Source of the DNA: Tildeniella nuda ZEHNDER 1965/U140
GTDB taxonomy: Bacteria > Cyanobacteriota > Cyanobacteriia > Leptolyngbyales > Leptolyngbyaceae
Assembly (NCBI GenBank): GCA_019358895.1
Contig: JAHHIG010000020.1
Coordinates: forward strand, 1-64,000
DNA length: 64,000 nt
Direction: 5' to 3'
The position numbers and the translations under genes are program-made. This document shows positions 1 through 64,000 of the stretch, in pieces. The notes beneath the pieces were generated by a model. The model made no database searches. It saw only the letters and a list, made by a program, of their open reading frames with translations, and was not told the origin of the DNA. How positions within the stretch are numbered: position 1 is the stretch's first letter; every line of letters begins with the position of its first letter.

Positions 1-15
1 CTGAACGACAAATCT

Positions 16-101
16 GCCCTCACCCTAGCCCTCTCCCATCGGGCGAGGGGACAGGATTTCTAGCTCCCTTCTCCCTGGGGAGAAGGGTTGGGGATGAGGG
101 A
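16..101 (+). repeat. Dispersed repeat family A, copy 1
   Basis: An 86-bp segment starting CCCTCACCC and ending GGGGATGAGGG recurs with few differences at 42622-42706. It contains a short hairpin (CCCTTCTCC / GGAGAAGGG). It lies directly before the open frame of the TetR/recombinase-like gene, whose DNA-binding half is missing, so it probably inserted into that gene. It has no coding capacity. It is a non-autonomous interspersed repeat of unknown mobility mechanism. Confidence 0.75.
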
Positions 102-1141
102 AAATCATACCTGTATTCAGCAACGCCGCAAATCAGACCAGTAGCATCTATCAGGCGTTGAAAGAATACGCGACTGCTTGTTTAGCGGCGATGGATCAGG
201 TGCCCGCTGTTGTACGATCGGTCGTTGGTGAGGCAGGGCAATATCCCGCTAAAAACCGGGAAGCGATCGGACGTGGCTTTACACAGGCGAATCGCTACGT
301 TGCCAAATATTTTGAGACGGTGATTAAGCGAGGGCAGCTCAACACCCATCTTCCCGCTGAGAAGTTGGCGAGTCTGCTCAACGGCATGTTGCTAGGGTAT
401 GCCGTGATCGAGTTCACCAGCGAGTTTCACCAGCTTTGGCAAGACCGGGATGATTTTCTGGAGAATCTCGTTACCTTGTTTTTGCAGGGTGCCGTGTCGC
501 CCTCGTCTGAAGTCAGCCCAGCCTTTTCGGGTCTTGTCCCCTTTGAGCCAGTTGCGATCGCCGAAAAAGTCGCTGATTTGCCCGCACCCTTAGTTCACGC
601 TCTTTTGCAACGTGCCAAAAAACTGGGACTGCAAGAGTATGCGATCGCCTATGTGCTCTTCGGTGCAGGCTTGAGTCCGGCAGAACTTTGTTGGTTGGAG
701 CGATCGCACCACATCAGCGATCCGCACCAACAGCTTCTGCAAATTACTCAGGGAGCCGTGCGTCAGGTACCTGTCAATCAATGGATTATGGGCAAGCGCT
801 ACGGTTCTTACACGCGTAATCCCCTCACTCAATGGCTCAGAAGTCGCAAAGACAATCAGCCAGCCATGTTTTTGAATCAGGCTGAACAGCCGTTATCTGA
901 GGGCAACCTGCTGCAACAATGGCAGACAATCAGCGAGGGGTTTCTGACTCCTGATGGGCAAGAGCCTGCGATCGGGCAAACCCAACAAACCTGGTGCGTA
1001 GAACTGTTAATGCGAGGCATGACCTTAGCAGATCTGCAAATTCTCACTGGCTGGGATGCCACCAGACTGCAACTTTACGCTACCAGAGCGAGAGAAAAAG
1101 CCGCTTTGGAACAGGCAATTCGTCTCGATCAAAAAGCTTAG
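98..1141 (+). pseudogene. TetR-type ligand domain joined to a degenerate tyrosine-recombinase domain; N-terminus lost
   Basis: The frame is open from 98 (an in-frame TGA lies at 95-97) to 1141; the first possible start is a TTG at 158. Counting from that TTG, residues 1-110 look like the C-terminal effector-binding half of an AcrR/TetR repressor. Residues 135-325 resemble a tyrosine recombinase catalytic fold: GAGLSPAELCWLE corresponds to box I, and LLMRGMTLADLQILTGW then LQLYATRAREKA to box II and the Tyr motif. The box I Arg is Ser, the HxxR motif is missing (QTQQT), and the final His/Trp position is changed, so catalysis is not expected. The helix-turn-helix that should come first is absent. 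The sequence just upstream is repeat family A, with only a few possible HTH-derived residues left (SSIYQA). The fusion may be a genuine regulator architecture; the truncation is the part that suggests a pseudogene. Confidence 0.6.
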
Positions 1142-1153
1142 CTCTCTAGATTC

Positions 1154-1186
1154 AGATCCCCGACTTCTTAAAGAAGTCGGGGATCT
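1154..1186. repeat. Perfect 33-bp palindrome, possible terminator (repeat family D)
   Basis: AGATCCCCGACTTCTT and its exact complement flank one central base, giving a 16-bp stem. It starts 13 bp after the stop of the upstream gene and lies at the convergent junction with the minus-strand gene ending at 1195. There is no T-run, so termination would be imperfect. The same arms flank a longer insert at 24298-24362, which shows that this is a dispersed palindromic repeat. Confidence 0.7.
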
Positions 1187-1194
1187 AAGACGGC

Positions 1195-1530
1195 TTATCT
1201 CCGTGGGCAGGGATTGCCATTTGCATCAACGAAGTTGCATTGCCCTGTTGTTGAAGCATTGACGACTTTGGGATCAAACACAGGTGGTGCAGCAGCGTTT
1301 GAAGCTGCGATGGCAGATGTATTTGTCGGCGCGTCCCCAGGTTGTTTGCCACAGACACTACTGACATCGATCGCGCTGCTGCCCTGAAATTGAATATAGC
1401 AAAGGGGCGCATTGGGATCCAAACGCGTTGTTGCGTCAGACTGAAGAGTGAGTGGAAGGGCGATCGCAGATTCTGCTAGAAAAGAAGCGCAGGCGATCGT
1501 GAGACTGATATAGAAAGAAGGCTTCAACAT
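1195..1530 (-). CDS. Small secreted Cys-containing protein, unknown function
   Basis: A 111-residue protein with a clear N-terminal signal peptide (hydrophobic segment ending near SAIALP, residues 8-26). The mature part is low in charge and has four cysteines (LCYI, VCGK, QCNF, PCPRR) that could form two disulfides in the periplasm. I do not recognise a family. It starts 16 bp downstream of the NicO-type transporter stop on the same strand, so it is probably the last gene of that transcription unit. A role in metal binding or in protecting the transporter is only a guess from context. Confidence 0.6.
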   Translation of the reverse strand: MLKPSFYISLTIACASFLAESAIALPLTLQSDATTRLDPNAPLCYIQFQGSSAIDVSSVCGKQPGDAPTNTSAIAASNAAAPPVFDPKVVNASTTGQCNFVDANGNPCPRR

Positions 1531-1546
1531 AGCAAAAAACGAATCG

Positions 1547-3073
1547 TCAAAAGGACAGTTTGAGTAACCCGATTTGCATCATTGCCTGTGTTGAAATGCC
1601 CACGCCCAGCAGTGTAATGACCAATGCACTTAAAGCAGGCAACAGTCTAGCAAATCGAACTTGAGCTGGCATTCGCTCGAACAAGTGGCGAGCGCTCACT
1701 AGCATTAATCCAAGCGCCGTTAGCGTTCCTGCCAGTCCCAAGCTGAAGACCAACACCATGAGCAAGCCAAAGCCAACACGACCCAGCGCGATCGCGCTCA
1801 GCAGCATCACCAATGCCGATGGACAGGGCACCATACCACCCGAAATACCTAGCGCTAGCAAACTCCGCCACGTCACAGGCTCACCATCACTGCCCGGTGT
1901 TACATGCGAGTGAACGTGCCCATCGCCGTGATCATGAGTATGCGGATGGTCGTGTTTGTGCAAATGGGTACGATCGTCCGCATCATCATGACTGTGCGGG
2001 CGGGCATGATGGTGGTCAGTTGGGTGGGCATGAACGTGAGCACCGCCGTGACTGTGCGCTGACTCATGGTGATCGACATGATCGTGCTCGTGGTCGGCAT
2101 GGGCATGAATGTGGGCAGCGGCATGACCAGTCGCTGCTACAGGTTGATTATGCGAATGGTCATTGGAATGATGCTCCAAGGTTGCCTTGGGAGCGACACG
2201 CTTTTGGCGCAACCGATGCATCAACTGGCGCAGTCCAATATCCACCACAATCAAGCCCGAAATAAAGCTGAGCCAGGGATACAGACGCTCTGGCAGCACG
2301 TATTGAGAGAAAAACAGAGTGCCCAACCCCAGTGCAAACACGCCAGCCGTATGTGTGATGGTCGTCGTCAAACCCAGAAAGATCGCATGTTGTGGCGTTG
2401 CATGAGCACCGACAAGGTAGGCACCGACGATCGTCTTCCCATGTCCGGGTGACATTGCATGCATGGCTCCCCACACAAAGCAACCCGCGATCGCCAGCGG
2501 CAGACCCCCCGCAAAATACCAGGGGGCATTCTGCATCAGCGCCGCATCCTTGCTTTCAGGACTGAAGATCACGCTCTGCGTCTGTCCAGGCGTGTTAATA
2601 GTCGTCAAACAACGAGCAGTCGCCACACCAGGCAAGAATAAATCGTAGTGCAGCGTCAAGCCCTGGACAGGTTGTGACCAGGTATATGTTAACTTCAGCG
2701 TACTGTGTGTACCAGCCGTCACCTGCTGAGTTGGTGGCAAAACGGTTGTGTCAGACGCTGCGACAGTGAGTATGCCACGATCGCCCTTGCCATCCGTAAG
2801 ATGAATGCGATCGCCCAAAAAGGTTTCTAATTCCGCTTGATGGGCACGCACTTCAGCGGAAGAGAGTGTGCCATCCCGGTTGTCATCGGCTGTTGCGACC
2901 AGTCCCGTAGGAAACGTCAGTGTGATGTGTGTTGTCGTTTTGCCCACATCCACATTTGCCACTGCCAGATCTGCCCAGTGCGCCTGACTTGGCGTTGCCA
3001 ACGCGATCGATAGCAACAGTGCCCCAAAAAACGCCAAAATACTAACCCTGACCAAACCCCATTTGTGCTTCAT
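1547..3073 (-). CDS. NicO/RcnA-type nickel-cobalt transporter with His-rich loop
   Basis: A 508-residue inner-membrane protein. Residues 1-31 form a signal or anchor segment. Residues 32-165 form an extracytoplasmic domain beginning HWADLAVANVDV. From about residue 180 a six-helix NicO-type domain follows (GAMHAMSPGHGKTIVGAYLV, then later GGMVPCPSALVMLLSAIALG). Between the helix sets, residues 295-390 contain dozens of His and Asp residues (HAHADHEHDHVDHHE), a metal-binding loop typical of Ni/Co exporters. The family moves Ni2+/Co2+; direction cannot be read from sequence, but the GHGK motif and His loop resemble RcnA-like exporters. It lies 32 bp downstream of the TPR gene and is likely co-transcribed with it. 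Confidence 0.85.
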   Translation of the reverse strand: MKHKWGLVRVSILAFFGALLLSIALATPSQAHWADLAVANVDVGKTTTHITLTFPTGLVATADDNRDGTLSSAEVRAHQAELETFLGDRIHLTDGKGDRGILTVAASDTTVLPPTQQVTAGTHSTLKLTYTWSQPVQGLTLHYDLFLPGVATARCLTTINTPGQTQSVIFSPESKDAALMQNAPWYFAGGLPLAIAGCFVWGAMHAMSPGHGKTIVGAYLVGAHATPQHAIFLGLTTTITHTAGVFALGLGTLFFSQYVLPERLYPWLSFISGLIVVDIGLRQLMHRLRQKRVAPKATLEHHSNDHSHNQPVAATGHAAAHIHAHADHEHDHVDHHESAHSHGGAHVHAHPTDHHHARPHSHDDADDRTHLHKHDHPHTHDHGDGHVHSHVTPGSDGEPVTWRSLLALGISGGMVPCPSALVMLLSAIALGRVGFGLLMVLVFSLGLAGTLTALGLMLVSARHLFERMPAQVRFARLLPALSALVITLLGVGISTQAMMQIGLLKLSF

Positions 3074-3105
3074 ACCCTACTCCCTACTCCCTATTCCCTA
3101 CTCCC

Positions 3106-4491
3106 TCAATTCAACCCAAGTAGCCCAACGCCCAGCCCTAAAGCCTTTTGAGCCTGTTCATCAAAGGTGGGATCAGTGTCCTGAGCCGCTTTGAAAAACG
3201 CAGTTGCCTGAGCGGTGTTGCCCAAGGTTTGCGCGATCGTCCCTGCTCGTTGAAATAACGCAGCATCTCGGATGCCTCCACGCAGGGCTTCTTGCATTGC
3301 CTGCTGTGCTTCTTGCCAGCGACCCATGCGAGACAAGACCCAGGCGAGTGTATCTAGCGTTTCGGCATCGCGTCGCACTTTAACTTCTTGCTGCATGAGA
3401 CTGAGTGCTTCGGTGAGATCTTGGGGTCGATCGCGTTCGAGCAGGAGCCGTGCCAGTTCGCGTCGATGTCCAAACGCGGTTAAATCGCGCCGTAGACGTT
3501 CTTCTGCCCGATCGCGCCACTCATTTGCGCTCTTTGCGTCGCCCTGTAGCTCTTTGACCCGCGCCATGCCTCGAAAAACGATGTGATCGTAGACAGTGGG
3601 CGATCGCTGTGCGGTCAGCGCGATGTTCGAGTAACGGTCTTCAGCGGTGCGATAATTGCCACGTCGCACGTCTAGTTCTGCCAGATTCAGCATGGCAGGC
3701 AGCGATTGCGGCATCACGCGCAATGACTCGCGGTAAAGCTTTTCTGCCATCTCCAGTTGCCCACGTTTAAAGTAGAGCCGTCCCAGGATCGTCCGTGCCC
3801 AAACGGAACTGCCTGCTTCCTCCGGTTCTTCTGCGGCTAGACCCTGCTGAAAGGACTGTATCGCCGCTTGGTCTTTGCCTTGCGCGACATCGACCAGCCC
3901 TTTCGTGGTCAGGGTAGCCAGGTCAGGGTTTTGCGCCACCATGCGATCGGAGGCTTGACGGGCAAGGGTCAGTTGTCCGAGTGCCAGATGCGTGACGACT
4001 GCGACTGCGAGGGTGTCTTGACTGGGTGTTGCCTGTTGCGATAGTTTGATCGCGTCCCGAAAATCGTGCTTTGCTGTGGCGACTCTAGCAAGTGCCAGCA
4101 GTGCGCCATCGTTAGAAAAGGGCAGCTTTACCAGCGATTCTTTCGCGGCTTGTTCGCTCAACAGATACCAACTGCTTTCTCCGGTTGCCCGTGCCATTTT
4201 GATGTAAGCGTTGGCAAGAAAAGCGCGATCGATTCCAGCATCCGGGTCGCGCCGGATACGCTCTTGATAAAAGGCAATTTCCTGCTCCAGCCGTTGGGTG
4301 ACGCTTCCAGGTGAGGGGCGCTCGAAGCTATACCGATAGGGCGCTGCAAGTTTGGCGCGATCGAACTCCGTCCATACTTTCAAGCCGATCGGAACGGCAA
4401 GCAGTAAGCTGGCGATCGGCACTATAACCAGTGGCATCGTACTGAAGCGCTTTAGAAACGCCTGACCAACGCTGTTCTGACCATACTCCAT
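3106..4491 (-). CDS. Membrane-anchored tetratricopeptide repeat protein
   Basis: A 461-residue protein with one N-terminal membrane segment (LVIVPIASLLLAVPIGLKV, residues 21-39) followed by TPR-type helical pairs through to the C-terminus. Examples are the segment around AAIQSFQQGLAAEEPEEAG and the segment around AEKLYRESLRVMPQSLPAML. The TPR solenoid is probably on the outer face of the membrane, where it would act as a protein-interaction scaffold. It sits between a DUF4331 gene and a NicO-type transporter on the same strand. The 300 bp upstream carry a dispersed repeat, so linkage to the DUF4331 gene is less certain than linkage to the transporter gene. Confidence 0.75.
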   Translation of the reverse strand: MEYGQNSVGQAFLKRFSTMPLVIVPIASLLLAVPIGLKVWTEFDRAKLAAPYRYSFERPSPGSVTQRLEQEIAFYQERIRRDPDAGIDRAFLANAYIKMARATGESSWYLLSEQAAKESLVKLPFSNDGALLALARVATAKHDFRDAIKLSQQATPSQDTLAVAVVTHLALGQLTLARQASDRMVAQNPDLATLTTKGLVDVAQGKDQAAIQSFQQGLAAEEPEEAGSSVWARTILGRLYFKRGQLEMAEKLYRESLRVMPQSLPAMLNLAELDVRRGNYRTAEDRYSNIALTAQRSPTVYDHIVFRGMARVKELQGDAKSANEWRDRAEERLRRDLTAFGHRRELARLLLERDRPQDLTEALSLMQQEVKVRRDAETLDTLAWVLSRMGRWQEAQQAMQEALRGGIRDAALFQRAGTIAQTLGNTAQATAFFKAAQDTDPTFDEQAQKALGLGVGLLGLN

Positions 4492-4582
4492 ACATTTCCT
4501 TTCCTTTTTTGGTCGATGCTGCGGTCAGTGAACCTATGGAGGAGAAGCATTGGTGAGCGATACGTCTTGGTTAAGCCCAGCA

Positions 4583-4690
4583 AATTGAATTCGCGGCTAC
4601 AAAGACGAAGTCCGCCTACGCGGACTAGAGAAGTTTCAACCTGCGAAGGCAGGTTTGGTTTCTCCAGCTGCGGTTTCAACCGCCACTAAT
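4583..4690. repeat. Dispersed repeat family C, copy 1
   Basis: This stretch holds short hairpins seen again at about 57560-57685: GTCCGCCTNCGCGGAC, CCTGC..GCAGGTTT, and a terminal pair of GCGGCTAC-like and AGCTGCGGTTTCAACCGCC-like ends. It occupies most of the 300-bp gap between the DUF4331 and TPR genes. It is non-coding and probably a MITE-like or REP-like element. Confidence 0.65.
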
Positions 4691-4791
4691 CGAGAAGTGT
4701 TAATTCATGTATGGGCAAATTGCTTTACAACGTTAAGACTTCTCTTAGCGATCGCTCTAGACCAATGCTTCGCTCCTATTGAACCGTCACT

Positions 4792-6087
4792 CTAGTTGGG
4801 CAACGCCAGGTAAGGGAAGGCTGGTACCAGAGGATCGTGTCCTTGAGACGGATTGCCAGGAGTGCCATCGTAGGAAACGTTGTCCGTAGGAATAGCACCA
4901 TTGGTCACGACGCTCAACGTGATATCGATGACATCATCTTTGAACAAGCGACCGCGAACGGGGCTGCCCTTGGCGTTCAGGTCATTGGCATAACCGCTCG
5001 GTCCGGTGGTGTCGATCCGCATCACGTCTGGTAGAAACGCAGCCAGTAGTGCATTTGCGCGTTCATCCGTGTTGCCGACTGCCAGCAAGGTTTGCTTGGC
5101 TTCGGTGACGATCGGCGCAGCAATGCTGGCAGCGGGTTGTTGCCCTGCCAGCGCGGCAGCTACGAAGTCAGGTCCAACGCTGTTATAGGCATTGAGCAGG
5201 GCATTGGTGCGCAGGAGTGCTTCGTTAATACCAGGGCGAGCGAGTTGTTCAACCTGAGTGAATTTGCCGTTGGCACCGGGAACCGAGATGGTCTCCCAAA
5301 CGTCAAAGACTTTAGTTTGACTGCCACCCTGTAAGAACTTGATGGGCACCCGCACGGCGATCGCGTTCACGTTGTAGCCTTTCGCAAAATCGATCGCGGT
5401 TGTGGGTGGACGGAACCCAACAGCAGGTCCTGTACCAGCCGCACCAGCTCGTACCCGGAAATATTGCTCCACGTCGAAGAAGAATGGATCTTCCCGCAGA
5501 CCTGCAAACACTGCCAGATATGTATCTCCTACTGCCACCTGATTCACGATCGGTGCCGTGCTGGGGTCAGCCGCAAGGGGCGTTGTTTTGCCGACGACTG
5601 CTGTTTGAGTGCTGCCATCACGAATGGTCGTGAGCTTGATTTCCTGCTGATTCTTGGCATCAGGTGCACCAAATTCAAAGCGCAATAGAACATCGGTTTG
5701 CCCGGTGGGTGAGGCATCCTTATCAGCCGCGCGAGTCACCTTAAACTCATAGCGGGCGCGAGTGCTGAAGTAATACTGCTGACGTGCCAGCGATCGAGGA
5801 TTTGTGTTCATCACAAACACTAGATCACTGTCCGATGCGCTCGGATTCTGATCTTTTTCACGGAAGACGTACAAATCGGTCAGGCTCAGGTTGCGACCTT
5901 TGGTATCCACTTCACCGTCGTCATGGTCAGACGATCGCACATACTGCGTTGCCACACCAGCCGTGATGATCACGCCCAGCGCAATCAGGCTCAATCGCAT
6001 TGGTGCTGCTGTCAAAAAGCGCTTCCAGGGTGAAGCCTTAGAAGTCGTCTCGGTTTCGTTCTTGGGTGGTCGGGGCTTTAACAACAT
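4792..6087 (-). CDS. DUF4331 domain protein
   Basis: A 431-residue protein with an N-terminal membrane segment (residues 30-48) followed at once by the start typical of DUF4331 (SSDHDDGEVDTKGRNLSLTD), continuing over the whole length with the family motif LVFVMNTNPRS. The domain is extracytoplasmic and its biochemical role is unknown. The family tends to occur near TPR proteins and metal-transport genes, as here. It is followed on the same strand by the TPR and NicO-type genes and preceded by a PEP-CTERM protein gene 132 bp upstream. Confidence 0.85.
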   Translation of the reverse strand: MLLKPRPPKNETETTSKASPWKRFLTAAPMRLSLIALGVIITAGVATQYVRSSDHDDGEVDTKGRNLSLTDLYVFREKDQNPSASDSDLVFVMNTNPRSLARQQYYFSTRARYEFKVTRAADKDASPTGQTDVLLRFEFGAPDAKNQQEIKLTTIRDGSTQTAVVGKTTPLAADPSTAPIVNQVAVGDTYLAVFAGLREDPFFFDVEQYFRVRAGAAGTGPAVGFRPPTTAIDFAKGYNVNAIAVRVPIKFLQGGSQTKVFDVWETISVPGANGKFTQVEQLARPGINEALLRTNALLNAYNSVGPDFVAAALAGQQPAASIAAPIVTEAKQTLLAVGNTDERANALLAAFLPDVMRIDTTGPSGYANDLNAKGSPVRGRLFKDDVIDITLSVVTNGAIPTDNVSYDGTPGNPSQGHDPLVPAFPYLALPN

Positions 6088-6219
6088 GGTGGTAGTTTCC
6101 TGAAAACAGTTGGGTGTGCTAATTCATCTGAGAGGGATAGGCAAGAGCTGAGGTAAGGCATGGCAAACAGAGCGAAAATGACCCGACGATCGATCGCTTG
6201 TCTCACCAGTGCCACGCAA

Positions 6220-6951
6220 TCAAACAATCGATCGCTTTTGCTTCAGCGATTTCCTGATCCGATAAGCGAGACCCAAAGCACCAGCGGCAATCAGACCGGC
6301 TGTTTCGCCTGGCTCTGGTACACCTGCTGCATTGCTGGCAGTCACGCCAGTGAAGCTGATCTGGTAGTCGCCGCCCGCCGTGCCATCGCCCACAAAACCC
6401 GTCAACGGCGAAACTGCTCCTGCACCTGTGGCTGCAAAAATACCGCTGGCATCCGCATCACCAAAAATGCTGCCCCCGGCACTCACAGGGTTATAGCCAG
6501 AACTGGCGATCGCCAGAAAATAGGTGCCGGATGCCGTGGGTGAAAAGCCACCGGAGGGCAACGATGCTTGCGCCGTGCCGAAACTATCATCATTGCCATA
6601 CACGCCCCGACCAGCCGCATCAAACAAAAAGAGCTGCGGATCGGGCAGCAGAGTCGTGGGCGACCCCAACTGCTGGTCGATCGGCAGTTCAATCAATGTA
6701 TTCGCGTTAATGGTGGTGGCTGAAAAGGTTTGACCACCCGCCAGCACAATGCGAAACAGGTTAATCACATTCGGTGCTGAAAGGGTGCCAGTGATGGCAT
6801 CCAGGGGTTCTGATCCACCTGGAATCACTTGAGCGGTATCTAACGTTTGACCAGTATCACCAACCTGGCTAAACGTGACTGCCTGCGCATGACCAGAAGC
6901 TAGTCCTGCCGCAAAAACAGATACGGCTACTGCCTGTGTCAACTTGTTCAT
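6220..6951 (-). CDS. PEP-CTERM sorting-signal exported protein
   Basis: A 243-residue exported protein with a signal peptide (residues 1-24, ending HAQA) and a C-terminal VPEPGETAGLIAAGALGLAY segment followed by RIRKSLKQKR. This is the PEP motif, membrane helix and basic tail of the PEP-CTERM sorting signal. The central region carries DPQLFLFDAAGRGVYGNDD and SGTYFLAIASSGYNP, typical of bacterial pre-peptidase-like or DVUA0089-type beta-sandwich domains. It is expected to be exported and processed by an exosortase, then released or retained at the surface. It is the first gene of the minus-strand run with DUF4331. Confidence 0.85.
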   Translation of the reverse strand: MNKLTQAVAVSVFAAGLASGHAQAVTFSQVGDTGQTLDTAQVIPGGSEPLDAITGTLSAPNVINLFRIVLAGGQTFSATTINANTLIELPIDQQLGSPTTLLPDPQLFLFDAAGRGVYGNDDSFGTAQASLPSGGFSPTASGTYFLAIASSGYNPVSAGGSIFGDADASGIFAATGAGAVSPLTGFVGDGTAGGDYQISFTGVTASNAAGVPEPGETAGLIAAGALGLAYRIRKSLKQKRSIV

Positions 6952-7513
6952 AAAGGGTTTACCTTGAAGCTGCGTACGCTACGGTGTGCGAGTAACCCAT
7001 GAGCGACCTTAGAAACTTGGCAGCACAAACTAGCGCAGCTTCAACCGGAGCGTGAATGATCCGAGAATCTACGGGGTTATGTTTGCGAGTACCAGGTTGA
7101 CTCGATCGTTCCGATGCTCTCCCCCTGGATACGATTGAGACTAAATACTGGATTTAAATTGTGAAGACAACTTTTGGGTAAGCACACGTAAATTGAGTAA
7201 AAATACGTAGGGAACGCAACCTAAATAGACCTAGCCTTTAGAGGCACAGCGACAGTCCTATAGAAATATCTCTGTGGAAATAAGTAGGAAGGCTCAATTA
7301 AATATAAAATCTGCGTCGGATGGGTATAGCCTTCGGCATTCAAGAAAAGTGAAGCTTAACCCATGCTGCTAAAGGTTTTGATGCGTTACGGCAATGCCTA
7401 ACACATCCTACGTTTAATTCTACATAGCTACTTAGTTGTGCCAATTTAATGTTTGTGCGTCACTGAATCACTTGCAAGAGCGACTCGTCGATCGCCTCAG
7501 TCGCGTTTTAGTT
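6952..7513. other. Intergenic region with a repeat
   Basis: There is no convincing gene in this 562-bp gap. It should hold the promoter of the PEP-CTERM gene in its lower part. Its upper part contains the 154-bp repeat of family B at 7281-7434. Confidence 0.6.
7281..7434 (+). repeat. Dispersed 154-bp repeat family B, copy 1
   Basis: The element begins TAAGTAGGAAGG and ends GCTACTTA, so its outermost bases are inverted (TAAGTAG / CTACTTA). A copy of identical length lies in the opposite orientation at 59033-59186. Shared internal parts include AAATATAAAATCTGCGT and GCCTAACACATCCTACGTTT (read on + here). It is non-coding and best described as a MITE-like element. Confidence 0.8.
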
Positions 7514-8092
7514 TCAAGGCTCTACTACAACCGTTGTGCCAAGATGGACCTGATCAAACATTGCTGTTACATCCTGGTTTCGCATCCGAATACACCCGTG
7601 AGAAACTGCCTGCCCCAATAATTCTTCCTGATTGGTGCCGTGAAAGCCAAGCTGCGTTTTGCCGTCTGTCCAAATGCCAATCCAGCGCACCCCCAGCGGA
7701 TTATTGGGTCCTGGGTAAATGAGTTTCCCGGTTCTGAAACTTTTGAAGACAGGGTTTTTCTCTTTTGAAAGCACCCGAAAACTACCCGTTGGGGTTTCCC
7801 AGCCGCGCTTGCCGATCGCGATCGGATACTTTGCCCACGCGCGATCGCCCCGATATAGGTAAACACGTCGCTGACTCAGCTTCACCACCACACGAACCGT
7901 AAGGGCTGCATCCGATGCAGCGGCAGGGGAGTTGGGTAAGGGTGGCAGATTGGTTAGCATTGCAGGCGAGTGCTGTGAACCTGGTAACGTGTCTCCACGC
8001 ACCGACTGACCGATACTTAAAAGCAACGCAAAACTCAAGCCCAGCAAGAGCGATCGCCAATTGCTTTGATGCCGTGGAATGATGCTGACCAT
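7514..8092 (-). CDS. L,D-transpeptidase (YkuD family), exported
   Basis: A 192-residue protein with an N-terminal signal segment (residues 14-31). The YkuD domain runs from about residue 65 to the end. The catalytic signature is intact: GFHGTNQEELLGQAVSHGC followed by IRM, giving the HxxHGCIR-type Cys and His pair. The family forms 3-3 peptidoglycan cross-links or attaches proteins to peptidoglycan in the periplasm. It is a single gene, with cynS starting on the opposite strand 165 bp away. Confidence 0.9.
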   Translation of the reverse strand: MVSIIPRHQSNWRSLLLGLSFALLLSIGQSVRGDTLPGSQHSPAMLTNLPPLPNSPAAASDAALTVRVVVKLSQRRVYLYRGDRAWAKYPIAIGKRGWETPTGSFRVLSKEKNPVFKSFRTGKLIYPGPNNPLGVRWIGIWTDGKTQLGFHGTNQEELLGQAVSHGCIRMRNQDVTAMFDQVHLGTTVVVEP

Positions 8093-8257
8093 CTCTAGAG
8101 CTGAATCCTACACTATCGCTGCTCTGAGCCTACCCGATCGTCCACTGTTGCCCCAAACCAAAACGCCAAAATTATACTTTGTGTTTTTCATGACAAAAAG
8201 AGCGTTGATCTTCACTAACAATGCTTTCGACGCATTTGTCTTTACCAGAGAGGTTTC

Positions 8258-8707
8258 ATGTCGCTCCCAGAAATTCCTGCCCTGACCGAAAAACTGCTGG
8301 CAGCCAAAAAAGCTAAAGGTCTCAGTTTTGCCGACCTGGAAACGGCTGTAGGGCGTGATGAAGTTTGGCTGGCTGCCTTGTTTTACCGTCAAGCCAGCGC
8401 CTCTGAAGAAGAGGCAACCAAGTTGCTCACTGCTTTGGGTCTCAGTATCGATTTGGTGCCAGAGCTAACGGGCTTTCCCTCCAAAGGGTTGGGTCCGGTT
8501 GTGCCGACCGATCCACTGATTTACCGCTTTTACGAAATCATCCAGGTCTATGGGTTGCCGATGAAGGAGATTATTCACGAGAAATTTGGTGATGGCATCA
8601 TGAGCGCGATCGACTTCACTCTTGAGATCGAAAAGGTCGAAGATCCCAAGGGCGATCGCGTGAAAGTGACGCTGGATGGCAAATTTCTGTCGTATAAAAA
8701 GTGGTGA
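8258..8707 (+). CDS. cynS: Cyanate hydratase (cyanase)
   Basis: A 149-residue protein matching cyanase over its full length. It converts cyanate and bicarbonate to carbamate (hence ammonia) and CO2 in the cytoplasm, as a decamer. The N-terminal helical domain (1-75) is followed by the catalytic domain, with Arg90, Glu93 (YRFYE) and Ser116 ([10 protein letters not shown]) at the positions of the known active-site triad. An AGAGAGG-like ribosome site precedes the ATG. It stands alone without cynABD transporter genes, but an amidase cluster of the AtzE/AtzG type lies 5 kb away, so both may serve nitrogen scavenging. Confidence 0.97.
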
Positions 8708-8713
8708 GTCTCT

Positions 8714-8842
8714 AGCGGTCAGCGGTCAGCTATCAGCTATCAGCTATCAGCCAAAGCGCTCCAGTTTGATTTGCGAAAGTTATTCTAGATCGCCTTCAGC
8801 TATAGGTTTCAAAGCTGACCGCTGACCGCTGACTGCTGACTG
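8714..8842. repeat. Inverted pair of heptamer (STRR-type) arrays
   Basis: AGCGGTC and AGCTATC heptamers at 8714-8752 face the complementary GACCGCT/GACTGCT heptamers at 8814-8842, so the region can fold into a long hairpin. It lies between convergent cynS and the Anbu gene and may act as a bidirectional terminator. Confidence 0.75.
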
Positions 8843-8847
8843 CTTCA

Positions 8848-9615
8848 TCAATTCGGGGGCATCGAATCGTCTTGGAGATCCTGGTAATGCTCCCAGTCAA
8901 TGTTGGGCATACGATCGAACGCCTGATGCAGCGAGATTTCCCACAGTTTACGAATTTGGGCTAAGTAGGGTGTGCCCAGACTTAGCTTGAGTTCGTAACG
9001 GATCTTAAACGTGTCGGTTTCGTACATCACCACATTAATGGGCGGACCCACCGAAATATTGGATTTCATGGTGGAGTCGATCGATAACAGCGCACATTTT
9101 GCCGCCGCTTCTAAGGGAGTGTCAAAGTTCAGGATGCGATCGAGAATCGGTTTGCCATACTTTGCTTCGCCAATTTGCAAAAACGGGGTTTCTTTTGATG
9201 CCTGAATGCAGTTGCCCTGACTATAGACCAGGAACAGTGCAGGTGCTTCGCCGCGAATCTGCCCACCCACCAAAAACGTACACTTAAAATCAATCCCGTC
9301 TTTCTCTAGCCAGGAACGATCGTGCTCCTGAATCTGTCGCGCTTTTGTGCCAACATAGCGAGCTACCTCATACATTGTGGGCAAGGTGTGCAAGTTGCTC
9401 TCTTCCTGAGCCGTTAAGTCTCGCCGCAGCAGCGTGAGTGCGCCTTGCGTCACCGAAAGATTGCCAGCCGTACAGATCAAAATGACTCGCTCTCCAGGAT
9501 TGGAGAAATCGAACAGCTTTTGATGCGTGGAGATGTAATCGACCCCGGCGTTTGTGCGGGAGTCCGCAGCCATGACTAAGCCAGAGTGAGAAAGGATGCC
9601 AAGGCAATAGGTCAT
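8848..9615 (-). CDS. Proteasome-type protease, Anbu (HslV/beta-subunit relative)
   Basis: A 255-residue Ntn-hydrolase of the predicted proteasome-type family. It begins MTYCLGI, so Thr2 becomes the N-terminal nucleophile after Met removal, followed by GLVMAADSRTNAG (family Asp and Arg) and a Lys in THQKLF. The family forms ring or lock-washer assemblies, and its substrate is not settled. In many bacteria anbu sits with a transglutaminase-like gene, an alpha-E protein and an ATP-grasp gene; none is adjacent here. It is divergent from sqdB. Confidence 0.9.
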   Translation of the reverse strand: MTYCLGILSHSGLVMAADSRTNAGVDYISTHQKLFDFSNPGERVILICTAGNLSVTQGALTLLRRDLTAQEESNLHTLPTMYEVARYVGTKARQIQEHDRSWLEKDGIDFKCTFLVGGQIRGEAPALFLVYSQGNCIQASKETPFLQIGEAKYGKPILDRILNFDTPLEAAAKCALLSIDSTMKSNISVGPPINVVMYETDTFKIRYELKLSLGTPYLAQIRKLWEISLHQAFDRMPNIDWEHYQDLQDDSMPPN

Positions 9616-9619
9616 GCGA

Positions 9620-11000
<1,381 letters not shown>

Positions 11001-11016
11001 GAAGCAGTAGTAGGCT

Positions 11017-11313
11017 ATGAGCAGTCGCATTCTCGCACTCTTAATTTTAGTCGTGCTTCCGGGTGTTGCGTTTACAGGGATCAGTACCTATTACCTGTTT
11101 CCCGAATGGGTCGTGTTGGGCAAGAGTGCTCAGAATTACCAGAAGCTGGCTCAAGTGCCTACGTCATCGGTGCGTGATCTCAATGTGGCACAAGCCGCCG
11201 AAAACCGACATCGACTCAACTGCTTCGCCGAAGGTGTCGGTGTATTGTTGGGTGGAGTCATTGTGGCGATCGGCATTCATGGTATCTGCACATTGCCTCA
11301 AGGGCGGCTTTGA
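11017..11313 (+). CDS. Small two-helix membrane protein between sqdB and sqdX
   Basis: A 98-residue protein with a hydrophobic segment at each end (ILALLILVVLPGVAFTGIS, residues 5-23, and GVGVLLGGVIVAIGIHGI near residues 73-90) and a soluble loop between them. I do not recognise a characterised family. Its position 17 bp after sqdB and upstream of sqdX suggests co-transcription with the sulfolipid genes. A role in SQDG synthesis is inference from location only. Confidence 0.7.
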   Translation: MSSRILALLILVVLPGVAFTGISTYYLFPEWVVLGKSAQNYQKLAQVPTSSVRDLNVAQAAENRHRLNCFAEGVGVLLGGVIVAIGIHGICTLPQGRL

Positions 11314-11314
11314 G

Positions 11315-11389
11315 CAGTTGGCGATTTGCCAGTTTGCGATTTGCCAGTTTGCGATTGGTCAGTTGGCGATTTGTTAGTTGGCGATCGTG
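11315..11389 (+). repeat. Five tandem 15-bp repeats
   Basis: The unit CAGTTGGCGATTTGC is repeated five times with small changes, from 2 bp after the stop of the small membrane protein gene to 45 bp before the sqdX start. It can be read in frame with sqdX as PVCDLPVCD-like residues, but this is not part of the conserved protein. It separates sqdX from the two upstream genes. Confidence 0.8.
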
Positions 11390-11433
11390 TCCGCATTAGC
11401 GTTTTCCATTCACCCTTTTGGTTTTCCGCCCTT

Positions 11434-12546
11434 ATGCGAATTGCCCTCTTTACCGAAACCTTTCTGCCCAAAGTAGACGGCATTGTCACAAGGCTGCGCT
11501 ACACAGTGGAACAACTGCAACGACTTGGCGATCAGGTGCTGGTCATTTCTCCGGATGGTGGGCTAACTGAGTACAAAGGGGCGCAAATTCACGGCGTTTC
11601 GGGTTTCCCGCTGCCGCTTTACCCAGAGTTGAAATTGGCGTTGCCACGTCCGTCGATCGGTCACGCAGTTGAGCGCTTCAAGCCCGATTTGATTCATGTT
11701 GTGAACCCAGCCGTTTTAGGCTTGGCTGGTCTGTTTTATAGCAAAGCGCTCAACATTCCGCTGTTAGCGTCGTATCACACCCATTTGCCAGAATACCTCC
11801 AGCACTACGGCTTGGGCATGTTAGAAGGTTTTCTGTGGGAGTTGCTGAAGGCAGGACACAATCAGGCACGATTGAATCTCTGCACTTCAACTGCCATGCG
11901 GCAAGCGCTTACAGAACACGGCATTGAGCGCGTCAGCGTCTGGCAGCGCGGTGTGGATACAGAAACGTTTCAGCCCTATCTGTCAAGCCTGGAGATGCGA
12001 TCGCACCTCAGTCAGGGGCATCCCGAAAGTCCACTGTTGCTCTATGTGGGTCGTCTGTCACCCGAAAAAGAAATCGATCGCATCAAGCCCGTTTTGGAGT
12101 CCATCCCTGGCGCAAGGCTGGCGCTGGTTGGCGACGGTCCCCATCGGCAGTCATTAGAACAACATTTTGCAGGTACTGCTACACACTTCGTCGGCTATTT
12201 GCAAGGGCGAGAACTGGCAACTGCCTTTGCCTCGTCTGATGCGTTTGTCTTTCCATCCCGCACTGAAACGCTGGGCTTGGTGCTGTTGGAAGCGATGGCA
12301 GCGGGTTGCCCAGTGGTTGCAGCTCGTTCTGGCGGTATCCCCGATATCGTTCAGGATGGGGTGAATGGCTATCTGTTTGATCCACTTGACGAGGGAGGCG
12401 CGATCGCGGCAACCCAACGACTGCTGGCAAACGCCGAAGAACGTGAAATGCTCCGCCGCAATGCCCGTCGTGAAGCGGAACGCTGGAGTTGGGAGGCAGC
12501 AACGCGGCAGCTTCGCAGCTACTATCAGTCTGTCGTAACAGCGTAA
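11434..12546 (+). CDS. sqdX: Sulfoquinovosyltransferase (SQDG synthase)
   Basis: A 370-residue GT4-family glycosyltransferase that transfers sulfoquinovose from UDP-sulfoquinovose to diacylglycerol. The ATG at 11434 (MRIALFTETFLPKVDGIVT) is chosen because the frame upstream only encodes the 15-bp tandem repeats. Family marks are the N-terminal KVDG loop, SYHTHLPEYLQHYG, GRLSPEKEI and the C-terminal nucleotide-sugar motif SRTETLGLVLLEAMAAGCPV. It works with SqdB, encoded just upstream. Confidence 0.95.
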   Translation: MRIALFTETFLPKVDGIVTRLRYTVEQLQRLGDQVLVISPDGGLTEYKGAQIHGVSGFPLPLYPELKLALPRPSIGHAVERFKPDLIHVVNPAVLGLAGLFYSKALNIPLLASYHTHLPEYLQHYGLGMLEGFLWELLKAGHNQARLNLCTSTAMRQALTEHGIERVSVWQRGVDTETFQPYLSSLEMRSHLSQGHPESPLLLYVGRLSPEKEIDRIKPVLESIPGARLALVGDGPHRQSLEQHFAGTATHFVGYLQGRELATAFASSDAFVFPSRTETLGLVLLEAMAAGCPVVAARSGGIPDIVQDGVNGYLFDPLDEGGAIAATQRLLANAEEREMLRRNARREAERWSWEAATRQLRSYYQSVVTA

Positions 12547-12650
12547 AGGCGATGCGGCAGGCAGCAATCGAATGCTGGGAAGTCAAAGTTAAGTCTGAAG
12601 TCGTGTGATTAAAGCTGTAAGCGTTCTAGATCCTCCACAAAGCTTTGCGT

Positions 12651-12884
12651 TCAAGCGTTGTTCTCACCCACTCCGAGCTGGCGCTTACTTTGCTTAAGCT
12701 GCTTCCAGAGCAACTTAATTGCCTGATACGACTCTTCTGGAGACAGTTTGCCGCCTGTTTCGAGTCCGCAAATGTAGCTTACTCGTTGTGAAAATTCTTG
12801 CAGATTGGCGTTAAACACCAAATTTTCTGGTTTGACTGTGCCCTGATAGCGCGATCGAGGGTACAAAAAATCAGTTTTGTCCAT
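12651..12884 (-). CDS. DUF7219 family cyanobacterial protein
   Basis: A 77-residue soluble protein starting MDKTDFLYPRSRYQG and containing LETGGKLSPEESYQAIKLLW. This matches a small cyanobacteria-specific family of unknown function (DUF7219). The start at 12884 is preferred over an upstream frame start because an AGGAG ribosome site lies about 10 bp before it on the minus strand. Confidence 0.8.
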   Translation of the reverse strand: MDKTDFLYPRSRYQGTVKPENLVFNANLQEFSQRVSYICGLETGGKLSPEESYQAIKLLWKQLKQSKRQLGVGENNA

Positions 12885-13444
12885 CAAGCTAATACTCCTA
12901 GTTTCAAACTTCTTCCGCAGCAACGCCGATGGCATCCACCGCAGACGTATATGTTAACCCAACGTTAACCTTTAGTGTCAATTTTCACAGCTAGTTCACA
13001 AATGGCGGTAGAAAGCTGAGACGAGAGGCAGTGGTGGTTTAGCTTTTAGATTCACTTCTAGCAACGATCGAGTAGCTGACTGCTGACCGCTATCCTTACA
13101 CCTTTAGGACTACCGCTGCCACATCTCATTCCCGATCGGATAGACAGGCGGGAATTTCTGCGTAATACACTAGGGGCTGTCATCAATGACAACTACACCT
13201 GACTTGCAACAAGGTTTCCAGCCCCTAGCCTGGTGTGTTGGGGCGGGCGCGATCATGCTGATACCGCAAGGTTTTGGAGCTAATTGGTGACGCGCCCTAA
13301 CCGACTTCAGTGGCAAGCAGCTTTGTTTTCGCTTCCTGCTTCGGTGCAGACCAACAGTTGGTTAGTTAAGCGTTTGAACGGGGGCGATCGAACCTTACAC
13401 GACTCCCATCAACACTTAATTCTTTAGAACGAAGCGTACTTGCT
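12885..13444. other. 560-bp region without a recognised gene
   Basis: No convincing ORF or RNA is seen. A heptamer-type fragment (GACTGCTGACCGCT) occurs near 13080-13092. AGGGGCTG near 13172 and CAGCCCCT near 13220 are complementary and could form a hairpin. Confidence 0.4.
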
Positions 13445-14848
13445 TCAACTTAATGGCTTCCATGTTGGGACAGGAGCCGCAACAACACCCTTTGCTTCCA
13501 GAAAGGCGGCGACTCGTAATGCCAGTGCTTCGTTGTAAGGAGCGGCGATTATCTGAACGCCGATCGGCAGTTTTCCAGCTTGCTGCACGGGCACTGCCAC
13601 GATCGGTACACCAATGAAGGATAACGGCTGTGTGTAAACGCCCAGGTTAGGGCGGAGAGGCACTTCTTCGCCATCGAGCATCAGTGTGGTTTGACCAATC
13701 AACGGCGCGGGGCAGGGAGTTGCGGGTGCAAGAATAATGTCAACTTCGGTGAAGAGTGCGCGGACGCGATCGCGGTACCAACTGCGAAAGCGTTGTGCCT
13801 GCAAATACCATGTGGCAGGAATGAGGGCACCCGCAAGGAAGCGATCGCGCGTAGCCGGGTCAAAATCTTGCGGACGGGTGCGTAAGTCGTCCAGGTGCAA
13901 ATTGCTGCCCTCAGAGCCAGTGATGATGAAGGCGGCGGCACGGGCACGATGAGCTTCGGGAATAGTGATCGGTCGGGTCGCACCAAGGGCAATGGCGATC
14001 GTCTCTACGGCTGCAAGGACATCGGGTTCGGCTCCTTGAGTGAAGTAGCCATCGGCGACGGCGATCCGCAGTCCATCAATGCCTTTGGACAGTTCAGGTA
14101 GGGTTGGGATAGGCGGACGATCGGTACAGGCTGGATCGTCTGCATCGGCTCCCTGTAAAAGGTCGAAGGTGAGGGCAAGATCGCGGGTCGATCGGGCAAA
14201 GGGTCCCAAATGATCCAGGCTGTGTACAAATGGATAGGTTCTGGCACGAGACAGCCGCCCAAAGGTTGGCTTTAACCCAAAAATGCCGCACAGCGAGGAG
14301 GGTACACGAATGGAACCGTTGGTATCAGAGCCAAGGCTGAGCGGTACCAACCCGCCTGCAACCGCTGTGACCGAACCACCAGAGGAACCACCTGTCATCC
14401 GCTTCAGGTCGTGGGGATTGCGACTGGCACCATAATGACTATTCTCGGTAACGAAGCCATAGGCATACTCATCCATATTCTGCGCGCCGACCAAGATTGC
14501 ACCTGCTTGCTTCAAGCGCGTGACCAGTGTCGCATCTTGAGTCGCAGGCGGACGTTCAGCGTTGATTTTGGAGCCAGCCAGGGTTGTTAAGCCAGCGACA
14601 TCAAACAAATCTTTGACCCCAAAGGGCACGCCTGCCAGAAGTCCGGGGTCTTTGCCGTCTGCGATCGCCCGATCGACCGCGTCTGCATCCGCCAATGCTT
14701 GCTCTGCAATGACGCTGGTAAAGCAATTCAGGCTTGAGTTCTGGTCAGCGATGCGCTTTAAAGCGGCGGCTACAACCGACGTTGCCGAAACATCCTGGCT
14801 CCGCACACTGGCGGCAATGCTGCTGGCATCTGGGTAGTCCTGGCTCAT
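13445..14848 (-). CDS. AtzE-family amidase
   Basis: A 467-residue amidase-signature enzyme. The Ser-cisSer-Lys triad is visible: Lys in GVPFGVKDLFDVAG, and the glycine/serine loop MTGGSSGGSVTAVAGG with the nucleophile in GSDTNGSIRVPS. Best affinity is with AtzE, the subunit that hydrolyses 1-carboxybiuret in the cyanuric acid pathway. The presence of an AtzG-like gene on the same strand supports this over GatA. The ATG at 14848 is preferred to an upstream TTG. About 220 bp with a purine-rich repeat separates it from the AtzG-like gene. The actual substrate in this organism is unknown. Confidence 0.85.
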   Translation of the reverse strand: MSQDYPDASSIAASVRSQDVSATSVVAAALKRIADQNSSLNCFTSVIAEQALADADAVDRAIADGKDPGLLAGVPFGVKDLFDVAGLTTLAGSKINAERPPATQDATLVTRLKQAGAILVGAQNMDEYAYGFVTENSHYGASRNPHDLKRMTGGSSGGSVTAVAGGLVPLSLGSDTNGSIRVPSSLCGIFGLKPTFGRLSRARTYPFVHSLDHLGPFARSTRDLALTFDLLQGADADDPACTDRPPIPTLPELSKGIDGLRIAVADGYFTQGAEPDVLAAVETIAIALGATRPITIPEAHRARAAAFIITGSEGSNLHLDDLRTRPQDFDPATRDRFLAGALIPATWYLQAQRFRSWYRDRVRALFTEVDIILAPATPCPAPLIGQTTLMLDGEEVPLRPNLGVYTQPLSFIGVPIVAVPVQQAGKLPIGVQIIAAPYNEALALRVAAFLEAKGVVAAPVPTWKPLS

Positions 14849-14875
14849 GGTCAAATGGTTAGAGAAACGGCTGGT

Positions 14876-15024
14876 GGAAGAAGGCAGAGGAAAGAGGGCA
14901 GACTTCGGTGTGGGCGCTCAGTCGAACGAAGGCAGAAGGCAGAGGGCAAGGGGGCAGAAGCTAATACTCTTCACACCTCACTTCCGCGAAGAGGCAGAAG
15001 GCAGAGGGCAGAAGGCAGAGGGAT
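14876..15024. repeat. Purine-rich dispersed repeat (GGCAGAGGGCAGAA type)
   Basis: GAAGGCAGAGGGCAG-like units are repeated on both sides of a short spacer inside the atzG-atzE-type cluster. Related units occur at 58095-58165. It is non-coding and may weaken the transcriptional link between the two genes. Confidence 0.6.
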
Positions 15025-15074
15025 GAAGTCGTTTGAGAATGCGTCACTGAATCACTTATTTCTGCCCCGAAGCG

Positions 15075-15263
15075 CTAGGGTTCAAAGTTGGGAGCAATTT
15101 CGATGTCATCGGGTAGTGGAAACTCAGTGACCAGTTGCGCGATCGACACAATGCGGGCAAAGTTGTCTATCACACCGGGTCGATGGTCTGGTTGGAGCGG
15201 TAACGCCACGAGTGCCGCTAGCTGATCAACTAAAGCGGCTGCATCAAGAGAGGGTTCGATCAT
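15075..15263 (-). CDS. AtzG-like small subunit (DUF4089)
   Basis: A 62-residue protein starting MIEPSLDAAALVDQLAAL and ending with FPLPDDIEIAPNFEP. This is the layout of DUF4089/AtzG, the small partner that stabilises AtzE as GatC does GatA. Its ATG overlaps the TGA of the preceding gene (ATGA at 15260-15263), a sign of translational coupling. The start at 15263 is chosen for that reason. Confidence 0.85.
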   Translation of the reverse strand: MIEPSLDAAALVDQLAALVALPLQPDHRPGVIDNFARIVSIAQLVTEFPLPDDIEIAPNFEP

Positions 15264-15676
15264 ACGACCTCCGTCGCTGTTACTTTTTGTCTGGTTGGAT
15301 CGGCGATATATGACCGCCAGCCGCCCCATGCTGTGATCTCCCGTTTGCCTTCACAGAGGATCGGTTCGCCAATCACGCCAAGGACTTCTTCGCCATCTGC
15401 CAGTCGCACTTTACCGATGCAAAGTCCCGGTGGCTCTAGCAGCAGCAAGAATGCCATCTTACTGGCGGGGACTGCCCAAATTTCCACGGCGATCGCCGCT
15501 CCACCTGTGCTCACCCGCATCATGGCGGGATGGCGATCGTTAATTGACCATAAGCGGTAAGAGGGTTCTGTCAACGCGTCTCGCACAAACTCAGCTTCTA
15601 CGAGTTCCATGTTGGCGTTCAGTTCGAGACCGCGCATTAAAGTACCGTTGACGGCAAGATAGACCGTTGTTTTCAT
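15260..15676 (-). CDS. Allophanate hydrolase-related protein (AtzF C-terminal-like)
   Basis: A 138-residue protein starting MKTTVYLAVNGTLMRGLEL, with LWSINDRHPAMMRV and KREITAWGGWRSYI. It resembles the C-terminal gamma-glutamylcyclotransferase-like domain of allophanate hydrolase, which in some bacteria decarboxylates or processes the product; here it is free-standing. The ATG at 15676 fits the family start better than an upstream GTG at 15730. It overlaps the AtzG-like gene by 4 bp and precedes the AtzE-like amidase, so these three act together in ureido or carboxybiuret-type nitrogen metabolism (inference). Confidence 0.8.
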   Translation of the reverse strand: MKTTVYLAVNGTLMRGLELNANMELVEAEFVRDALTEPSYRLWSINDRHPAMMRVSTGGAAIAVEIWAVPASKMAFLLLLEPPGLCIGKVRLADGEEVLGVIGEPILCEGKREITAWGGWRSYIADPTRQKVTATEVV

Positions 15677-16014
<338 letters not shown>

Positions 16015-17256
16015 ATGAATTTATCAACGCTAATTTTGGCGGCGCTGGGAGTGGGCATCCTGTTTGGCGCTGGGTTGAATGAAGTCCCAACGATCATTGA
16101 GCCAGTGAATGCCTACTTTCTAGCTCCCGTCGGCGAGGCGTTTTTGCGTCTCATTCAGTTTGTCGTGGTGCCGATCGTGTTTTCCTCCATGATTTTGGGG
16201 CTGACTCGTATTCAAAATGCGGCTCAAGTCGGACGCTATGCGGTCAAGTTGCTTTTCTGCTATGTCATTACAAGCGCGATCGCGGTTTGTCTGGGAATGC
16301 TCCTGGCAGTGGTGTTGCAGCCCGGTGCAGGCATTACCGGGTTTACGATCGCTGAGGCTGTTCAGCAAACGCAAAGCCAATCTCTCATCGCGTGGCTTGT
16401 GAGCCTCATCCCGGTCAATCCGTTAGAGGCATTGAGCAGCGGTAACTTGCTGCAAACGATCGTTTCAGCCGCATTCATCGGGGTTGGCATTCAATTAGTT
16501 GGTGCCAAAGCAGACAGCTTTGTGGCGTTGATCGAAAGTGTCTACGCTATTTTTGAGAAAATTTTAGCGTTGATTTTATACACAGCCCCTCTGGGAGTGT
16601 TTGCTCTGATTAGCTCAGTCATTGCGACAGAAGGGCTGGCAATTATTGTGAGGCTGTTTGTCTATGTGTTTGGCTTGGTGCTGAGTTCGCTGTTGATGAT
16701 AGCGCTGTATGCTCTCATTCTTTATGCCCTGAAAGCAAAGCCCGTTTACTATTTCCGCAGCTTATTGCCAGCGTTATCCCTTGCTTTTGGTACAGCCAGC
16801 TCCAACGCTGCTCTGCCCGTAGCGTTGAAGAATGTTCAGGAAGTCTATGGTTTACCAGAAGCGATCGCCAGCTTTGCTATTCCGTTAGGCACGGCGCTCA
16901 AGCGGGATGGTTCGGCGATTCTGCAAGGCTTTAATGCCCTGTTTATTGCTCAGGTGTATCAGGTGCCGCTGACACCAGCCTTAGTGTTGGCGATCGCCCT
17001 TAGCTCATTACTGGTTTCGTTCAGCACTCCTGGCGTTCCAGGCTCTGGCATTATCACCATGACCACGGTGCTATCAGCCGCAGGTTTGCCATTAGAAGGC
17101 ATTGCGATCGTGGCGGGTGTCGATCGCCTAGTGGATGGCTTCAAGACTGTGTTGAATGTGGTTGGCAATACGACTAACGCCATTCTTTTGAGCCGTTGGG
17201 AGTCTGACAGTTTAGCCGAGGCAAGCGCTGAAGCCCTGCCATCAAGTGACGCTTGA
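16015..17256 (+). CDS. Dicarboxylate/amino acid:cation symporter (SDF family)
   Basis: A 413-residue sodium- or proton-coupled carrier of the DctA/GltP family. Several hydrophobic helices are followed by the substrate-binding core: the serine-rich hairpin LAFGTASSNAALPVAL, then IPLGTALKRDGSAI, the second hairpin SFSTPGVPGSGIITM and VDRLVDGFKTVLNVVGN. Substrates in the family are glutamate, aspartate or C4-dicarboxylates. The normally Asn-rich TM7 segment is changed (ALKRDGSAI in place of NMDGT), which could alter cation coupling. Its neighbours do not settle the substrate. Confidence 0.9.
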   Translation: MNLSTLILAALGVGILFGAGLNEVPTIIEPVNAYFLAPVGEAFLRLIQFVVVPIVFSSMILGLTRIQNAAQVGRYAVKLLFCYVITSAIAVCLGMLLAVVLQPGAGITGFTIAEAVQQTQSQSLIAWLVSLIPVNPLEALSSGNLLQTIVSAAFIGVGIQLVGAKADSFVALIESVYAIFEKILALILYTAPLGVFALISSVIATEGLAIIVRLFVYVFGLVLSSLLMIALYALILYALKAKPVYYFRSLLPALSLAFGTASSNAALPVALKNVQEVYGLPEAIASFAIPLGTALKRDGSAILQGFNALFIAQVYQVPLTPALVLAIALSSLLVSFSTPGVPGSGIITMTTVLSAAGLPLEGIAIVAGVDRLVDGFKTVLNVVGNTTNAILLSRWESDSLAEASAEALPSSDA

Positions 17257-17329
17257 GCGAGCGTTTCCCTCACTGCCTCATCCCCTGAGTGCCTTGCCTT
17301 ACATCTTGCACCATTCTCAACAAGGGGGT

Positions 17330-17399
17330 AGAAACCGGGTTTCTCAACCAAAGGTTAAGGGTTTCACGCCTTTATTTTTGCAAGAAACCCGATTTCTGG
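17330..17399. repeat. Dispersed AGAAACCGGGTTTCT repeat at the rexT 3' end
   Basis: A palindromic AGAAACCGGGTTTCT at 17330-17344 and a second AGAAACCCGATTTCT near 17383-17397 form a paired repeat common in cyanobacterial intergenic DNA. The second half lies inside the end of the ArsR-family gene and encodes its last residues (QKSGFLQK). Confidence 0.65.
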
Positions 17400-17734
17400 G
17401 CTGGTGCAAGATCTGCGTTACCGTTTGAAGGCTCGACCACCTGCAAAACGGTTTTTAAAAGACCAGGAAAGCGATCGTCCAAATCGTGGCGACGCAAGGA
17501 GTTCATGTGCTGTGTGCCTTCTTTCCGACAATGCACGACCCCAGATTCACGTAACACTTTGAAATGATGGGAGAGCGTAGACTTAGCAACCTGCGCTTCT
17601 AATGCTTCGCAGCAGGACAACTCACCCTTTTCAGCCAGCCGTCTCACAATTTCTAAACGCACGGGGTCGCCCAGCGCATACAGAACGCCTGCCAGCAAGA
17701 TATCTTTTTTGTCGGGATGATATAGCAGCCTCAT
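17372..17734 (-). CDS. rexT: RexT-like redox-sensing ArsR-family repressor
   Basis: A 120-residue winged-helix regulator of the ArsR/SmtB family: [13 protein letters not shown] (dimer/HTH start), then the recognition helix in [19 protein letters not shown]. It carries a vicinal Cys-Cys pair (GELSCCEAL, residues 41-42 from the ATG at 17734). This matches the RexT repressor of Anabaena PCC 7120, whose Cys40-Cys41 pair senses peroxide and which controls a thioredoxin gene. Here the gene is divergent from a thioredoxin gene with a perfect palindrome between them. The last residues come from a repeat insertion. An alternative start lies three codons upstream. Confidence 0.85.
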
Positions 17735-17772
17735 GGTTGTCATTATGGCACAGAACGCGTTATCGTTTAGTT

Positions 17773-17789
17773 GTTCGAGTTTCTCGAAC
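17773..17789. promoter_or_regulatory. Operator palindrome between rexT and trxA
   Basis: GTTCGAG-TTT-CTCGAAC is a perfect 7-bp inverted repeat. It lies 39 bp from the rexT start and 25 bp before the thioredoxin ATG, where a dimeric ArsR-type repressor could block both promoters. Assignment to RexT is inference. Confidence 0.75.
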
Positions 17790-17813
17790 TATGAATTACA
17801 AGGAGTAAAGACG

Positions 17814-18140
17814 ATGTCTTCTGTCACTGCCGTTACCGACTCTAGTTTTCAGCAAGAAGTGCTGGCGAATGATCTACCTGTACTAGTTGATTTTTGGGCA
17901 CCGTGGTGTGGTCCCTGTCGCATGGTGGCTCCGATCGTGGATGAACTAGCCGCCCAATATACGGGACAGGTAAAAGTCGTCAAGCTCAACACAGACGACA
18001 ATCCTGGTATTGCCAGTCAGTATGGTATCCGCAGTATTCCAGCACTGCTACTCTTCAAAGCTGGACAGACGATCGATACCGTGATTGGTGCGGTGCCGAA
18101 AGCCACGTTGGCAGCCACGCTAGACAAACATCTTGGGTGA
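17814..18140 (+). CDS. trxA: Thioredoxin (trxA type)
   Basis: A 108-residue classical thioredoxin with the WCGPC active site at residues 31-35 and the cis-proline loop [14 protein letters not shown]. It reduces protein disulfides and peroxiredoxins in the cytoplasm. The start at 17814 is supported by AAGGAG 8 bp upstream; the frame extends further up without family similarity. Divergence from a RexT-like repressor makes it the probable equivalent of the peroxide-induced TrxA2 of Anabaena. Confidence 0.95.
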
Positions 18141-18151
18141 GGAGTGAAGAG

Positions 18152-18481
18152 TCAATGCCTCTCTTTAGCAACGTGAACGATCGTATCAAACTCCCGTTCG
18201 CGCATCCGAAACAGCGTACCACCATAAAACTTGGTGTTTCCACCCACCCAGTAACCTGCTGATGGATGCAACGCTTGATTATCTTTATCAGATCAGGTTT
18301 CGACGTTGAAGTATCGTTCTTGCTTAAAAACCTGTGTTGCATCCCAGTTGGCTTTTTCGCGTGGCAGAAAGGTGCCGCGTTCCAGCATTAAAATCCGCTT
18401 GCCGCTGGGTGCCAGTCTATGAGCCAGTGTGCCACCGCCCGCACCCGTGCCAATGATAATTACATCGTAATGGTCAGTCAC
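18152..18481 (-). pseudogene. GMC-type FAD oxidoreductase remnant with in-frame stop
   Basis: The first 62 codons encode an intact FAD-binding N-terminus (DYDVIIIGTGAGGGTLA-like: YDVIIIGTGAGGGTLAHRLA, then ERGTFLPREK). A TGA at 18293-18295 follows FNVET. Translation past it in the same frame continues the family sequence: SDKDNQALHPSAGYWVGGN, then TKFYGGTLFRMREREFD. The TGA probably replaced a TGG Trp codon. Similarity ends near 18155, so most of the enzyme (normally about 500 residues) is also deleted. It is therefore a dead gene. Confidence 0.85.
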
Positions 18482-18877
18482 TAAGTTGCTGCCTTCTTGC
18501 AGTGGATTTGCGATCGCCTAAAACACTGCCGTGCCGTGCCAGTGCAAGCACCAAGCGCGCCCGTTAAACTTTTATCTGGGCATCAGGTGTGGATGCCGCC
18601 TCTGTTGTCATGTGTAAGTGAGCAGACAGAATAGCGCAAAGAGCAGATTATGTGGTGCAGTGAAAAATCGCTCTAACCACTGTCTCAATTAGCTTAAGGG
18701 CAATCAGGCAGGAGAGACCATCGGCAGGCGATAGCGGTAAGGAAGTGAGCAGGATGGACGTAAGGGTGGAGGTTCTACGGATTGCGCCACTCATTGGCTA
18801 ACTGCGCCAAATAATCTGCTCACCTACAAGAGTGATGAAGAGGGATACCTGGTAACCAGGAATAGTGTTATCTCCCT
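18482..18877. other. 396-bp region without a gene; one short palindrome
   Basis: No gene is recognised. CCTGGTAACCAGG at 18848-18860 is a 13-bp perfect palindrome just downstream of the response-regulator stop. It may be part of a terminator or a binding site. Confidence 0.5.
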
Positions 18878-19546
18878 TCAGAGCCTAAGCCGGTAGCCAA
18901 CACCGCGCACAGTTTCGATGCGGTCTTCGCCCAATTTGCGCCGTAGATGCCCTACGTAGACATTGACAATATTTGTACCAGGGTCGTAGTCGTAGCCCCA
19001 GATGCGATCGAGGAGTTGTTCGCGGGTCAATACCTGCATAGGGTGGCGCAAAAAGACTTCGGCAAGCAAAAACTCGCGGGCAGAGAGGTCGATCGCGCGA
19101 TCGACCACCCAAACCTGACGACTCAATAAATTTAGCGTGATGTCACCCACCTGTAGCGTGGTTTCTTGCCGCACACCGGGCACCTGCCGATTGCGGAGCT
19201 GCACCCGGATGCGTGCCAGCAGTTCCTCAAAGCGAAAGGGTTTTGTGACGTAATCATCGCCGCCTGCTTCCAGGGCAGACACCGTATCATCCACGCCATC
19301 CCGTGCCGTTAAGACAATGATGGGAATGGTTTCACCCTGACCACGGACAGTAGCAATGACACCCAAGCCATCACCATCAGGCAAGCCCAGATCGAGAATC
19401 AACAGGTCAAAATTGTCGCTGTAGGCAAGACGGGTGGCATCCTGTGCCGTTGCTACCACTGTCGTCGTGAAGCTATGGGCTTGCAATCCCGTTTCCAGAA
19501 AGGAGGTGATACGAGGGTTATCTTCAGCAATGAGGATACGATTCAT
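18878..19546 (-). CDS. OmpR-family response regulator
   Basis: A 222-residue regulator with a receiver domain (residues 1-115, phospho-acceptor Asp in LLILDLGLPDGDG, Lys in YVTKPFRF) and a winged-helix DNA-binding domain (residues 128-220, LTREQLLDRIWGYDYDPGTN, ending GVGYRLRL). It lies 8 bp after the RND pump gene, so it is co-transcribed with it. Its partner is most likely the kinase at 24361-25824, placing pump genes between kinase and regulator. Confidence 0.93.
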   Translation of the reverse strand: MNRILIAEDNPRITSFLETGLQAHSFTTTVVATAQDATRLAYSDNFDLLILDLGLPDGDGLGVIATVRGQGETIPIIVLTARDGVDDTVSALEAGGDDYVTKPFRFEELLARIRVQLRNRQVPGVRQETTLQVGDITLNLLSRQVWVVDRAIDLSAREFLLAEVFLRHPMQVLTREQLLDRIWGYDYDPGTNIVNVYVGHLRRKLGEDRIETVRGVGYRLRL

Positions 19547-19554
19547 GCGATAGG

Positions 19555-22500
19555 TTATCCAATACTGACTTTGCCCTCCGCTGCTTCAACAGGTTTAACC
19601 TGCTTGCGAGGTTTGAACGGATTGCGATCGGAAGCATCACGCAGCAGCCCCATAATAGCGGGAACAACGGTGGGTGTCAGGATAGTGGAGAAGGCGAGTC
19701 CACCCGTTAGCACGATGCCCAAGCCTTGATAGAGTTCTGCGCCCTGACCAGGCACCACCGCCAGCGGCAGCATACCCAGGACGCTAGTGCCCGCCGACAT
19801 GAAGATGGCGCGGAGACGATCGCGGGTGGCGTTGTAGAGCGAGGCATCGTAATCCTCACCTTCTTGCTGAAGTTGCAGGGCGCGATCGACCAGCAGAATC
19901 GCGTTGTTCACCACCACTCCAGTCAGGATAATGAAGCCCAGCGCGGTGATCATATCCAGCGGCACCACCCAACCCAGCACCCGATTGGCAAGCACCAGGC
20001 TCAGTAGCGCACCGCTCATGCCCATCGGCACCGTTGCCATAATCACCAGTGGATACATAAAGGAGCGGTAAAGCGCCACCAGCAACAGGTAGGTAATGAA
20101 AACAGAGAAGGCGAAGGCGACTGCCAGCTCAGTCACCGTTTTCGCCAGTTGATCGGCTGAACCTGCGAGTTCTAGACGGTAGCCTGCGGGAAGCTGCGAT
20201 CGCAACGGTGCCAAAATTTCAGCCTCCGTGCGCTGGACGAGGGAGCCAAGCGGTGCATCGGGGGCGAGGGAAACGGTCAGGGACACCGATCGCTCTAGAT
20301 CGACGTGGTTGATTACATCGGGTCCGGTGGTTTCGCGCACCTCGGCAACGTCACTCAGTTGGATCTGCCGCTCCCGTGCAAAAAGCGATAACTGGCGCAG
20401 TTGTTCGGGCGTTTCCACCGCTGCACTGTTGAGCTCGACCGAGACATCCAGTTCCTCTTTGCCGTCGATAAAATCGGATGCCAATCGTCCGCCCAGTGCT
20501 GCTTCCACCAGCGAACCGACTTCTGATTCGGATAGCCCAACTTCTGCCAGCCGCTCACGATTTGGGATCACCTGGATTTCGCCAGCACCCATCACAAAGT
20601 TCGATCGCACATTGCGGACACCGGGCAATTCGCGCAGTTTGCCTGTGATGTCTTGTTCCAGGTCGCTCAACTGATCCAGCTCAGATCCCACAATATCCAC
20701 ATCAAACTCTTTGCCAGGATCGCGAAAGATGGAAATACGCGTAGGAATGACAAAGCGATAGCCTGCAAAGTCGCTCGCCTTTGCCCGCAGGCGATCGACC
20801 ATTTCAGCCAGTCCAGCAGTGGTCGCAAACTCTGGTTTGAGGATGGTGGCAATGCCACGCAGGGCACCGGGACGATCGACATACATGATGCGATCGACTT
20901 CAGGCTGCGATCGCAGAAAGTCTTGCACGGGCTGCGATTGGCGAACCGCTTCGGGGATGCTGGTTCCCGGCATCGGCTCAGCCCGCAGCACCACCAGGTT
21001 ACGGTTGCCTTCGGGCAAATAGTCGGCAGGCGGCAGCAGGAGAATGCTAACCAGCAGCAACCCGACCGGAATGCCCAGCAGCATGAGTCTACGCCCCACC
21101 CGTCGCCGTCCGATCGACCAGCTTACGGTAGCGGCAAGGAAGTCTTCTAGCTTGCCCTGAAAGTAGCGAAACGTATCTGACGTGCGGTAGACCGCTTGCT
21201 GCACTTTGCCAAACAAATTGGAGGGCACCGCCGCAGGAGTAGAGGCACTCGTTGAGAGCATGCGCTGCGCCTCTGCCTGGTCAAGAAACAGCCCAGAGAG
21301 CATGGGCACCAGGGTAATCGCCGAGAAGAGGGCAAAGATGGCAGAACAGGACAGGGCGATCGCCATATCGGCAAACAACTGTCCCGCTTCTCCCGTCACC
21401 ATGATGAGCGGCAGAAAGACGATCACATTGGTCAGCGTCGAACCCAGCATGGCAGCCCACACTTCCTGGGTGCCTTCGATCGATGCCCGCATAACGCTCT
21501 TGCCCTGCTGCATGTGGGTGAAGATATTTTCAATCACCACGATCGAGCAATCCACCACCATACCGACCGCAAACGCGACTCCAGCCAGACTAATGAGATT
21601 CAGCGTGCGCCCCATCAGGTGCAGCACAATGAAAATAGCAACCAGGCTAATGGGAATCGTCAGCGCGACCACCGCAACCGTTCGCAGCGACCCCAGGAAC
21701 AGCAACAGCACGAGGGTGGCGAGTACGGCACCGCTGATCAGGTTTCCTTGCAACAGGTCGATCGACTGCTGAATGTATTGGCTTTCGTCGTAGTTGTAGG
21801 CAAAGCGGAGTGCCTCCCCTTGCCGATTCAGTTCCGTTTCTAATGCCGTGATGGTATCGCGCACACCTTTGGCAACCTCTGGCACATTCGCGCCGACTTG
21901 CCGAATCACCCCAATGGCAACGGTAGGAGTGCCGTTAAACACCAGCGCACTATCCTGCACTTTGCGCCCCATCTGCGCCTTTGCCACATCCCGCAGATAC
22001 ACGGTGCCAGACTGATCGCGCCGCAGCACAAAGCCCTCAATTTGCGCCAGATCTTGCGATCGACTCAATGTTCTCACCCGATATTCGCGTCGTCCCAGAA
22101 TTAACGGACCGCCCCGAATATCACGGTTGTTTGCCTGAAGGGTTTGCACCACATTGCCGATCGTCAGGTTGCGGTCTGATAGCGCTTTGGGATCAACTTT
22201 GACCTCGACTTCGCGCTGCTGTCCGCCTACGATCAAAAACTGCCCCGTACCTTCGACCCGTCTCAGGCGTGGCACAATCACCTCTTCTGCCAGATCGCGG
22301 TAGTGGTTGGGGGCGCCCTTACCATCTTGCGGCACCATCGGAATCCACATCATCGGCGAACTGCTGCCACCCACCAATTCCACATTCGATTCATCCGCTT
22401 CGGGAGGTAGACTGTCCGCTTGTTGCAGCCGATTGATGACATCAACCAAGCGCCCTTCCAGGTTGGCATCGGCATTAAATTCCAGCGTGATGCTGCTGCG

Positions 22501-22761
22501 TCCGGCACGGGAACTGCTGCCGATCTCCTGTACGCCCAAGACCTGCTCCATCTGTTCTTCGATCGGGCGCGTCACCAAATCTTCCACTTCGGTGGGTCCA
22601 GCACCGGGATAGGTGGTGGTGATGGTGATTTCGGGGCGATCGCCACCGGGCTGTAGCTCCAGCGGCAACCCAACCAGGGCAAAGACACCAAAGATAAAGA
22701 TCAAGCAGAACAAAACAAAGGTGCCGTGCCGCCACCGCACAGCCGTTTCGATGAAATTCAT
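19555..22761 (-). CDS. RND efflux transporter, inner-membrane pump (HAE1-like)
   Basis: A 1068-residue proton-driven RND pump with the usual two-half layout, each half with a large periplasmic loop and membrane helices. It starts MNFIETAVRWRHGTF. The TM4 proton-relay motif reads GMVVDCSIVVIENIF (one Asp kept; the second AcrB Asp is Cys), and the TM10 motif reads GVVVNNAILLVDRAL, lacking the AcrB Lys. These variations are usual for HAE1/MdtC-like pumps. With the membrane fusion protein 11 bp upstream it would need a TolC-type outer-membrane channel, not encoded here. The substrate cannot be told from sequence. Confidence 0.92.
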   Translation of the reverse strand: MNFIETAVRWRHGTFVLFCLIFIFGVFALVGLPLELQPGGDRPEITITTTYPGAGPTEVEDLVTRPIEEQMEQVLGVQEIGSSSRAGRSSITLEFNADANLEGRLVDVINRLQQADSLPPEADESNVELVGGSSSPMMWIPMVPQDGKGAPNHYRDLAEEVIVPRLRRVEGTGQFLIVGGQQREVEVKVDPKALSDRNLTIGNVVQTLQANNRDIRGGPLILGRREYRVRTLSRSQDLAQIEGFVLRRDQSGTVYLRDVAKAQMGRKVQDSALVFNGTPTVAIGVIRQVGANVPEVAKGVRDTITALETELNRQGEALRFAYNYDESQYIQQSIDLLQGNLISGAVLATLVLLLFLGSLRTVAVVALTIPISLVAIFIVLHLMGRTLNLISLAGVAFAVGMVVDCSIVVIENIFTHMQQGKSVMRASIEGTQEVWAAMLGSTLTNVIVFLPLIMVTGEAGQLFADMAIALSCSAIFALFSAITLVPMLSGLFLDQAEAQRMLSTSASTPAAVPSNLFGKVQQAVYRTSDTFRYFQGKLEDFLAATVSWSIGRRRVGRRLMLLGIPVGLLLVSILLLPPADYLPEGNRNLVVLRAEPMPGTSIPEAVRQSQPVQDFLRSQPEVDRIMYVDRPGALRGIATILKPEFATTAGLAEMVDRLRAKASDFAGYRFVIPTRISIFRDPGKEFDVDIVGSELDQLSDLEQDITGKLRELPGVRNVRSNFVMGAGEIQVIPNRERLAEVGLSESEVGSLVEAALGGRLASDFIDGKEELDVSVELNSAAVETPEQLRQLSLFARERQIQLSDVAEVRETTGPDVINHVDLERSVSLTVSLAPDAPLGSLVQRTEAEILAPLRSQLPAGYRLELAGSADQLAKTVTELAVAFAFSVFITYLLLVALYRSFMYPLVIMATVPMGMSGALLSLVLANRVLGWVVPLDMITALGFIILTGVVVNNAILLVDRALQLQQEGEDYDASLYNATRDRLRAIFMSAGTSVLGMLPLAVVPGQGAELYQGLGIVLTGGLAFSTILTPTVVPAIMGLLRDASDRNPFKPRKQVKPVEAAEGKVSIG

Positions 22762-22772
22762 GGAAGTCTCCT

Positions 22773-24116
22773 CTAGCTATTGCTGTTCTGCACAACTTTC
22801 ACAGGCGCACCGTCACGCAAGCCATCGCCGCCGCGTAGTACAAGGGGCTGTCGGGGTTGCAGGGCGTTGCTGTAGATGGCAACCTTCTCGCCCATATCGG
22901 TCACCAACTCCACTGGAATCTGCTTAGCTTTGTCACCGTCGATCGCAAACACCAACCACTGATTTTGTCGCTGGGTCAGCACGTCACGCGACACCACAAA
23001 GCTGGTGCGATCGGCGGGCATTTCAAGGGTACCCGCGATCGCCATGCCAGGAAGCAACCGCTGTCCCGCATTCTCCAGGCTGACCCGTATGCGCTGCCGC
23101 CGAGATGCTGCTTCTGCCGCTGGCACGACGGCGGTAATGGTGGTGCGCTGTTGCCAGTTGGGTAGCGCTCGTGAGGTAAGCTGAATGGGCATTCCAGCCG
23201 TAACTCTGCCCGTCAGGTCTTCGGGTAATTCCAGGAAAATATCAAGGCGATCGCCCGCAATCAGCGACACAATTTCGCCGTTGCTTTCCACATAGTCGCC
23301 CCGACTCAGCACACGTCGATCGACCACACCCGCAGAGGTTGCTTTCACCTGCGTCCGCTGCTGGGTTAACTGTGCCTGCTTGACTTCTGCCTGGGCTGCT
23401 GTTGCGTTTGCCCGCTGTGCCGCAATTTCTTCGCGAATAGGACCTGCCTGCGCTTCTGCTAGTTGCGCCTGTGCCTGGAGCCGTTCGCCCCGCGCCGTAT
23501 CCACACTAGCTTTAGCCTCGACCAGCAACCGTTGCGACAGTGCCCCATCTTTAACCAGGGCAGCAGTCCGACTGAGGTTATCGATCGCCTCCTGTTCACG
23601 AGCTGTAGCCGCGCTGAGTGCCGCCTTCCGCTGGGCGATAATTTCGGGACGAGTGCCCACTGTGAGCCGTGCCAGGTTGCTGCGCTCTTGTGCCAGCCGT
23701 GCCTGCGCTCTCGACAGTGCTAGCTGCTGGTCGGCATCGTCCAACACCGCGATCGTGGTGCCAGGTGAGACGCGATCGCCCGGTTGCACCAACAGTTCTT
23801 GAATCACGCCGCTGGTCTGCGCCCGCACGGTTGCCCGCTCTGCTGCCTCGACCTGCCCGATTAACTGTACGGGTCTGGCAGCACTGCCCTGAGCCAGCGC
23901 GATCGTTTCTACAGCGCGGGGTGGGGGCGCTTGTTGGGCGATCGCTGGCTTTGAGGCTTGCCCTGCAGCGAACGATCGCCAGACGGCAATACCGCCTGTG
24001 GTCAGCGCAAGTGCCAGTACCGCCCAGAGCCAGCGTTTTTGGGGCTTTGGCGACTGGTTTGTTGTCTCAGCGGTAGACGGGTCAGGTGTCTGAATTTGAG
24101 GGTCAACGTTGTTCAT
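22773..24116 (-). CDS. RND membrane fusion protein (periplasmic adaptor)
   Basis: A 447-residue HlyD/AcrA-type adaptor. There is a single N-terminal membrane helix (residues 30-47), then the lipoyl half-motif AERATVRAQTSGVIQELLVQ, and a long alpha-hairpin rich in Ala, Gln and Glu (about residues 130-250, coiled coil). The second lipoyl half (VKATSAGVVDRRVLSRGDYV) and beta-barrel/membrane-proximal domains follow. It links the pump to an outer-membrane channel. It is 11 bp from the RND gene and 244 bp downstream of the kinase gene, the gap holding a hairpin repeat. Confidence 0.92.
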   Translation of the reverse strand: MNNVDPQIQTPDPSTAETTNQSPKPQKRWLWAVLALALTTGGIAVWRSFAAGQASKPAIAQQAPPPRAVETIALAQGSAARPVQLIGQVEAAERATVRAQTSGVIQELLVQPGDRVSPGTTIAVLDDADQQLALSRAQARLAQERSNLARLTVGTRPEIIAQRKAALSAATAREQEAIDNLSRTAALVKDGALSQRLLVEAKASVDTARGERLQAQAQLAEAQAGPIREEIAAQRANATAAQAEVKQAQLTQQRTQVKATSAGVVDRRVLSRGDYVESNGEIVSLIAGDRLDIFLELPEDLTGRVTAGMPIQLTSRALPNWQQRTTITAVVPAAEAASRRQRIRVSLENAGQRLLPGMAIAGTLEMPADRTSFVVSRDVLTQRQNQWLVFAIDGDKAKQIPVELVTDMGEKVAIYSNALQPRQPLVLRGGDGLRDGAPVKVVQNSNS

Positions 24117-24297
24117 GGTTCGCGATGAGATGGCTAGAGAACAAAAGCGTTGCGTTGGTTATTCAGGAGTTTTAAGCAGGCGGATAAATTAGCAATAAAG
24201 ACTTTGTGAAAAAAAGTTTATCCTCACTTTACAATCTGCAACCAAAAGTGCCCGTAGCTAACTTGTCATTAACCTTTCGCTTCTAGGACTGATGCAA

Positions 24298-24362
24298 AGA
24301 TCCCCGACTTCTATGCTTGAGTTGGCTTTGAAGACAGAACTTTAATCAGAAGTCGGGGATCT
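24298..24362. repeat. Family D palindromic repeat with loop, between kinase and adaptor genes
   Basis: AGATCCCCGACTTCT and AGAAGTCGGGGATCT form a 15-bp perfect stem around a 35-base loop. The same arms, with a one-base loop, occur at 1154-1186. The element abuts the kinase stop codon and could attenuate transcription into the pump genes. Confidence 0.75.
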
Positions 24363-25824
24363 AAACACCTGATGCGTAAGTCCTGGCTTCTAATCTTTCG
24401 GCAGAAAGTTTAGTAGGCGTGGCGTTGAGCGGCATGACGATCGTAAACGTGGAGCCATGCCCGATCTGGCTGGCAATCTCCACACGACCGCCATGCGATT
24501 GAGCGATCGCCGCGACGATCGACAAGCCCAACCCGTAGCCTTCGCTATGGGGATCGCCCGTTGCCCGCACAAAGCGCTCAAAAATGCGGGACTGGTCGGC
24601 GGTGGCAATGCCTTCGCCCGTATCGCTGACCCACAGGTAGGCGTAGTCTCCTTTCACGGAGGAACCCAGCGTAATTGAATCGCCCGGTTTTGTATGTCGG
24701 ATGGCGTTTTGAATGAGATTCATTATGGCTTGCGTCAGCCGTTGGCGATCGACCGTGATCGGGCTTAACCCTTTCGATTCCAAACGCCAGGTGCGATCGG
24801 CAAGTCCCCGCGCTTTGAGATAAACTTCCTCCGTCAACCAATCCAACTCCTCTGGCTTGAGCCGCAAGAAGTCCGATCGCTCCGCTTTTACCAGCAGAAG
24901 TAAATCGTTGACCAGACGGCTCATGCGCTCCAGTTCATCCATCACCAGTGCGATCGAGGCTTCCTTTTCTGGCTGATACTTCAACATTTCCAGATGCCCC
25001 TGCATGACCGTAATCGGCGTGCGTAGCTCATGGCTGGCATCCTTTAAAAATTCCTTCTGGCTATCGAAGGCTGCTTGCAGGCGATCGAGCATTTCGTTCA
25101 CGGTCGTCGTCAACTCAGCAATTTCATCCCTGCCCTGCACCGGGAGGCGTTGCGTCATATCCGATTCGGTAATGGAGTGCGCCGTCTTGGTCAGCAGTCG
25201 GAGTGGATATAGCACCCGCCCTGCCGTAAACCAGGCAAGCAAAAAGAAGATCAGCAGCAGTACGAACGTCACTTGCATCACCAGCCCGATCGCACTCCGC
25301 GCAATGCGATAATCGGGCGTACTATCATGCAAAACCACGATCGAGCCACGTTCATTGGTTGCCTGCCAGGTGACAGGCTCGACGACGTAGTAAAGCTGTT
25401 TGCCCTGAGCATTGATGGCTTGGCGACGTTCTTCTGTCACTGTTGCCCAGGTTTGCATCAGTTCAGGGCGCTGCTTTAGCAAGTCTGACGGGAGTTCTGG
25501 CTTGGTGCTGTAAACGCGATCGCCCACCAGCATGATGATGTATTCGCCCCGCGTTGGCACATAGCTAGAGAGCAGCCGATCGAACAACACGTTGATATTA
25601 GTGGGTCCTAACCGTCCCTTTTCACGATGCTTTTGCACCAGCACCGTAAATTGGTTTGCCTGTTGCAAGGCGGAGTCTTCTGCCTGGATGCGGATGCGAT
25701 CGCAGAACAGGCTATACGTGGTTTGAATGGAGATAAAAACGGTGCCCGTTGTCATCAAAAAATACCAAACCAGCAGTCGGGTGCGGACACTGAAAAAGGC
25801 GCGGTGCCAACGGCTTTTTACCAT
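24361..25824 (-). CDS. Membrane sensor histidine kinase (efflux regulation)
   Basis: A 487-residue kinase: TM1 near residues 16-36, a periplasmic sensor segment (40-175), TM2 near 180-200, HAMP (200-255), HisKA with phospho-His in KDASHELRTPITVMQGH, and HATPase with the N box (NLIQNAIRHTKP) and G boxes (DTGEGIATADQ, GYGLGLSIV). It phosphorylates an OmpR regulator, probably the one at 18878. The CusS/BaeS-like layout and the linked RND pump suggest that it senses a pump substrate or envelope stress in the periplasm. Confidence 0.92.
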   Translation of the reverse strand: MVKSRWHRAFFSVRTRLLVWYFLMTTGTVFISIQTTYSLFCDRIRIQAEDSALQQANQFTVLVQKHREKGRLGPTNINVLFDRLLSSYVPTRGEYIIMLVGDRVYSTKPELPSDLLKQRPELMQTWATVTEERRQAINAQGKQLYYVVEPVTWQATNERGSIVVLHDSTPDYRIARSAIGLVMQVTFVLLLIFFLLAWFTAGRVLYPLRLLTKTAHSITESDMTQRLPVQGRDEIAELTTTVNEMLDRLQAAFDSQKEFLKDASHELRTPITVMQGHLEMLKYQPEKEASIALVMDELERMSRLVNDLLLLVKAERSDFLRLKPEELDWLTEEVYLKARGLADRTWRLESKGLSPITVDRQRLTQAIMNLIQNAIRHTKPGDSITLGSSVKGDYAYLWVSDTGEGIATADQSRIFERFVRATGDPHSEGYGLGLSIVAAIAQSHGGRVEIASQIGHGSTFTIVMPLNATPTKLSAERLEARTYASGV

Positions 25825-26033
25825 ACTAAAATCCCGTCAGTTTTTGCGACTAAAGGACATGGAAGCTACCTACACCAAGTTGCTAACAATCTATGATTTA
25901 AGCTTGGGATAAATTGCACCTAAACAAAAGATGAAAAAACTTTTATGCAACAAGATTGCTTCCAGTCGCTCAACGGACGAGGTTGTGAGTTTGGGTCATT
26001 GCATTGCGTTCTCTCAACTATTGAAAGATGTGA

Positions 26034-27086
26034 TTAAGGCATCGCTCTCTCGGTGGGCAACATTAGCACTTCGTGGATTGCTGTCGCTGCGTTTCCGCCT
26101 GTTTTGGTTCCACCACCAAACACAAAAATACGGTTGCCAACAGCCGATGCCCCTAATCCATGCCGTGGGGTGGGCAAGGGCGGTAATGCTTCCCAGCTAT
26201 TGGTTTTCGGGTCATAGACCCAACTCTCGGCAAAAACTTTCTGCTCTGGAACCCACTGTTCGCCGCCAAACACGTAAAGCTTACCGTTGAGTGAGGTTGC
26301 AGCCAGACCGCCTCTCGCTTGCGGCAGCGGCGATCGCGTCTCCCAACGATCGCGCTTCGGATCGTAAACCTCAAGCGTTGGCATGTTGACTTGGCGGTTA
26401 GTGCCATCAGCATTCTTAAAAAACTTGCGACCACCAACGACATAGATCTTGCCATCAATGACAGCCGATGCTGCACTGTTTCGCGGGGTTGGGGCATTGG
26501 CACGGGTTGACCAGCGCTGAGTCATTGGATCGAAAACTTCGTTTCGCACACTGTCGATGTGGTCATTGAACAGCCGAGCATCCTCAGTGGCTCGAACGCG
26601 CCCGCCAATCAGGTATAACTTGTCATCAATCACAGCGGCTATGCCCTCGGCGCGAGCTGCTGGCAGATCAGTACCTTTAGTCCAGGTATTAGAGGCAGGA
26701 TTGTAGATAAACATCGTCGGCTGTGCGCGCCAGTCTGGAAACCCACCTGTGAAACCGCCAACTCCGTAGAGCAAACCCTTCACTGCCGACAGCGTAATGT
26801 GGTGACGGGCTTCAGGGAGCGATCGCAATTGTGTCCAGGCGTTATTGACCGGATCGTAAGACTCGAAGTGAGCTGAGAATCCAGTGTTGGGGCTGAGTAA
26901 ACCACCAACCACGTAAATTTTTCCATTTAAAACGTCTGGATAAAGCTCTTGCCGAGCGATCGTTGGCGGGGCAGCTTTTGTCCAGTACGGCATCTGGCTT
27001 GGCGCTTGACTGAGTACGGGCGACCATAGCGCAATGACCGAAACGATCGAGATCGACAGGGGAAACAGATATCTAGGTGGCATCAT
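26034..27086 (-). CDS. Exported Kelch-repeat protein
   Basis: A 350-residue secreted protein: signal peptide (residues 1-27), then six Kelch beta-propeller blades marked by GKIYVVGG, GLLYGVGG, KLYLIGG, GKIYVVGG, GKLYVFGG and NRIFVFGG. These propellers bind ligands or proteins and some are carbohydrate-active; no catalytic residues are evident. It lies 12 bp downstream of a Tat-exported aldo/keto reductase gene and is likely co-transcribed with it. Confidence 0.9.
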   Translation of the reverse strand: MMPPRYLFPLSISIVSVIALWSPVLSQAPSQMPYWTKAAPPTIARQELYPDVLNGKIYVVGGLLSPNTGFSAHFESYDPVNNAWTQLRSLPEARHHITLSAVKGLLYGVGGFTGGFPDWRAQPTMFIYNPASNTWTKGTDLPAARAEGIAAVIDDKLYLIGGRVRATEDARLFNDHIDSVRNEVFDPMTQRWSTRANAPTPRNSAASAVIDGKIYVVGGRKFFKNADGTNRQVNMPTLEVYDPKRDRWETRSPLPQARGGLAATSLNGKLYVFGGEQWVPEQKVFAESWVYDPKTNSWEALPPLPTPRHGLGASAVGNRIFVFGGGTKTGGNAATAIHEVLMLPTERAMP

Positions 27087-27098
27087 ACAAACTCCATC

Positions 27099-28238
27099 TC
27101 AAACGATTGGACGTGGATTGGGCAGGCGAACCAAGCCATTAAAATTTTTGCCGGGATACCAGGACGTTTGGAGCAGGTTGTCAAAACCGGGAAGGCTTTC
27201 CATATGTCTTACCATCCGGGTACGCATTGCACGGTCGGGTAGCAATCCTCTTAATGCCCCCATATTCTCAGCAACGTGGTCGGGGTTTGTGGTTGCGGGA
27301 ATCGCGCAGGTGACAGCCGAGTGAGAAATCACATACTTGAGAAAAAACTGTGCCCAATTTTCGCACCCAATCTCGCTGGCAAAAGCAGGGAGTGGTTGCC
27401 CCTTCACCAACTCAAACAGACGGGCTTTCTCAAAGGGCATATTGGCTAAGACTGCGGTTCCTCGCGCCGCTGCCGCTGGAAGAATTCTGTCTTCGACTTC
27501 ACGCTGACGCATTGAGTAGCGAAGTTGCACAAAGTCCAGATCGCCGTTCTCAATCCATTTCTCAAGCGCCGCAAAATACAACGGATCGTGGTGAGTCACA
27601 CCCACGTAGCGAACTTTACCTTCTTTTTTCCATGCCTTGAGCAGAGGCAAAATCGCATCTACATTCACCAAGCTATGAACCTGCATCACATCAATGCGAT
27701 CGCGCGACAATCGCTTCAGTGATTGTTCAAACTGACGCTGCGCCTGGCTGCGATCGCCCAGATACTCGCCCGTTGCCCAGGCTTTGTTCGTAATAAACAA
27801 ATCATTGGTCAAGCCGAGTGTTTTGGCAAATTCGCCTACGTTCACTTCCGCCATACCGTAGAGCAGTGAGGTATCCACCAGTCGCCCGCCTGCATCCCAA
27901 AAGCGGCGCATCACTTGTTGCAGCCGATCGCGGGGCTGATTAGCCAAAACATCAAAGGTCATGAATGTTCCGAGACCGATCGCGGGCAGTTTCTCCTTTG
28001 TGCGCGGGATCTCTTTCGTGATGATTGGCGATGGTTGGTTTCGAGACGGTGGCGATGATTGAGTTTGAGTTTGACTCTGTGCCTGTGCGGTCTTGGCAAG
28101 AGTGGGCATCAAGGCAGCGGCAGCGGCACCAAATCCCAACAATCCAAGGGCAGACCGACGGGAAACACTGCGCCGCATTGCTGGACGCGCATAATGGTTA
28201 TTGTGTATTGCATCATCCTTCGGGCTGCCGTTCATCAT
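27099..28238 (-). CDS. Tat-exported aldo/keto reductase
   Basis: A 379-residue NADPH-dependent oxidoreductase fold with a twin-arginine leader (SRRSALGLLGFGAAAAALM). The AKR domain follows: GLGTFMTFD, DTSLLYGMAEVNVG (Asp and Tyr of the tetrad), FITNKAW (Lys), MQVHSLV (His). An exported AKR must bind its cofactor before Tat transport. The ATG at 28238 is preferred because AAGAGGAT lies 6 bp upstream; an ATG 24 bp further up is possible. It is in one run with a SnoaL-like gene and a Kelch gene, divergent from a LysR regulator. Confidence 0.88.
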   Translation of the reverse strand: MMNGSPKDDAIHNNHYARPAMRRSVSRRSALGLLGFGAAAAALMPTLAKTAQAQSQTQTQSSPPSRNQPSPIITKEIPRTKEKLPAIGLGTFMTFDVLANQPRDRLQQVMRRFWDAGGRLVDTSLLYGMAEVNVGEFAKTLGLTNDLFITNKAWATGEYLGDRSQAQRQFEQSLKRLSRDRIDVMQVHSLVNVDAILPLLKAWKKEGKVRYVGVTHHDPLYFAALEKWIENGDLDFVQLRYSMRQREVEDRILPAAAARGTAVLANMPFEKARLFELVKGQPLPAFASEIGCENWAQFFLKYVISHSAVTCAIPATTNPDHVAENMGALRGLLPDRAMRTRMVRHMESLPGFDNLLQTSWYPGKNFNGLVRLPNPRPIV

Positions 28239-28317
28239 TACTTTATCCTCTTGCTTTTTCACTAGTTGTAAAAGTCGTGCCTGTATTCTTGCTGCTTACG
28301 TTGTGAAGCCTCTGTTT

Positions 28318-28776
28318 TTAACTGGGCATTGGAGCCAACAGCCATGCACCGATTTGATGCAGCATTCCGAACCAATCTTCCAAGTGCCAGGTGTGTGTAA
28401 TGCGATCGCCGTCAAAGTGATGAAACTCATGCAAGGCGATCGAGATTGGCTTTCCCGTCGGCTGAAGACCAATGATTTCCCCGCGGTGGGTCGCAACCAT
28501 CCGCGCCCGTACACCAACACGGTTTGGTTGTGCAACCACGTCATCAACCATGATCTGCAAGTCCGGAAACGCAGCAAAGAACATCTGCATGAGCGGCTTG
28601 AAACCCTCACGACCAGCACCTTGACCGGGCGCGAGGGGCATATCCTGCCAGTCCGAGGTCACGGCTTCGTTGAGAAGGCTAGGGTTTTTGTCACTGAATG
28701 CCCGATAAAACGTTTCGAGTGACTGTTTTTGCGCCACTGTCAGTGCTGAAGTTTGAATCGTTGTCAATGAATGCAT
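28318..28776 (-). CDS. SnoaL-like ester cyclase / NTF2-fold protein
   Basis: A 152-residue NTF2-fold protein of the SnoaL polyketide-cyclase-like family: FYRAFSDKNPSLLNEAVTSD, then FKPLMQMFFAAFPDLQIMVDD and the His-rich core ALHEFHHFDGDRITHTW. Members act on small hydrophobic molecules, but many are uncharacterised. It is the first gene of a minus-strand run with the Tat aldo/keto reductase and Kelch protein, and is divergent from the LysR gene that probably controls it. Confidence 0.82.
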   Translation of the reverse strand: MHSLTTIQTSALTVAQKQSLETFYRAFSDKNPSLLNEAVTSDWQDMPLAPGQGAGREGFKPLMQMFFAAFPDLQIMVDDVVAQPNRVGVRARMVATHRGEIIGLQPTGKPISIALHEFHHFDGDRITHTWHLEDWFGMLHQIGAWLLAPMPS

Positions 28777-28854
28777 GAAATCCTCAGTTGATGATGAACG
28801 CGAGTGAAGCTATTACAACCATTACACGGTATTTGTGATGTGTCCAATGCATAC

Positions 28855-28891
28855 TTTAGATAGGTTATATATCAAAATTGCTATATAGTGA
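28855..28891. promoter_or_regulatory. AT-rich inverted element in the LysR/SnoaL divergent promoter
   Basis: TATATA-TCAAAATTGC-TATATA (28866-28887) gives two identical hexamers around a 10-bp spacer immediately before the LysR ATG. Each hexamer is self-complementary. It resembles a T-N11-A-type LysR site in layout, which is inference. Confidence 0.35.
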
Positions 28892-28895
28892 AATC

Positions 28896-29816
28896 ATGGC
28901 TCAGCAGTTCCCCAATCTCTCTCGCCTGGACCTGAATCAGCTTCTGGCTCTACAAATCATCCTGGAGGAGAGGCATGTTACTCGTGCGGCTGCCCGATTC
29001 TCTCTAAGTCAACCAGCGATGAGCCGTGTACTCGGTCGGCTGCGCTTGGCACTTGGCGATGACCTGCTCGTCCGTAGCGGCATAGGGTACGAGCGAACGC
29101 CACGCGGCGATCGATTGTTGCAAGAGCTGGAAGTCCTTCTGCCTCGCCTCAACGCGGTGATCGGAAGCAACGATTTTGATCCTTCTACCTCGCAACAGCG
29201 CTTCCGGGTGACCGGCACTGACTACGCGGCTGCCGTTATCATCGGTGGCACTGTGCGGCTCTGCCGCAAATTTGCTCCCGGCGTTCGCTGCGAAGTCGTG
29301 GGCTGGACGCAAGATAGTTACCGTTACGCGGAGATGGGTCGCTGCGATATCGCACTCGGTGTCGGTAGCGTACCAGCCATACCCACAGAATTAAAAATGG
29401 AAGTGCTGTACCAGGAACAATTCGTGTGCCTCATGAGTGCAGACAGCAGTTTCAATGACGAGCGGTTTTCCCTGGTTGAATACCTGCGTCGTCCACATGC
29501 GGTGGTCGCAATAGCGGAGGGGCAGCAAACAATGATCGATCGTCCGCTTGCTGATATTGGGAAGGTGAGAAATGTTGTGCTCCAGTCACCCTACTTCATG
29601 GCAACCGCGCTGAGTATTGTGGATACCGACTTGATCCTCACCGTGCCCACACGTTTGGCACTCGAACTCTCAAAGTTGGCGGACTTCCGGCAGGTGTTAC
29701 CCCCTCAAGAGATTGGTAGCTTCCCTTACACAATGGTCTGGCATCCCCGGCTTGATGGTGATTGCGGGCAGATGTGGTTCCGTGATCAAATCCGAGCGGT
29801 TGTGAAACGATGTTGA
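28896..29816 (+). CDS. LysR-family transcriptional regulator
   Basis: A 306-residue LTTR: N-terminal winged helix (LDLNQLLALQIILEERHVTRAAARF, recognition helix in SQPAMSRVLGRLR) and a two-lobed effector domain from about residue 95. The NodD/PnbR-like shape of the HTH (LNQLLAL, RTPRGDRL) suggests regulation by a small aromatic or similar inducer. The ATG at 28896 is chosen over a TTG at 28878. It probably regulates the divergent SnoaL-AKR-Kelch genes. Confidence 0.92.
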   Translation: MAQQFPNLSRLDLNQLLALQIILEERHVTRAAARFSLSQPAMSRVLGRLRLALGDDLLVRSGIGYERTPRGDRLLQELEVLLPRLNAVIGSNDFDPSTSQQRFRVTGTDYAAAVIIGGTVRLCRKFAPGVRCEVVGWTQDSYRYAEMGRCDIALGVGSVPAIPTELKMEVLYQEQFVCLMSADSSFNDERFSLVEYLRRPHAVVAIAEGQQTMIDRPLADIGKVRNVVLQSPYFMATALSIVDTDLILTVPTRLALELSKLADFRQVLPPQEIGSFPYTMVWHPRLDGDCGQMWFRDQIRAVVKRC

Positions 29817-29859
29817 GAACTAATTTCTCCACTGCGATCGCGACAAGCGCCACATTGGG

Positions 29860-30174
29860 ATGCTGAGCGATCACACCTTCACCATTCTTCTAGCCGGGTG
29901 GCTATCCTACCACCGGAAAGAAGTTGCTTTGAAAGGAAATGCAACCATTTCTGCGGCAGGCAAAAAAGGTTCAGACCAGATCAAGGTGGAAATCAAATCG
30001 TTGAAAGAATGGGCTGAAGTCGAGTCTGAGTCCGATCCGAAGAACATCTTCAAAAATCCAGATGAATTTGTCAAGAAATGGATTGTTACAGGCAACGCTA
30101 AGTTAATCCGACGTAAGAGGGTGTTGCCTCCAGAGCAACCCCAGTCGTCCATCAGCAGGGAAACACGGAGATGA
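29860..30174 (+). CDS. Unrecognised 104-residue ORF, possibly a fragment
   Basis: This lysine- and glutamate-rich protein has no family I recognise. The part from GNATISAAGKKGSDQIKVEI onward looks like real coding sequence, whereas the first 25 residues may not be native. It sits between a LysR gene and an IS200/IS605 relic in a decayed region, so it may be a truncated gene. Confidence 0.35.
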   Translation: MLSDHTFTILLAGWLSYHRKEVALKGNATISAAGKKGSDQIKVEIKSLKEWAEVESESDPKNIFKNPDEFVKKWIVTGNAKLIRRKRVLPPEQPQSSISRETRR

Positions 30175-30178
30175 AGGG

Positions 30179-30292
30179 ATGATTGCGAAATACGTCAAGA
30201 ATCAGGGTAATGAATATCTCAAGCTACACCGAGATGAGCAGCTTACTCTTTTTTGATTCTGATACCCCGTCTGCTTGCAGCGGGGTAGTTCA
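30179..30292 (+). mobile_element. IS200/IS605 relic: TnpA C-terminus plus right-end hairpin
   Basis: A 25-codon frame (30179-30256) encodes MIAKYVKNQGNEYL, then KLHRDEQLTLF. IAKYVKNQ corresponds to the helix holding the catalytic tyrosine of Y1 transposases. It is followed by the imperfect hairpin TACCCCGTCTGC / GCAGCGGGGTA and ends GTAGTTCA, the usual form of an IS605-type right end. The rest of the element is missing. The right end joins directly onto the truncated SMEK gene. Confidence 0.65.
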
Positions 30293-30684
30293 TTCGCCGA
30301 TTCTGAGTAAGAATCCTGTTTCTTTTTCAGAATATAGATAATCAGTCGATGGTATTTTGAGTACTGGTTATACTTAGTAAATTGCTCCAGGGTATGCTTG
30401 ACTTTTTTAAGATCAGGAGTAGCTGTGACTTGAACACAGATTCCCGCTACTTCGTCAGCTAAATCAATACCAGGATATTGATTATTATCCTCGGCGTAAT
30501 TGATATTCTCTAAGCTCCAGCCATACATTTCTTTGAGTAACGGTATCAATATCGTTTCAGCAGCTTTATTGAGATCTGTTTTGCCCATTGAGGTCGCACT
30601 TTCGATCTGAGCGACAAAACGAGCCATCAATTCAATGATTCGATTTCGAGAGTGCTCTAACCTCATTAACAGCCTCAAACTCAA
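30293..30684 (-). pseudogene. SMEK-domain gene, 3' truncated at an IS200/IS605 end
   Basis: Codons for about 130 residues match the SMEK domain: FVAQIESATSMGKTDLNKAA, then LIPLLKEMYGW, YPGIDLADEVAGICVQVTAT and HRLIIYILKKKQDSYSES. SMEK is normally the N-terminal part of large proteins linked to bacterial conflict and defence (often before STAND NTPase or nuclease parts). Here the frame runs into the IS end and stops at 30202 after about 30 unrelated residues, so the effector part is lost. The domain name is from memory of the family and should be confirmed. Confidence 0.65.
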
Positions 30685-31039
30685 AAATCTTCTCGAAGTT
30701 TTTCTCGCCAGTCACAGACAGCAGTATTTTGCTGTTCATGACAAGTATTTTAGCTACTTCAAAGAGCGATCGCCCCTCCCTCCCATTTCTCTCGGCACCG
30801 CAAGCCAAGAGGCAGCCTCATAGAAGGGACGATTGCTCATCTCCTCCACTGACTTTAACTCACCGTTACCCTCGCTCCATTCCCATTCGTCTCCACGCTG
30901 GATGCAGGAATAGGTGCGATCGTCGTTGTTGGCGTAGCGCTCACAGCCTTGCGTGTAGTGCGCTTACGGGGCGTTCCCCCTGCCTATCTTGTAGAGCCAA
31001 AAGGCATCTGCAACAGTCGCCTTTGAGATCCCAACGATC
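30685..31039. other. Decayed region with short membrane-protein-like remnant
   Basis: No intact gene is seen. On the + strand at about 30863-31026 one frame reads through a hydrophobic segment (GAIVVVGVALTALRVVRLRG) to PPAYLVEPKGICNSRL and a stop. It may be debris of a transfer-system membrane gene linked to the VirB10-like tail downstream. Confidence 0.3.
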
Positions 31040-31312
31040 GTGTTGCAGTACCCGAACATCATGTTCAAGTACCTGAATATCGCGTTTAGGTTCCTCAACA
31101 TCGTGTTTGGGTTTCTCAACATCGTGTTCAAGTACTCAGCGATCGTGTTTGAGTACCGAAATATCGTGTTTGGGTTCCTCAACATCGTGTTTGGGTTCCT
31201 CAACATCGTGTTGGAGTACCGAAATATCGTGTTGAGGTTCTTTAACGTCGTGTTTGGGTTCCTAGATCTCGTAGTTGGGTTCCCAAACATTGTGTTTCAG
31301 TTCCTCAACAGG
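31040..31312 (+). repeat. Thirteen tandem 21-bp repeats
   Basis: The unit GTGTTTGGGTTCCTCAACATC occurs 13 times with point changes and no length change. On the + strand it reads as heptads such as VFGFLNI and VFEYRNI. On the minus strand another frame reads VEEPKHD and VLEHDVRVLQHD heptads, which look like a coiled coil but are broken by one TAG and one TGA. Which strand was the original coding strand is unresolved. Confidence 0.85.
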
Positions 31313-31597
31313 CTGAGTGCGTTGGGTCAACCAGGAGCCTTGCTCAACCAGCCGACGGAAGAGTTTAGCAAGGCGATCGACTCAAACCGCTTTTCCAGCA
31401 CCACCATGCGGCGATCGCGCCAACCCAGTCTTTTACCGTCACTGCTTGATGGGTTCTTTACCACCACAGCGCAACGCCTTAATCAACGCTCTGAGCAACA
31501 AACGCAAGACCTGATCAAACGCAGCACGCTTGCGATCGTTCCCGTAGGCACCGAGGTTTCTGTGGTCATTAACAGCTTTTTCCGTGTCAACCGCTAA
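31313..31597 (+). pseudogene. VirB10/TrbI-like C-terminal remnant
   Basis: Downstream of the 21-bp repeats the same frame encodes LPSLLDGFFTTTAQRLNQRS and then TLAIVPVGTEVSVVINSFF. This resembles the last part of VirB10/TrbI, where an Arg-type stretch is followed by the PxGTxVxVxVN beta-strand end. VirB10 links inner and outer membrane in conjugative type IV secretion. Only about 70 residues remain and no T4SS neighbours are present, so this is probably plasmid-derived debris. Confidence 0.45.
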
Positions 31598-31624
31598 TTT
31601 GACTGAACATTGGAGGTTTCTTTA

Positions 31625-31849
31625 ATGAAGCGAATTTTTGTCAGTGCTGTCCTTAGTCTAAATTTGATGAGTCCGGTAGCTCTACCAGTGATGGCAGTAC
31701 CAACCTACCAAGTCATCAGCCGTGATGCGGCGATGCAGAGTGCCGTAGAGGTGCAGGCGGAACCAGGGCGATCAACAGCAGGAGTCCTCCAATCTTTTTG
31801 GCAGACCGAAGCAGGGGCAAAAACCCTGGAAGTTTTGCCAAAACCCTAA
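31625..31849 (+). CDS. Short exported protein, possibly truncated
   Basis: A 74-residue ORF with a good signal peptide (MKRIFVSAVLSLNLMSPVAL, ending PVMA) and GGAGG 11 bp upstream of the ATG at 31625. The mature part has no family I recognise and ends abruptly. Similarly spaced small exported proteins occur next to trb/vir genes on plasmids, so it may belong with the VirB10-like remnant upstream. Confidence 0.5.
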   Translation: MKRIFVSAVLSLNLMSPVALPVMAVPTYQVISRDAAMQSAVEVQAEPGRSTAGVLQSFWQTEAGAKTLEVLPKP

Positions 31850-31987
31850 AACCTTCTCCTGACAATACTTTCATTAAATTGAAGATTGCCAGCATGAGTT
31901 CTCAAGAAAGTTGGAAGAGTACTTTTTAGACAGGTTTGCCCAAAGCTAACCTGGAGAGCTTACAGGAAAAGGATTTTAGCGCTGAGA

Positions 31988-32080
31988 GTCGCAACCGTCT
32001 TCCCAGAGATGGGTGGGCTGAAAGGAGCTAGTTTTTAAGTAAAAGCTTTGGAGGGCTGAAAGAAGCGCTGCGATCTCACC
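31988..32080 (+). CRISPR. Type V-K-like minimal CRISPR: full repeat, short repeat, tRNA-homing spacer
   Basis: The segment 31988-32024 is 37 nt long. It starts GTCGCAACC and ends GGGTGGGCTGAAAG, matching in length, 5' CAAC and 3' GGGTGGG(T/C)TGAAAG the repeats of cyanobacterial Cas12k systems. A second, shortened unit ends GGAGGGCTGAAAG at 32062. It is followed directly by AAGCGCTGCGATCTCACC (32063-32080), which matches GAGCGCTGCGATCGCACC in the neighbouring tRNA-Ala gene at 16 of 18 positions. A shortened repeat with a short spacer against a tRNA gene is the known form of the delocalised homing guide of V-K transposons. No tracrRNA or cas12k was recognised upstream. Confidence 0.75.
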
Positions 32081-32220
32081 ATTAGGCTCAATTCGCTTAA
32101 TCTGACGATTTCAGCCAAAACGACATTAATGTGCGAAACGCTAATAAACTCTCATTTAACGACATTAATGTGCGGATGCAGCAAAAATGCCCTAAAACGA
32201 CATTAATGTGCGAACGTACA
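32081..32220 (-). mobile_element. CRISPR-associated (V-K) Tn7-like transposon end, relic
   Basis: Read inward from 32220 on the minus strand, the end is TGTACGTTCGCACATTAATG, followed by two more copies of the CACATTAATGTCGT core. A TGTAC terminus with several spaced TnsB-type sites is the form of V-K CAST ends. The terminus lies exactly 66 bp from the GTA that precedes the guide match in tRNA-Ala, within the 60-66 bp offset reported for this family. The opposite end, transposition genes and cas12k were not found in the window. Confidence 0.75.
32120..32212 (+). repeat. Three ACGACATTAATGTGCG sites, 38-39 bp apart
   Basis: Identical 16-bp copies occur at 32120-32135, 32159-32174 and 32197-32212. 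The core ACATTAATGT is palindromic. They are proposed TnsB-binding sites of the transposon end. Confidence 0.9.
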
Positions 32221-32234
32221 GCACTTTCAACCTA

Positions 32235-32307
32235 TGGAGAGTAGGGGAATCGAACCCCTCGCCTCTGCGGTGCGATCGCAGCGCTCTACCAACTGAGCTA
32301 ACTCCCC
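32235..32307 (-). tRNA. tRNA-Ala (anticodon CGC)
   Basis: The 73-nt minus-strand sequence folds as a full cloverleaf. The acceptor is GGGGAGT / ACTCTCC with the alanine identity pair G3:U70, and the D arm is GCTC..GAGC. The anticodon stem is CTGCG / CGCAG with loop ATCGCAC, giving anticodon CGC, and the T arm is GGGGTTCGATTCCCC. No CCA is encoded. The HIP1 octamer GCGATCGC spans the anticodon arm and covers the anticodon. The gene is the apparent homing target of the neighbouring CAST relic. Confidence 0.95.
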
Positions 32308-32349
32308 AACAAACGCGAGATTTGCTTCGACATCTTATCATTCCCTGCC

Positions 32350-33066
32350 TCAACCTGCTTTTGGTGCGGCTGTCTGATCGTAGCTTTGCTGTACGCGATC
32401 GAGTTCCAAGTCAGAAAGGTAATCGACCACCCAGTTGGCGCGGCGCTGAAGCATGTGAAACGGGTAGGTGTTAGCAACGCCTACTACAGGAATGTTGGCT
32501 CGTTTGGCGGCTTCGATGCCCGCAAACGTATCTTCGATCGCCAGACATTCTGACGGTTTGAGGTTGAGGTTGCGATCGCTTTGGTTGAGGCGATCGACGG
32601 CAAGCAGGTAGCCATTGGGTTCCGGCTTGCTGGGCAAACGCTGGTCGCCAGAGACAATCACTGGAAACTGGTCGCTCAGTTGCAGACGCTTGAGTACGGA
32701 GTCAATTTCGACTCGGAGTGCACCGCTCACGATCGCCAGTTTGAGCTTTGCCGCTCGGAGCTTGAACAGCAAATCTTGTAAGCCTGGATAGACTGGCAGG
32801 GCTTCCAGTTGGTCTAATTGTTCCTGGTAAAACACTGCTTTGCGGGCAATCAGCTTGCTGACATAGTCATCCGTCACCACTCGCCCTCGGTGGGTTAGTA
32901 GGTCTGTAATACAGGCGCGATCGTTCCGCCCCAAACAAAACTGACGGAATTCTCCTGGCTTCGATCGCAGGTTTTCTTCCAGCAGCAGTTGGTTAATTAG
33001 TTTTTCGTGGAGTGGCTCATCGTTGATGATGATGCCGTTAAAGTCAAAAAGAACCGCCTTAAGCAT
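32350..33066 (-). CDS. HAD-superfamily phosphatase/phosphomutase-like protein
   Basis: A 238-residue HAD hydrolase of the beta-phosphoglucomutase-like group, with a helical cap (about 16-85). Motif I reads FDFNGIIINDE, so the nucleophile Asp is present but the usual second Asp (general acid/base) is Asn. Motif II is IVSGA, motif III Lys is in PSKPEPNGYLLA, and motif IV is CLAIEDTFAGIEAAKRA. The Asn change, if fixed in this cyanobacterial subfamily, suggests altered chemistry. The substrate is unknown. It lies next to the tRNA-Ala gene. Confidence 0.88.
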   Translation of the reverse strand: MLKAVLFDFNGIIINDEPLHEKLINQLLLEENLRSKPGEFRQFCLGRNDRACITDLLTHRGRVVTDDYVSKLIARKAVFYQEQLDQLEALPVYPGLQDLLFKLRAAKLKLAIVSGALRVEIDSVLKRLQLSDQFPVIVSGDQRLPSKPEPNGYLLAVDRLNQSDRNLNLKPSECLAIEDTFAGIEAAKRANIPVVGVANTYPFHMLQRRANWVVDYLSDLELDRVQQSYDQTAAPKAG

Positions 33067-33166
33067 GTGCGTATTGAATGACAGGTGAGAGGTTTGAGTG
33101 ATTAAGTTTTAGTGTTAGACGATCTATTCTCTAACAACCAACAACCAATCACCAACAACTCTCTGC

Positions 33167-34036
33167 TCAGCCCATTGCCCATTGTCGATCGCCCCTCTCA
33201 ACGTCAGTCGCTGACCCAAATTCAACGGTTTGATACGGCAACGGTTTAATGCCACGGGTAATCTGGTGCAGCCACCACCACTCTTGAGTGTGGACTGCCT
33301 CAAACCGCGCTGCGCCCATCCATGCGTCCACATTACCGCCCGCGTACGCCTGAATGTAAGGTTCTTCAAAAATCTGTGTCAGCCATTCTGTTTGGCGCAG
33401 CATTTTTTGGTTGCCGTCCAGAATGGCAACTTCGCCACCCACTGTCAGTAAACGGTAGCTCTCTTGCAAAATCGCTTGAGAGACAGCAGGCGGCGTTTCG
33501 TGGAAGAGTAGCGACGCTGTGACCAAATCGAAGGATGCCTCAGGCAAGCCAGTCTGTTCAGCGTTGCCATGCCGCCACTGAATGTTTAAGCCTGCCTGCT
33601 GTGCTTTGTGCTCGGCGACAACCAGCATATAGGGCGATAGATCTAACCCAATGACTTCTGCATGAGGAAATGCCTGTTTGAGCAACAGCGTCGTAGAACC
33701 CGTGCCACAGCCTAGATCCAGAATCCGACGCGGCTTGGACTGGATGGCATCCAACAAGCCCTGGCGCACCAACGTTTCGCCCGGAGGCAGCGCGTATTGG
33801 GTGATGGGGTCATAGGAAACAGCCGCGCTGACGTTCAGATAACCACCCTCAATGCCGTGGAAGTTCTGGCTACTGTAATAAGCGGGATAGATTAGTCCAG
33901 TGTCGCTGAGTCGATCGCTGGCGGTTTGCCAGTCGATGCTTTCATAAAAGCGCCGTAGCCCTTCCTGATCAATTAAAAACGTTTTGACAACGGGTGCAAG
34001 AAAGCGCTCGAAGATTGTGTCTTTGCGAACTGCCAT
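33167..34036 (-). CDS. Class I SAM-dependent methyltransferase
   Basis: A 289-residue enzyme with the Rossmann-type SAM motifs RILDLGCGTGSTTLLL (I), VIGLDLSPYML (post-I), WRHGNAEQTGLPEASFDLVTA (II) and LLTVGGEVAILDG (III). A conserved-looking N-terminal helical extension of about 100 residues precedes the domain. The substrate is unknown; the family includes methyltransferases of quinones, lipids and small metabolites. It shares the minus strand with the HAD gene, 100 bp apart. Confidence 0.88.
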   Translation of the reverse strand: MAVRKDTIFERFLAPVVKTFLIDQEGLRRFYESIDWQTASDRLSDTGLIYPAYYSSQNFHGIEGGYLNVSAAVSYDPITQYALPPGETLVRQGLLDAIQSKPRRILDLGCGTGSTTLLLKQAFPHAEVIGLDLSPYMLVVAEHKAQQAGLNIQWRHGNAEQTGLPEASFDLVTASLLFHETPPAVSQAILQESYRLLTVGGEVAILDGNQKMLRQTEWLTQIFEEPYIQAYAGGNVDAWMGAARFEAVHTQEWWWLHQITRGIKPLPYQTVEFGSATDVERGDRQWAMG

Positions 34037-34349
34037 AAACGTTGCTCAGCTCTTTTGGATGGTTAAGGTCAATAGAGGCGATCGCCTCACTTACCTAAAG
34101 TTTAATGAGAATTGATGGTTAATGTCGTTTGGAGGATGCCATACCGTTCTTTTTAAGGATAAAAGACGAAGGTGAGAACGGAGTTTGCCAGTGATTTGGA
34201 CATATTTGGTTCCAAAAGCAACACCCTGCCTTGAGGTTGGCTGTTTTGTCGAGACGTTACACGTTATGCTCCTGCGGACAAAAACAACACCTGACGAAAG
34301 ACCATTTCAAGCAGTTCGACGACGAAAACAACCGATCGAGGAATCAATC

Positions 34350-35795
34350 ATGTTGCTGCCCCGCCGCTTATGGCTGTCAGTTGTGCTGCTGTTGGCTACG
34401 CTTAGTGCTGTAGTCTTCACGAATGTAGTGAGTCCGGGACTAGCAGTTGAGACCGCTCGTAGCGCCGATCGCTTTGTTGACAGCATCTGTGTGGGTACCC
34501 ATTGGAGCTACCCTGATACGCCTTATGGTCAGCGCTATGCGGAAGTGAAACAAAAACTGGTTGCCTCTGGTATTCGTACCGTGCGAGATGGTTTTTACCA
34601 GAACCGTCCGCAAGATCTGGGCAAAAGTGGCATTCGTATGACAATCGTGGCGGATGTGCCCGATCGCTCAAATGGTAACGAGCAAACCATTCGGGCGATC
34701 GTCAACCAGGTTAAAACCGCCAACGCTGCTGGAGCAAAAATCGATGCGATCGAAGGACCCAATGAGCCAGATTTATTCTGGATTGCCTCCCGCTTCGACA
34801 AAAAATACAAGGGACAAGGCTTTCCCAACGGGGTGATTGCATTTCAGAAAGATTTGTACACCGCCATCAAACGTGATCCTGCCACTGCCGCGCTAAAAGT
34901 CATCGGACCGTCATTGGGTGTGACCTACGATGGTGGCAGTGGCAATCCTAATCCACTACCGAAAGGAAGTCTTGCCAATGCCGTTGACTGGGGTAACTTT
35001 CATCCCTATCCCGGCGGTAACCCATTTAGCTTTCCCTTTGACTACAACACCACACCGAAATACTACTGGAACAGCAACTTTCCTTCCGTCAGCATTGACG
35101 AATTTCCCTATAACTTCAACACCTACAGCCCGCCGTTTCAACCCAAGCCAATGGCATCTACTGAAACGGGCTACTCAACGTTTAACCAATGGGTTTCCGA
35201 GAAAGTACATGCTAAATACATGCCGCGTCTGTTTTTAGAATTTTTCCGCAAAAACGTTCAGCGCACCTGCTCTTACGAGTTTGTGGATGAGTTTGTTGAT
35301 CCCGGTAAAGCGAAACGTGAGGCAAACTTTGGGCTATTGCGCCATGATCTCACACCCAAGCCTGCTTACACGGCTGTAAAGAATCTGATTAGTGTACTGC
35401 GTGATCCTGAAGCCAGCTTTACGCCCGGTGGTCTTGCTTACTCGCTGGACGTGCGCCCTGTGCAAAACTACCGCGAACCCATCTCCGGACGTGTGGCAAA
35501 TTACGATCGCACTCAATATGTGCATCATGTCCTTTTGCAGAAGCGCGATCGCACCTTTTATCTGGCGCTCTGGCACGAAGTGTCCAACAACGATACCAGC
35601 GTTCAACCACCCCGTGAAATCCAGCCACCCGCGATGCCCGTGACGCTCAAATTGGGTCAGCCAATTCGCACGGTTGCCATCTACGCACTGGGTGAAGACG
35701 GTCGTTTGACGACGACACCCACTCGCCTGACCAACAACCAGCTTGCATTGAACGTGCCCGATCGCGTGATCATCATCAAACTCGTACCCGCCTAA
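34350..35795 (+). CDS. Exported TIM-barrel glycoside hydrolase-like protein
   Basis: A 481-residue exported protein with a signal peptide (LWLSVVLLLATLSAVVFTNV, residues 7-26). Two clan GH-A marks are visible: the acid/base Glu in DAIEGPNEPDLFW and a probable nucleophile Glu in PMASTETGYSTFN. These point to retaining hydrolysis of a polysaccharide, perhaps an envelope or external glycan. The C-terminal 120 residues form a beta-domain (QPIRTVAIYALGEDG). The start at 34350 gives the leader at the N-terminus; the frame is open 55 codons further up, without homology. Confidence 0.75.
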   Translation: MLLPRRLWLSVVLLLATLSAVVFTNVVSPGLAVETARSADRFVDSICVGTHWSYPDTPYGQRYAEVKQKLVASGIRTVRDGFYQNRPQDLGKSGIRMTIVADVPDRSNGNEQTIRAIVNQVKTANAAGAKIDAIEGPNEPDLFWIASRFDKKYKGQGFPNGVIAFQKDLYTAIKRDPATAALKVIGPSLGVTYDGGSGNPNPLPKGSLANAVDWGNFHPYPGGNPFSFPFDYNTTPKYYWNSNFPSVSIDEFPYNFNTYSPPFQPKPMASTETGYSTFNQWVSEKVHAKYMPRLFLEFFRKNVQRTCSYEFVDEFVDPGKAKREANFGLLRHDLTPKPAYTAVKNLISVLRDPEASFTPGGLAYSLDVRPVQNYREPISGRVANYDRTQYVHHVLLQKRDRTFYLALWHEVSNNDTSVQPPREIQPPAMPVTLKLGQPIRTVAIYALGEDGRLTTTPTRLTNNQLALNVPDRVIIIKLVPA

Positions 35796-35808
35796 CAATC
35801 TGCTTTCT

Positions 35809-36522
35809 ATGTCATCTACCCACATTCCATTGCTCCAGCAACGGGCAGTGCTGATCCATCAACGACTATGTGTAGAGTACGGATGCCCGATCGCCTACTT
35901 CCACAATCTTGATCCTCTGAGTGAACTGGTTGCATCGCTCCTGTCTCACCGCACTCGCAATGCGGATTCAGGACGTGCTTTCAAAGCACTTCGCAGCCGT
36001 TTTGCTGACTGGGAAGCAGTGCGTGATGCGCCTGTAGAGGAAGTAGAGCAAGCGATCGCAGCCTGTACCTGGGCAGAACAAAAAGCACCCCGCCTTCAGC
36101 AGGTGTTGAGGCTAATTGGCGATCGCTGTGGCAAGCTGTCTCTCGATTTTTTAGCTGACCTACCTGTGCCCGAAGCAAGAGCCTGGTTAGAAGCATTGCC
36201 CGGAGTCGGACCCAAAACCAGCGCGGCTGTACTCTCCTTTAGCCAACTGCGGCGACGTGCCTTACCTGTGGATAGCCACCATCATCGCGTTGCCATCCGT
36301 CTGGGTTTGATTCCACCCACCATAGCGGTTGGTCCCTCTCATGCGTTGCTAGAAGCGCAGTTACCGCCAGAGTGGACAGCCCAAGAAGTCTATGACAATC
36401 ACGAGGTGATGATGCTGCACGGTCAGCGCTGTTGCTACTATCAAAACCCAGCGTGCGATCGATGCACCGTTCTTACTCTTTGCTCGTTTGGACAGGCTCG
36501 ATTACATCACGGCGAGGTGTAG
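35809..36522 (+). CDS. Endonuclease III-like DNA glycosylase
   Basis: A 237-residue HhH-GPD protein. The helix-hairpin-helix and catalytic Lys are in LEALPGVGPKTSAAVL, the catalytic Asp in LPVDSHHHRVAIRLG, and the C-terminal iron-sulfur loop is C-x6-C-x2-C-x5-C (CCYYQNPACDRCTVLTLC). All residues for a bifunctional base-excision glycosylase are present. It differs from the main Nth type in the longer N-terminus, so it may be a second, specialised paralogue. It starts 13 bp after the glycosidase-like gene. Confidence 0.9.
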   Translation: MSSTHIPLLQQRAVLIHQRLCVEYGCPIAYFHNLDPLSELVASLLSHRTRNADSGRAFKALRSRFADWEAVRDAPVEEVEQAIAACTWAEQKAPRLQQVLRLIGDRCGKLSLDFLADLPVPEARAWLEALPGVGPKTSAAVLSFSQLRRRALPVDSHHHRVAIRLGLIPPTIAVGPSHALLEAQLPPEWTAQEVYDNHEVMMLHGQRCCYYQNPACDRCTVLTLCSFGQARLHHGEV

Positions 36523-36588
36523 CGGATTGTATCAATACTGATTACAAAGATCACACGATAAGACTTCAACCATATTCAGCCTGGTGAT

Positions 36589-37149
36589 TCATTCGAGAGT
36601 GTCATCGGGGCGCAGCAGAGTTTCTGGCATTTGATGCAAAAGACGCTCAAACGTTGCTGTATCATTCAAACCTCGCGTGAGCACTAGCGCACCTTGAATC
36701 TGCACGATCGCGTCTTCAGCACGATGACGAGCAGTGATGGATGAAAGTCCCGCCTCAACTAACACCGCTGCCAAGCTATCAATCCAGAGATGCAAAGCTT
36801 GTTGCACCTGCGCTTGAAATAATTGGTGCGCCTCCCCAATGCTCAGGAGTGCCAGCAGACAATCTTGCTGCCCGTGCTGATAGAACGCATCGACCTTCTG
36901 GTTCATCGCCCGGATGCGATCAATCGGTGGACGATCGCTGTGCAACGGTGCCAGTAACTGCTCTTTCAAAGCCTGTGTGATGTAATCCAGCACTACGGCT
37001 GCCATTTCTTCTTTGCCATTCGGGAAATAGTGATAAAGGCTCGCTCGCTTCAAGCCCGTTGCTTCCGAAAACCGGGTAATGCTGGCTCCCTCATAGCCAT
37101 ATTGCTGAAATACAGCCATCAACTGGGGAATGACCGTCGCTTTAGACAT
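36589..37149 (-). CDS. TetR-family repressor
   Basis: A 186-residue repressor: N-terminal HTH (YGYEGASITRFSEATGLKRA, then SLYHYFPNGKEEM) and an all-helical effector domain with QDCLLALLSIGEAHQLFQAQ. It is divergent from an alpha/beta hydrolase gene; the 126-bp gap has two copies of a 14-bp operator. Autoregulation and control of the hydrolase gene are the likely arrangement, as in YfiR/LmrA-like systems. Confidence 0.92.
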   Translation of the reverse strand: MSKATVIPQLMAVFQQYGYEGASITRFSEATGLKRASLYHYFPNGKEEMAAVVLDYITQALKEQLLAPLHSDRPPIDRIRAMNQKVDAFYQHGQQDCLLALLSIGEAHQLFQAQVQQALHLWIDSLAAVLVEAGLSSITARHRAEDAIVQIQGALVLTRGLNDTATFERLLHQMPETLLRPDDTLE

Positions 37150-37190
37150 TCAACACCTCAAAGAAATTTTGTGCTCCCACTTGACAGTAT

Positions 37191-37232
37191 ACCAAACGTT
37201 CGGTTAAGTTAGCTTTATACCGAACGTTTGGT
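37191..37232. promoter_or_regulatory. Paired TetR operators
   Basis: ACCAAACGTTCGGT (37191-37204) and its exact reverse complement ACCGAACGTTTGGT (37219-37232) are separated by 14 bp. Each is itself a near-perfect palindrome. A TTGACA at 37181-37186 next to the first site suggests that it overlaps the promoter of the hydrolase gene. Confidence 0.88.
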
Positions 37233-37275
37233 AAAAAATTGTGATTTATCTACCGATCCACCAAGGAGCTAACCC

Positions 37276-38154
37276 ATGAGCACAACCTTCCATACCATCA
37301 CTATCGACGGTCTCAATCTTTTCTACCGTGAAGCAGGTGACAAAGCGAATCCCACCATACTGCTGCTGCACGGCTTTCCAACGTCATCTCATATGTTTCG
37401 CAATCTAATTTCACAGCTTGCCGATCGCTTCCATCTTATCGCCCCTGATTATCCTGGCTTTGGCAATAGCTCGATGCCGACGGTTGATGAATTCGATTAC
37501 ACGTTTGATCATCTAGCAGACGTGATGGAAAGGTTCACAGAAGCACTCGCATTGAAAAAATACAGCCTTTACGTGATGGATTACGGTGCGCCGATCGGCT
37601 TTCGACTTGCCAAAAAGCATCCAGACCGCATTGAAGCGTTAATTGTCCAAAACGGTAACGCCTATGAGGAAGGACTACGTGACTTCTGGGAACCCCTTAA
37701 AGCCTATTGGAGCGATCGCTCATCCGAGAATGCTGACAAGTTAAGGCAATTCTTCACGCTTGATGCCACCAAATGGCAGTATACGCATGGCGTTCGCAAT
37801 CCTGAAGCCATCAGCCCTGATAACTGGAATATCGATCAACCTCTGCTCGATCGACCGGGTAATAACGACATTCAACTGGCTTTGTTTTACAGCTACCGTT
37901 CCAATCCACCGCTCTATCCGCAATGGCAGGACTATTTCCGCACCTATCAACCGCCAACGCTAATTGTCTGGGGCAAGAATGATTTCATTTTCCCAGCCGA
38001 AGGGGCGTATCCCTACAAGCAAGATCTGAACACCGTTGAATGTCACTTACTTGACACAGGGCACTTTGCTTTGGAAGAAGAGTGTGAGGCGATCGCCGGG
38101 CACATTCACCGCTTTCTTCCCGCTCACATTACGTATAGCCACACCCCCTCCTAA
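37276..38154 (+). CDS. Alpha/beta hydrolase (epoxide hydrolase/haloalkane dehalogenase-like)
   Basis: A 292-residue cytosolic hydrolase. Oxyanion motif [13 protein letters not shown], nucleophile elbow [11 protein letters not shown] with Asp (not Ser) as nucleophile, and catalytic His in [11 protein letters not shown]. An Asp nucleophile points to epoxide hydrolase or dehalogenase chemistry through an ester intermediate. It is divergent from a TetR repressor whose operators overlap its promoter, so it is probably induced by its substrate or a related compound. Confidence 0.9.
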
Positions 38155-38226
38155 CCCAATGTCCTAACTTTTATGGCGATAGCTACATAGCAGTCCTAAA
38201 GCATTTGTGAGCAAGACTGAATCATT

Positions 38227-38284
38227 GAGCGGTCAGCGGTCAGCGATCGGCTTTTTGGCTGACTGTTGACTGCTGATCGCTCAG
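38227..38284. repeat. Heptamer (STRR-type) inverted hairpin
   Basis: GAGCGGTCAGCGGTCAGC and GACTGCTGATCGCTC face each other around CGGCTTTTTGGCTG. It sits between convergent hydrolase and DJ-1-like genes and is a possible bidirectional terminator. Confidence 0.7.
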
Positions 38285-38322
38285 ACCAGTGTGATTCTCA
38301 TCATTCAAATAGGACTCGTGCT

Positions 38323-39420
38323 TCACCCGATCATGGCTGGTCGGCTGGTCGGTAAGGGAGGCTCGATCGTTTCTGCCACCAGACGCGTGTGATAGAGGTC
38401 AGCCACGTGTTGCTCTTCAGCCGCAAGGGCAACCTCCATTTCGTCAAAGATAGCAACCGTAGCGGGATCGGTCAGCTTATTGCGCAGTTTGTAGATATCG
38501 ATCACGCCTGTTTGGAGGTCGCCCAGGGCACGACGCAAAATGCTTGCATCACCTCGACTAAACTGTAGCCATGTTTTGAGATGGGCGTAAGTACTGCTGG
38601 CAGCAGCCTGAAGCGATTGCTTCTCATCCAGAACGCCTAAGCGATCGTCTAGCAAGGCAAGGTGGCGCTGTCTAGTCGTGCAGATTGCCAGAAAAACGCG
38701 GCTCATTTCTTCATCAGCAGCATTTTCGGCGTAGTGCTCAAACGCTTCCAGTCCATATCGTTCACCCGCGATCGCTGTGTTGAGTCCTTGCACAATTTCA
38801 CGTTTACTGGAACCGCCCCATTCTGCACCTAGCTTCCACCAACTAGCATCCCGATCGGTTTCACTGGGTAGTGTTGTGTCGGGCACTTCTAACCCCAAAC
38901 GGTTCAAAATGGCTGTCGTGAAAAGTGGTAAATCGCCTGGACGACGTGAGGTGATCAGGTTACCGTCTACAACCAACGGTTCATCAACCACCCTAGCCCC
39001 TGCATTTTGAAGGTCTTTACGGATGGCTTTGAAGCCCGTCACACGTTTGCCTCGCACCCAGTCGCCCTCAATCAGCAGTTGTGGACCATGACAGATTGCT
39101 GCAACCCATTTTTCTTGCGCGATCGCCTCACCAACAAACCGTACCATATTGCGATTTGTACGCATGGCATCGGGTGCCATGCCACCGGGAATAATGACTG
39201 CATCGAAATCCTTTGCGAGTACTTCTGTGGGGGTCGCATCTGCCTTGATGGAAAGGCTGCCCTGTTTACCTTTATACTCTTCGTTCATACGAGAGCCAAG
39301 CACAATTACAGTCGCTCCGGCTTTCTTCAAAGCATTGTAAGGAATTTGAAATTCACTATCTTCGACCTGTTGCTCAATTAAAAGAGCAACTCGTTTTGCG
39401 ATCGCGTGACCATTCAGCAT
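38323..39420 (-). CDS. DJ-1/PfpI domain fused to a ferritin-like (DUF2383-type) domain
   Basis: A 365-residue two-domain protein. Residues 1-180 are a DJ-1/PfpI fold with the nucleophile elbow AAICHGPQLLIEG (Cys-His) and FDAVIIPGGMAPDAMR, typical of the YhbO/PfpI stress-protein group. Residues 210-350 form a four-helix ferritin-like domain (GLNTAIAGERYGLEAFEHYA, LAAEEQHVADLYHTR). DJ-1 members have been linked to glyoxal or carbonyl stress; the second domain may bind metal. The ATG at 39420 is preferred over a TTG 30 bp upstream. Confidence 0.85.
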   Translation of the reverse strand: MLNGHAIAKRVALLIEQQVEDSEFQIPYNALKKAGATVIVLGSRMNEEYKGKQGSLSIKADATPTEVLAKDFDAVIIPGGMAPDAMRTNRNMVRFVGEAIAQEKWVAAICHGPQLLIEGDWVRGKRVTGFKAIRKDLQNAGARVVDEPLVVDGNLITSRRPGDLPLFTTAILNRLGLEVPDTTLPSETDRDASWWKLGAEWGGSSKREIVQGLNTAIAGERYGLEAFEHYAENAADEEMSRVFLAICTTRQRHLALLDDRLGVLDEKQSLQAAASSTYAHLKTWLQFSRGDASILRRALGDLQTGVIDIYKLRNKLTDPATVAIFDEMEVALAAEEQHVADLYHTRLVAETIEPPLPTSRPAMIG

Positions 39421-39496
39421 GATGTTCTGGAAGTGATGAATGTTGGGCAAAATAAGTCAAACAGAACACACGAGAAGTCAGAAGAAGGTATCACAA

Positions 39497-39537
39497 AAGA
39501 GCCGCCACTACGCACGTATTGGCACGGGCGGCTTTTC
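39497..39537 (-). terminator. Hairpin terminator downstream of the orphan kinase gene
   Basis: AGCCGCC and GGCGGCT form the stem, flanked by A-run and T-run bases (AAAAG / CTTTTC). Read on the minus strand it ends in CTCTTTT. It separates the kinase gene from the DJ-1-like gene. Confidence 0.7.
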
Positions 39538-39729
39538 GTTTTCAGTTAGAAAACACGACTGCTCGTATATCAAACCAAAGTTAATGCATTGAGGAAACAG
39601 GGGCATCACCCCTCAGATAGTCCATATAGTCCAACGAGACTCAGGGCGATCGTAGCTTTGTCTTTTTTGACAATCGGAGGCGGATGGCTGACCGCGCGCG
39701 CTAGCTATGAGCTTACTGATGAACACTCT

Positions 39730-41169
39730 CTAAAGTGAAAACACGATCGCAAACACACTCCCTTCGCCCAGTTTCGATCGTACCGAGATTGTGCCGCCCA
39801 TCCCTTCTACTAACGTTTTGACGATGGCTAGCCCTAAACCGTGTCCGCCAGTCGAACGAGCGCGAGCCTCATCAACTCGGTAGAAGCGTTCAAAAATGCG
39901 GCTCTGATCCTGAAGCGGAATGCCCACGCCGCGATCGCGCACCTGAATCATTGCCTGCTGTTCTGTTCCCTCCAGAATCAAATCAATCGGTTGGTTAGAC
40001 TCCGAATATTTCACAGCATTATCAATCAGGTTGATCAACACTTGTTTGAGGCGATCGCGGTCTACGATCGCAGCAATCGGTTTCGTTGCCTCAACTCGGA
40101 GCGATCGATGACTAAATTTTTCTGCCATCCCTGCCACTTCAAAAATCAGGTCATTCAGCACGAGCGGCTCCAACTGATAATGCGTGTAGCCACTATCAGC
40201 TCGCGCTAGATCGAGTAGATCCTCAAGTAGGCGCACTGTGCGATCGGCTTCCGCCGCCGCCGTTTCTAGCGCCTCTTTTTGATAGTCGGTTAAGTTGGTA
40301 CTGCGCCGCAGCAAACTTTGCAAGTAGCCCAACACAACCGTTAAGGGGGTGCGTAATTCATGGGAAACATTGCCAACAAACTGGCGCTGCTGCTCCCAGG
40401 CATCCGAAAGCCGCGACAGCATCATGTTGAAGGTAAGCGCCAATGCTTTCACTTCGGTGGGCGCATGGCTCAGTTGCAGCTTGGCTTTGCTCAAATCATT
40501 GGCGGAAATTGCGCCTGCCATCTGGCTCATGTCTTGTAAGGGTTGCAACGATCGCCGAATGCGTAGGGCGATCGCGACAGTCGTCAGAATCGTTGCCAGA
40601 AGGCACACGATCGCCAAGCCCTGAATCGCAGCAGTTAACTGCCGCTGATCCTCCGTCACATCCTGCGCCATGTAAACCTTGCCCAGCAGCTTTCCCTTCG
40701 CTGTAACGGGACCTTCAGACAAAATCAGATAGCGACTCCCAACTTGATAAACTTGAGGCTTAAGCGGCATCTCTGCCAATGACATCAACTCGTCTGTAGC
40801 GGCAAACGACGAGGTTGCCCCCGTTGACTGAGCAAGTATCTGCTTGCCATCGACACTTTTAATCCAGATAGCTAACCCTGGCACAGACACATTATTAATG
40901 GTCTTTTGGAGACCGATTTCGACTGGCAGCATTTCGCTGTAAAGTTCTACCTCGCGTGGAAAACGACTCGCAATATATTCAACGCTCTGAGTGTGAGTCG
41001 TAATCAAAAGCTGCTGCATTTTCCAGCTTGTCCAAGTAGCAACGCACGCAAGACACAACATCGAGAGTGCAGCGATTTCTGCCGTCAAACGAAACTGGAG
41101 AGAAGCAGGATCCAGTTGCCTTTGCTTGACGTGACGAATTGTCCCCCAGAATTTGTGCATTAGTTGCAT
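39730..41169 (-). CDS. Orphan membrane sensor histidine kinase
   Basis: A 479-residue kinase with TM1 (about 27-48), a periplasmic sensor region (50-185), TM2 (about 190-210), HAMP (210-265), HisKA (NVSHELRTPLTVVLGYLQS, phospho-His) and HATPase (NLIDNAVKYSESNQ; DRGVGIPLQDQ; GGHGLGLAIVKTL). No response regulator is adjacent, so its partner is elsewhere. The ATG at 41169 is preferred over GTG at 41175. Confidence 0.92.
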   Translation of the reverse strand: MQLMHKFWGTIRHVKQRQLDPASLQFRLTAEIAALSMLCLACVATWTSWKMQQLLITTHTQSVEYIASRFPREVELYSEMLPVEIGLQKTINNVSVPGLAIWIKSVDGKQILAQSTGATSSFAATDELMSLAEMPLKPQVYQVGSRYLILSEGPVTAKGKLLGKVYMAQDVTEDQRQLTAAIQGLAIVCLLATILTTVAIALRIRRSLQPLQDMSQMAGAISANDLSKAKLQLSHAPTEVKALALTFNMMLSRLSDAWEQQRQFVGNVSHELRTPLTVVLGYLQSLLRRSTNLTDYQKEALETAAAEADRTVRLLEDLLDLARADSGYTHYQLEPLVLNDLIFEVAGMAEKFSHRSLRVEATKPIAAIVDRDRLKQVLINLIDNAVKYSESNQPIDLILEGTEQQAMIQVRDRGVGIPLQDQSRIFERFYRVDEARARSTGGHGLGLAIVKTLVEGMGGTISVRSKLGEGSVFAIVFSL

Positions 41170-41419
41170 GGACACGCTGTCCCGTTCATGCGGTCATTTG
41201 GTTGTAAAGCGCCTGTGCCTTGGCGTTGGACGATCGCTCATGTAATCTAACGCACTCAATAAGAAAACTATTCATACTCTAGCTGAAGTCTTTTTTGTAA
41301 AATGATGGTGTCTTCATATCTAGATAAGTTTTTGCTGAGAAATACTCTCATGTTGAGAAGGGGTTTGCCTAGTAACCTATGGGTTATAAGCGCTCAGGTC
41401 ATCTAGTTGAAAGGCACTC

Positions 41420-42490
41420 ATGAGGCACTCTTCTTCACAGCAGGCAACAGCACTCAGTCGATTGATGTACCGGATACCTGGACAGACATACCTCTGGTTC
41501 GCAGTCGTGATCTTTGGGGCATCTAGTGCAGTGACCCGCAAGATCACCGAAATCGGCGCTCAAAACTTTATCGGTGGGCAGAATCCCATTTCTCTTTGCA
41601 ACGTTTTGTTTGTGGGCAATCTTTGTGCCCTGATGGTTTTAGTCATCATTCATAGACAACAGTGGTATTTGACGGCGTTGAGGCAACGTTCCGGGCAGGA
41701 ATGGCGTAGTTTAATCATCGTCGCTATCTTATCAGGAGCGCTGGCTCCCGGTTTAGTCTTTCAGGCATTGGCATTGACCCAGGTGACGAATGTGGTGCTG
41801 GTCACTCGTCTGGAACCGCCGCTGACGCTGGCGCTTTCGATCTGGCTCTTGGGCGATCGCGTCAATCGGTGGGAAGTTTTAGGCGCGATCGCTGCCTTTG
41901 TTGGAGTTGGCTTAACCATTTTCCTGCAACCCGCTAGAGAAGCCATGATGCAGATGGGGGGCTTCCATATCGGTGTGGGTGAACTGCTGGCAGCCTTGAG
42001 CGCGATCGCGCTGGCAGTTTCTACCATTCTTGGCAAAAAACGGTTGTCTCAAGTCCCTTTAGGACTCTACAGCATTGTACGGACGGGACTAGGAACCCTG
42101 ATCTTCTTCGTCTTGGCGCTAGTGCTGTATGGTCGCAATCATTTTATGGGTGTGCTGTCTCCCTTTCTGTGGCAATGGATGCTGGTGTATGGCGTGATTA
42201 TTGTCGTGGTCGGGCAATCCTTTTGGCTGACTGGCTTACGTGCATCGTCTATTTCTACTGCGTCGATCGTGGGTTCCTTCGCGCCGATCGTCGGCATTGT
42301 GGCAGCGTATTTCATTTTGGGTGAGGTGCCGACACTCGCTCAATATATGGGTGGCAGCGTCATTTTGCTAGGACTAGTGCTCAGCCAAATCGGTCTACAG
42401 CGCCGAACATACAAATCTGCTCTAACCAATGCAGAGTCTGTGCCCGCAGAGCAGGCGATCGAAGCGAACACGGGCTTCAAAGGCATTTAA
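41420..42490 (+). CDS. DMT-superfamily transporter (two EamA domains)
   Basis: A 356-residue polytopic membrane protein with ten predicted helices in two EamA repeats: the first ends with NVVLVTRLEPPLTLALSIWL and the second with STASIVGSFAPIVGIVAAYF followed by LGEVPTLAQYMGGSVILLGL. The family exports amino acids, nucleosides or other metabolites. The substrate is unknown, and its neighbours give no lead. Confidence 0.9.
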   Translation: MRHSSSQQATALSRLMYRIPGQTYLWFAVVIFGASSAVTRKITEIGAQNFIGGQNPISLCNVLFVGNLCALMVLVIIHRQQWYLTALRQRSGQEWRSLIIVAILSGALAPGLVFQALALTQVTNVVLVTRLEPPLTLALSIWLLGDRVNRWEVLGAIAAFVGVGLTIFLQPAREAMMQMGGFHIGVGELLAALSAIALAVSTILGKKRLSQVPLGLYSIVRTGLGTLIFFVLALVLYGRNHFMGVLSPFLWQWMLVYGVIIVVVGQSFWLTGLRASSISTASIVGSFAPIVGIVAAYFILGEVPTLAQYMGGSVILLGLVLSQIGLQRRTYKSALTNAESVPAEQAIEANTGFKGI

Positions 42491-42621
42491 GTAATGCTAG
42501 AAGTCGAATGTTTTTATACAGAATAACTGCGATCGCTAAGAGCATTGCTGTCAGCTTTTAGAGCTTAAATTCGAGTTATACCAAATCCAAAAACAGGCGC
42601 TACAGATCAAGCAGCCTAGCT

Positions 42622-42706
42622 GCCCTCACCCTTACCCTCTCCCAACGGGCGAGGGGACTGGATTTTAGCTCCCTTCTCCTTCGGGAGAAGGGCTGGGGAT
42701 GAGGGC
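42622..42706 (+). repeat. Dispersed repeat family A, copy 2
   Basis: This 85-bp copy begins CCCTCACCC and ends GGGGATGAGGG, nearly the same as 16-101 and in the same orientation. Confidence 0.75.
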
Positions 42707-43434
42707 AAAGGATTTGTAGCCTTTGCAATTTGATTTGGTATTAGTTGAAAGACTGTCTTAAAAGCAAGACTTCTGGTTGCCTGCTATATGGCAGACATCC
42801 TTCAATTCAATGATACCTACTTGGAGGGATGTCTAAGTAGTCAAACTCGTATGTACCAAGCTGATAAAAATATAAAACTTTCCAAAAGTTTTTCTAAGAT
42901 AGCTTTCACATATACGCTGTACTCATCGCTTACCAAAGCCTTATTCTCCTTTTAACATTCCTTTGTGTTCCTTAAGCTCATTTTTATTTTTATACTTGAC
43001 CCTTCTAGAGTTTTTTCACTTACACTTTCTCACATAGAGGGAGCCTCATTTGTTTCCAAACGAGCCGTGGTGTAGAGGAGATACCTAGTTTTACGCTAAC
43101 AGTTTGTGGCGATTGCTACCTCACCTGTTGCCGTACCAAATCGGTTATTGAGTAGGAACAAGACTGTTAGTGTTTCGTACAACAGTAGAGCTTTAAGGTT
43201 TGAAATCAATCTTCTATAATTCACGAAGACTGACTGTTGGTAGAGCGACACAAAAGCTATGAGTGGGGTCAGCCAAAGCTAGTTCGATTAGCAGCGCTAC
43301 AGCCTTTCTTTCGTCACACGGTGATTTCGTTGAACGTTTGAAGCCAAAGAAACAGGCGTGACTGCATTCTTTTTTACTGAAAGCATTTAAATCTAACTGA
43401 GACCATTTTAGTCAACCTTACGCGAGTGCAAATT
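42707..43434. other. Long upstream region of xfp, no gene recognised
   Basis: There are 728 bp without a convincing ORF or RNA family. AT-rich stretches near 42945-43015 and 43190-43225 could hold promoters. The size suggests a long leader or extended regulation of the phosphoketolase gene, but I see no named element. Confidence 0.5.
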
Positions 43435-45870
43435 ATGGTAGCAACACCTTCTAGGCAAGCGATTGACACCTCAATCAGTGCTTTTGGGCAAGCGCGATCG
43501 ACCGTTGAGGGCGCACCGCTCAATGCTGAAGAACTTCGTAAAACTCATGCTTACTGGCAAGCTGCCTGTTATCTGGCAGTCGGGATGATTTATCTGCGTC
43601 ACAACCCGCTGTTGACTGAACCGTTAACCGCAGAGCATGTAAAAAGTCGCCTGCTAGGTCACTGGGGATCAAGCCCTGGTCAGGCGTTCATCTGGGTACA
43701 TCTAAATCGGGTGATCAAGAAATATGATCTCGATATGATTTATTTGTCGGGTCCCGGTCACGGTGCTCCAGGTGTGCTAGGTCCGGTGTATTTGGAAGGC
43801 ACCTACTCTGAGGTTTACCCCGATAAAAGCGAAGATGCTGAAGGGTTGTTAAAGTTCTTCCGGCAGTTTTCGTTTCCTGGTGGGATTGGTAGCCACTGCA
43901 CTCCTGAGACACCGGGATCAATTCACGAGGGAGGAGAACTGGGTTACAGCCTTTCTCACGGCTATGGGTCGGTTTTTGACAATCCCGATTTGATTAGCGC
44001 TGTCGTGGTGGGTGATGGAGAATCCGAAACGGGACCCCTGGCAACGGCATGGCATTCCAACAAGTTTCTGAACCCGCTGCGAGACGGTGCTGTGCTGCCA
44101 ATCCTGCACTTAAACGGCTATAAGATTAATAACCCAACCATTTTGTCTCGTATCAGCCACGCGGATCTGGAGCATTTGTTTTTGGGCTATGGCTATCAGC
44201 CCTATTTTGTGGAAGGGTCTGATCCAGAGAGTATGCATCAAGCGATGGCAGCAACGCTCGATCGCTGTGTGGAGGATATTCTAGCCCTTCGGGAACAGGC
44301 GCGGAGCAGTGGAGAGGCGAAACTGCCGCGCTACCCCATGATTGTGCTGCGAACGCCCAAAGGTTGGACGGGTCCCGGTGATGTCGATGGGCATAAGGTA
44401 GAGGGATTCTGGCGATCGCATCAGGTACCGCTGTCAGGAATGCACAAGCATCCAGAGCACCTGAAGCTTTTGGAAGCATGGCTACGGAGCTATAAGCCTG
44501 AAACAGTGTTTGATAAGAGTGGCAAGTTGGTACCGGAGCTTAAAGCACTGGCACCGGAGGGCGATCGACGCATGAGTGCCAATCCTCACGTGAATGGTGG
44601 AGTGCTGCGGAAGGATTTACGGATGCCCGATTTTCGTCAATACGGCATGGAACTTCCCAAGCCTGCACAGATTGAAGTGGAAAACACCAAGCCTCTAGGT
44701 GTCTTTCTGCGAGATGTGATGCGACTAAATCCGACTAACTTCCGCGTCTTTGGTCCTGACGAAAATACATCTAACAAACTGCAAGCCATTTACGAAGTCA
44801 GCAAGAAGTTCTGGATTGCGGAGTATTTACCCGAAGATGCGGATGGTGGTGAACTATCGCCCGATGGTCGGGTGATGGAAATGCTGAGTGAACACACGCT
44901 AGAAGGCTGGCTGGAAGGGTATCTGCTCACTGGACGGCATGGATTCTTTTCAACCTATGAATCCTTTGTGCATGTGATTGATTCCATGTTCAACCAGCAC
45001 GCTAAATGGCTGGAGATTTGCAATCACATCGCCTGGCGATCGGATATTGCTTCACTCAACTGGTTGATCACTTCAACCGTGTGGCGGCAAGACCACAACG
45101 GCTTTACCCATCAAGATCCTGGCTTCTTGGATCTGGCGCTAAACAAAAGCCCTGATGTGGTGCGAATCTATTTACCACCCGATGTGAACTCGCTGTTGTC
45201 GGTTGCCGATCATTGCCTAAAGAGTACGAACTACGTCAATATCATCGTGTCGGACAAGCAGCTTCACTTGCAGTTTCTGAGTATGGATGCGGCGATCGAG
45301 CACTGCACCAAAGGCATTGGCATTTGGGGTTGGGCAAGCAACGATCAGGGAGAAGAACCGGATGTCGTTCTGGCAACTGCGGGCGATATTCCAACGCTAG
45401 AGGCACTGGCTGCAAGTGTGTTTTTGCGAGAGGAGTTCCCCGATCTCAAGATTCGGTTTATCAATGTGGTGGATCTATTGAAGCTACAGCCCGATACAGA
45501 ACATCCACACGGGTTAAGCGATCGCGACTTTGACTCTTTATTCACCATTGACAAGCCGATCATTTTCAACTTCCATGCGTATCCCTGGCTCATCCATCGT
45601 CTGACCTACCGACGCACCAATCATGACAATCTGCACGTGCGCGGCTACAAAGAGAAAGGCAGCATCAACACACCGTTGGAATTAGCGATTATTAATCAGA
45701 TCGATCGCTTTAGCATTGCAATGGATGTGATCGATCGCGTACCCAAACTCAAGGTAGCGGGTGCTCATGCGAAGGAGAAGTTCAAGAACGAACAGATCAG
45801 CTGCCGCAACTATGCCTATGAACACGGCGAAGATCGACCTGATACGGTGGGTTGGAGGTGGCCGTATTAA
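43435..45870 (+). CDS. xfp: Phosphoketolase (XFP)
   Basis: An 811-residue thiamine-diphosphate enzyme that splits xylulose-5-P and/or fructose-6-P with phosphate into acetyl-P and a sugar phosphate. Signatures are [57 protein letters not shown] and the ThDP motif [20 protein letters not shown]. The length is normal for the family. In cyanobacteria the enzyme gives acetyl-CoA from sugar phosphates in darkness or at high ATP. The ATG at 43435 is preferred over GTG at 43426. A hairpin terminator follows. Confidence 0.96.
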
Positions 45871-45877
45871 GCAATTC

Positions 45878-45910
45878 AGCCCTCCGATTTCTTCAAGAAG
45901 TTGGAGGGCT
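45878..45910 (+). terminator. Hairpin downstream of xfp
   Basis: AGCCCTCC and GGAGGGCT form an 8-bp outer stem, with TTCTT/AAGAA continuing inside, followed by TTTA. It starts 8 bp after the xfp stop. Confidence 0.75.
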
Positions 45911-45947
45911 TTAGTCAACACACGCATAGTAGACCTGCATTAGCGAT

Positions 45948-46910
45948 TTAGCTCCAATTCCACATCAATGCATTGTCATCGAGTTGATCAGTCACAATGC
46001 GTCCAATCTGGTCAATTTCTGCCAGGTCTGCATCGCTGAGCTTGATCTCGCCTGCTTTAGCATTCTCAACGGCTTGCTCGGCATTACGAACTCCCACGAT
46101 CGCGTTTGCTTGCGGTTGTGCGATCAGCCATGCCAGTGCGAGGTTGCCGAGGCTGGTTTGGTAGCGATCGGCGATCGGGCGCAATTTCTCTAAAGCCATC
46201 TGAGCACGTTGATAGGTTTCGCCTTGAAACAGCTTGTTCTTCGCGCGGTTATCTTCTGGCGGAAAGGTGTGATCGGCTCCAAATTTGCCAGTCAACAGTC
46301 CTTGTGCCAAGGGCGAGTAAGCAATGATGGAAATCTTCTGTTCTACACAATACGGCACGGCATCCTTTTCGACGTAGCGCCAGAACAACGAGTAGGGCGG
46401 TTGCAGGCTATCAATACGTCCATACTGAGCGGCTTCTTCGAGCTGTGCTTGAGAAAAGTTGGAGACACCGATCGCCCGAATTTTGCCCTGTTGTTTGAGA
46501 TCGTTGAGTGCTCGCATGGTTTCTTCGATCGACACCACCTCACTTTTGAAAGAGCCGGAGGGCCAATGGATTTGGTAAAGATCGATGCGATCGGTCTTCA
46601 GATTTTGCAGGGAGGCTTCACACGCAGCAATGACCTGATCGTATTTCAGATGGTTAGAAAAAACTTTTGTCGCATAGACAACGCGATCGCGCACATCAGA
46701 CAACGCTTCAGCAACCACCCGTTCAGAATGCCCGCTACCGTAAATTTCAGCCGTATCAACCGTCGTGATCCCGGCATCAAACGCGGCTCGAATGGCTTTG
46801 ATGGTTTCAGCATCTTCAACGCCAACCCATTGGCTTTTCCCTGCCTGCCAGGTGCCTGTAATAACAGGTGTGATGTGAATGCCGGATGTACCGAGTTCTC
46901 GCTTTTCCAT
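45948..46910 (-). CDS. Aldo/keto reductase (cytosolic)
   Basis: A 320-residue NADPH-dependent reductase starting MEKRELGTSGIHITPVITGT. The AKR tetrad is present: Asp and Tyr in TTVDTAEIYGSGHSE, Lys in VYATKVF, His in LYQIHWP. The C-terminal NADPH-binding segment is AIVGVRNAEQAVENAKAGE. It belongs to the AKR11-14-like group acting on small aldehydes. No leader is present, unlike the exported paralogue at 27099. The ATG at 46910 is preferred over an upstream in-frame start at 46931. Confidence 0.92.
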   Translation of the reverse strand: MEKRELGTSGIHITPVITGTWQAGKSQWVGVEDAETIKAIRAAFDAGITTVDTAEIYGSGHSERVVAEALSDVRDRVVYATKVFSNHLKYDQVIAACEASLQNLKTDRIDLYQIHWPSGSFKSEVVSIEETMRALNDLKQQGKIRAIGVSNFSQAQLEEAAQYGRIDSLQPPYSLFWRYVEKDAVPYCVEQKISIIAYSPLAQGLLTGKFGADHTFPPEDNRAKNKLFQGETYQRAQMALEKLRPIADRYQTSLGNLALAWLIAQPQANAIVGVRNAEQAVENAKAGEIKLSDADLAEIDQIGRIVTDQLDDNALMWNWS

Positions 46911-46953
46911 AGTGCTTAATCGCCCATTCATTCTTTGAGGTTTAACGCTTAAG

Positions 46954-47072
46954 CAGCTATCAGCTATCAGCTATCAGCTATCAGCTATCAGCTATCAGCT
47001 ATCAGCTATCAGCTATCAGCTATCAGCTATTAGCTATCAGCTATCAGCTATCAGCTATCAGCTATCAGCTAT
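46954..47072 (+). repeat. CAGCTAT heptamer array, 17 units
   Basis: There are seventeen consecutive copies of CAGCTAT, with only one variant unit (TAGCTAT at 47031-47037). Complementary-type GACCGCT/GACTGCT heptamers follow to 47117. This is a cyanobacterial STRR-type microsatellite between the two minus-strand genes. Confidence 0.95.
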
Positions 47073-47150
47073 CAGCTTTTCTCTGACCGCTGAACGTTGA
47101 CTGCTGACTGCTGACCGCCAATCCCAGTATATTTATTTTTTCGTCAGCCC

Positions 47151-47942
47151 TTACAAATTCAATGCGAGTTGAAGCTGTGATTTGGCGCTGCTTTCAGGCA
47201 ATGGTACAGGACTTGCACTGACGGCTGAACAGTAACGGGCAAAGGTGCAGCGATCGCACTGTCGTCCGGGTTGTGGTTCCCAGCCGCGATCGTAGCGTAG
47301 CCGCACTGCCAGATCGCTCACCATCGTTTCAACTCGCTGTCTGTGGGCTGGCGTTGCCTCAAAGCGAATTTTTTCACCTGTACGAAGAAAGAGCAGGCTG
47401 AGATATTTCAAACTTTGCTGGTACGTTTGCTCTAGCGCCAGGTAATATAACCCAATCTGCACATCAATTTCGGTAGCGTCAGGTAGCTTTACCTCGCGGC
47501 TCGATTTGTAGTCAATCAACTCCAAGCCATCTGAGAGAAAGTCGAGGCGATCGTAGCGTCCAGTAATCAAAAACTCCAAATTTTCAACCTGCAAAAAGCC
47601 TTGAATCCTACCTTCCACCGCCAGGGGTTGCGTCAGTGCCACCTCGCTGGCGATGAAACGGTAGTAGTAGTTTTCCAGGATTTCAAATCCTTCCATGACC
47701 TGACTAGCACTCAATTCGGTAGAATGCTGCCGCCAACAGTGATGCACCCAACGTAAATCTGGCAGGGGTTGTTCATAATGCCAATCTCGATGGCATTGGG
47801 CAAGCGCCTGGTGCAGCGCAACACCTAGTGAGGCTGACCCAAAAAACTCATTCGTGGTTAGCTTTCGTTCATAGCGGAGATAGTAGGCATAGGGGCAGCG
47901 GTTGTACGCCTGAAGCTTCGTCGCTGAAATTTGGTAAGCCAT
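47151..47942 (-). CDS. PD-(D/E)XK nuclease, RecB/Cas4-like
   Basis: A 263-residue nuclease of the PDDEXK_1 group. Core motifs are GRYDRLDFL and LELIDYKSSREV (Asp and D-x-K). An N-terminal Cys (QAYNRCPYAYY) and three C-terminal Cys (GRQCDRCTFARYC) form the Fe-S cluster pattern seen in AddB and Cas4 proteins. It probably cuts or resects single-stranded DNA. No cas genes or helicase neighbours are present, so it is likely a housekeeping repair nuclease. Confidence 0.9.
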   Translation of the reverse strand: MAYQISATKLQAYNRCPYAYYLRYERKLTTNEFFGSASLGVALHQALAQCHRDWHYEQPLPDLRWVHHCWRQHSTELSASQVMEGFEILENYYYRFIASEVALTQPLAVEGRIQGFLQVENLEFLITGRYDRLDFLSDGLELIDYKSSREVKLPDATEIDVQIGLYYLALEQTYQQSLKYLSLLFLRTGEKIRFEATPAHRQRVETMVSDLAVRLRYDRGWEPQPGRQCDRCTFARYCSAVSASPVPLPESSAKSQLQLALNL

Positions 47943-48035
47943 ACTGTTCGCTTTGAATGAAAGGCACTACGAAGGTGGATTGTTTGTTACGTGTCAGCCG
48001 TCGTTCAGCACTTCTGATTTCTGACTTCTGACTTC

Positions 48036-48272
48036 TCAGTTGTTCTGCCCGATCGGACGCTTAAACAAGGCATCCAGGTAGATACGCGAGGCTTGACGAT
48101 GGTTTTGCTTTTCGGGAACAGAATCAACGCTGCGGTTTTGCAGCAGAAACAGTGACAGGGCAGCGGCAAACACCCGGTCTTGATCCCAATCAGGGCGGAT
48201 TTCGAGATAGTGCTTCAGTGAATCGTGCAGAACTTCGGGAACTTCGACTAACAGGCTAACGGTGCTATTCAT
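48036..48272 (-). CDS. DUF2811 family protein
   Basis: A 78-residue cyanobacterial protein beginning MNSTVSLLVEVPEVLHDSLK, with YLEIRPDWDQDRVFAAALSL. The family (DUF2811) is restricted to cyanobacteria and of unknown function; the first half resembles a ribbon-helix-helix-type fold of small regulators, which is only an impression. It is upstream of the nuclease gene on the same strand, and next to the DnaA-box-like array. Confidence 0.85.
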   Translation of the reverse strand: MNSTVSLLVEVPEVLHDSLKHYLEIRPDWDQDRVFAAALSLFLLQNRSVDSVPEKQNHRQASRIYLDALFKRPIGQNN

Positions 48273-48906
48273 AGAATTTTGGGTTCTCCCTTACATGGGC
48301 AGGGTGAATGGTGTACACCTGACAGCTAGCGTTTTAAGACAGCTAAACGCAGCGCAAAGCTAGACCTTGCTGATGCCACCTCTCTCTAATCAAGACAGGA
48401 TGGGCATTTGCCAGCGATTCGGTCAGCGCGCTTTCAAGCAGGTCGTCACATTGTGCAGTCGCGCTCCCCGTCTTGTCAATGCTGCGAAATGTTACGCCCA
48501 ACTTTAGACAATCAAAAGATTCACGAGAGAATCGTGGTTTGAAGCGCTTTTTTGTTACAAAATTTCATGAAGCTTGGGCATTTTCCACGCGCTGAACCCG
48601 ATCGTCCCCAATTGATCGATCGCGGCGGCAAAGACCGATTACTCCGTAGAGCCTGTGGAAAACTTTCGTAAACCTGTGGAAAACCTGTGGATTTTGTGTG
48701 GAGAAGAGATAAACAGCTTGTGGAAACAGTGTGGATTTCCTGGGGAAAAGTTAAGGCAATGATAAGAATTGCAAAAAGTGCAAAAGTTATGGCTTAACAG
48801 CTTTTTGCGGATGCTCTACAAGCAAACAGCACAACAATGCCGAAAGTGCCGAGAAATTTCTCTGCGAACTCCGCGACTCTGCGGTGTATTTTCTTCAGCG
48901 ATCGCC
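48273..48906. other. Non-coding region with DnaA-box-like array (candidate oriC)
   Basis: This is the longest gene-free stretch in this half of the window. It contains six TGTGGA[A/T/G]NN boxes in one orientation between 48654 and 48738 and a degenerate seventh at 48741-48749. An AT-rich segment (TTTTTTGTTACAAAATTTC) at 48549-48567 could serve as an unwinding element. DUF2811 and PBP2 genes flank it; dnaA and dnaN are not in the window. Confidence 0.6.
48654..48749 (-). repeat. Helically phased DnaA-box-like array
   Basis: On the + strand boxes begin at 48654 (TGTGGAAAA), 48675 (TGTGGAAAA), 48686 (TGTGGATTT), 48697 (TGTGGAGAA), 48719 (TGTGGAAAC), 48730 (TGTGGATTT) and 48741 (TGGGGAAAA). Steps are 21, 11, 11, 22, 11 and 11 bp, i.e. 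one or two helical turns. TTTTCCACA is a known DnaA-box form in cyanobacteria. Confidence 0.75.
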
Positions 48907-50676
48907 TCACTGCTTTGGGTGACTTTTAAAGTAGGTTTTGTAAATTTCATGGGCGATCGGCACTGCCGACACTGCTCCAAAACCGCCGTTCTCTACCACG
49001 ACAGCCACCGCAATTTGAGGTTTGCTCACTGGTCCAAACCCAACAAAGAGTGCGTTATCGGGCTGACCTGGAACTTCCGCTGTACCCGTTTTGCCACCCG
49101 TGAGCGGAATCGAGCCATTGTTAAGCTGGCTAGCAGTGCCTGATTGGACTACGGCAATCATTCCCGCTTTGATAATGGCGATCGTGCCAGGGTCTAAGCC
49201 AGTTGCCACGGGGTGCATTGACGGTGTGTTGCTTTCTGCCAGTTGTAGGTGGGGTTTAACGCGCTTGCCTCCATTGACAATGGCGGACACCATCACTGCC
49301 ATTTCCAGCGGCGTGACTTGCACTAACCCTTGCCCGATCGACATGCTTACAGTATCGCCACCGTACCAGGGTTCCTTGTACAGCTTTTCCTTCTCAGCAG
49401 GTGTAGGCACTGATCCCCGGCTACCACCCTCCAGACCCATATTGTCTGTCGTGCCAACCCCCAACCGTTTTGCCCACTTAGAAATCTCTTCTGGTCCCGC
49501 TGCTAGACCAACCTGGTAAAAAAAGGTGTTGCTGCTATAAGCAAACGCATCCCGAAAGCCAATCACCCCGTAGCCGCTGCCGTGTTCGTGAAACAAGTGC
49601 CCACCCAGGTTGAGCGCTGCAAAGGTCGCCAAGGTTGAATCAGGCGAAAACTTGCCCGACTGGATACCAGCCGCCGCAGTTACAACCTTAAATGTGCTGC
49701 CAGGTGGATAACCTTGCAGGGCGCGGTTCAAGAATGGCTGATTGCGGCTCTGTAGCTGTTTCCAGTCGGCTGGCGAAATGCGGCGTGTAAAGAGGTTGGG
49801 ATCAAACGTGGGTCCGCTTGCCAGTGCCAACACTTCACCTGTTCTTACATCCAGTACCACAACGGCTCCACGGCGTTTTGCCAGTGCTTTTTCAGCCGTC
49901 TTCTGTAGTTCCAAATCAAGGGTGAGCTGCATTGGCGCACCAGATTGTGATGGCTTCATGCCAAGCGACTTGACGACCTGTCCCGCCGCGTTGACTTCGA
50001 GCAGTTGTCCGCCCCAAACCCCTTGAAGCGTAGTGTTGGCAATGCGCTCAAGCCCCATCTGACCCACTAGCATACCCATTGGGTAAGCAGGATTTTGCTT
50101 CAAATCCTCTGCTGTTGCCTCACGGATATAGCCCAGTACATGAGCCGCCAGATCAGCATTTGGATAGTAGCGGTTTGACTCGCCACGGATTTCTAACCCT
50201 GCAAACTGATTGTGCTTCTCAGCCAACGCTACAAAGGCAGGAAGGGTTAAATCACGACTGATGCGAACGGGGGTTGGAGAGCGATATCCCACTTGCTCTA
50301 ACTTAGCGAGAATTTCCTCACGCGGTAGGTTGAGGATCTGTCCCAGTTTGGTTGCGGTCTCTGACCACTGAGCTTTGGATTGTTCTCTCGGTGAGAGATA
50401 CACCGATCGCGCCAGCCGATTAGCAGCCATCAGCTTACCGTTGCGATCGAGAATGTTGCCTCGATCAGACGGCGAGGGGACTAGCGAAATCCGATTTTTA
50501 TCAACGAGATGGCGGTGATACTCGCCCTGAACAAGCTGTAGCTGGATCAGACGCAAAAGGCAACCGCTGATCAAGCCTGTGAGCAGCAGCAGCAGCATGA
50601 CCGATCGCTGCGATCGCTGTGTCAGCGCCAGGTGAATCCGGCGGCTTTTTGAATTGAGGGAAAGACCATTAGCCAT
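48907..50676 (-). CDS. mrdA: Penicillin-binding protein 2 (elongasome transpeptidase)
   Basis: A 589-residue class B PBP that cross-links peptidoglycan with RodA during elongation. A single N-terminal membrane helix (VMLLLLLTGLISGCLLRLI) is followed by the pedestal domain (SDRGNILDRNG) and the transpeptidase domain. Its motifs are SxxK (PPGSTFKVVTA), SxN (AYSSNTFFY) and KTG (TGGKTGTAEVPG). The ATG at 50676 (MANGLSLNSK) is chosen because the 42 codons upstream are not family-like. Confidence 0.94.
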   Translation of the reverse strand: MANGLSLNSKSRRIHLALTQRSQRSVMLLLLLTGLISGCLLRLIQLQLVQGEYHRHLVDKNRISLVPSPSDRGNILDRNGKLMAANRLARSVYLSPREQSKAQWSETATKLGQILNLPREEILAKLEQVGYRSPTPVRISRDLTLPAFVALAEKHNQFAGLEIRGESNRYYPNADLAAHVLGYIREATAEDLKQNPAYPMGMLVGQMGLERIANTTLQGVWGGQLLEVNAAGQVVKSLGMKPSQSGAPMQLTLDLELQKTAEKALAKRRGAVVVLDVRTGEVLALASGPTFDPNLFTRRISPADWKQLQSRNQPFLNRALQGYPPGSTFKVVTAAAGIQSGKFSPDSTLATFAALNLGGHLFHEHGSGYGVIGFRDAFAYSSNTFFYQVGLAAGPEEISKWAKRLGVGTTDNMGLEGGSRGSVPTPAEKEKLYKEPWYGGDTVSMSIGQGLVQVTPLEMAVMVSAIVNGGKRVKPHLQLAESNTPSMHPVATGLDPGTIAIIKAGMIAVVQSGTASQLNNGSIPLTGGKTGTAEVPGQPDNALFVGFGPVSKPQIAVAVVVENGGFGAVSAVPIAHEIYKTYFKSHPKQ

Positions 50677-51297
50677 GGCTAAGAACGCCCAATGGTAGAA
50701 GCATAGTGGTGATGACCTTAAACACAATCTTAAACACAGTAGAGTTGAACACAGTGAAACAGCCAGACTCCTCAGTAGACGAACCGACCGCTTAGCAGGC
50801 ACCCGTCAAGCCAAAAATAAGCTGTCATCAGTACTAGCAATCAACTGTTCGTCTGTATACTCTTGCTAGATTCTCTTACTAACTCAACATACCCGCAATG
50901 TTTATATGAATTTCGCATAATTTTTCATCAGTCCACCCTTTCATGTGACCAAGCCTTGAATCGATGTAACGGTCAATGCTGCTAGTCTCATGCTGATAAA
51001 AACTGTGCCGATCTTAACAGATGAATCTAGTTAGAAGACGCACAGACGTATCTTTGCCAAGCATGTCTCATCCCGATTGAGATAACCCTTAGGACTTCCG
51101 TACAAGGGGTTTAGATCACCGTCTGCTGATGAAAACTTAGCCATCAAAGCCTGCGCCCTTGTAGAAGTCGGGTGGCTGTGCATCAGTTCAAACCCTGAAA
51201 CATTTGTGGTGTGATGAAGCAGCGATCGCGCCAATAGTCAGCAAGCCGCTTTTGCCAAATCTAGCTGGTTCAAACCGATCTGCCTTCACTGTTTAAC
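50677..51297. other. Gene-free region with a possible M48 peptidase scrap
   Basis: There is no intact gene in 621 bp. On the minus strand at 51031-51234 a frame reads HTTNVSGFELMHSHPTSTRA, which resembles the C-terminal part of M48-type metallopeptidases. It has no HExxH motif, so if real it is only a fragment. Confidence 0.35.
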
Positions 51298-52458
51298 TTA
51301 ACGATAAGTAGCATTGAAGCGAATCTGCAATATTGACAGATCGTCGTCCAAAACTGCTTTAGCGTTCAGCGTGTGAACGTGATTCAGAATATAGTCTAAG
51401 CCTAATTGCTCGATCGCGGTTCGATCGTCAACCAGCAAAGCGGCAAAAGCCTCAAAACTCCAAAGACTATCTTCTCGAAAAAAATCATAAACGCCATCAC
51501 TAAAAATATAAAGAAGGCTAGATGCATCAATGTCGTACCGTTGATCAAAAAAGCGCGCATCGGGTAACAAACCAATTGGCATACCCGTCGTTTTCAGTAG
51601 TGTTGTTTGAATGCCTTTGTCAACAGTGTCTTGCAGCAAGATAGCGGGTGGATGTCCTGCGCTTGAGTAAATAAGTTGCTGTTTTGCCTGATTATACACA
51701 CCATACCAGATCGTAAAGTATTTATCGTTTTGGCTATCCATTTGAAAGGCTTCGTTGAGAGCGGTTAGAACATGGCTGGGCTGATAGAAATTGACCCCAT
51801 CCATAGACTGCGATCGAAGCATATTTAGCACCGAAATTGATGGCAGCGCTGCGCCTAAACCATGCCCAGAAACGTCCAATAAGTAGATCGCTAAATAGTC
51901 AGGGTCAAGCCAGTAATAATCAAAGCAATCGCCGCCAAGGTGCTGGGAAGGCAAAAAGCGTGAATCAATGGTAACGCTGCCGCTGAGCGGTTTTGGCAAC
52001 AGCGATCGCACATATTCTGCTGCTTCGTGAAACTCTGACTCTAGCAACTGTTTTTGAGCCTTCAAGTCTTGACTCGCTTGATACAGTCTTAAGCCTGCGC
52101 GGACGCGTGCTTTCAATTCAGTCAGTTCAAATGGTTTCGTCAGAATGTCGTCAGCACCATTATCTAAACCACGCACCCGATCTTCGATCGCGCCACGCGA
52201 GGTAAGCAAGATAAAGAAAGCAGTTGATAAGTTTGGGTCAGCTTTAATCTGACGGCATACATCTAAGCCATCCATTAGCGGCATCAGCCAATCGCAAATA
52301 ATCAAGGCTGGCTGGATGATTTGTGCTTGCTGAATACCCTCTAGCCCGTTACTAGCCACAGTAACCTCGTAGCCCTGATCGTGCAGTACTTTCTTTAGGA
52401 CAATCTGAATCGTCCGATCATCATCAATGACTAAAACTTGAGGTATAGAAGAAAACAT
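51298..52458 (-). CDS. Response regulator with PP2C (RsbU-type) phosphatase domain
   Basis: A 386-residue protein. The receiver domain (about 5-125) has the phospho-Asp in LIICDWLMPLMDGLD and Lys in ILTKPFELTEL. A coiled linker (QASQDLKAQKQLLESEFHEA) leads to a PP2C_SIG/RsbU phosphatase domain (QHLGGDCFDYYWLD, LLDVSGHGLGAALPS, IFSDGVYDFFRED). The acidic residues that bind metal are present. It probably dephosphorylates an anti-sigma antagonist in a partner-switching pathway. It begins 38 bp after the hybrid photoreceptor-kinase gene, so the kinase is its likely input. Confidence 0.93.
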   Translation of the reverse strand: MFSSIPQVLVIDDDRTIQIVLKKVLHDQGYEVTVASNGLEGIQQAQIIQPALIICDWLMPLMDGLDVCRQIKADPNLSTAFFILLTSRGAIEDRVRGLDNGADDILTKPFELTELKARVRAGLRLYQASQDLKAQKQLLESEFHEAAEYVRSLLPKPLSGSVTIDSRFLPSQHLGGDCFDYYWLDPDYLAIYLLDVSGHGLGAALPSISVLNMLRSQSMDGVNFYQPSHVLTALNEAFQMDSQNDKYFTIWYGVYNQAKQQLIYSSAGHPPAILLQDTVDKGIQTTLLKTTGMPIGLLPDARFFDQRYDIDASSLLYIFSDGVYDFFREDSLWSFEAFAALLVDDRTAIEQLGLDYILNHVHTLNAKAVLDDDLSILQIRFNATYR

Positions 52459-52495
52459 GATCTGTAATGCATAGCTAAAGAGGCTCAATGGGTGG

Positions 52496-55400
52496 CTAAA
52501 AAGAGATGGTGGCTAAAAAGAGACGCACTTCGTTCAGTATTTGTTGCAATTGAATGAGCTGTTCAGGAGCGTCTTGAAGTTGGTGCTGCCGCGCCTGCCG
52601 TTCAATCTGATCGGCGATCGCAGACATTGCAACCAAGCCAACATTAGCACTCGCGCCTTTAATGTGGTGAGCCGCCTGTTCAAGGTCATGAAAATTACGC
52701 TGAGCGATCGCGGTTTCTAGCGCCACAAGATGATCACCAGCATCTTCAACAAACACATGTAATAGCTCAAGTTCAAACTCTTCATTGTTGTCTGAGAGTT
52801 GATGGAGTTGGTTCCAGTCGATGCATGGAAGAAAGTGTGACGCGCGATCGATTGCCTCGTTGGATAGCAGCGGTACTGTTTCAGGATTATCTGTTTCGTT
52901 GACACCTGGAGCAGAAACGATCAAAACCTCTGGCTCCACTACGACTGGTTGAGAGGCTCTGTTCGCTGACAGAGGACTGTCCTGCCTGGTTGATGGCTGG
53001 CTACGTGCAAGCAATACCTGACTCCAATCGGTTAGTTTGGCAGCTAACGCCTCCTTGAGCAGCGGTTTACTCAAGTAATCATCCATCCCTGCGGCAATGC
53101 AGTTTTCTCGGTCTTCTTTCATGGCATTGGCGGTGAGAGCGATGATAATGGTTTGCTGTCGCTCGTCCAGCGGTTGCCCTTCCAGACGACGGATTTCGCG
53201 GGTCGTGTCGTAGCCGTCCAATCCGGGCATTTGGCAGTCCATCAGCACAATGTCGTAGGTCGTCTGAGTCATCATCTTTAACGCGATTTCACCGTTGGAT
53301 GCGACATCAGCCGTGTAGCCTAAGTACTTAAGCTGGCTCAACGTCACCCGCTGATTGACCGCGTTGTCCTCAACCAGCAGAAGTTTGAGGGCGGATGGTG
53401 GTACTGGTGCCGCACCATTAGGAGGTACGATCGCGGCGGAATCACTATGGACGATCGACTCCAGAGCCTGATTCTCCAGTTTGGATGACGATCGTTCATT
53501 GGTAGGAAGCGCTTGGATAGACGCTGCAAACAATGGATCATCCATTAATGTCTTCATGATGCAGTCCATTAAGCGCGACTGTTTGACTGGCTTCACTAAA
53601 TAAGCAGCAAAGCCTCGTTCTAAAAGCTGACTGCCACTGCCCCGGTGGTTCAGAGAGGTCATCATCATCAACTTGGTTTTTGCTAACAGCGGGTCTGCCT
53701 TAATTTGACAACCCAACGCTTCACCGTCTATCTCTGGCATTTGCATATCCAAAAGCGCCAGATCGTAAGGACTGCCCGTTTTTGCCTGTTCCTGCAACAA
53801 CTGAAGGGCGATCGCAGCGTTTTCGGCTTCATCGACCTGCATACCCCAGGCAGACACTTGATAGCGCACGATTTTACGATTGGTGGCGTTGTCGTCTACA
53901 ACCAACACGCGGAGCGGCTGGAGCGGCACTGCGATCGCTTGCTGATCGGGTGCTGAGAGCAGATTTGATGCGCGATCGAACGTTAGCGTGACCCAAAACC
54001 GTGATCCCTCTCCTACCGTGCTGGCAACACCAATCTCGCCGCCCATCAGCTCTACCAATTGGCGTGAAATGGCAAGCCCTAAACCTGTACCTCCGTAGCG
54101 TCGTGTTGTTGACGCATCAACCTGGGAAAACGGCTTGAAGAGTCGGTCTAAACCAGCGGCAGAAATACCAATGCCAGTGTCAATGACAGAGAACATCACG
54201 GTAGCGGTTGCGATCGTCTCGGCAACCAGCGATGCCTGTACAACGACTTCGCCAGTGCTGGTGAACTTGATGGCATTACCCACCAGGTTAGTGAGAATTT
54301 GGCGCAGCCGATGAGCATCACCCCGAAGCTGCGTTGGTAAATTGCGATAGACCAGTGTGGCTAACTCCAGCTTTTTGGCATGGGCAACGGGTGCCAGGAG
54401 ATCTGCCACTTCCTCAACACAGAGATTCAGGTCAAAATCAAGTATTTCCAGCTCCATTTCGCGTGCTTCTAGCTTGGAGAAGTCCAGAATTTGATTAATC
54501 AAGTGCAGCAGAGTTTCACCACTCGTCTGAATGGTTTCGACAAAATCGCGCTGCTCGGGGTTCAATGGAGTGTCTTTCAATAGTCCAGCCATGCCCAATA
54601 CGCCGTTCATGGGTGTACGAATTTCGTGGCTGACGGTTGCTAAGAAAACGCTTTTCATCTGAGATGCCTGCTCCGCCTCATGACGGGCTTGCTCTAGCGC
54701 CAGGTTACGCTCTGCAAGCTGTTCACGCTGTTGTGTTTCGCGTGAGAGCAGATGAGCCTGAGCAAGGGCAATACCGACCTGGTCAGCCAGTTGAGTTAGA
54801 AATTCCACTTCAAAGGCACGCCACTGTCTAGGAGCAGAGCATTGATGGGCTACGAGCAAACCCCAAAGCTCTGCTTTGCCAGTGGCACCGCTGCCTTGAA
54901 TGATGGGAACGACCAGGTTAGCTCTCACTTGAAACTGAGTCAGCAGGTTGCGGTGACAATCCGTAAGCGTTGCCTGGTCAATGTCGTCGATCGCCTCCGT
55001 TCGACCACGGTAGTATTTTTGCCAGCCGCCCTCCATAAAGCACGTATCACGAATGGCTGCCCCAATGGCTGGTGACCAGTTGGAATCGACTGATTCGACG
55101 ACAACCGTACCCGACCAATCGGGTTTAAAGCGGTGGATTAGAACGCGATCGGCTTGCAGAAATTGGCGGACTTCAGCCACCGTTGTGCCCAAAATATCAT
55201 CCAGGTTGAGTGATTGGCGGATGCGGAGAGTAATGGCTGTGAGCAAGTAAGCACGGTGATTCTGGCTTTCTACCGTTTCTTCTACCAGTTTGCGCTGAGT
55301 GACATCACGGACGATGATCACCGCTTCATTTTCACCACTGACGGCAATGCGGGCTTCTTCGTAGTGAAGCCCATCAGCGAGCGCAATCTCATATTCACAA

Positions 55401-56953
55401 AACTGGAGTTCGCCTGTGCGGAGTGCCTCGGCGAGACAATGCTGGCGCTTTTGAGCGACATCTGGCGGCAACACATCCACCTCCCGTTTGCCAACGATCT
55501 CAGTAGGCGGCAGAAGGGTATCAAAATACTTTGCGGCTTTAATATCCAGGTAAACACCCTCGTGATTGACACGCAGCATCAAATCGGGGATCGCATTGAG
55601 TAGTGCCCGGTTGCGGCTCTCGGTCTTGGAGAGGGTCTCTTCGATGTGTTTGCGATCGCTAATGTCGCTGAAGGTGCAAAGCACATACTGAATGCTGCCA
55701 TCGGGGTTGAGCTGTGGATTTGCGTGGACTAAGAGCCAAACTCGATCGTCATATTTCGGACGATGAACGCCCATGATGACGTTGCTAATGGGTTTGCGAG
55801 TGGCGATCGCTTGAGGTACTGGATGCATTGCGCCAGGAAAGGGAGAGCCGTCTTCATGCACAACTTGCCAGCGATCGTCAAACGATGACAGTCCTAAAAT
55901 TTCGGATTCCTCCAACCCCAACATCGTCAGGGCGGCTGGATTCATCAGTAACACTTCAGCCTTCGAGCCTTGCAAGACAACGCCTGCCTGAATATTTTGT
56001 ACCAAGTCACGGAAATGGGCTTCACTCTGCTGTAATGCTTGTTCAGTCAGCTTGCGCTGGGTAATGTCTTGGAACTGCGAGACAAAATACAGCGGTCTTC
56101 CCTCAGCGTCTCGCAGTAAAGAATTATTCAGTAATGCCCATACAGTGCGTCCTAATTTATGGATATAACGTTTCTCTAACTGGTAAGATTCAATCTCGCC
56201 TGCCAGCAGACGTTGCAGATGGGGAGGATTCAGATCCAGATCGTCGGGATGAGACAGTTCTCGAAAGGTTGTGTCGAGCATTTCTGACTCGGAATAACCA
56301 AACGCGTGGCAGAGCGCGCGATTGACTTGGAGTGTACGCCGATCGAGACCAACCAATGCCATGCCAACCGCAGCGGAATTAAAGGCACTCCGAAACCGTT
56401 CTTCGCTATGTTGCAGTGCCGCCTCTGCTTGCTGCCGTTCAGCCATTGCAGTGGTCAAAGCGCCCAGATGAAGTCGCAATTCTAACTGGCTAACCACCTG
56501 GCGACTGAGCCGACGAAGCGCTTCAATCTGCTGCGGCTGCGGTTCGCGGGGGACGCGATCCATCACACAAATCGTGCCGATCGCGCATCCCGTCGGTGTA
56601 ATCAGAGGTGCAGCAAGATAGAAGCGGACGTGTGGTTCACCTGTGACAACCACATTTGGGGCAAATTGTGCGTTAGCGGCTGTATCGGCAATGATCAGAA
56701 TCTCCCGCTGCTCAACGCAAAGTGGGCAAAAGCCAACGTGAAGCCCGACTTCATCAATTACCAGACCGACGCTTGACTTCATCCACTGGCGATCGTCAGC
56801 AACAAGCGTCATCATTGCCATTGGCGTGCCACAGATTTGTGCGGCTAACTGGGTCAGGTCATCGAATGCTTCTTCGGGAGCCGTATCCAGAATCTGATAT
56901 TGGTACAGAGCCTCTAGCCTTCTTGCTTCCTCATCCAGTGGGGTTGCCTTCAT
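52496..56953 (-). CDS. Hybrid histidine kinase with DXCF cyanobacteriochrome-type GAF domain
   Basis: A 1485-residue cytosolic multidomain kinase. Order: GAF (15-165), PAS (185-300), PAS (310-435), PAS (445-555), second GAF (575-735), HisKA (His776 in [12 protein letters not shown]), HATPase (about 880-995), receiver (Asp1069), receiver (Asp1239), HPt (His1429 in [11 protein letters not shown]). The second GAF has the canonical bilin-anchoring Cys-His ([20 protein letters not shown], Cys666) and a DTCF motif (Cys638). These are the two Cys marks of DXCF-type cyanobacteriochromes, which sense violet/blue versus green or similar light. A complete His-Asp-His-Asp relay is encoded, and the PP2C regulator downstream may be the output. 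Bilin binding is inferred from motifs. Confidence 0.88.
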
Positions 56954-57044
56954 GGTCTGCCTTCAGTTACTTAGAACGCCCGTTTACACCCTCATTGACT
57001 GAGAGTTTGTTAAAAAATAACTGCACATTTTCAAAGCAGCCATC

Positions 57045-57090
57045 AGCGATCAGCTTTAAACCATGGGCTGACTGCTGACCGCTGATCGCT
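57045..57090. repeat. Heptamer (STRR-type) inverted repeats
   Basis: AGCGATCAGC and GCTGACTGCTGACCGCTGAT elements face each other around TTTAAACCATGG upstream of the kinase gene. Confidence 0.6.
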
Positions 57091-57350
57091 AAAGTCCGCA
57101 ACATTATTTTTTTACAGTCCCTGAGATTGAATTGTAACTATGCAGCGCTTGAATTAGTTCACGTATGGTTGTTCACAGCTAAAAAAGACTCCCTTAAAAG
57201 CCTGCGTTTAGCTGTGTGGACATCCTCAGAGTCTGCCCCGATCGACTGTTGTGGTAACCATTTTCTAAAAGTTGCCCTTGAAAAATGGGTGATGGAGCGA
57301 TCGTGACCCTGGCAAGATGATAGTTCTCGGCAAGCGATGGGAGCAACATG

Positions 57351-57506
57351 CTAATCACCTAAGCACCACGAGAATAACGCTACAGCCCCAATGAAGTAGA
57401 ACCAGGTTGGTAAGCTAAAGCCTGTCAGCAGGTCAAATGGCAGGATTAACAACCTGACCACTAAAAGGCTGAGGGTCAGAACCAGCAGAGGCACGATTAA
57501 CGACAT
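57351..57506 (-). CDS. 51-residue two-helix membrane protein
   Basis: This small ORF starts MSLIVPLLVLTLSLLVVRLL and ends FYFIGAVALFSWCLGD. Two hydrophobic helices are separated by PFDLLTGFSLPTW. GGAGTG lies 12 bp before the ATG at 57506. I do not recognise a named family, but length, ribosome site and clean helices support a real gene. It lies in the otherwise gene-free 56954-57710 stretch and may be a conserved cyanobacterial microprotein. Confidence 0.55.
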   Translation of the reverse strand: MSLIVPLLVLTLSLLVVRLLILPFDLLTGFSLPTWFYFIGAVALFSWCLGD

Positions 57507-57559
57507 CAATCGTTCACTCCCATTCCTTGAACGGGGCTAAGAGGTTGTTTGAAAAGTGT

Positions 57560-57685
57560 CTGGCGGTTAAAACCGCGACTACGTCAACAAAGTCCGCCTG
57601 CGCGGACGACCGCAGAGTAAGGGTTTTATCACCTGCAACGGCAGGTTTTGCCTCTGTAGCCGCGACTTCAGTCGCCAAGGCTACA
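57560..57685. repeat. Dispersed repeat family C, copy 2
   Basis: GTCCGCCTGCGCGGAC and CCTGCAACGGCAGGTTTTGC with flanking GCGACTAC-like and GTAGCCGCGACTTCAGTCGCC-type ends match the element at 4583-4690 in layout. Confidence 0.65.
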
Positions 57686-57710
57686 AGCATCTGGACTTTT
57701 AAAACGTCCT

Positions 57711-57947
57711 CTAAGAACCAAATTGCTGTTTTGCTTGCTCGTAGACTTCGACTGTGATTTGTGTGACACCGGACTCTTGAGCAAACGTCTCAATTTTTTT
57801 ACGTGCAGCGGGACGCACAAAAAAAGGAATTTCTTTCAAACGAGCTTCTGCTGCCGCTGTCCACTCGATCGCGCTACTCATAAGGGTTCCGCTTGGCTTA
57901 AGCACTGCCTCTTTACTGTAACTCGCTTGTTGTTTTGCGGTTGCCAT
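57711..57947 (-). CDS. Stand-alone PCP-reductase-like (PCP_red) small protein
   Basis: A 78-residue protein whose last 50 residues (EWTAAAEARLKEIPFFVRPA, then RKKIETFAQESGVTQITVEV) match the domain found at the C-terminus of ChlB/BchB-type light-independent protochlorophyllide reductase. Free-standing forms occur in cyanobacteria with unknown role. The start at 57947 is supported by GAGGGG 10 bp upstream; a later ATG at 57881 would give only the domain. Confidence 0.8.
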   Translation of the reverse strand: MATAKQQASYSKEAVLKPSGTLMSSAIEWTAAAEARLKEIPFFVRPAARKKIETFAQESGVTQITVEVYEQAKQQFGS

Positions 57948-58094
57948 TTGCCACCACCCCTCGAAAGCAGAGAATGAACCGATCAGTTTTTGAAACGAGC
58001 CTTGATGTGCGATCGCCAACCCTTATCGTTAGAACATCAGCAACAGGCATTGTATAGCGGTTCTCGTTTGAGTGTGGTACAAGCTCTTAGGTTT

Positions 58095-58165
58095 TAAGGC
58101 AGGAGGCAGAAGGCAGGAGGCAGAAAGAAAGCTGTCAGTCTCTTTGCTTGTGCCCTCTGTCCTCT
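58095..58165. repeat. GGCAGGAGGCAGAAGG repeat with inverted arm
   Basis: GGCAGGAGGCAGAAGGCAGG-type units face TGCCCTCTGTCCTCTGCCTC, so the region can fold back. It is related to the repeat at 14876-15024. Confidence 0.6.
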
Positions 58166-58234
58166 GCCTCTTCGCAACCGTACTTCACTTGGTCAGGAAC
58201 CGCTATAGAGCCAATCTATCTGTGAGGAATGGGC

Positions 58235-58972
58235 ATGAAAAAACTTTTGGCGTTATTACTGGGTACGGGCGTTAGCTTCGTTGGGTTTGCTGCTCTGGCA
58301 ACATCGCAGCCAGTTGCATGGCAGGCAGGTTCGATCGCTCAGTCGGGCGCATCGATCAATCAGCCAACACCAAGCGACCTATTAAATACCGAATGGCTAC
58401 TGGAAGATTTGGGCGGTAGCGGTGTGATCGATAACCTGCAAACGACGCTCAGTTTTGACAGTGGCGATCGTCTTTCTGGGCAAGGAGGCTGCAATCGCTA
58501 CAATGCTCCAGTGAAACTGGTGGGTAACCGTTTGACGGTTAGTGCGATCGCCTCGACCAAAAAACTCTGTCCGCCTGCGGTAATGAACCAGGAAAACCGC
58601 TACTTTCAAGCGCTTCAGAACGCTCAGCGGTTCAGGTTAGAAGGTTCTTACCTTCTGATTGATAGCCAGGGTCTTGAAGCCCCACTACGATTTACTCGCC
58701 TGACTACGACAAGTAACGCCGAAACAACGCTTGTCTCATTTCAGGGACGGCGAAATGCGGTGCGAGTGTTTGTGCGTGATGGGCAGACGCAGATGAATGT
58801 TTATGATAAACGTGTTCGTAGAACTTGGGTGATCGGCAGTCCTGTCAAAACTGAGCAAACACCTGAAGGCACTCGTTATACCAACGCTAGAGGTGAAGCA
58901 GCGCTTGTTGTCTTTGTGCCCAACGCTGGCAAGCCGCCTACCTTAACGATCAACGGTAGGGTCGATCGCTAA
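58235..58972 (+). CDS. Exported META-domain protein
   Basis: A 245-residue exported protein: signal peptide (residues 1-23) and a META/HslJ domain (about 45-150) with LLNTEWLLEDLGG, RLSGQGGCNRYNAPV and ASTKKLCPPAVMNQENRYFQ, the family's Cys and Asn pattern. A C-terminal beta-rich part follows (TLVSFQGRRNAVRVFVRDGQ). The role in cyanobacteria is unknown; HslJ relatives are linked to envelope or heat stress. GAGG at 58224-58227 favours the ATG at 58235 over that at 58229. Confidence 0.88.
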   Translation: MKKLLALLLGTGVSFVGFAALATSQPVAWQAGSIAQSGASINQPTPSDLLNTEWLLEDLGGSGVIDNLQTTLSFDSGDRLSGQGGCNRYNAPVKLVGNRLTVSAIASTKKLCPPAVMNQENRYFQALQNAQRFRLEGSYLLIDSQGLEAPLRFTRLTTTSNAETTLVSFQGRRNAVRVFVRDGQTQMNVYDKRVRRTWVIGSPVKTEQTPEGTRYTNARGEAALVVFVPNAGKPPTLTINGRVDR

Positions 58973-59032
58973 CTGTGGGTTGAACGATCAGCGCATGGTT
59001 GAGAAAGCTGTCAGCCGTCAGCGAAAAGCTGA

Positions 59033-59186
59033 TAAGTAGCTGGGTGAAATTAAACGTAGGATGTGTTAGGCATAGCCGTAACGCATCAAAACCCTCAGCA
59101 GCATGGGTTACGCTTCGCTTTCCTTGAATGCCGAAGGCTATATCCATCCTACGCAGATTTTATATTTAATTGAACCTTCCTACTTA
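59033..59186 (-). repeat. Dispersed 154-bp repeat family B, copy 2
   Basis: It has the same length as the copy at 7281-7434 but opposite orientation, with TAAGTAG / CTACTTA ends. GCTGA flanks both sides and could be a 5-bp target duplication, though the surrounding heptamer repeats make such a match likely by chance. Confidence 0.8.
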
Positions 59187-59259
59187 GCTGACGGCTGATA
59201 GCTGATAGCTTCTTGCTGATAGCTGACACCTCACGCACAATACAACTGCGTTACCTCGA

Positions 59260-60099
59260 TCAATCCAACACAGCGTCTGGCACTGCTGTTATTGAGCGGG
59301 GATACTTCAAAAAGCGCCCTATGAGGACGAAAAGGACGATCGCCAGCGTACCAATGCCCAAAGGATTGGGCAGCCAAAACACGACTTCCAGATGATTCAA
59401 TTCGCCAGGAAGCAACTGCCAAATCAGCGTTTTTGCAGACGAAATCGCTGGCTGATTGATGTTGGCAGATGAAATGCTCTTAGCACCCCAGGGAGTCTGT
59501 AGCCGAAACTCCAGGTCGATTAGAGAGGCAGGGCTAAGCAACAAACCACCACTAGAAGACCGCACACCCAGCGATCGCAGATCTAACTCGTAGCGAAGAT
59601 GGTTTCGCTCGACTAACAGTAAATTACTGGTAGACAGAGTAAAGCGGGAGGCGATCGGCGGAAGCGTAATGGCGGCTGTGGCTGCATTGTTCTCTTCTAA
59701 CGGGCTGAAGAATTGGTTGAATTTTGTTTGGAGATCGCCACTGCTCGTGAACGGAATCGTCACTAACAGATCGTGATTGGGCAAGCGATCGATTCGTCCA
59801 CCCAAACGCTGGCTTCGCTGCTCAATCAGCGTCAACCACTGCTGAGCCGTGCTACCGCTAAAGCGTTGCAGTCGTTCTTCGAGCTGAATGTGCTGCGTAA
59901 ATTCTCCCCGATTGGGGCTGTCAAACCGCACACCCACGTCGTAGCGCACACAGCCAGACAGCAGCAGCGAGACAAGGAGGATAAGCCAGAGATGGCGCGA
60001 TCGCTCAAACGCATACTTCAGATTTCGCCCTACCTGATGCAGCAGTACGTAGTGGCGAGGGGTTGTCTGGTGTCGAGCCGCAACAGTCGTTCGCGTCAT
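59260..60099 (-). CDS. DUF3153 lipoprotein with C-terminal membrane anchor
   Basis: A 279-residue cyanobacterial DUF3153 protein: N-terminal hydrophobic segment with lipobox (LWLILLVSLLLSGC), then YDVGVRFDSPNRGEFTQHIQ, a beta-rich domain, and a C-terminal membrane helix (IGTLAIVLFVLIGRFL). It is expected on the periplasmic face of the plasma or thylakoid membrane. The function is unknown. It lies 76 bp after a TPR membrane protein gene with which it is probably co-transcribed. Confidence 0.82.
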   Translation of the reverse strand: MTRTTVAARHQTTPRHYVLLHQVGRNLKYAFERSRHLWLILLVSLLLSGCVRYDVGVRFDSPNRGEFTQHIQLEERLQRFSGSTAQQWLTLIEQRSQRLGGRIDRLPNHDLLVTIPFTSSGDLQTKFNQFFSPLEENNAATAAITLPPIASRFTLSTSNLLLVERNHLRYELDLRSLGVRSSSGGLLLSPASLIDLEFRLQTPWGAKSISSANINQPAISSAKTLIWQLLPGELNHLEVVFWLPNPLGIGTLAIVLFVLIGRFLKYPRSITAVPDAVLD

Positions 60100-60175
60100 G
60101 GATTTCAGGCGTAGAAACGAGAGCTTACGACCATTCAGCATACGCGAAGATGGTGAGAAAATCATTGCGCCGCTA

Positions 60176-60718
60176 CTACATGAACCAGAGCAACCCACCC
60201 AGGACGATCGCCCCAACTCCTAACGCCACCCAGACAAAGCGATTGGACTGCACTACTTGCTTAGGATCGACAACCGCTTCGAGCTGAAACGCAGGCTTCT
60301 CCGGCTGTTTGATCGGGGAAATGGTAACAGCCGTCGGACGATCGCGGGCATCACCATGCTCCAGATTGGTCAGATCTGGAATCTGGGTCAGCCATTCTGG
60401 ACGAGTCGTCAGTCGGGGTGCTTCCAGGATGTAAAGCAGACGCTGACCCTGTTTGCGAATTTTTAAATCGGGATGACGACTCAATTCACGGCAAAGGGTA
60501 AGTGCATCCGATCGCTGTCCCATTGCTTCATAGGCTGTAACTAACCAGATTTGCACCTCACCACCAAAGCGAGACATGGGCAGCACCAGCGTCTTGGCAG
60601 ACTCTAAAAACTGCACCGCTTTACGGTATTCGCCGCGTTCAAAAGCGGCTTTGCCAGACTGATAGTCCGCTTTAGCCGTATCGGATTGGTCTGAACTCAC
60701 GGTTTGATCTGAATTCAC
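60176..60718 (-). CDS. TPR protein with C-terminal membrane helix
   Basis: A 180-residue protein with one or two TPR-like helical pairs (ADYQSGKAAFERGEYRKAVQ, LVTAYEAMGQRSDALTLCRE), a Pro-rich linker and a single C-terminal helix (VWVALGVGAIVLGGLLWFM). It is a tail-anchored scaffold, unknown in detail. Its position just upstream of the DUF3153 gene suggests a joint envelope or thylakoid role. Confidence 0.8.
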   Translation of the reverse strand: MNSDQTVSSDQSDTAKADYQSGKAAFERGEYRKAVQFLESAKTLVLPMSRFGGEVQIWLVTAYEAMGQRSDALTLCRELSRHPDLKIRKQGQRLLYILEAPRLTTRPEWLTQIPDLTNLEHGDARDRPTAVTISPIKQPEKPAFQLEAVVDPKQVVQSNRFVWVALGVGAIVLGGLLWFM

Positions 60719-60932
60719 AGTGATTGAAAAATACGTTGACAGTTATACGGGTCGAATCGAATGGTCTGGAAAAACATGGGCAAATCCCCTTCATTCTATC
60801 GGAACACGTTAGGCTAGAAAGGAGTCCTGAGTATGAGAGTTCTTAGTGAGAACATCAGTTCTGTACTGCGATCGGTCAGGCATTGAGGTTGCGTCAACCG
60901 CTTCATGGTTTCCGTCTTGAGTGGTAAAAACG

Positions 60933-61637
60933 ATGGTTAAGACACCTTTTCAGCGCTGTGACGTACAACTTCCACAGGCATTCTATCGATCGCCTATATC
61001 TGGCTTCGTTCCGGGTGTCTCTCTACTACTGACAGTCGCTGCTTTAGCTGCGTGGGTGCCTGCCGCGAGCGCGAGACCATATGTTCAGTGGCAAGCTGTT
61101 CAGGTGCAAAGCAATGGTTATGCTAATCAGAGACAAATAATCAATCACCAGAGGCAGGTAATCAACTTTCCGCCTGTTGTCCCTTTCCACAATTCCGTTT
61201 ATAACTCCCGTCAGATACTGATTCAGCCCACCATTCAACCTAATTTTGGGGGCGGTCTTTCGGTACAGATTGGCACTCCTACTGTCTATCCGCCCGGCGT
61301 TTACCCATCGGGATACGGCTATGGACAGCCCGGTGTGATTCAGCGACGAGGCAGTGTTAACAATTCAGTGTTGATCAACCCGACGGTGATCAACAGCCCT
61401 ATTCGCAATTCAACGTTGATCAATCCGACGATCGTCACCACGCCTAATCCTTCAGCCTCTTACTACCCGTCACCTTACTATCCAGCGCCCTACTACAACA
61501 TTCAAACCACCACTACGACCACGCGCCCAGAGCCAGAGGTGTATATCGATCCCCAGTACGGTGTACGCTACCGATCGCCATCGACTCACTCTGAGCAACC
61601 GATCATCATTTATCCACAGAGCAATATCTATCCGTAG
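60933..61637 (+). CDS. Exported Tyr/Pro/Asn-rich protein of unknown function
   Basis: A 234-residue protein with a hydrophobic leader (PGVSLLLTVAALAAWVPAAS, residues about 25-44) and a low-complexity mature part. It contains repeated NSVLINPTVINSPIRNSTLI-type motifs, a Tyr/Pro-rich stretch (SYYPSPYYPAPYYN) and a Thr run. It looks like a surface or matrix protein with no enzymatic motif. The ATG at 60933 is chosen; a GTG 12 bp upstream is in frame. Confidence 0.7.
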   Translation: MVKTPFQRCDVQLPQAFYRSPISGFVPGVSLLLTVAALAAWVPAASARPYVQWQAVQVQSNGYANQRQIINHQRQVINFPPVVPFHNSVYNSRQILIQPTIQPNFGGGLSVQIGTPTVYPPGVYPSGYGYGQPGVIQRRGSVNNSVLINPTVINSPIRNSTLINPTIVTTPNPSASYYPSPYYPAPYYNIQTTTTTTRPEPEVYIDPQYGVRYRSPSTHSEQPIIIYPQSNIYP

Positions 61638-61670
61638 AAATTTATCTGTAGGGTAATTTTAGAAGGCTCG

Positions 61671-62639
61671 CTAAGCGACGCGCACCATATTGAGCAGCGT
61701 CACCTCCCAAACTAGACGCGGCTGAACGTTTCGCATGAGATGCTGACGTGCTTGTTCTAGCACACTCACAGGTAAAGCGTCCGGTCGTTGGGTTGTACAG
61801 CTTTGTTGCCAGTAGGTATGTTGTAAATATTCGATCAGCCAGCGTTGCACATCTGCCTCCAACGTCTTGTCAATGTCCCGCGCAAGGCTGAGTGCCTCTC
61901 GAGCGGTGCGGGGCATCTGAGTAACGGCTTGCAGGAGATCTGCTGGTACTGCCTGAAGTTGCTGCCAATGGACGATCGCGCCTCCTGGGCTACCTTGAGC
62001 AAGCTGCAAAATTTCGGGGTGCTGGAGAATTTCACGCTGACCCGCTTGCTGGAGTACCCGCGCCACGCCCTCAGCCGTTAGTCGGTAGAACGGTATGCGT
62101 TGGCAGCGTGAGACTAGCGTCGGCAGCAACGATTCCATACCTGGTGCAATGAGAATGAGCGTTGCCTGTCCCGGCTCTTCTAGCGTTTTTAGCAGCCCAT
62201 TCGCTGCCCCTTCTGCCATCGTCTCGGCGTGATCGATGACAACGACCGATCGCGAGGCTTCCAGAGGCGCACGCGAGAGGAAGCGGGCGATCTCGCGTAC
62301 CTGTTCTAGTCGCACAACGGGTGGAGTTTTCGGCTTCAAACCAGCGTCTGCGGCTTCGGCGATCGTGAGCCGTTTCCCCTGATGCAAATACGTCGGTGCG
62401 ACCCACAGCAAATCGGGATGGTTGCGCTCTTGGAGTCGATGCTGCAATGCGTTTGTTTGGGCGATCGTCGCGTTGGGTGGATTGAACAGGAGCGACAGAA
62501 AGCACTCCGCCGCCAATCGTCGTCCTACTCCAGGTGGTCCTGTAAAGAGGTAAGCAGGCGCAATGCGACCTTTGGCAACTGCCTGGGTTAGTAGCTCGAC
62601 TGCCTGGGGTTGTTCGATGAGTGGGGCGAAAGGAGACAT
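61671..62639 (-). CDS. holB: DNA polymerase III subunit delta'
   Basis: A 322-residue clamp-loader subunit: AAA+ domain with FTGPPGVGRRLAAECFL (P-loop in which the Lys is Arg, fitting a non-hydrolysing delta'), VVVIDHAETMAEGAANGLLK, LEEPGQATLILI and the SRC motif in LPTLVSRCQRIPF. It loads the beta clamp together with delta and tau/gamma. It follows tmk on the same strand after a 50-bp gap, the usual bacterial arrangement. Confidence 0.93.
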   Translation of the reverse strand: MSPFAPLIEQPQAVELLTQAVAKGRIAPAYLFTGPPGVGRRLAAECFLSLLFNPPNATIAQTNALQHRLQERNHPDLLWVAPTYLHQGKRLTIAEAADAGLKPKTPPVVRLEQVREIARFLSRAPLEASRSVVVIDHAETMAEGAANGLLKTLEEPGQATLILIAPGMESLLPTLVSRCQRIPFYRLTAEGVARVLQQAGQREILQHPEILQLAQGSPGGAIVHWQQLQAVPADLLQAVTQMPRTAREALSLARDIDKTLEADVQRWLIEYLQHTYWQQSCTTQRPDALPVSVLEQARQHLMRNVQPRLVWEVTLLNMVRVA

Positions 62640-62689
62640 GGGCGGAAAGGATAAAGGATGAAGTCTAAAGGATAAAAAGATTTGAGACT

Positions 62690-63382
62690 TTAGCCTTCAG
62701 CCTTTAGCCTTTCCACGCCGTACCATGCAGCAAGCCGTTGGGTTAGGACTGTCTGAATTTGTTCAGCAACTTCAGTCTCGGTGCGTGTGGCATCAATGCG
62801 GATGATGCGTTGAGGGTGGCGTTGAGCTAGCTCTGTAAAGCCTTGCTGGACACGCTGATGAAACGACAGATCTGCCTGTTCGATACGATCGGCGGTTCCC
62901 CGTTGCTGCGTTCTTACCAGCCCGGTAGCCGCATCCAGGTCTAGCCAGAGGGTAAGGTCGCTTTCGAGTCCGTTGGTGGCGACGTGGTTAAGTTGAGCAA
63001 TCAGATTGAGATCAATGCCGCGCCCGTAGCCTTGATACGCGATCGTAGAATCGGTGTAGCGATCGCATAGAATTAGCGCACCCTGGAGCAAATGGGGGTT
63101 TAAGTAGCCATCGACATGTTGAGCGCGATCGGCAGCGTAAAGCAGCAATTCGGCACGGCTCTCAATTGCTTCTGTTGTCGGTTGCGCTAATAAAAGTTGA
63201 CGTACCTGCAAGCCGAGTGCGGTACCACCTGGTTCGCGTGTGGTAACAAGGTGTTGGAGATAGCCTTTGGTTTGTAGCAATGCCTGCCAGCCGCTATCCA
63301 CTAACCATTGCTGCGATCGTCGCAGTTGCGTTGTTTTGCCACAGCCTTCTACACCTTCAAACACAATCAGCTTACCGCGCAT
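62690..63382 (-). CDS. tmk: Thymidylate kinase
   Basis: A 230-residue dTMP kinase: P-loop VFEGVEGCGKTTQLR, TREPGGTALGLQVR, LLYAADRAQHV and ILCDRYTDSTIAYQGYGRG (DRY motif). It phosphorylates dTMP to dTDP. A short insertion (LLQTKGYLQHLV) lies before the TREPGGT motif. It is encoded just upstream of holB and probably co-transcribed with it. Confidence 0.95.
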   Translation of the reverse strand: MRGKLIVFEGVEGCGKTTQLRRSQQWLVDSGWQALLQTKGYLQHLVTTREPGGTALGLQVRQLLLAQPTTEAIESRAELLLYAADRAQHVDGYLNPHLLQGALILCDRYTDSTIAYQGYGRGIDLNLIAQLNHVATNGLESDLTLWLDLDAATGLVRTQQRGTADRIEQADLSFHQRVQQGFTELAQRHPQRIIRIDATRTETEVAEQIQTVLTQRLAAWYGVERLKAEG

Positions 63383-63617
63383 ATTTCCTCATAAAGCAGG
63401 CGTTAGACAGGAGATTAAATAGGGACGGGGAATTAATGAGAGGTATCCTAACCGCTGAAGGATTGAGTTTTGTTGACGCATAATTTGGGACTGCTCACTG
63501 TGCTCTATAGGACTCGCTGGAGTTTAGCATTGCGTCGTGACGCTAAATGATGAAGCTTGATATGCTGAATGAGCGATATGATAGCGAAGTCTAAATGTTA
63601 TATGTCCGGGGTTAGCC

Positions 63618-63965
63618 ATGGCTCGTTATACCTGCCTATTTACAGTTGAGGCATCCGTAGGGAACGTCCAAAGCCTGCTGAGCGAGACTCTGGAATCCTG
63701 TAACTTTGATATTATCTATGAAACGGGTGACTATTTGATGGCACGCGAAGTACCGGGTAACGTTGCTTTTTCTAAGCTAGTTACAGTGGAGGTGCTTGTT
63801 GATAAAACCCTGGCGACCGATCGCGAAGTGCGAATGAGCTTTGTGATCAAAAACGAAGAGTTGCCGCTTCAGATCAATAACCACTGTCGGCGTATGTATG
63901 ATTTGGTGAGTCGGGCGATCGCCGATAACCGCCAATGGAGCCTGATTGATACGGTTGCAGGCTAG
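63618..63965 (+). CDS. Conserved cyanobacterial hypothetical protein
   Basis: A 115-residue soluble protein starting MARYTCLFTVEASVGNVQSL and containing ESCNFDIIYETGDYLMAREV and INNHCRRMYDLVSRAIADN. It looks like an alpha/beta fold and a real gene by codon use, but I cannot name a function. GGGG precedes the ATG closely (GTCCGGGGTTAGCC). It is divergent from tmk-holB across a 235-bp gap that shows nothing else. Confidence 0.7.
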   Translation: MARYTCLFTVEASVGNVQSLLSETLESCNFDIIYETGDYLMAREVPGNVAFSKLVTVEVLVDKTLATDREVRMSFVIKNEELPLQINNHCRRMYDLVSRAIADNRQWSLIDTVAG

Positions 63966-64000
63966 AACGAATGAGATAAGTTCGTGTCTCAGGTTCGTCG

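Follow-up and report, generated by a model that had tools for sequence, protein, structure and literature searches.

The CRISPR-side end of a type V-K transposon left beside tRNA-Ala(CGC) in Tildeniella nuda

What is the array-like sequence that adjoins the tRNA-Ala(CGC) gene of Tildeniella nuda ZEHNDER 1965/U140, and what became of the element it came from? The gene lies in a window of 64,000 nucleotides, the whole stretch of DNA that was analysed, at the start of contig C7. An earlier note on this DNA had proposed that the sequence is one end of a type V-K CRISPR-associated transposon (CAST, a Cas12k transposon) homed to this tRNA, with the genes of the element deleted or lying beyond rearrangements. 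Passages of PMC9938897 describe V-K CASTs with 37-nt repeats, a truncated repeat of ~12 nt, an anchor guide of ~17 nt usually directed against a tRNA gene, a GTN PAM, and a PAM-to-end distance of 46-82 nt apart from a single case of 147. The features of the locus, with their strands, are listed here.

31010-31779 (+): host region copy adjoining the relic and cut at the junction, with a second copy on C31
31779-31780 (no strand): junction of host sequence and transposon remnant, as assembled; similarity to C31 stops at 31779
31780-31790 (+): last bases of the tracrRNA region, AGGAGTCCTCC, from alignment with the six loci that have the region
31791-31987 (+): stretch from the tracrRNA region to the CRISPR repeat, inside pieces 90-91% identical to G005 and G006
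31988-32024 (+): the sole remaining 37-nt CRISPR repeat, from the sequence
32051-32062 (+): truncated repeat (R*), with the same stub in G005 and G006 and one base off in G007
32063-32080 (+): anchor (homing) guide against tRNA-Ala, 16/18, its first base unlike G005, G006 and G007
32120-32135 (+): putative TnsB-type site 1, from the sequence
32159-32174 (+): putative TnsB-type site 2, from the sequence
32197-32212 (+): putative TnsB-type site 3; a ~21-bp unit between the last two sites of the relatives is absent here
32215-32220 (+): transposon terminus, TGTACG read inward; the 16 end bases are identical in both C9 ends and the C28 end
32221-32225 (no strand): target-site duplication GCACT, matched at C28:9963-9959
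32234-32308 (-): tRNA-Ala(CGC), the attachment gene, intact (ARAGORN and Rfam RF00005)
32269-32286 (-): protospacer inside the tRNA gene, from the sequence
32287-32289 (-): GTA PAM, with GTA likewise in five other insertions measured

Re-reading of the coordinates by script agreed with what the earlier note had seen at the locus. The 37-nt repeat ends in GGGCTGAAAG, the 12-nt stub GAGGGCTGAAAG ends at 32062, and 16 of the 18 bases after the stub match the minus strand of tRNA-Ala at 32286-32269, behind GTA. Three identical copies of ACGACATTAATGTGCG, all exact, start at 32120, 32159 and 32197, and CGTACA ends at 32220, which is 66 bp from protospacer base 32286. At up to two mismatches the window contains four matches to the 15-base site core (three exact, at the locus), where 0.14 are expected, and none of 100 shuffles reached four. 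ARAGORN called tRNA-Ala(cgc) at 32234-32308 on the minus strand, and the tRNA was the sole family reported by Rfam at gathering thresholds. On this re-reading and the homology described below, window positions 31780-32220 are the CRISPR-side end of a type V-K CAST. The truncated repeat with a short anchor guide against a tRNA gene is present and common to G005, G006 and G007, as is a GTN PAM (here GTA) with the end within 46-82 nt, and TGTAC-type termini with several putative TnsB-type sites are seen at both ends when the partner end on C28 is included. The array and the tracrRNA region, which we named from its position between cas12k and the array as in a section of PMC9938897, are reduced to one 37-nt repeat and the last bases of the region. 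As far as published excerpts describe the ShCAST/AcCAST/AnCAST group, the window end has the repeat length, stub, anchor guide, PAM and end spacing of that group. Unlike its members, the element has no cas12k, tnsB, tnsC or tniQ beside its ends, a tracrRNA region down to its last bases, and ends on two contigs.

The assignment is borne out by relatives. A search with 31740-32320 over 97 genomes gave a match in 89, with the tRNA alone in most of the matches listed. Among these matches, the array side, the end and the tRNA occur together in two congeners, G005 and G006, and at the start of a G007 contig, and the stretch from tracrRNA to array occurs alone in G057, G026, G008, G033, G002:C37 and contig C9 of the genome itself. 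The array side without the tRNA (query 30-285) matched G005 at E 4e-97 and G006 (from 38 on) at 1e-91. A homologous V-K element is thus present at the same site in both genomes, and across 31780-32220 the identical bases number 400 of 439 aligned in G005 and 397 of 436 in G006 (91%, gaps excluded). These elements, which we call lineage B, sit at the same tRNA with a near-identical guide. Upstream, G005 has an intact cas12k of 655 aa (NCBIfam V_Cas12k 824 bits, cut-off 150; E 3e-173 against the solved ShCas12k), and in G006 the gene is split over two frames (query residues 3-79 and 78-654). Unlike the window end, both genomes keep cas12k and the tracrRNA region, and they have two array repeats and four TnsB-type sites where the window has one repeat and three sites. 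The window end thus lacks one array repeat and one of the four terminal sites; the ~21-bp size of the missing unit comes from comparison of the relatives, as the pairwise aligner placed the gap differently against G005 and G006. The distance from PAM to end, with GTA in every case, is 66 bp in the window, 65 in G005, G006 and C9, 62 in G007 and 64 in a lineage-A element of G002. The repeat and ends therefore do resemble those of Cas12k systems (G005, G006 and C9), and no transposon-free relative was found to keep the same sequence beside this tRNA, two points on which the earlier note had made its proposal depend. In G001, G003 and G004, where the flanks were seen, the tRNA gene has neither an element nor element sequence beside it, and G002 carries a different CAST there. 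In G005, a genome rated 100% complete, no close TnsB was found (best match 38%), while the TnsB of G006 is 77% identical to that of C9. The lineage-B CAST of G005 (C89, L125 and L136; C46, L176 and L177), with its intact cas12k and no close TnsB, may perhaps still be targeted, although its own genes could not mobilise it.

The left border of the remnant was set by a second copy of the host region. Positions 31010-31485 are 93% identical to C31:129686-130140 and 31641-31779 are 98% identical to C31:130138-130276, with 31486-31640 absent from the C31 copy; 31613-31776 is also 76% identical to a stretch of C9. Similarity to the transposons begins at 31769 (G005) and 31777 (G006). In an alignment of six loci, a conserved body of at least ~350 bases lies between cas12k and the array and ends in GGAGTCCTCC, and the window retains only its last bases. 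Because repeats were misplaced in arrays of unlike length, only the tracrRNA part of this MAFFT alignment of the whole end region was used. From its position we infer that the conserved body is the tracrRNA, which would pair with the repeat through a putative anti-repeat, CTTTCCGACCC in four of the six loci and CTTTCCGGCCC in G005 and G006; this anti-repeat is absent from 31601-32330 of the window.

The DNA upstream of the junction was also considered as CAST cargo. This was ruled out for 1203-12971 by gene order in G001, as this part of the window is collinear with G001:C17:671-12293 in eight pieces. Further along, 22.0-25.8 kb matches G002:C71, 26.1-29.8 kb matches G004:C562, and a large share of 13-30 kb has matches in other congeners; 30.1-31.8 kb matches several unlinked places. 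The collinearity and the congener matches argue for host chromosome rather than cargo inside the window end, except in 30.1-31.8 kb. An ORF of short NIVFGFLN-like repeats occupies 31040-31597, in the host region copied on C31. Another ORF, at 30202-30684, has a SMEK domain (Pfam, 133 bits) and was named Aga_REase-PNTD1-PNTD2 by PADLOC (164 bits, covering just the N-terminal part of the model), and is possibly a truncated defence gene.

The other end of the element was sought with the terminal 16-mer, which has four exact copies in the genome: the window end, both C9 ends, and C28:9942-9957. At up to three mismatches the search gave 37 matches, 4 of them exact, and the backwards-pattern control gave 39, so only exact matches were used. 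The end on C28 is of the tnsB side and shares 75% identity with the corresponding C9 end across 215 bp (sides are named here by their genes; the tRNA side is called the left end in parts of PMC9938897). Just outside it, GCACT at C28:9963-9959 equals bases 32221-32225 outside the window end. A target-site duplication of 5 bp is a feature of V-K elements, and one is present here across the window and C28; a 5-bp match by itself would arise by chance about once in 1000. When the outer flanks are joined with a single GCACT, they align to G002:C58 across tRNA-Ala at 380 of 448 aligned bases, and that G002 site is uninterrupted. With GCACT on both outer sides and flanks continuous with G002, a single insertion most likely gave rise to both the window end and the C28 end. 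A second end elsewhere in the genome with TGTAC and further sites, which the earlier note had suggested looking for, is therefore found on C28 together with a matching duplication. The same comparison gave no match for the C9 element (AAATG and CCTTG), nor for G005 (AGGCT and ACAAC) or G006 (CCCGT and ACAAC), whose ends lie on different contigs. Inside the window, a left end with the site core in the other orientation gave no match at up to two mismatches, and no end was seen by eye upstream of the relic as TGTACG (whole window) or TTCGCA (20001-34000). A pattern search of the genome with the internal sites missed the partner end too.

The C28 end has itself lost its neighbouring gene. Its conserved part spans ~213 bases. 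Further in, where no tnsB is present, comes a ZacC-like fragment in the opposite orientation, which stops at C28:9678, 280 bases short of the terminus. Contig C46 of G005 is arranged alike, with an alignment that spans the end and the Zac-like genes, again with no tnsB. This shared arrangement suggests that tnsB was lost at this end probably before this genome and G005 split, although the arrangement may instead reflect a shared horizontal origin. The cargo at C28:1690-9731 aligns piecewise to G005 at 88-94% identity, and some stretches of G005 are absent here. We take the absences to be deletions, since PADLOC recovers ZacA, ZacB and ZacC only as partial matches to their models. The stretch C28:1323-9678 (L168) carries Zac-like defence genes, a UvrD-like helicase and a PD-(D/E)XK nuclease.

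Outside the C28 end lies a remnant of a second element. Three pieces of C28:9967-10528 are 78-92% identical to the right part of the V-K CAST of G002, which we call lineage A. That CAST is also at tRNA-Ala and has a 712-aa Cas12k (NCBIfam V_Cas12k 640 bits), three repeats that differ in sequence, a stub, and GAGCGCTGCGATCGCACC as its guide, with its end 64 bp away. It is aimed at the same protospacer but differs from lineage B in its repeats and end sites, and in matched stretches its Cas12k and the C9 protein share 35-44% identity. On C28 the match stops just before cas12k, with metabolic genes next; the stub and guide are intact at C28:10217-10191, matching the tRNA at 18/18, and the terminus is short by about five bases relative to G002. 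A lineage-A remnant and a lineage-B end at the same tRNA show that two V-K lineages used one protospacer successively, the later insertion going in between the earlier one and the tRNA. A passage of PMC8649781 reports one bacterium with two V-K CASTs at different loci. Our literature search on tandem insertion returned no description of stacked V-K CASTs, which we do not take as absence from print. The two lineages, with unlike repeats and ends, are aimed at the same 18 bases and are stacked at one tRNA, and this raises the testable question of whether target immunity is confined to elements of one lineage. Elements of this kind are already known; the new detail is the stacking and decay at one site, and the earlier note is extended by a partner end carrying the matching duplication and by an older CAST, of a different lineage, on which the element is stacked.

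Where are the genes of the element? The tRNA-Ala locus has no Cas12k, for which reason we class it as a relic rather than a working V-K CAST, and the one match in the genome is at C9. The ORFs flanking the window end and the C28 end include no tnsB, tnsC or tniQ. A genome-wide search for the four genes had been suggested earlier. Ours covered Cas12k, TnsB and TniQ. It found TnsB in two places only, C9 (100%) and, as a weak match, C24 (27%), and TniQ by Pfam at C24 only, the TniQ of C9 being missed by Pfam. The C24 matches belong to another transposon (C24:369986-373666, L013 and L014), in which a distant TnsB-like protein is accompanied by a protein with a TniQ domain. With genes absent at both ends and host sequence joined at 31779, the earlier view that the genes were deleted or moved beyond rearrangements holds.

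The C9 element is a paralogue, from C9:312030 (TGTACG) to 346489 (CGTACA; labels L009, L008 and L005). Its order is TnsB (624 aa, PADLOC TnsB V-K 836 bits), TnsC (288 aa, PADLOC TnsC V-K 379 bits), TniQ (182 aa, PADLOC TniQ V-K 247 bits), cargo, Cas12k (655 aa), tracrRNA region, three repeats, stub and guide. The TniQ has no Pfam or NCBIfam match, and ShTniQ structures also match it. Its guide has a 17-base match to tRNA-Thr(GGT), preceded by GTA and lying 65 bp from the end, and by its gene content the element is a complete-looking CAST, homed to tRNA-Thr(GGT). It has the 16 terminal bases, the 3' end of the repeat, and the layout and spacing of the window end, but differs in its complete-looking gene set and its home, and 284 of 398 aligned bases are identical between the two ends.

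From what the sequence itself contains (the ends, the PAM spacing, GCACT, the layout of guide and stub, the C28 partner, the lineage-A neighbour and the gene absences), a history can be proposed. With cas12k-bearing relatives at the same tRNA, a paralogue and a partner end, the central claim of the earlier note, one end of a V-K CAST homed to tRNA-Ala(CGC), is upheld, and we consider it very likely that the window carries the tRNA-proximal end of a dead lineage-B CAST at this gene. The layout, PAM, spacing and duplication suggest that the element would have been delivered by Cas12k with an anchor crRNA together with TnsB, TnsC and TniQ. The machinery would later have been lost through deletions, and the element would have been split by a chromosomal rearrangement. 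The gene loss, the lost repeat, the lost ~21-bp unit, and the first base of the guide, which is unlike that of G005, G006 and G007, point to decay. The stub probably survives as a passive scar, as the tRNA gene limits deletion from its side and further deletion would damage that gene. The locus records a possible fate of a CAST after landing, in which the genes go but the tRNA gene remains intact and the guide and the end are retained.

Could the stub still function? Its crRNA or TnsB-type sites might be used with the C9 machinery, aiming insertions or giving immunity, a reading that we regard as improbable. C9 offers all four proteins together with a tracrRNA region, both elements have repeats with the 3' end GGGCTGAAAG, the 16 terminal bases are identical, and V-K CASTs seem to possess target immunity according to an excerpt of PMC11406308. 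At the window end, however, the tracrRNA region and all that lies between it and cas12k are absent in cis, the change in the first base of the guide and the lost TnsB-type unit look like drift, and element B landed beside the end of element A, so that an end gave no protection across lineages. The termini were kept while the genes vanished, and with the identical terminal bases this makes action of the C9 machinery in trans conceivable if doubtful, leaving the stub as a non-autonomous element end or an immunity mark at tRNA-Ala; such a stub end would be able to move or rearrange host DNA.

Far less probable than action in trans is a complete element fragmented by assembly, with its genes in gaps between C28:1 and C7:1. 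The inner sides of the window end and the C28 end both run to contig starts, and C28 starts with a repeat common to the ends of several other contigs. As the assembly has 38 contigs and 96.25% completeness, C28 and C7 may not be linked, and genes in gaps would escape. This reading is opposed by host sequence just upstream of 31780, where cas12k and the tracrRNA are expected, by the ZacC-like fragment just inside the C28 end, where tnsB is expected, and by the conserved host chromosome at 1203-12971. An isolated CRISPR-like repeat with a chance tRNA match, aided by the HIP1-like GCGATCGC core (the guide match contains GCGATC, a caveat of the earlier note), is least credible of all and can practically be set aside, since G005 and G006 have the same guide, stub, repeats and ends next to a cas12k gene at this tRNA.

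How frequent are such scars? Of 80 named loci chosen by the neighbouring hydrolase gene, the 42 with the exact tRNA-Ala protospacer string were counted, the other 38 lying outside the count. In eight of the 42, within flanks of up to 11 kb, AAAG is followed by the guide with up to four mismatches, 190-405 bases from the protospacer. The flank contains a cas12k match in four of the eight (L015, L017, L019 and L059, pieces only) and none in L027 (3284 bases), L030 (2999 bases) and L079 (9867 bases); the 636 bases of L068, also with no cas12k, are too short to tell. As three of the eight stub loci have no cas12k in 3.0-9.9 kb, such scars seem to recur, and recurrent scars could be used to trace past insertions. 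Degenerated Cas12k proteins, 12 in number, are noted in a passage of PMC9938897. At L037 a lineage-B-like end sequence, GTGCGAATCTACAC, lies directly beside tRNA-Ala with no guide found, and is possibly another scar.
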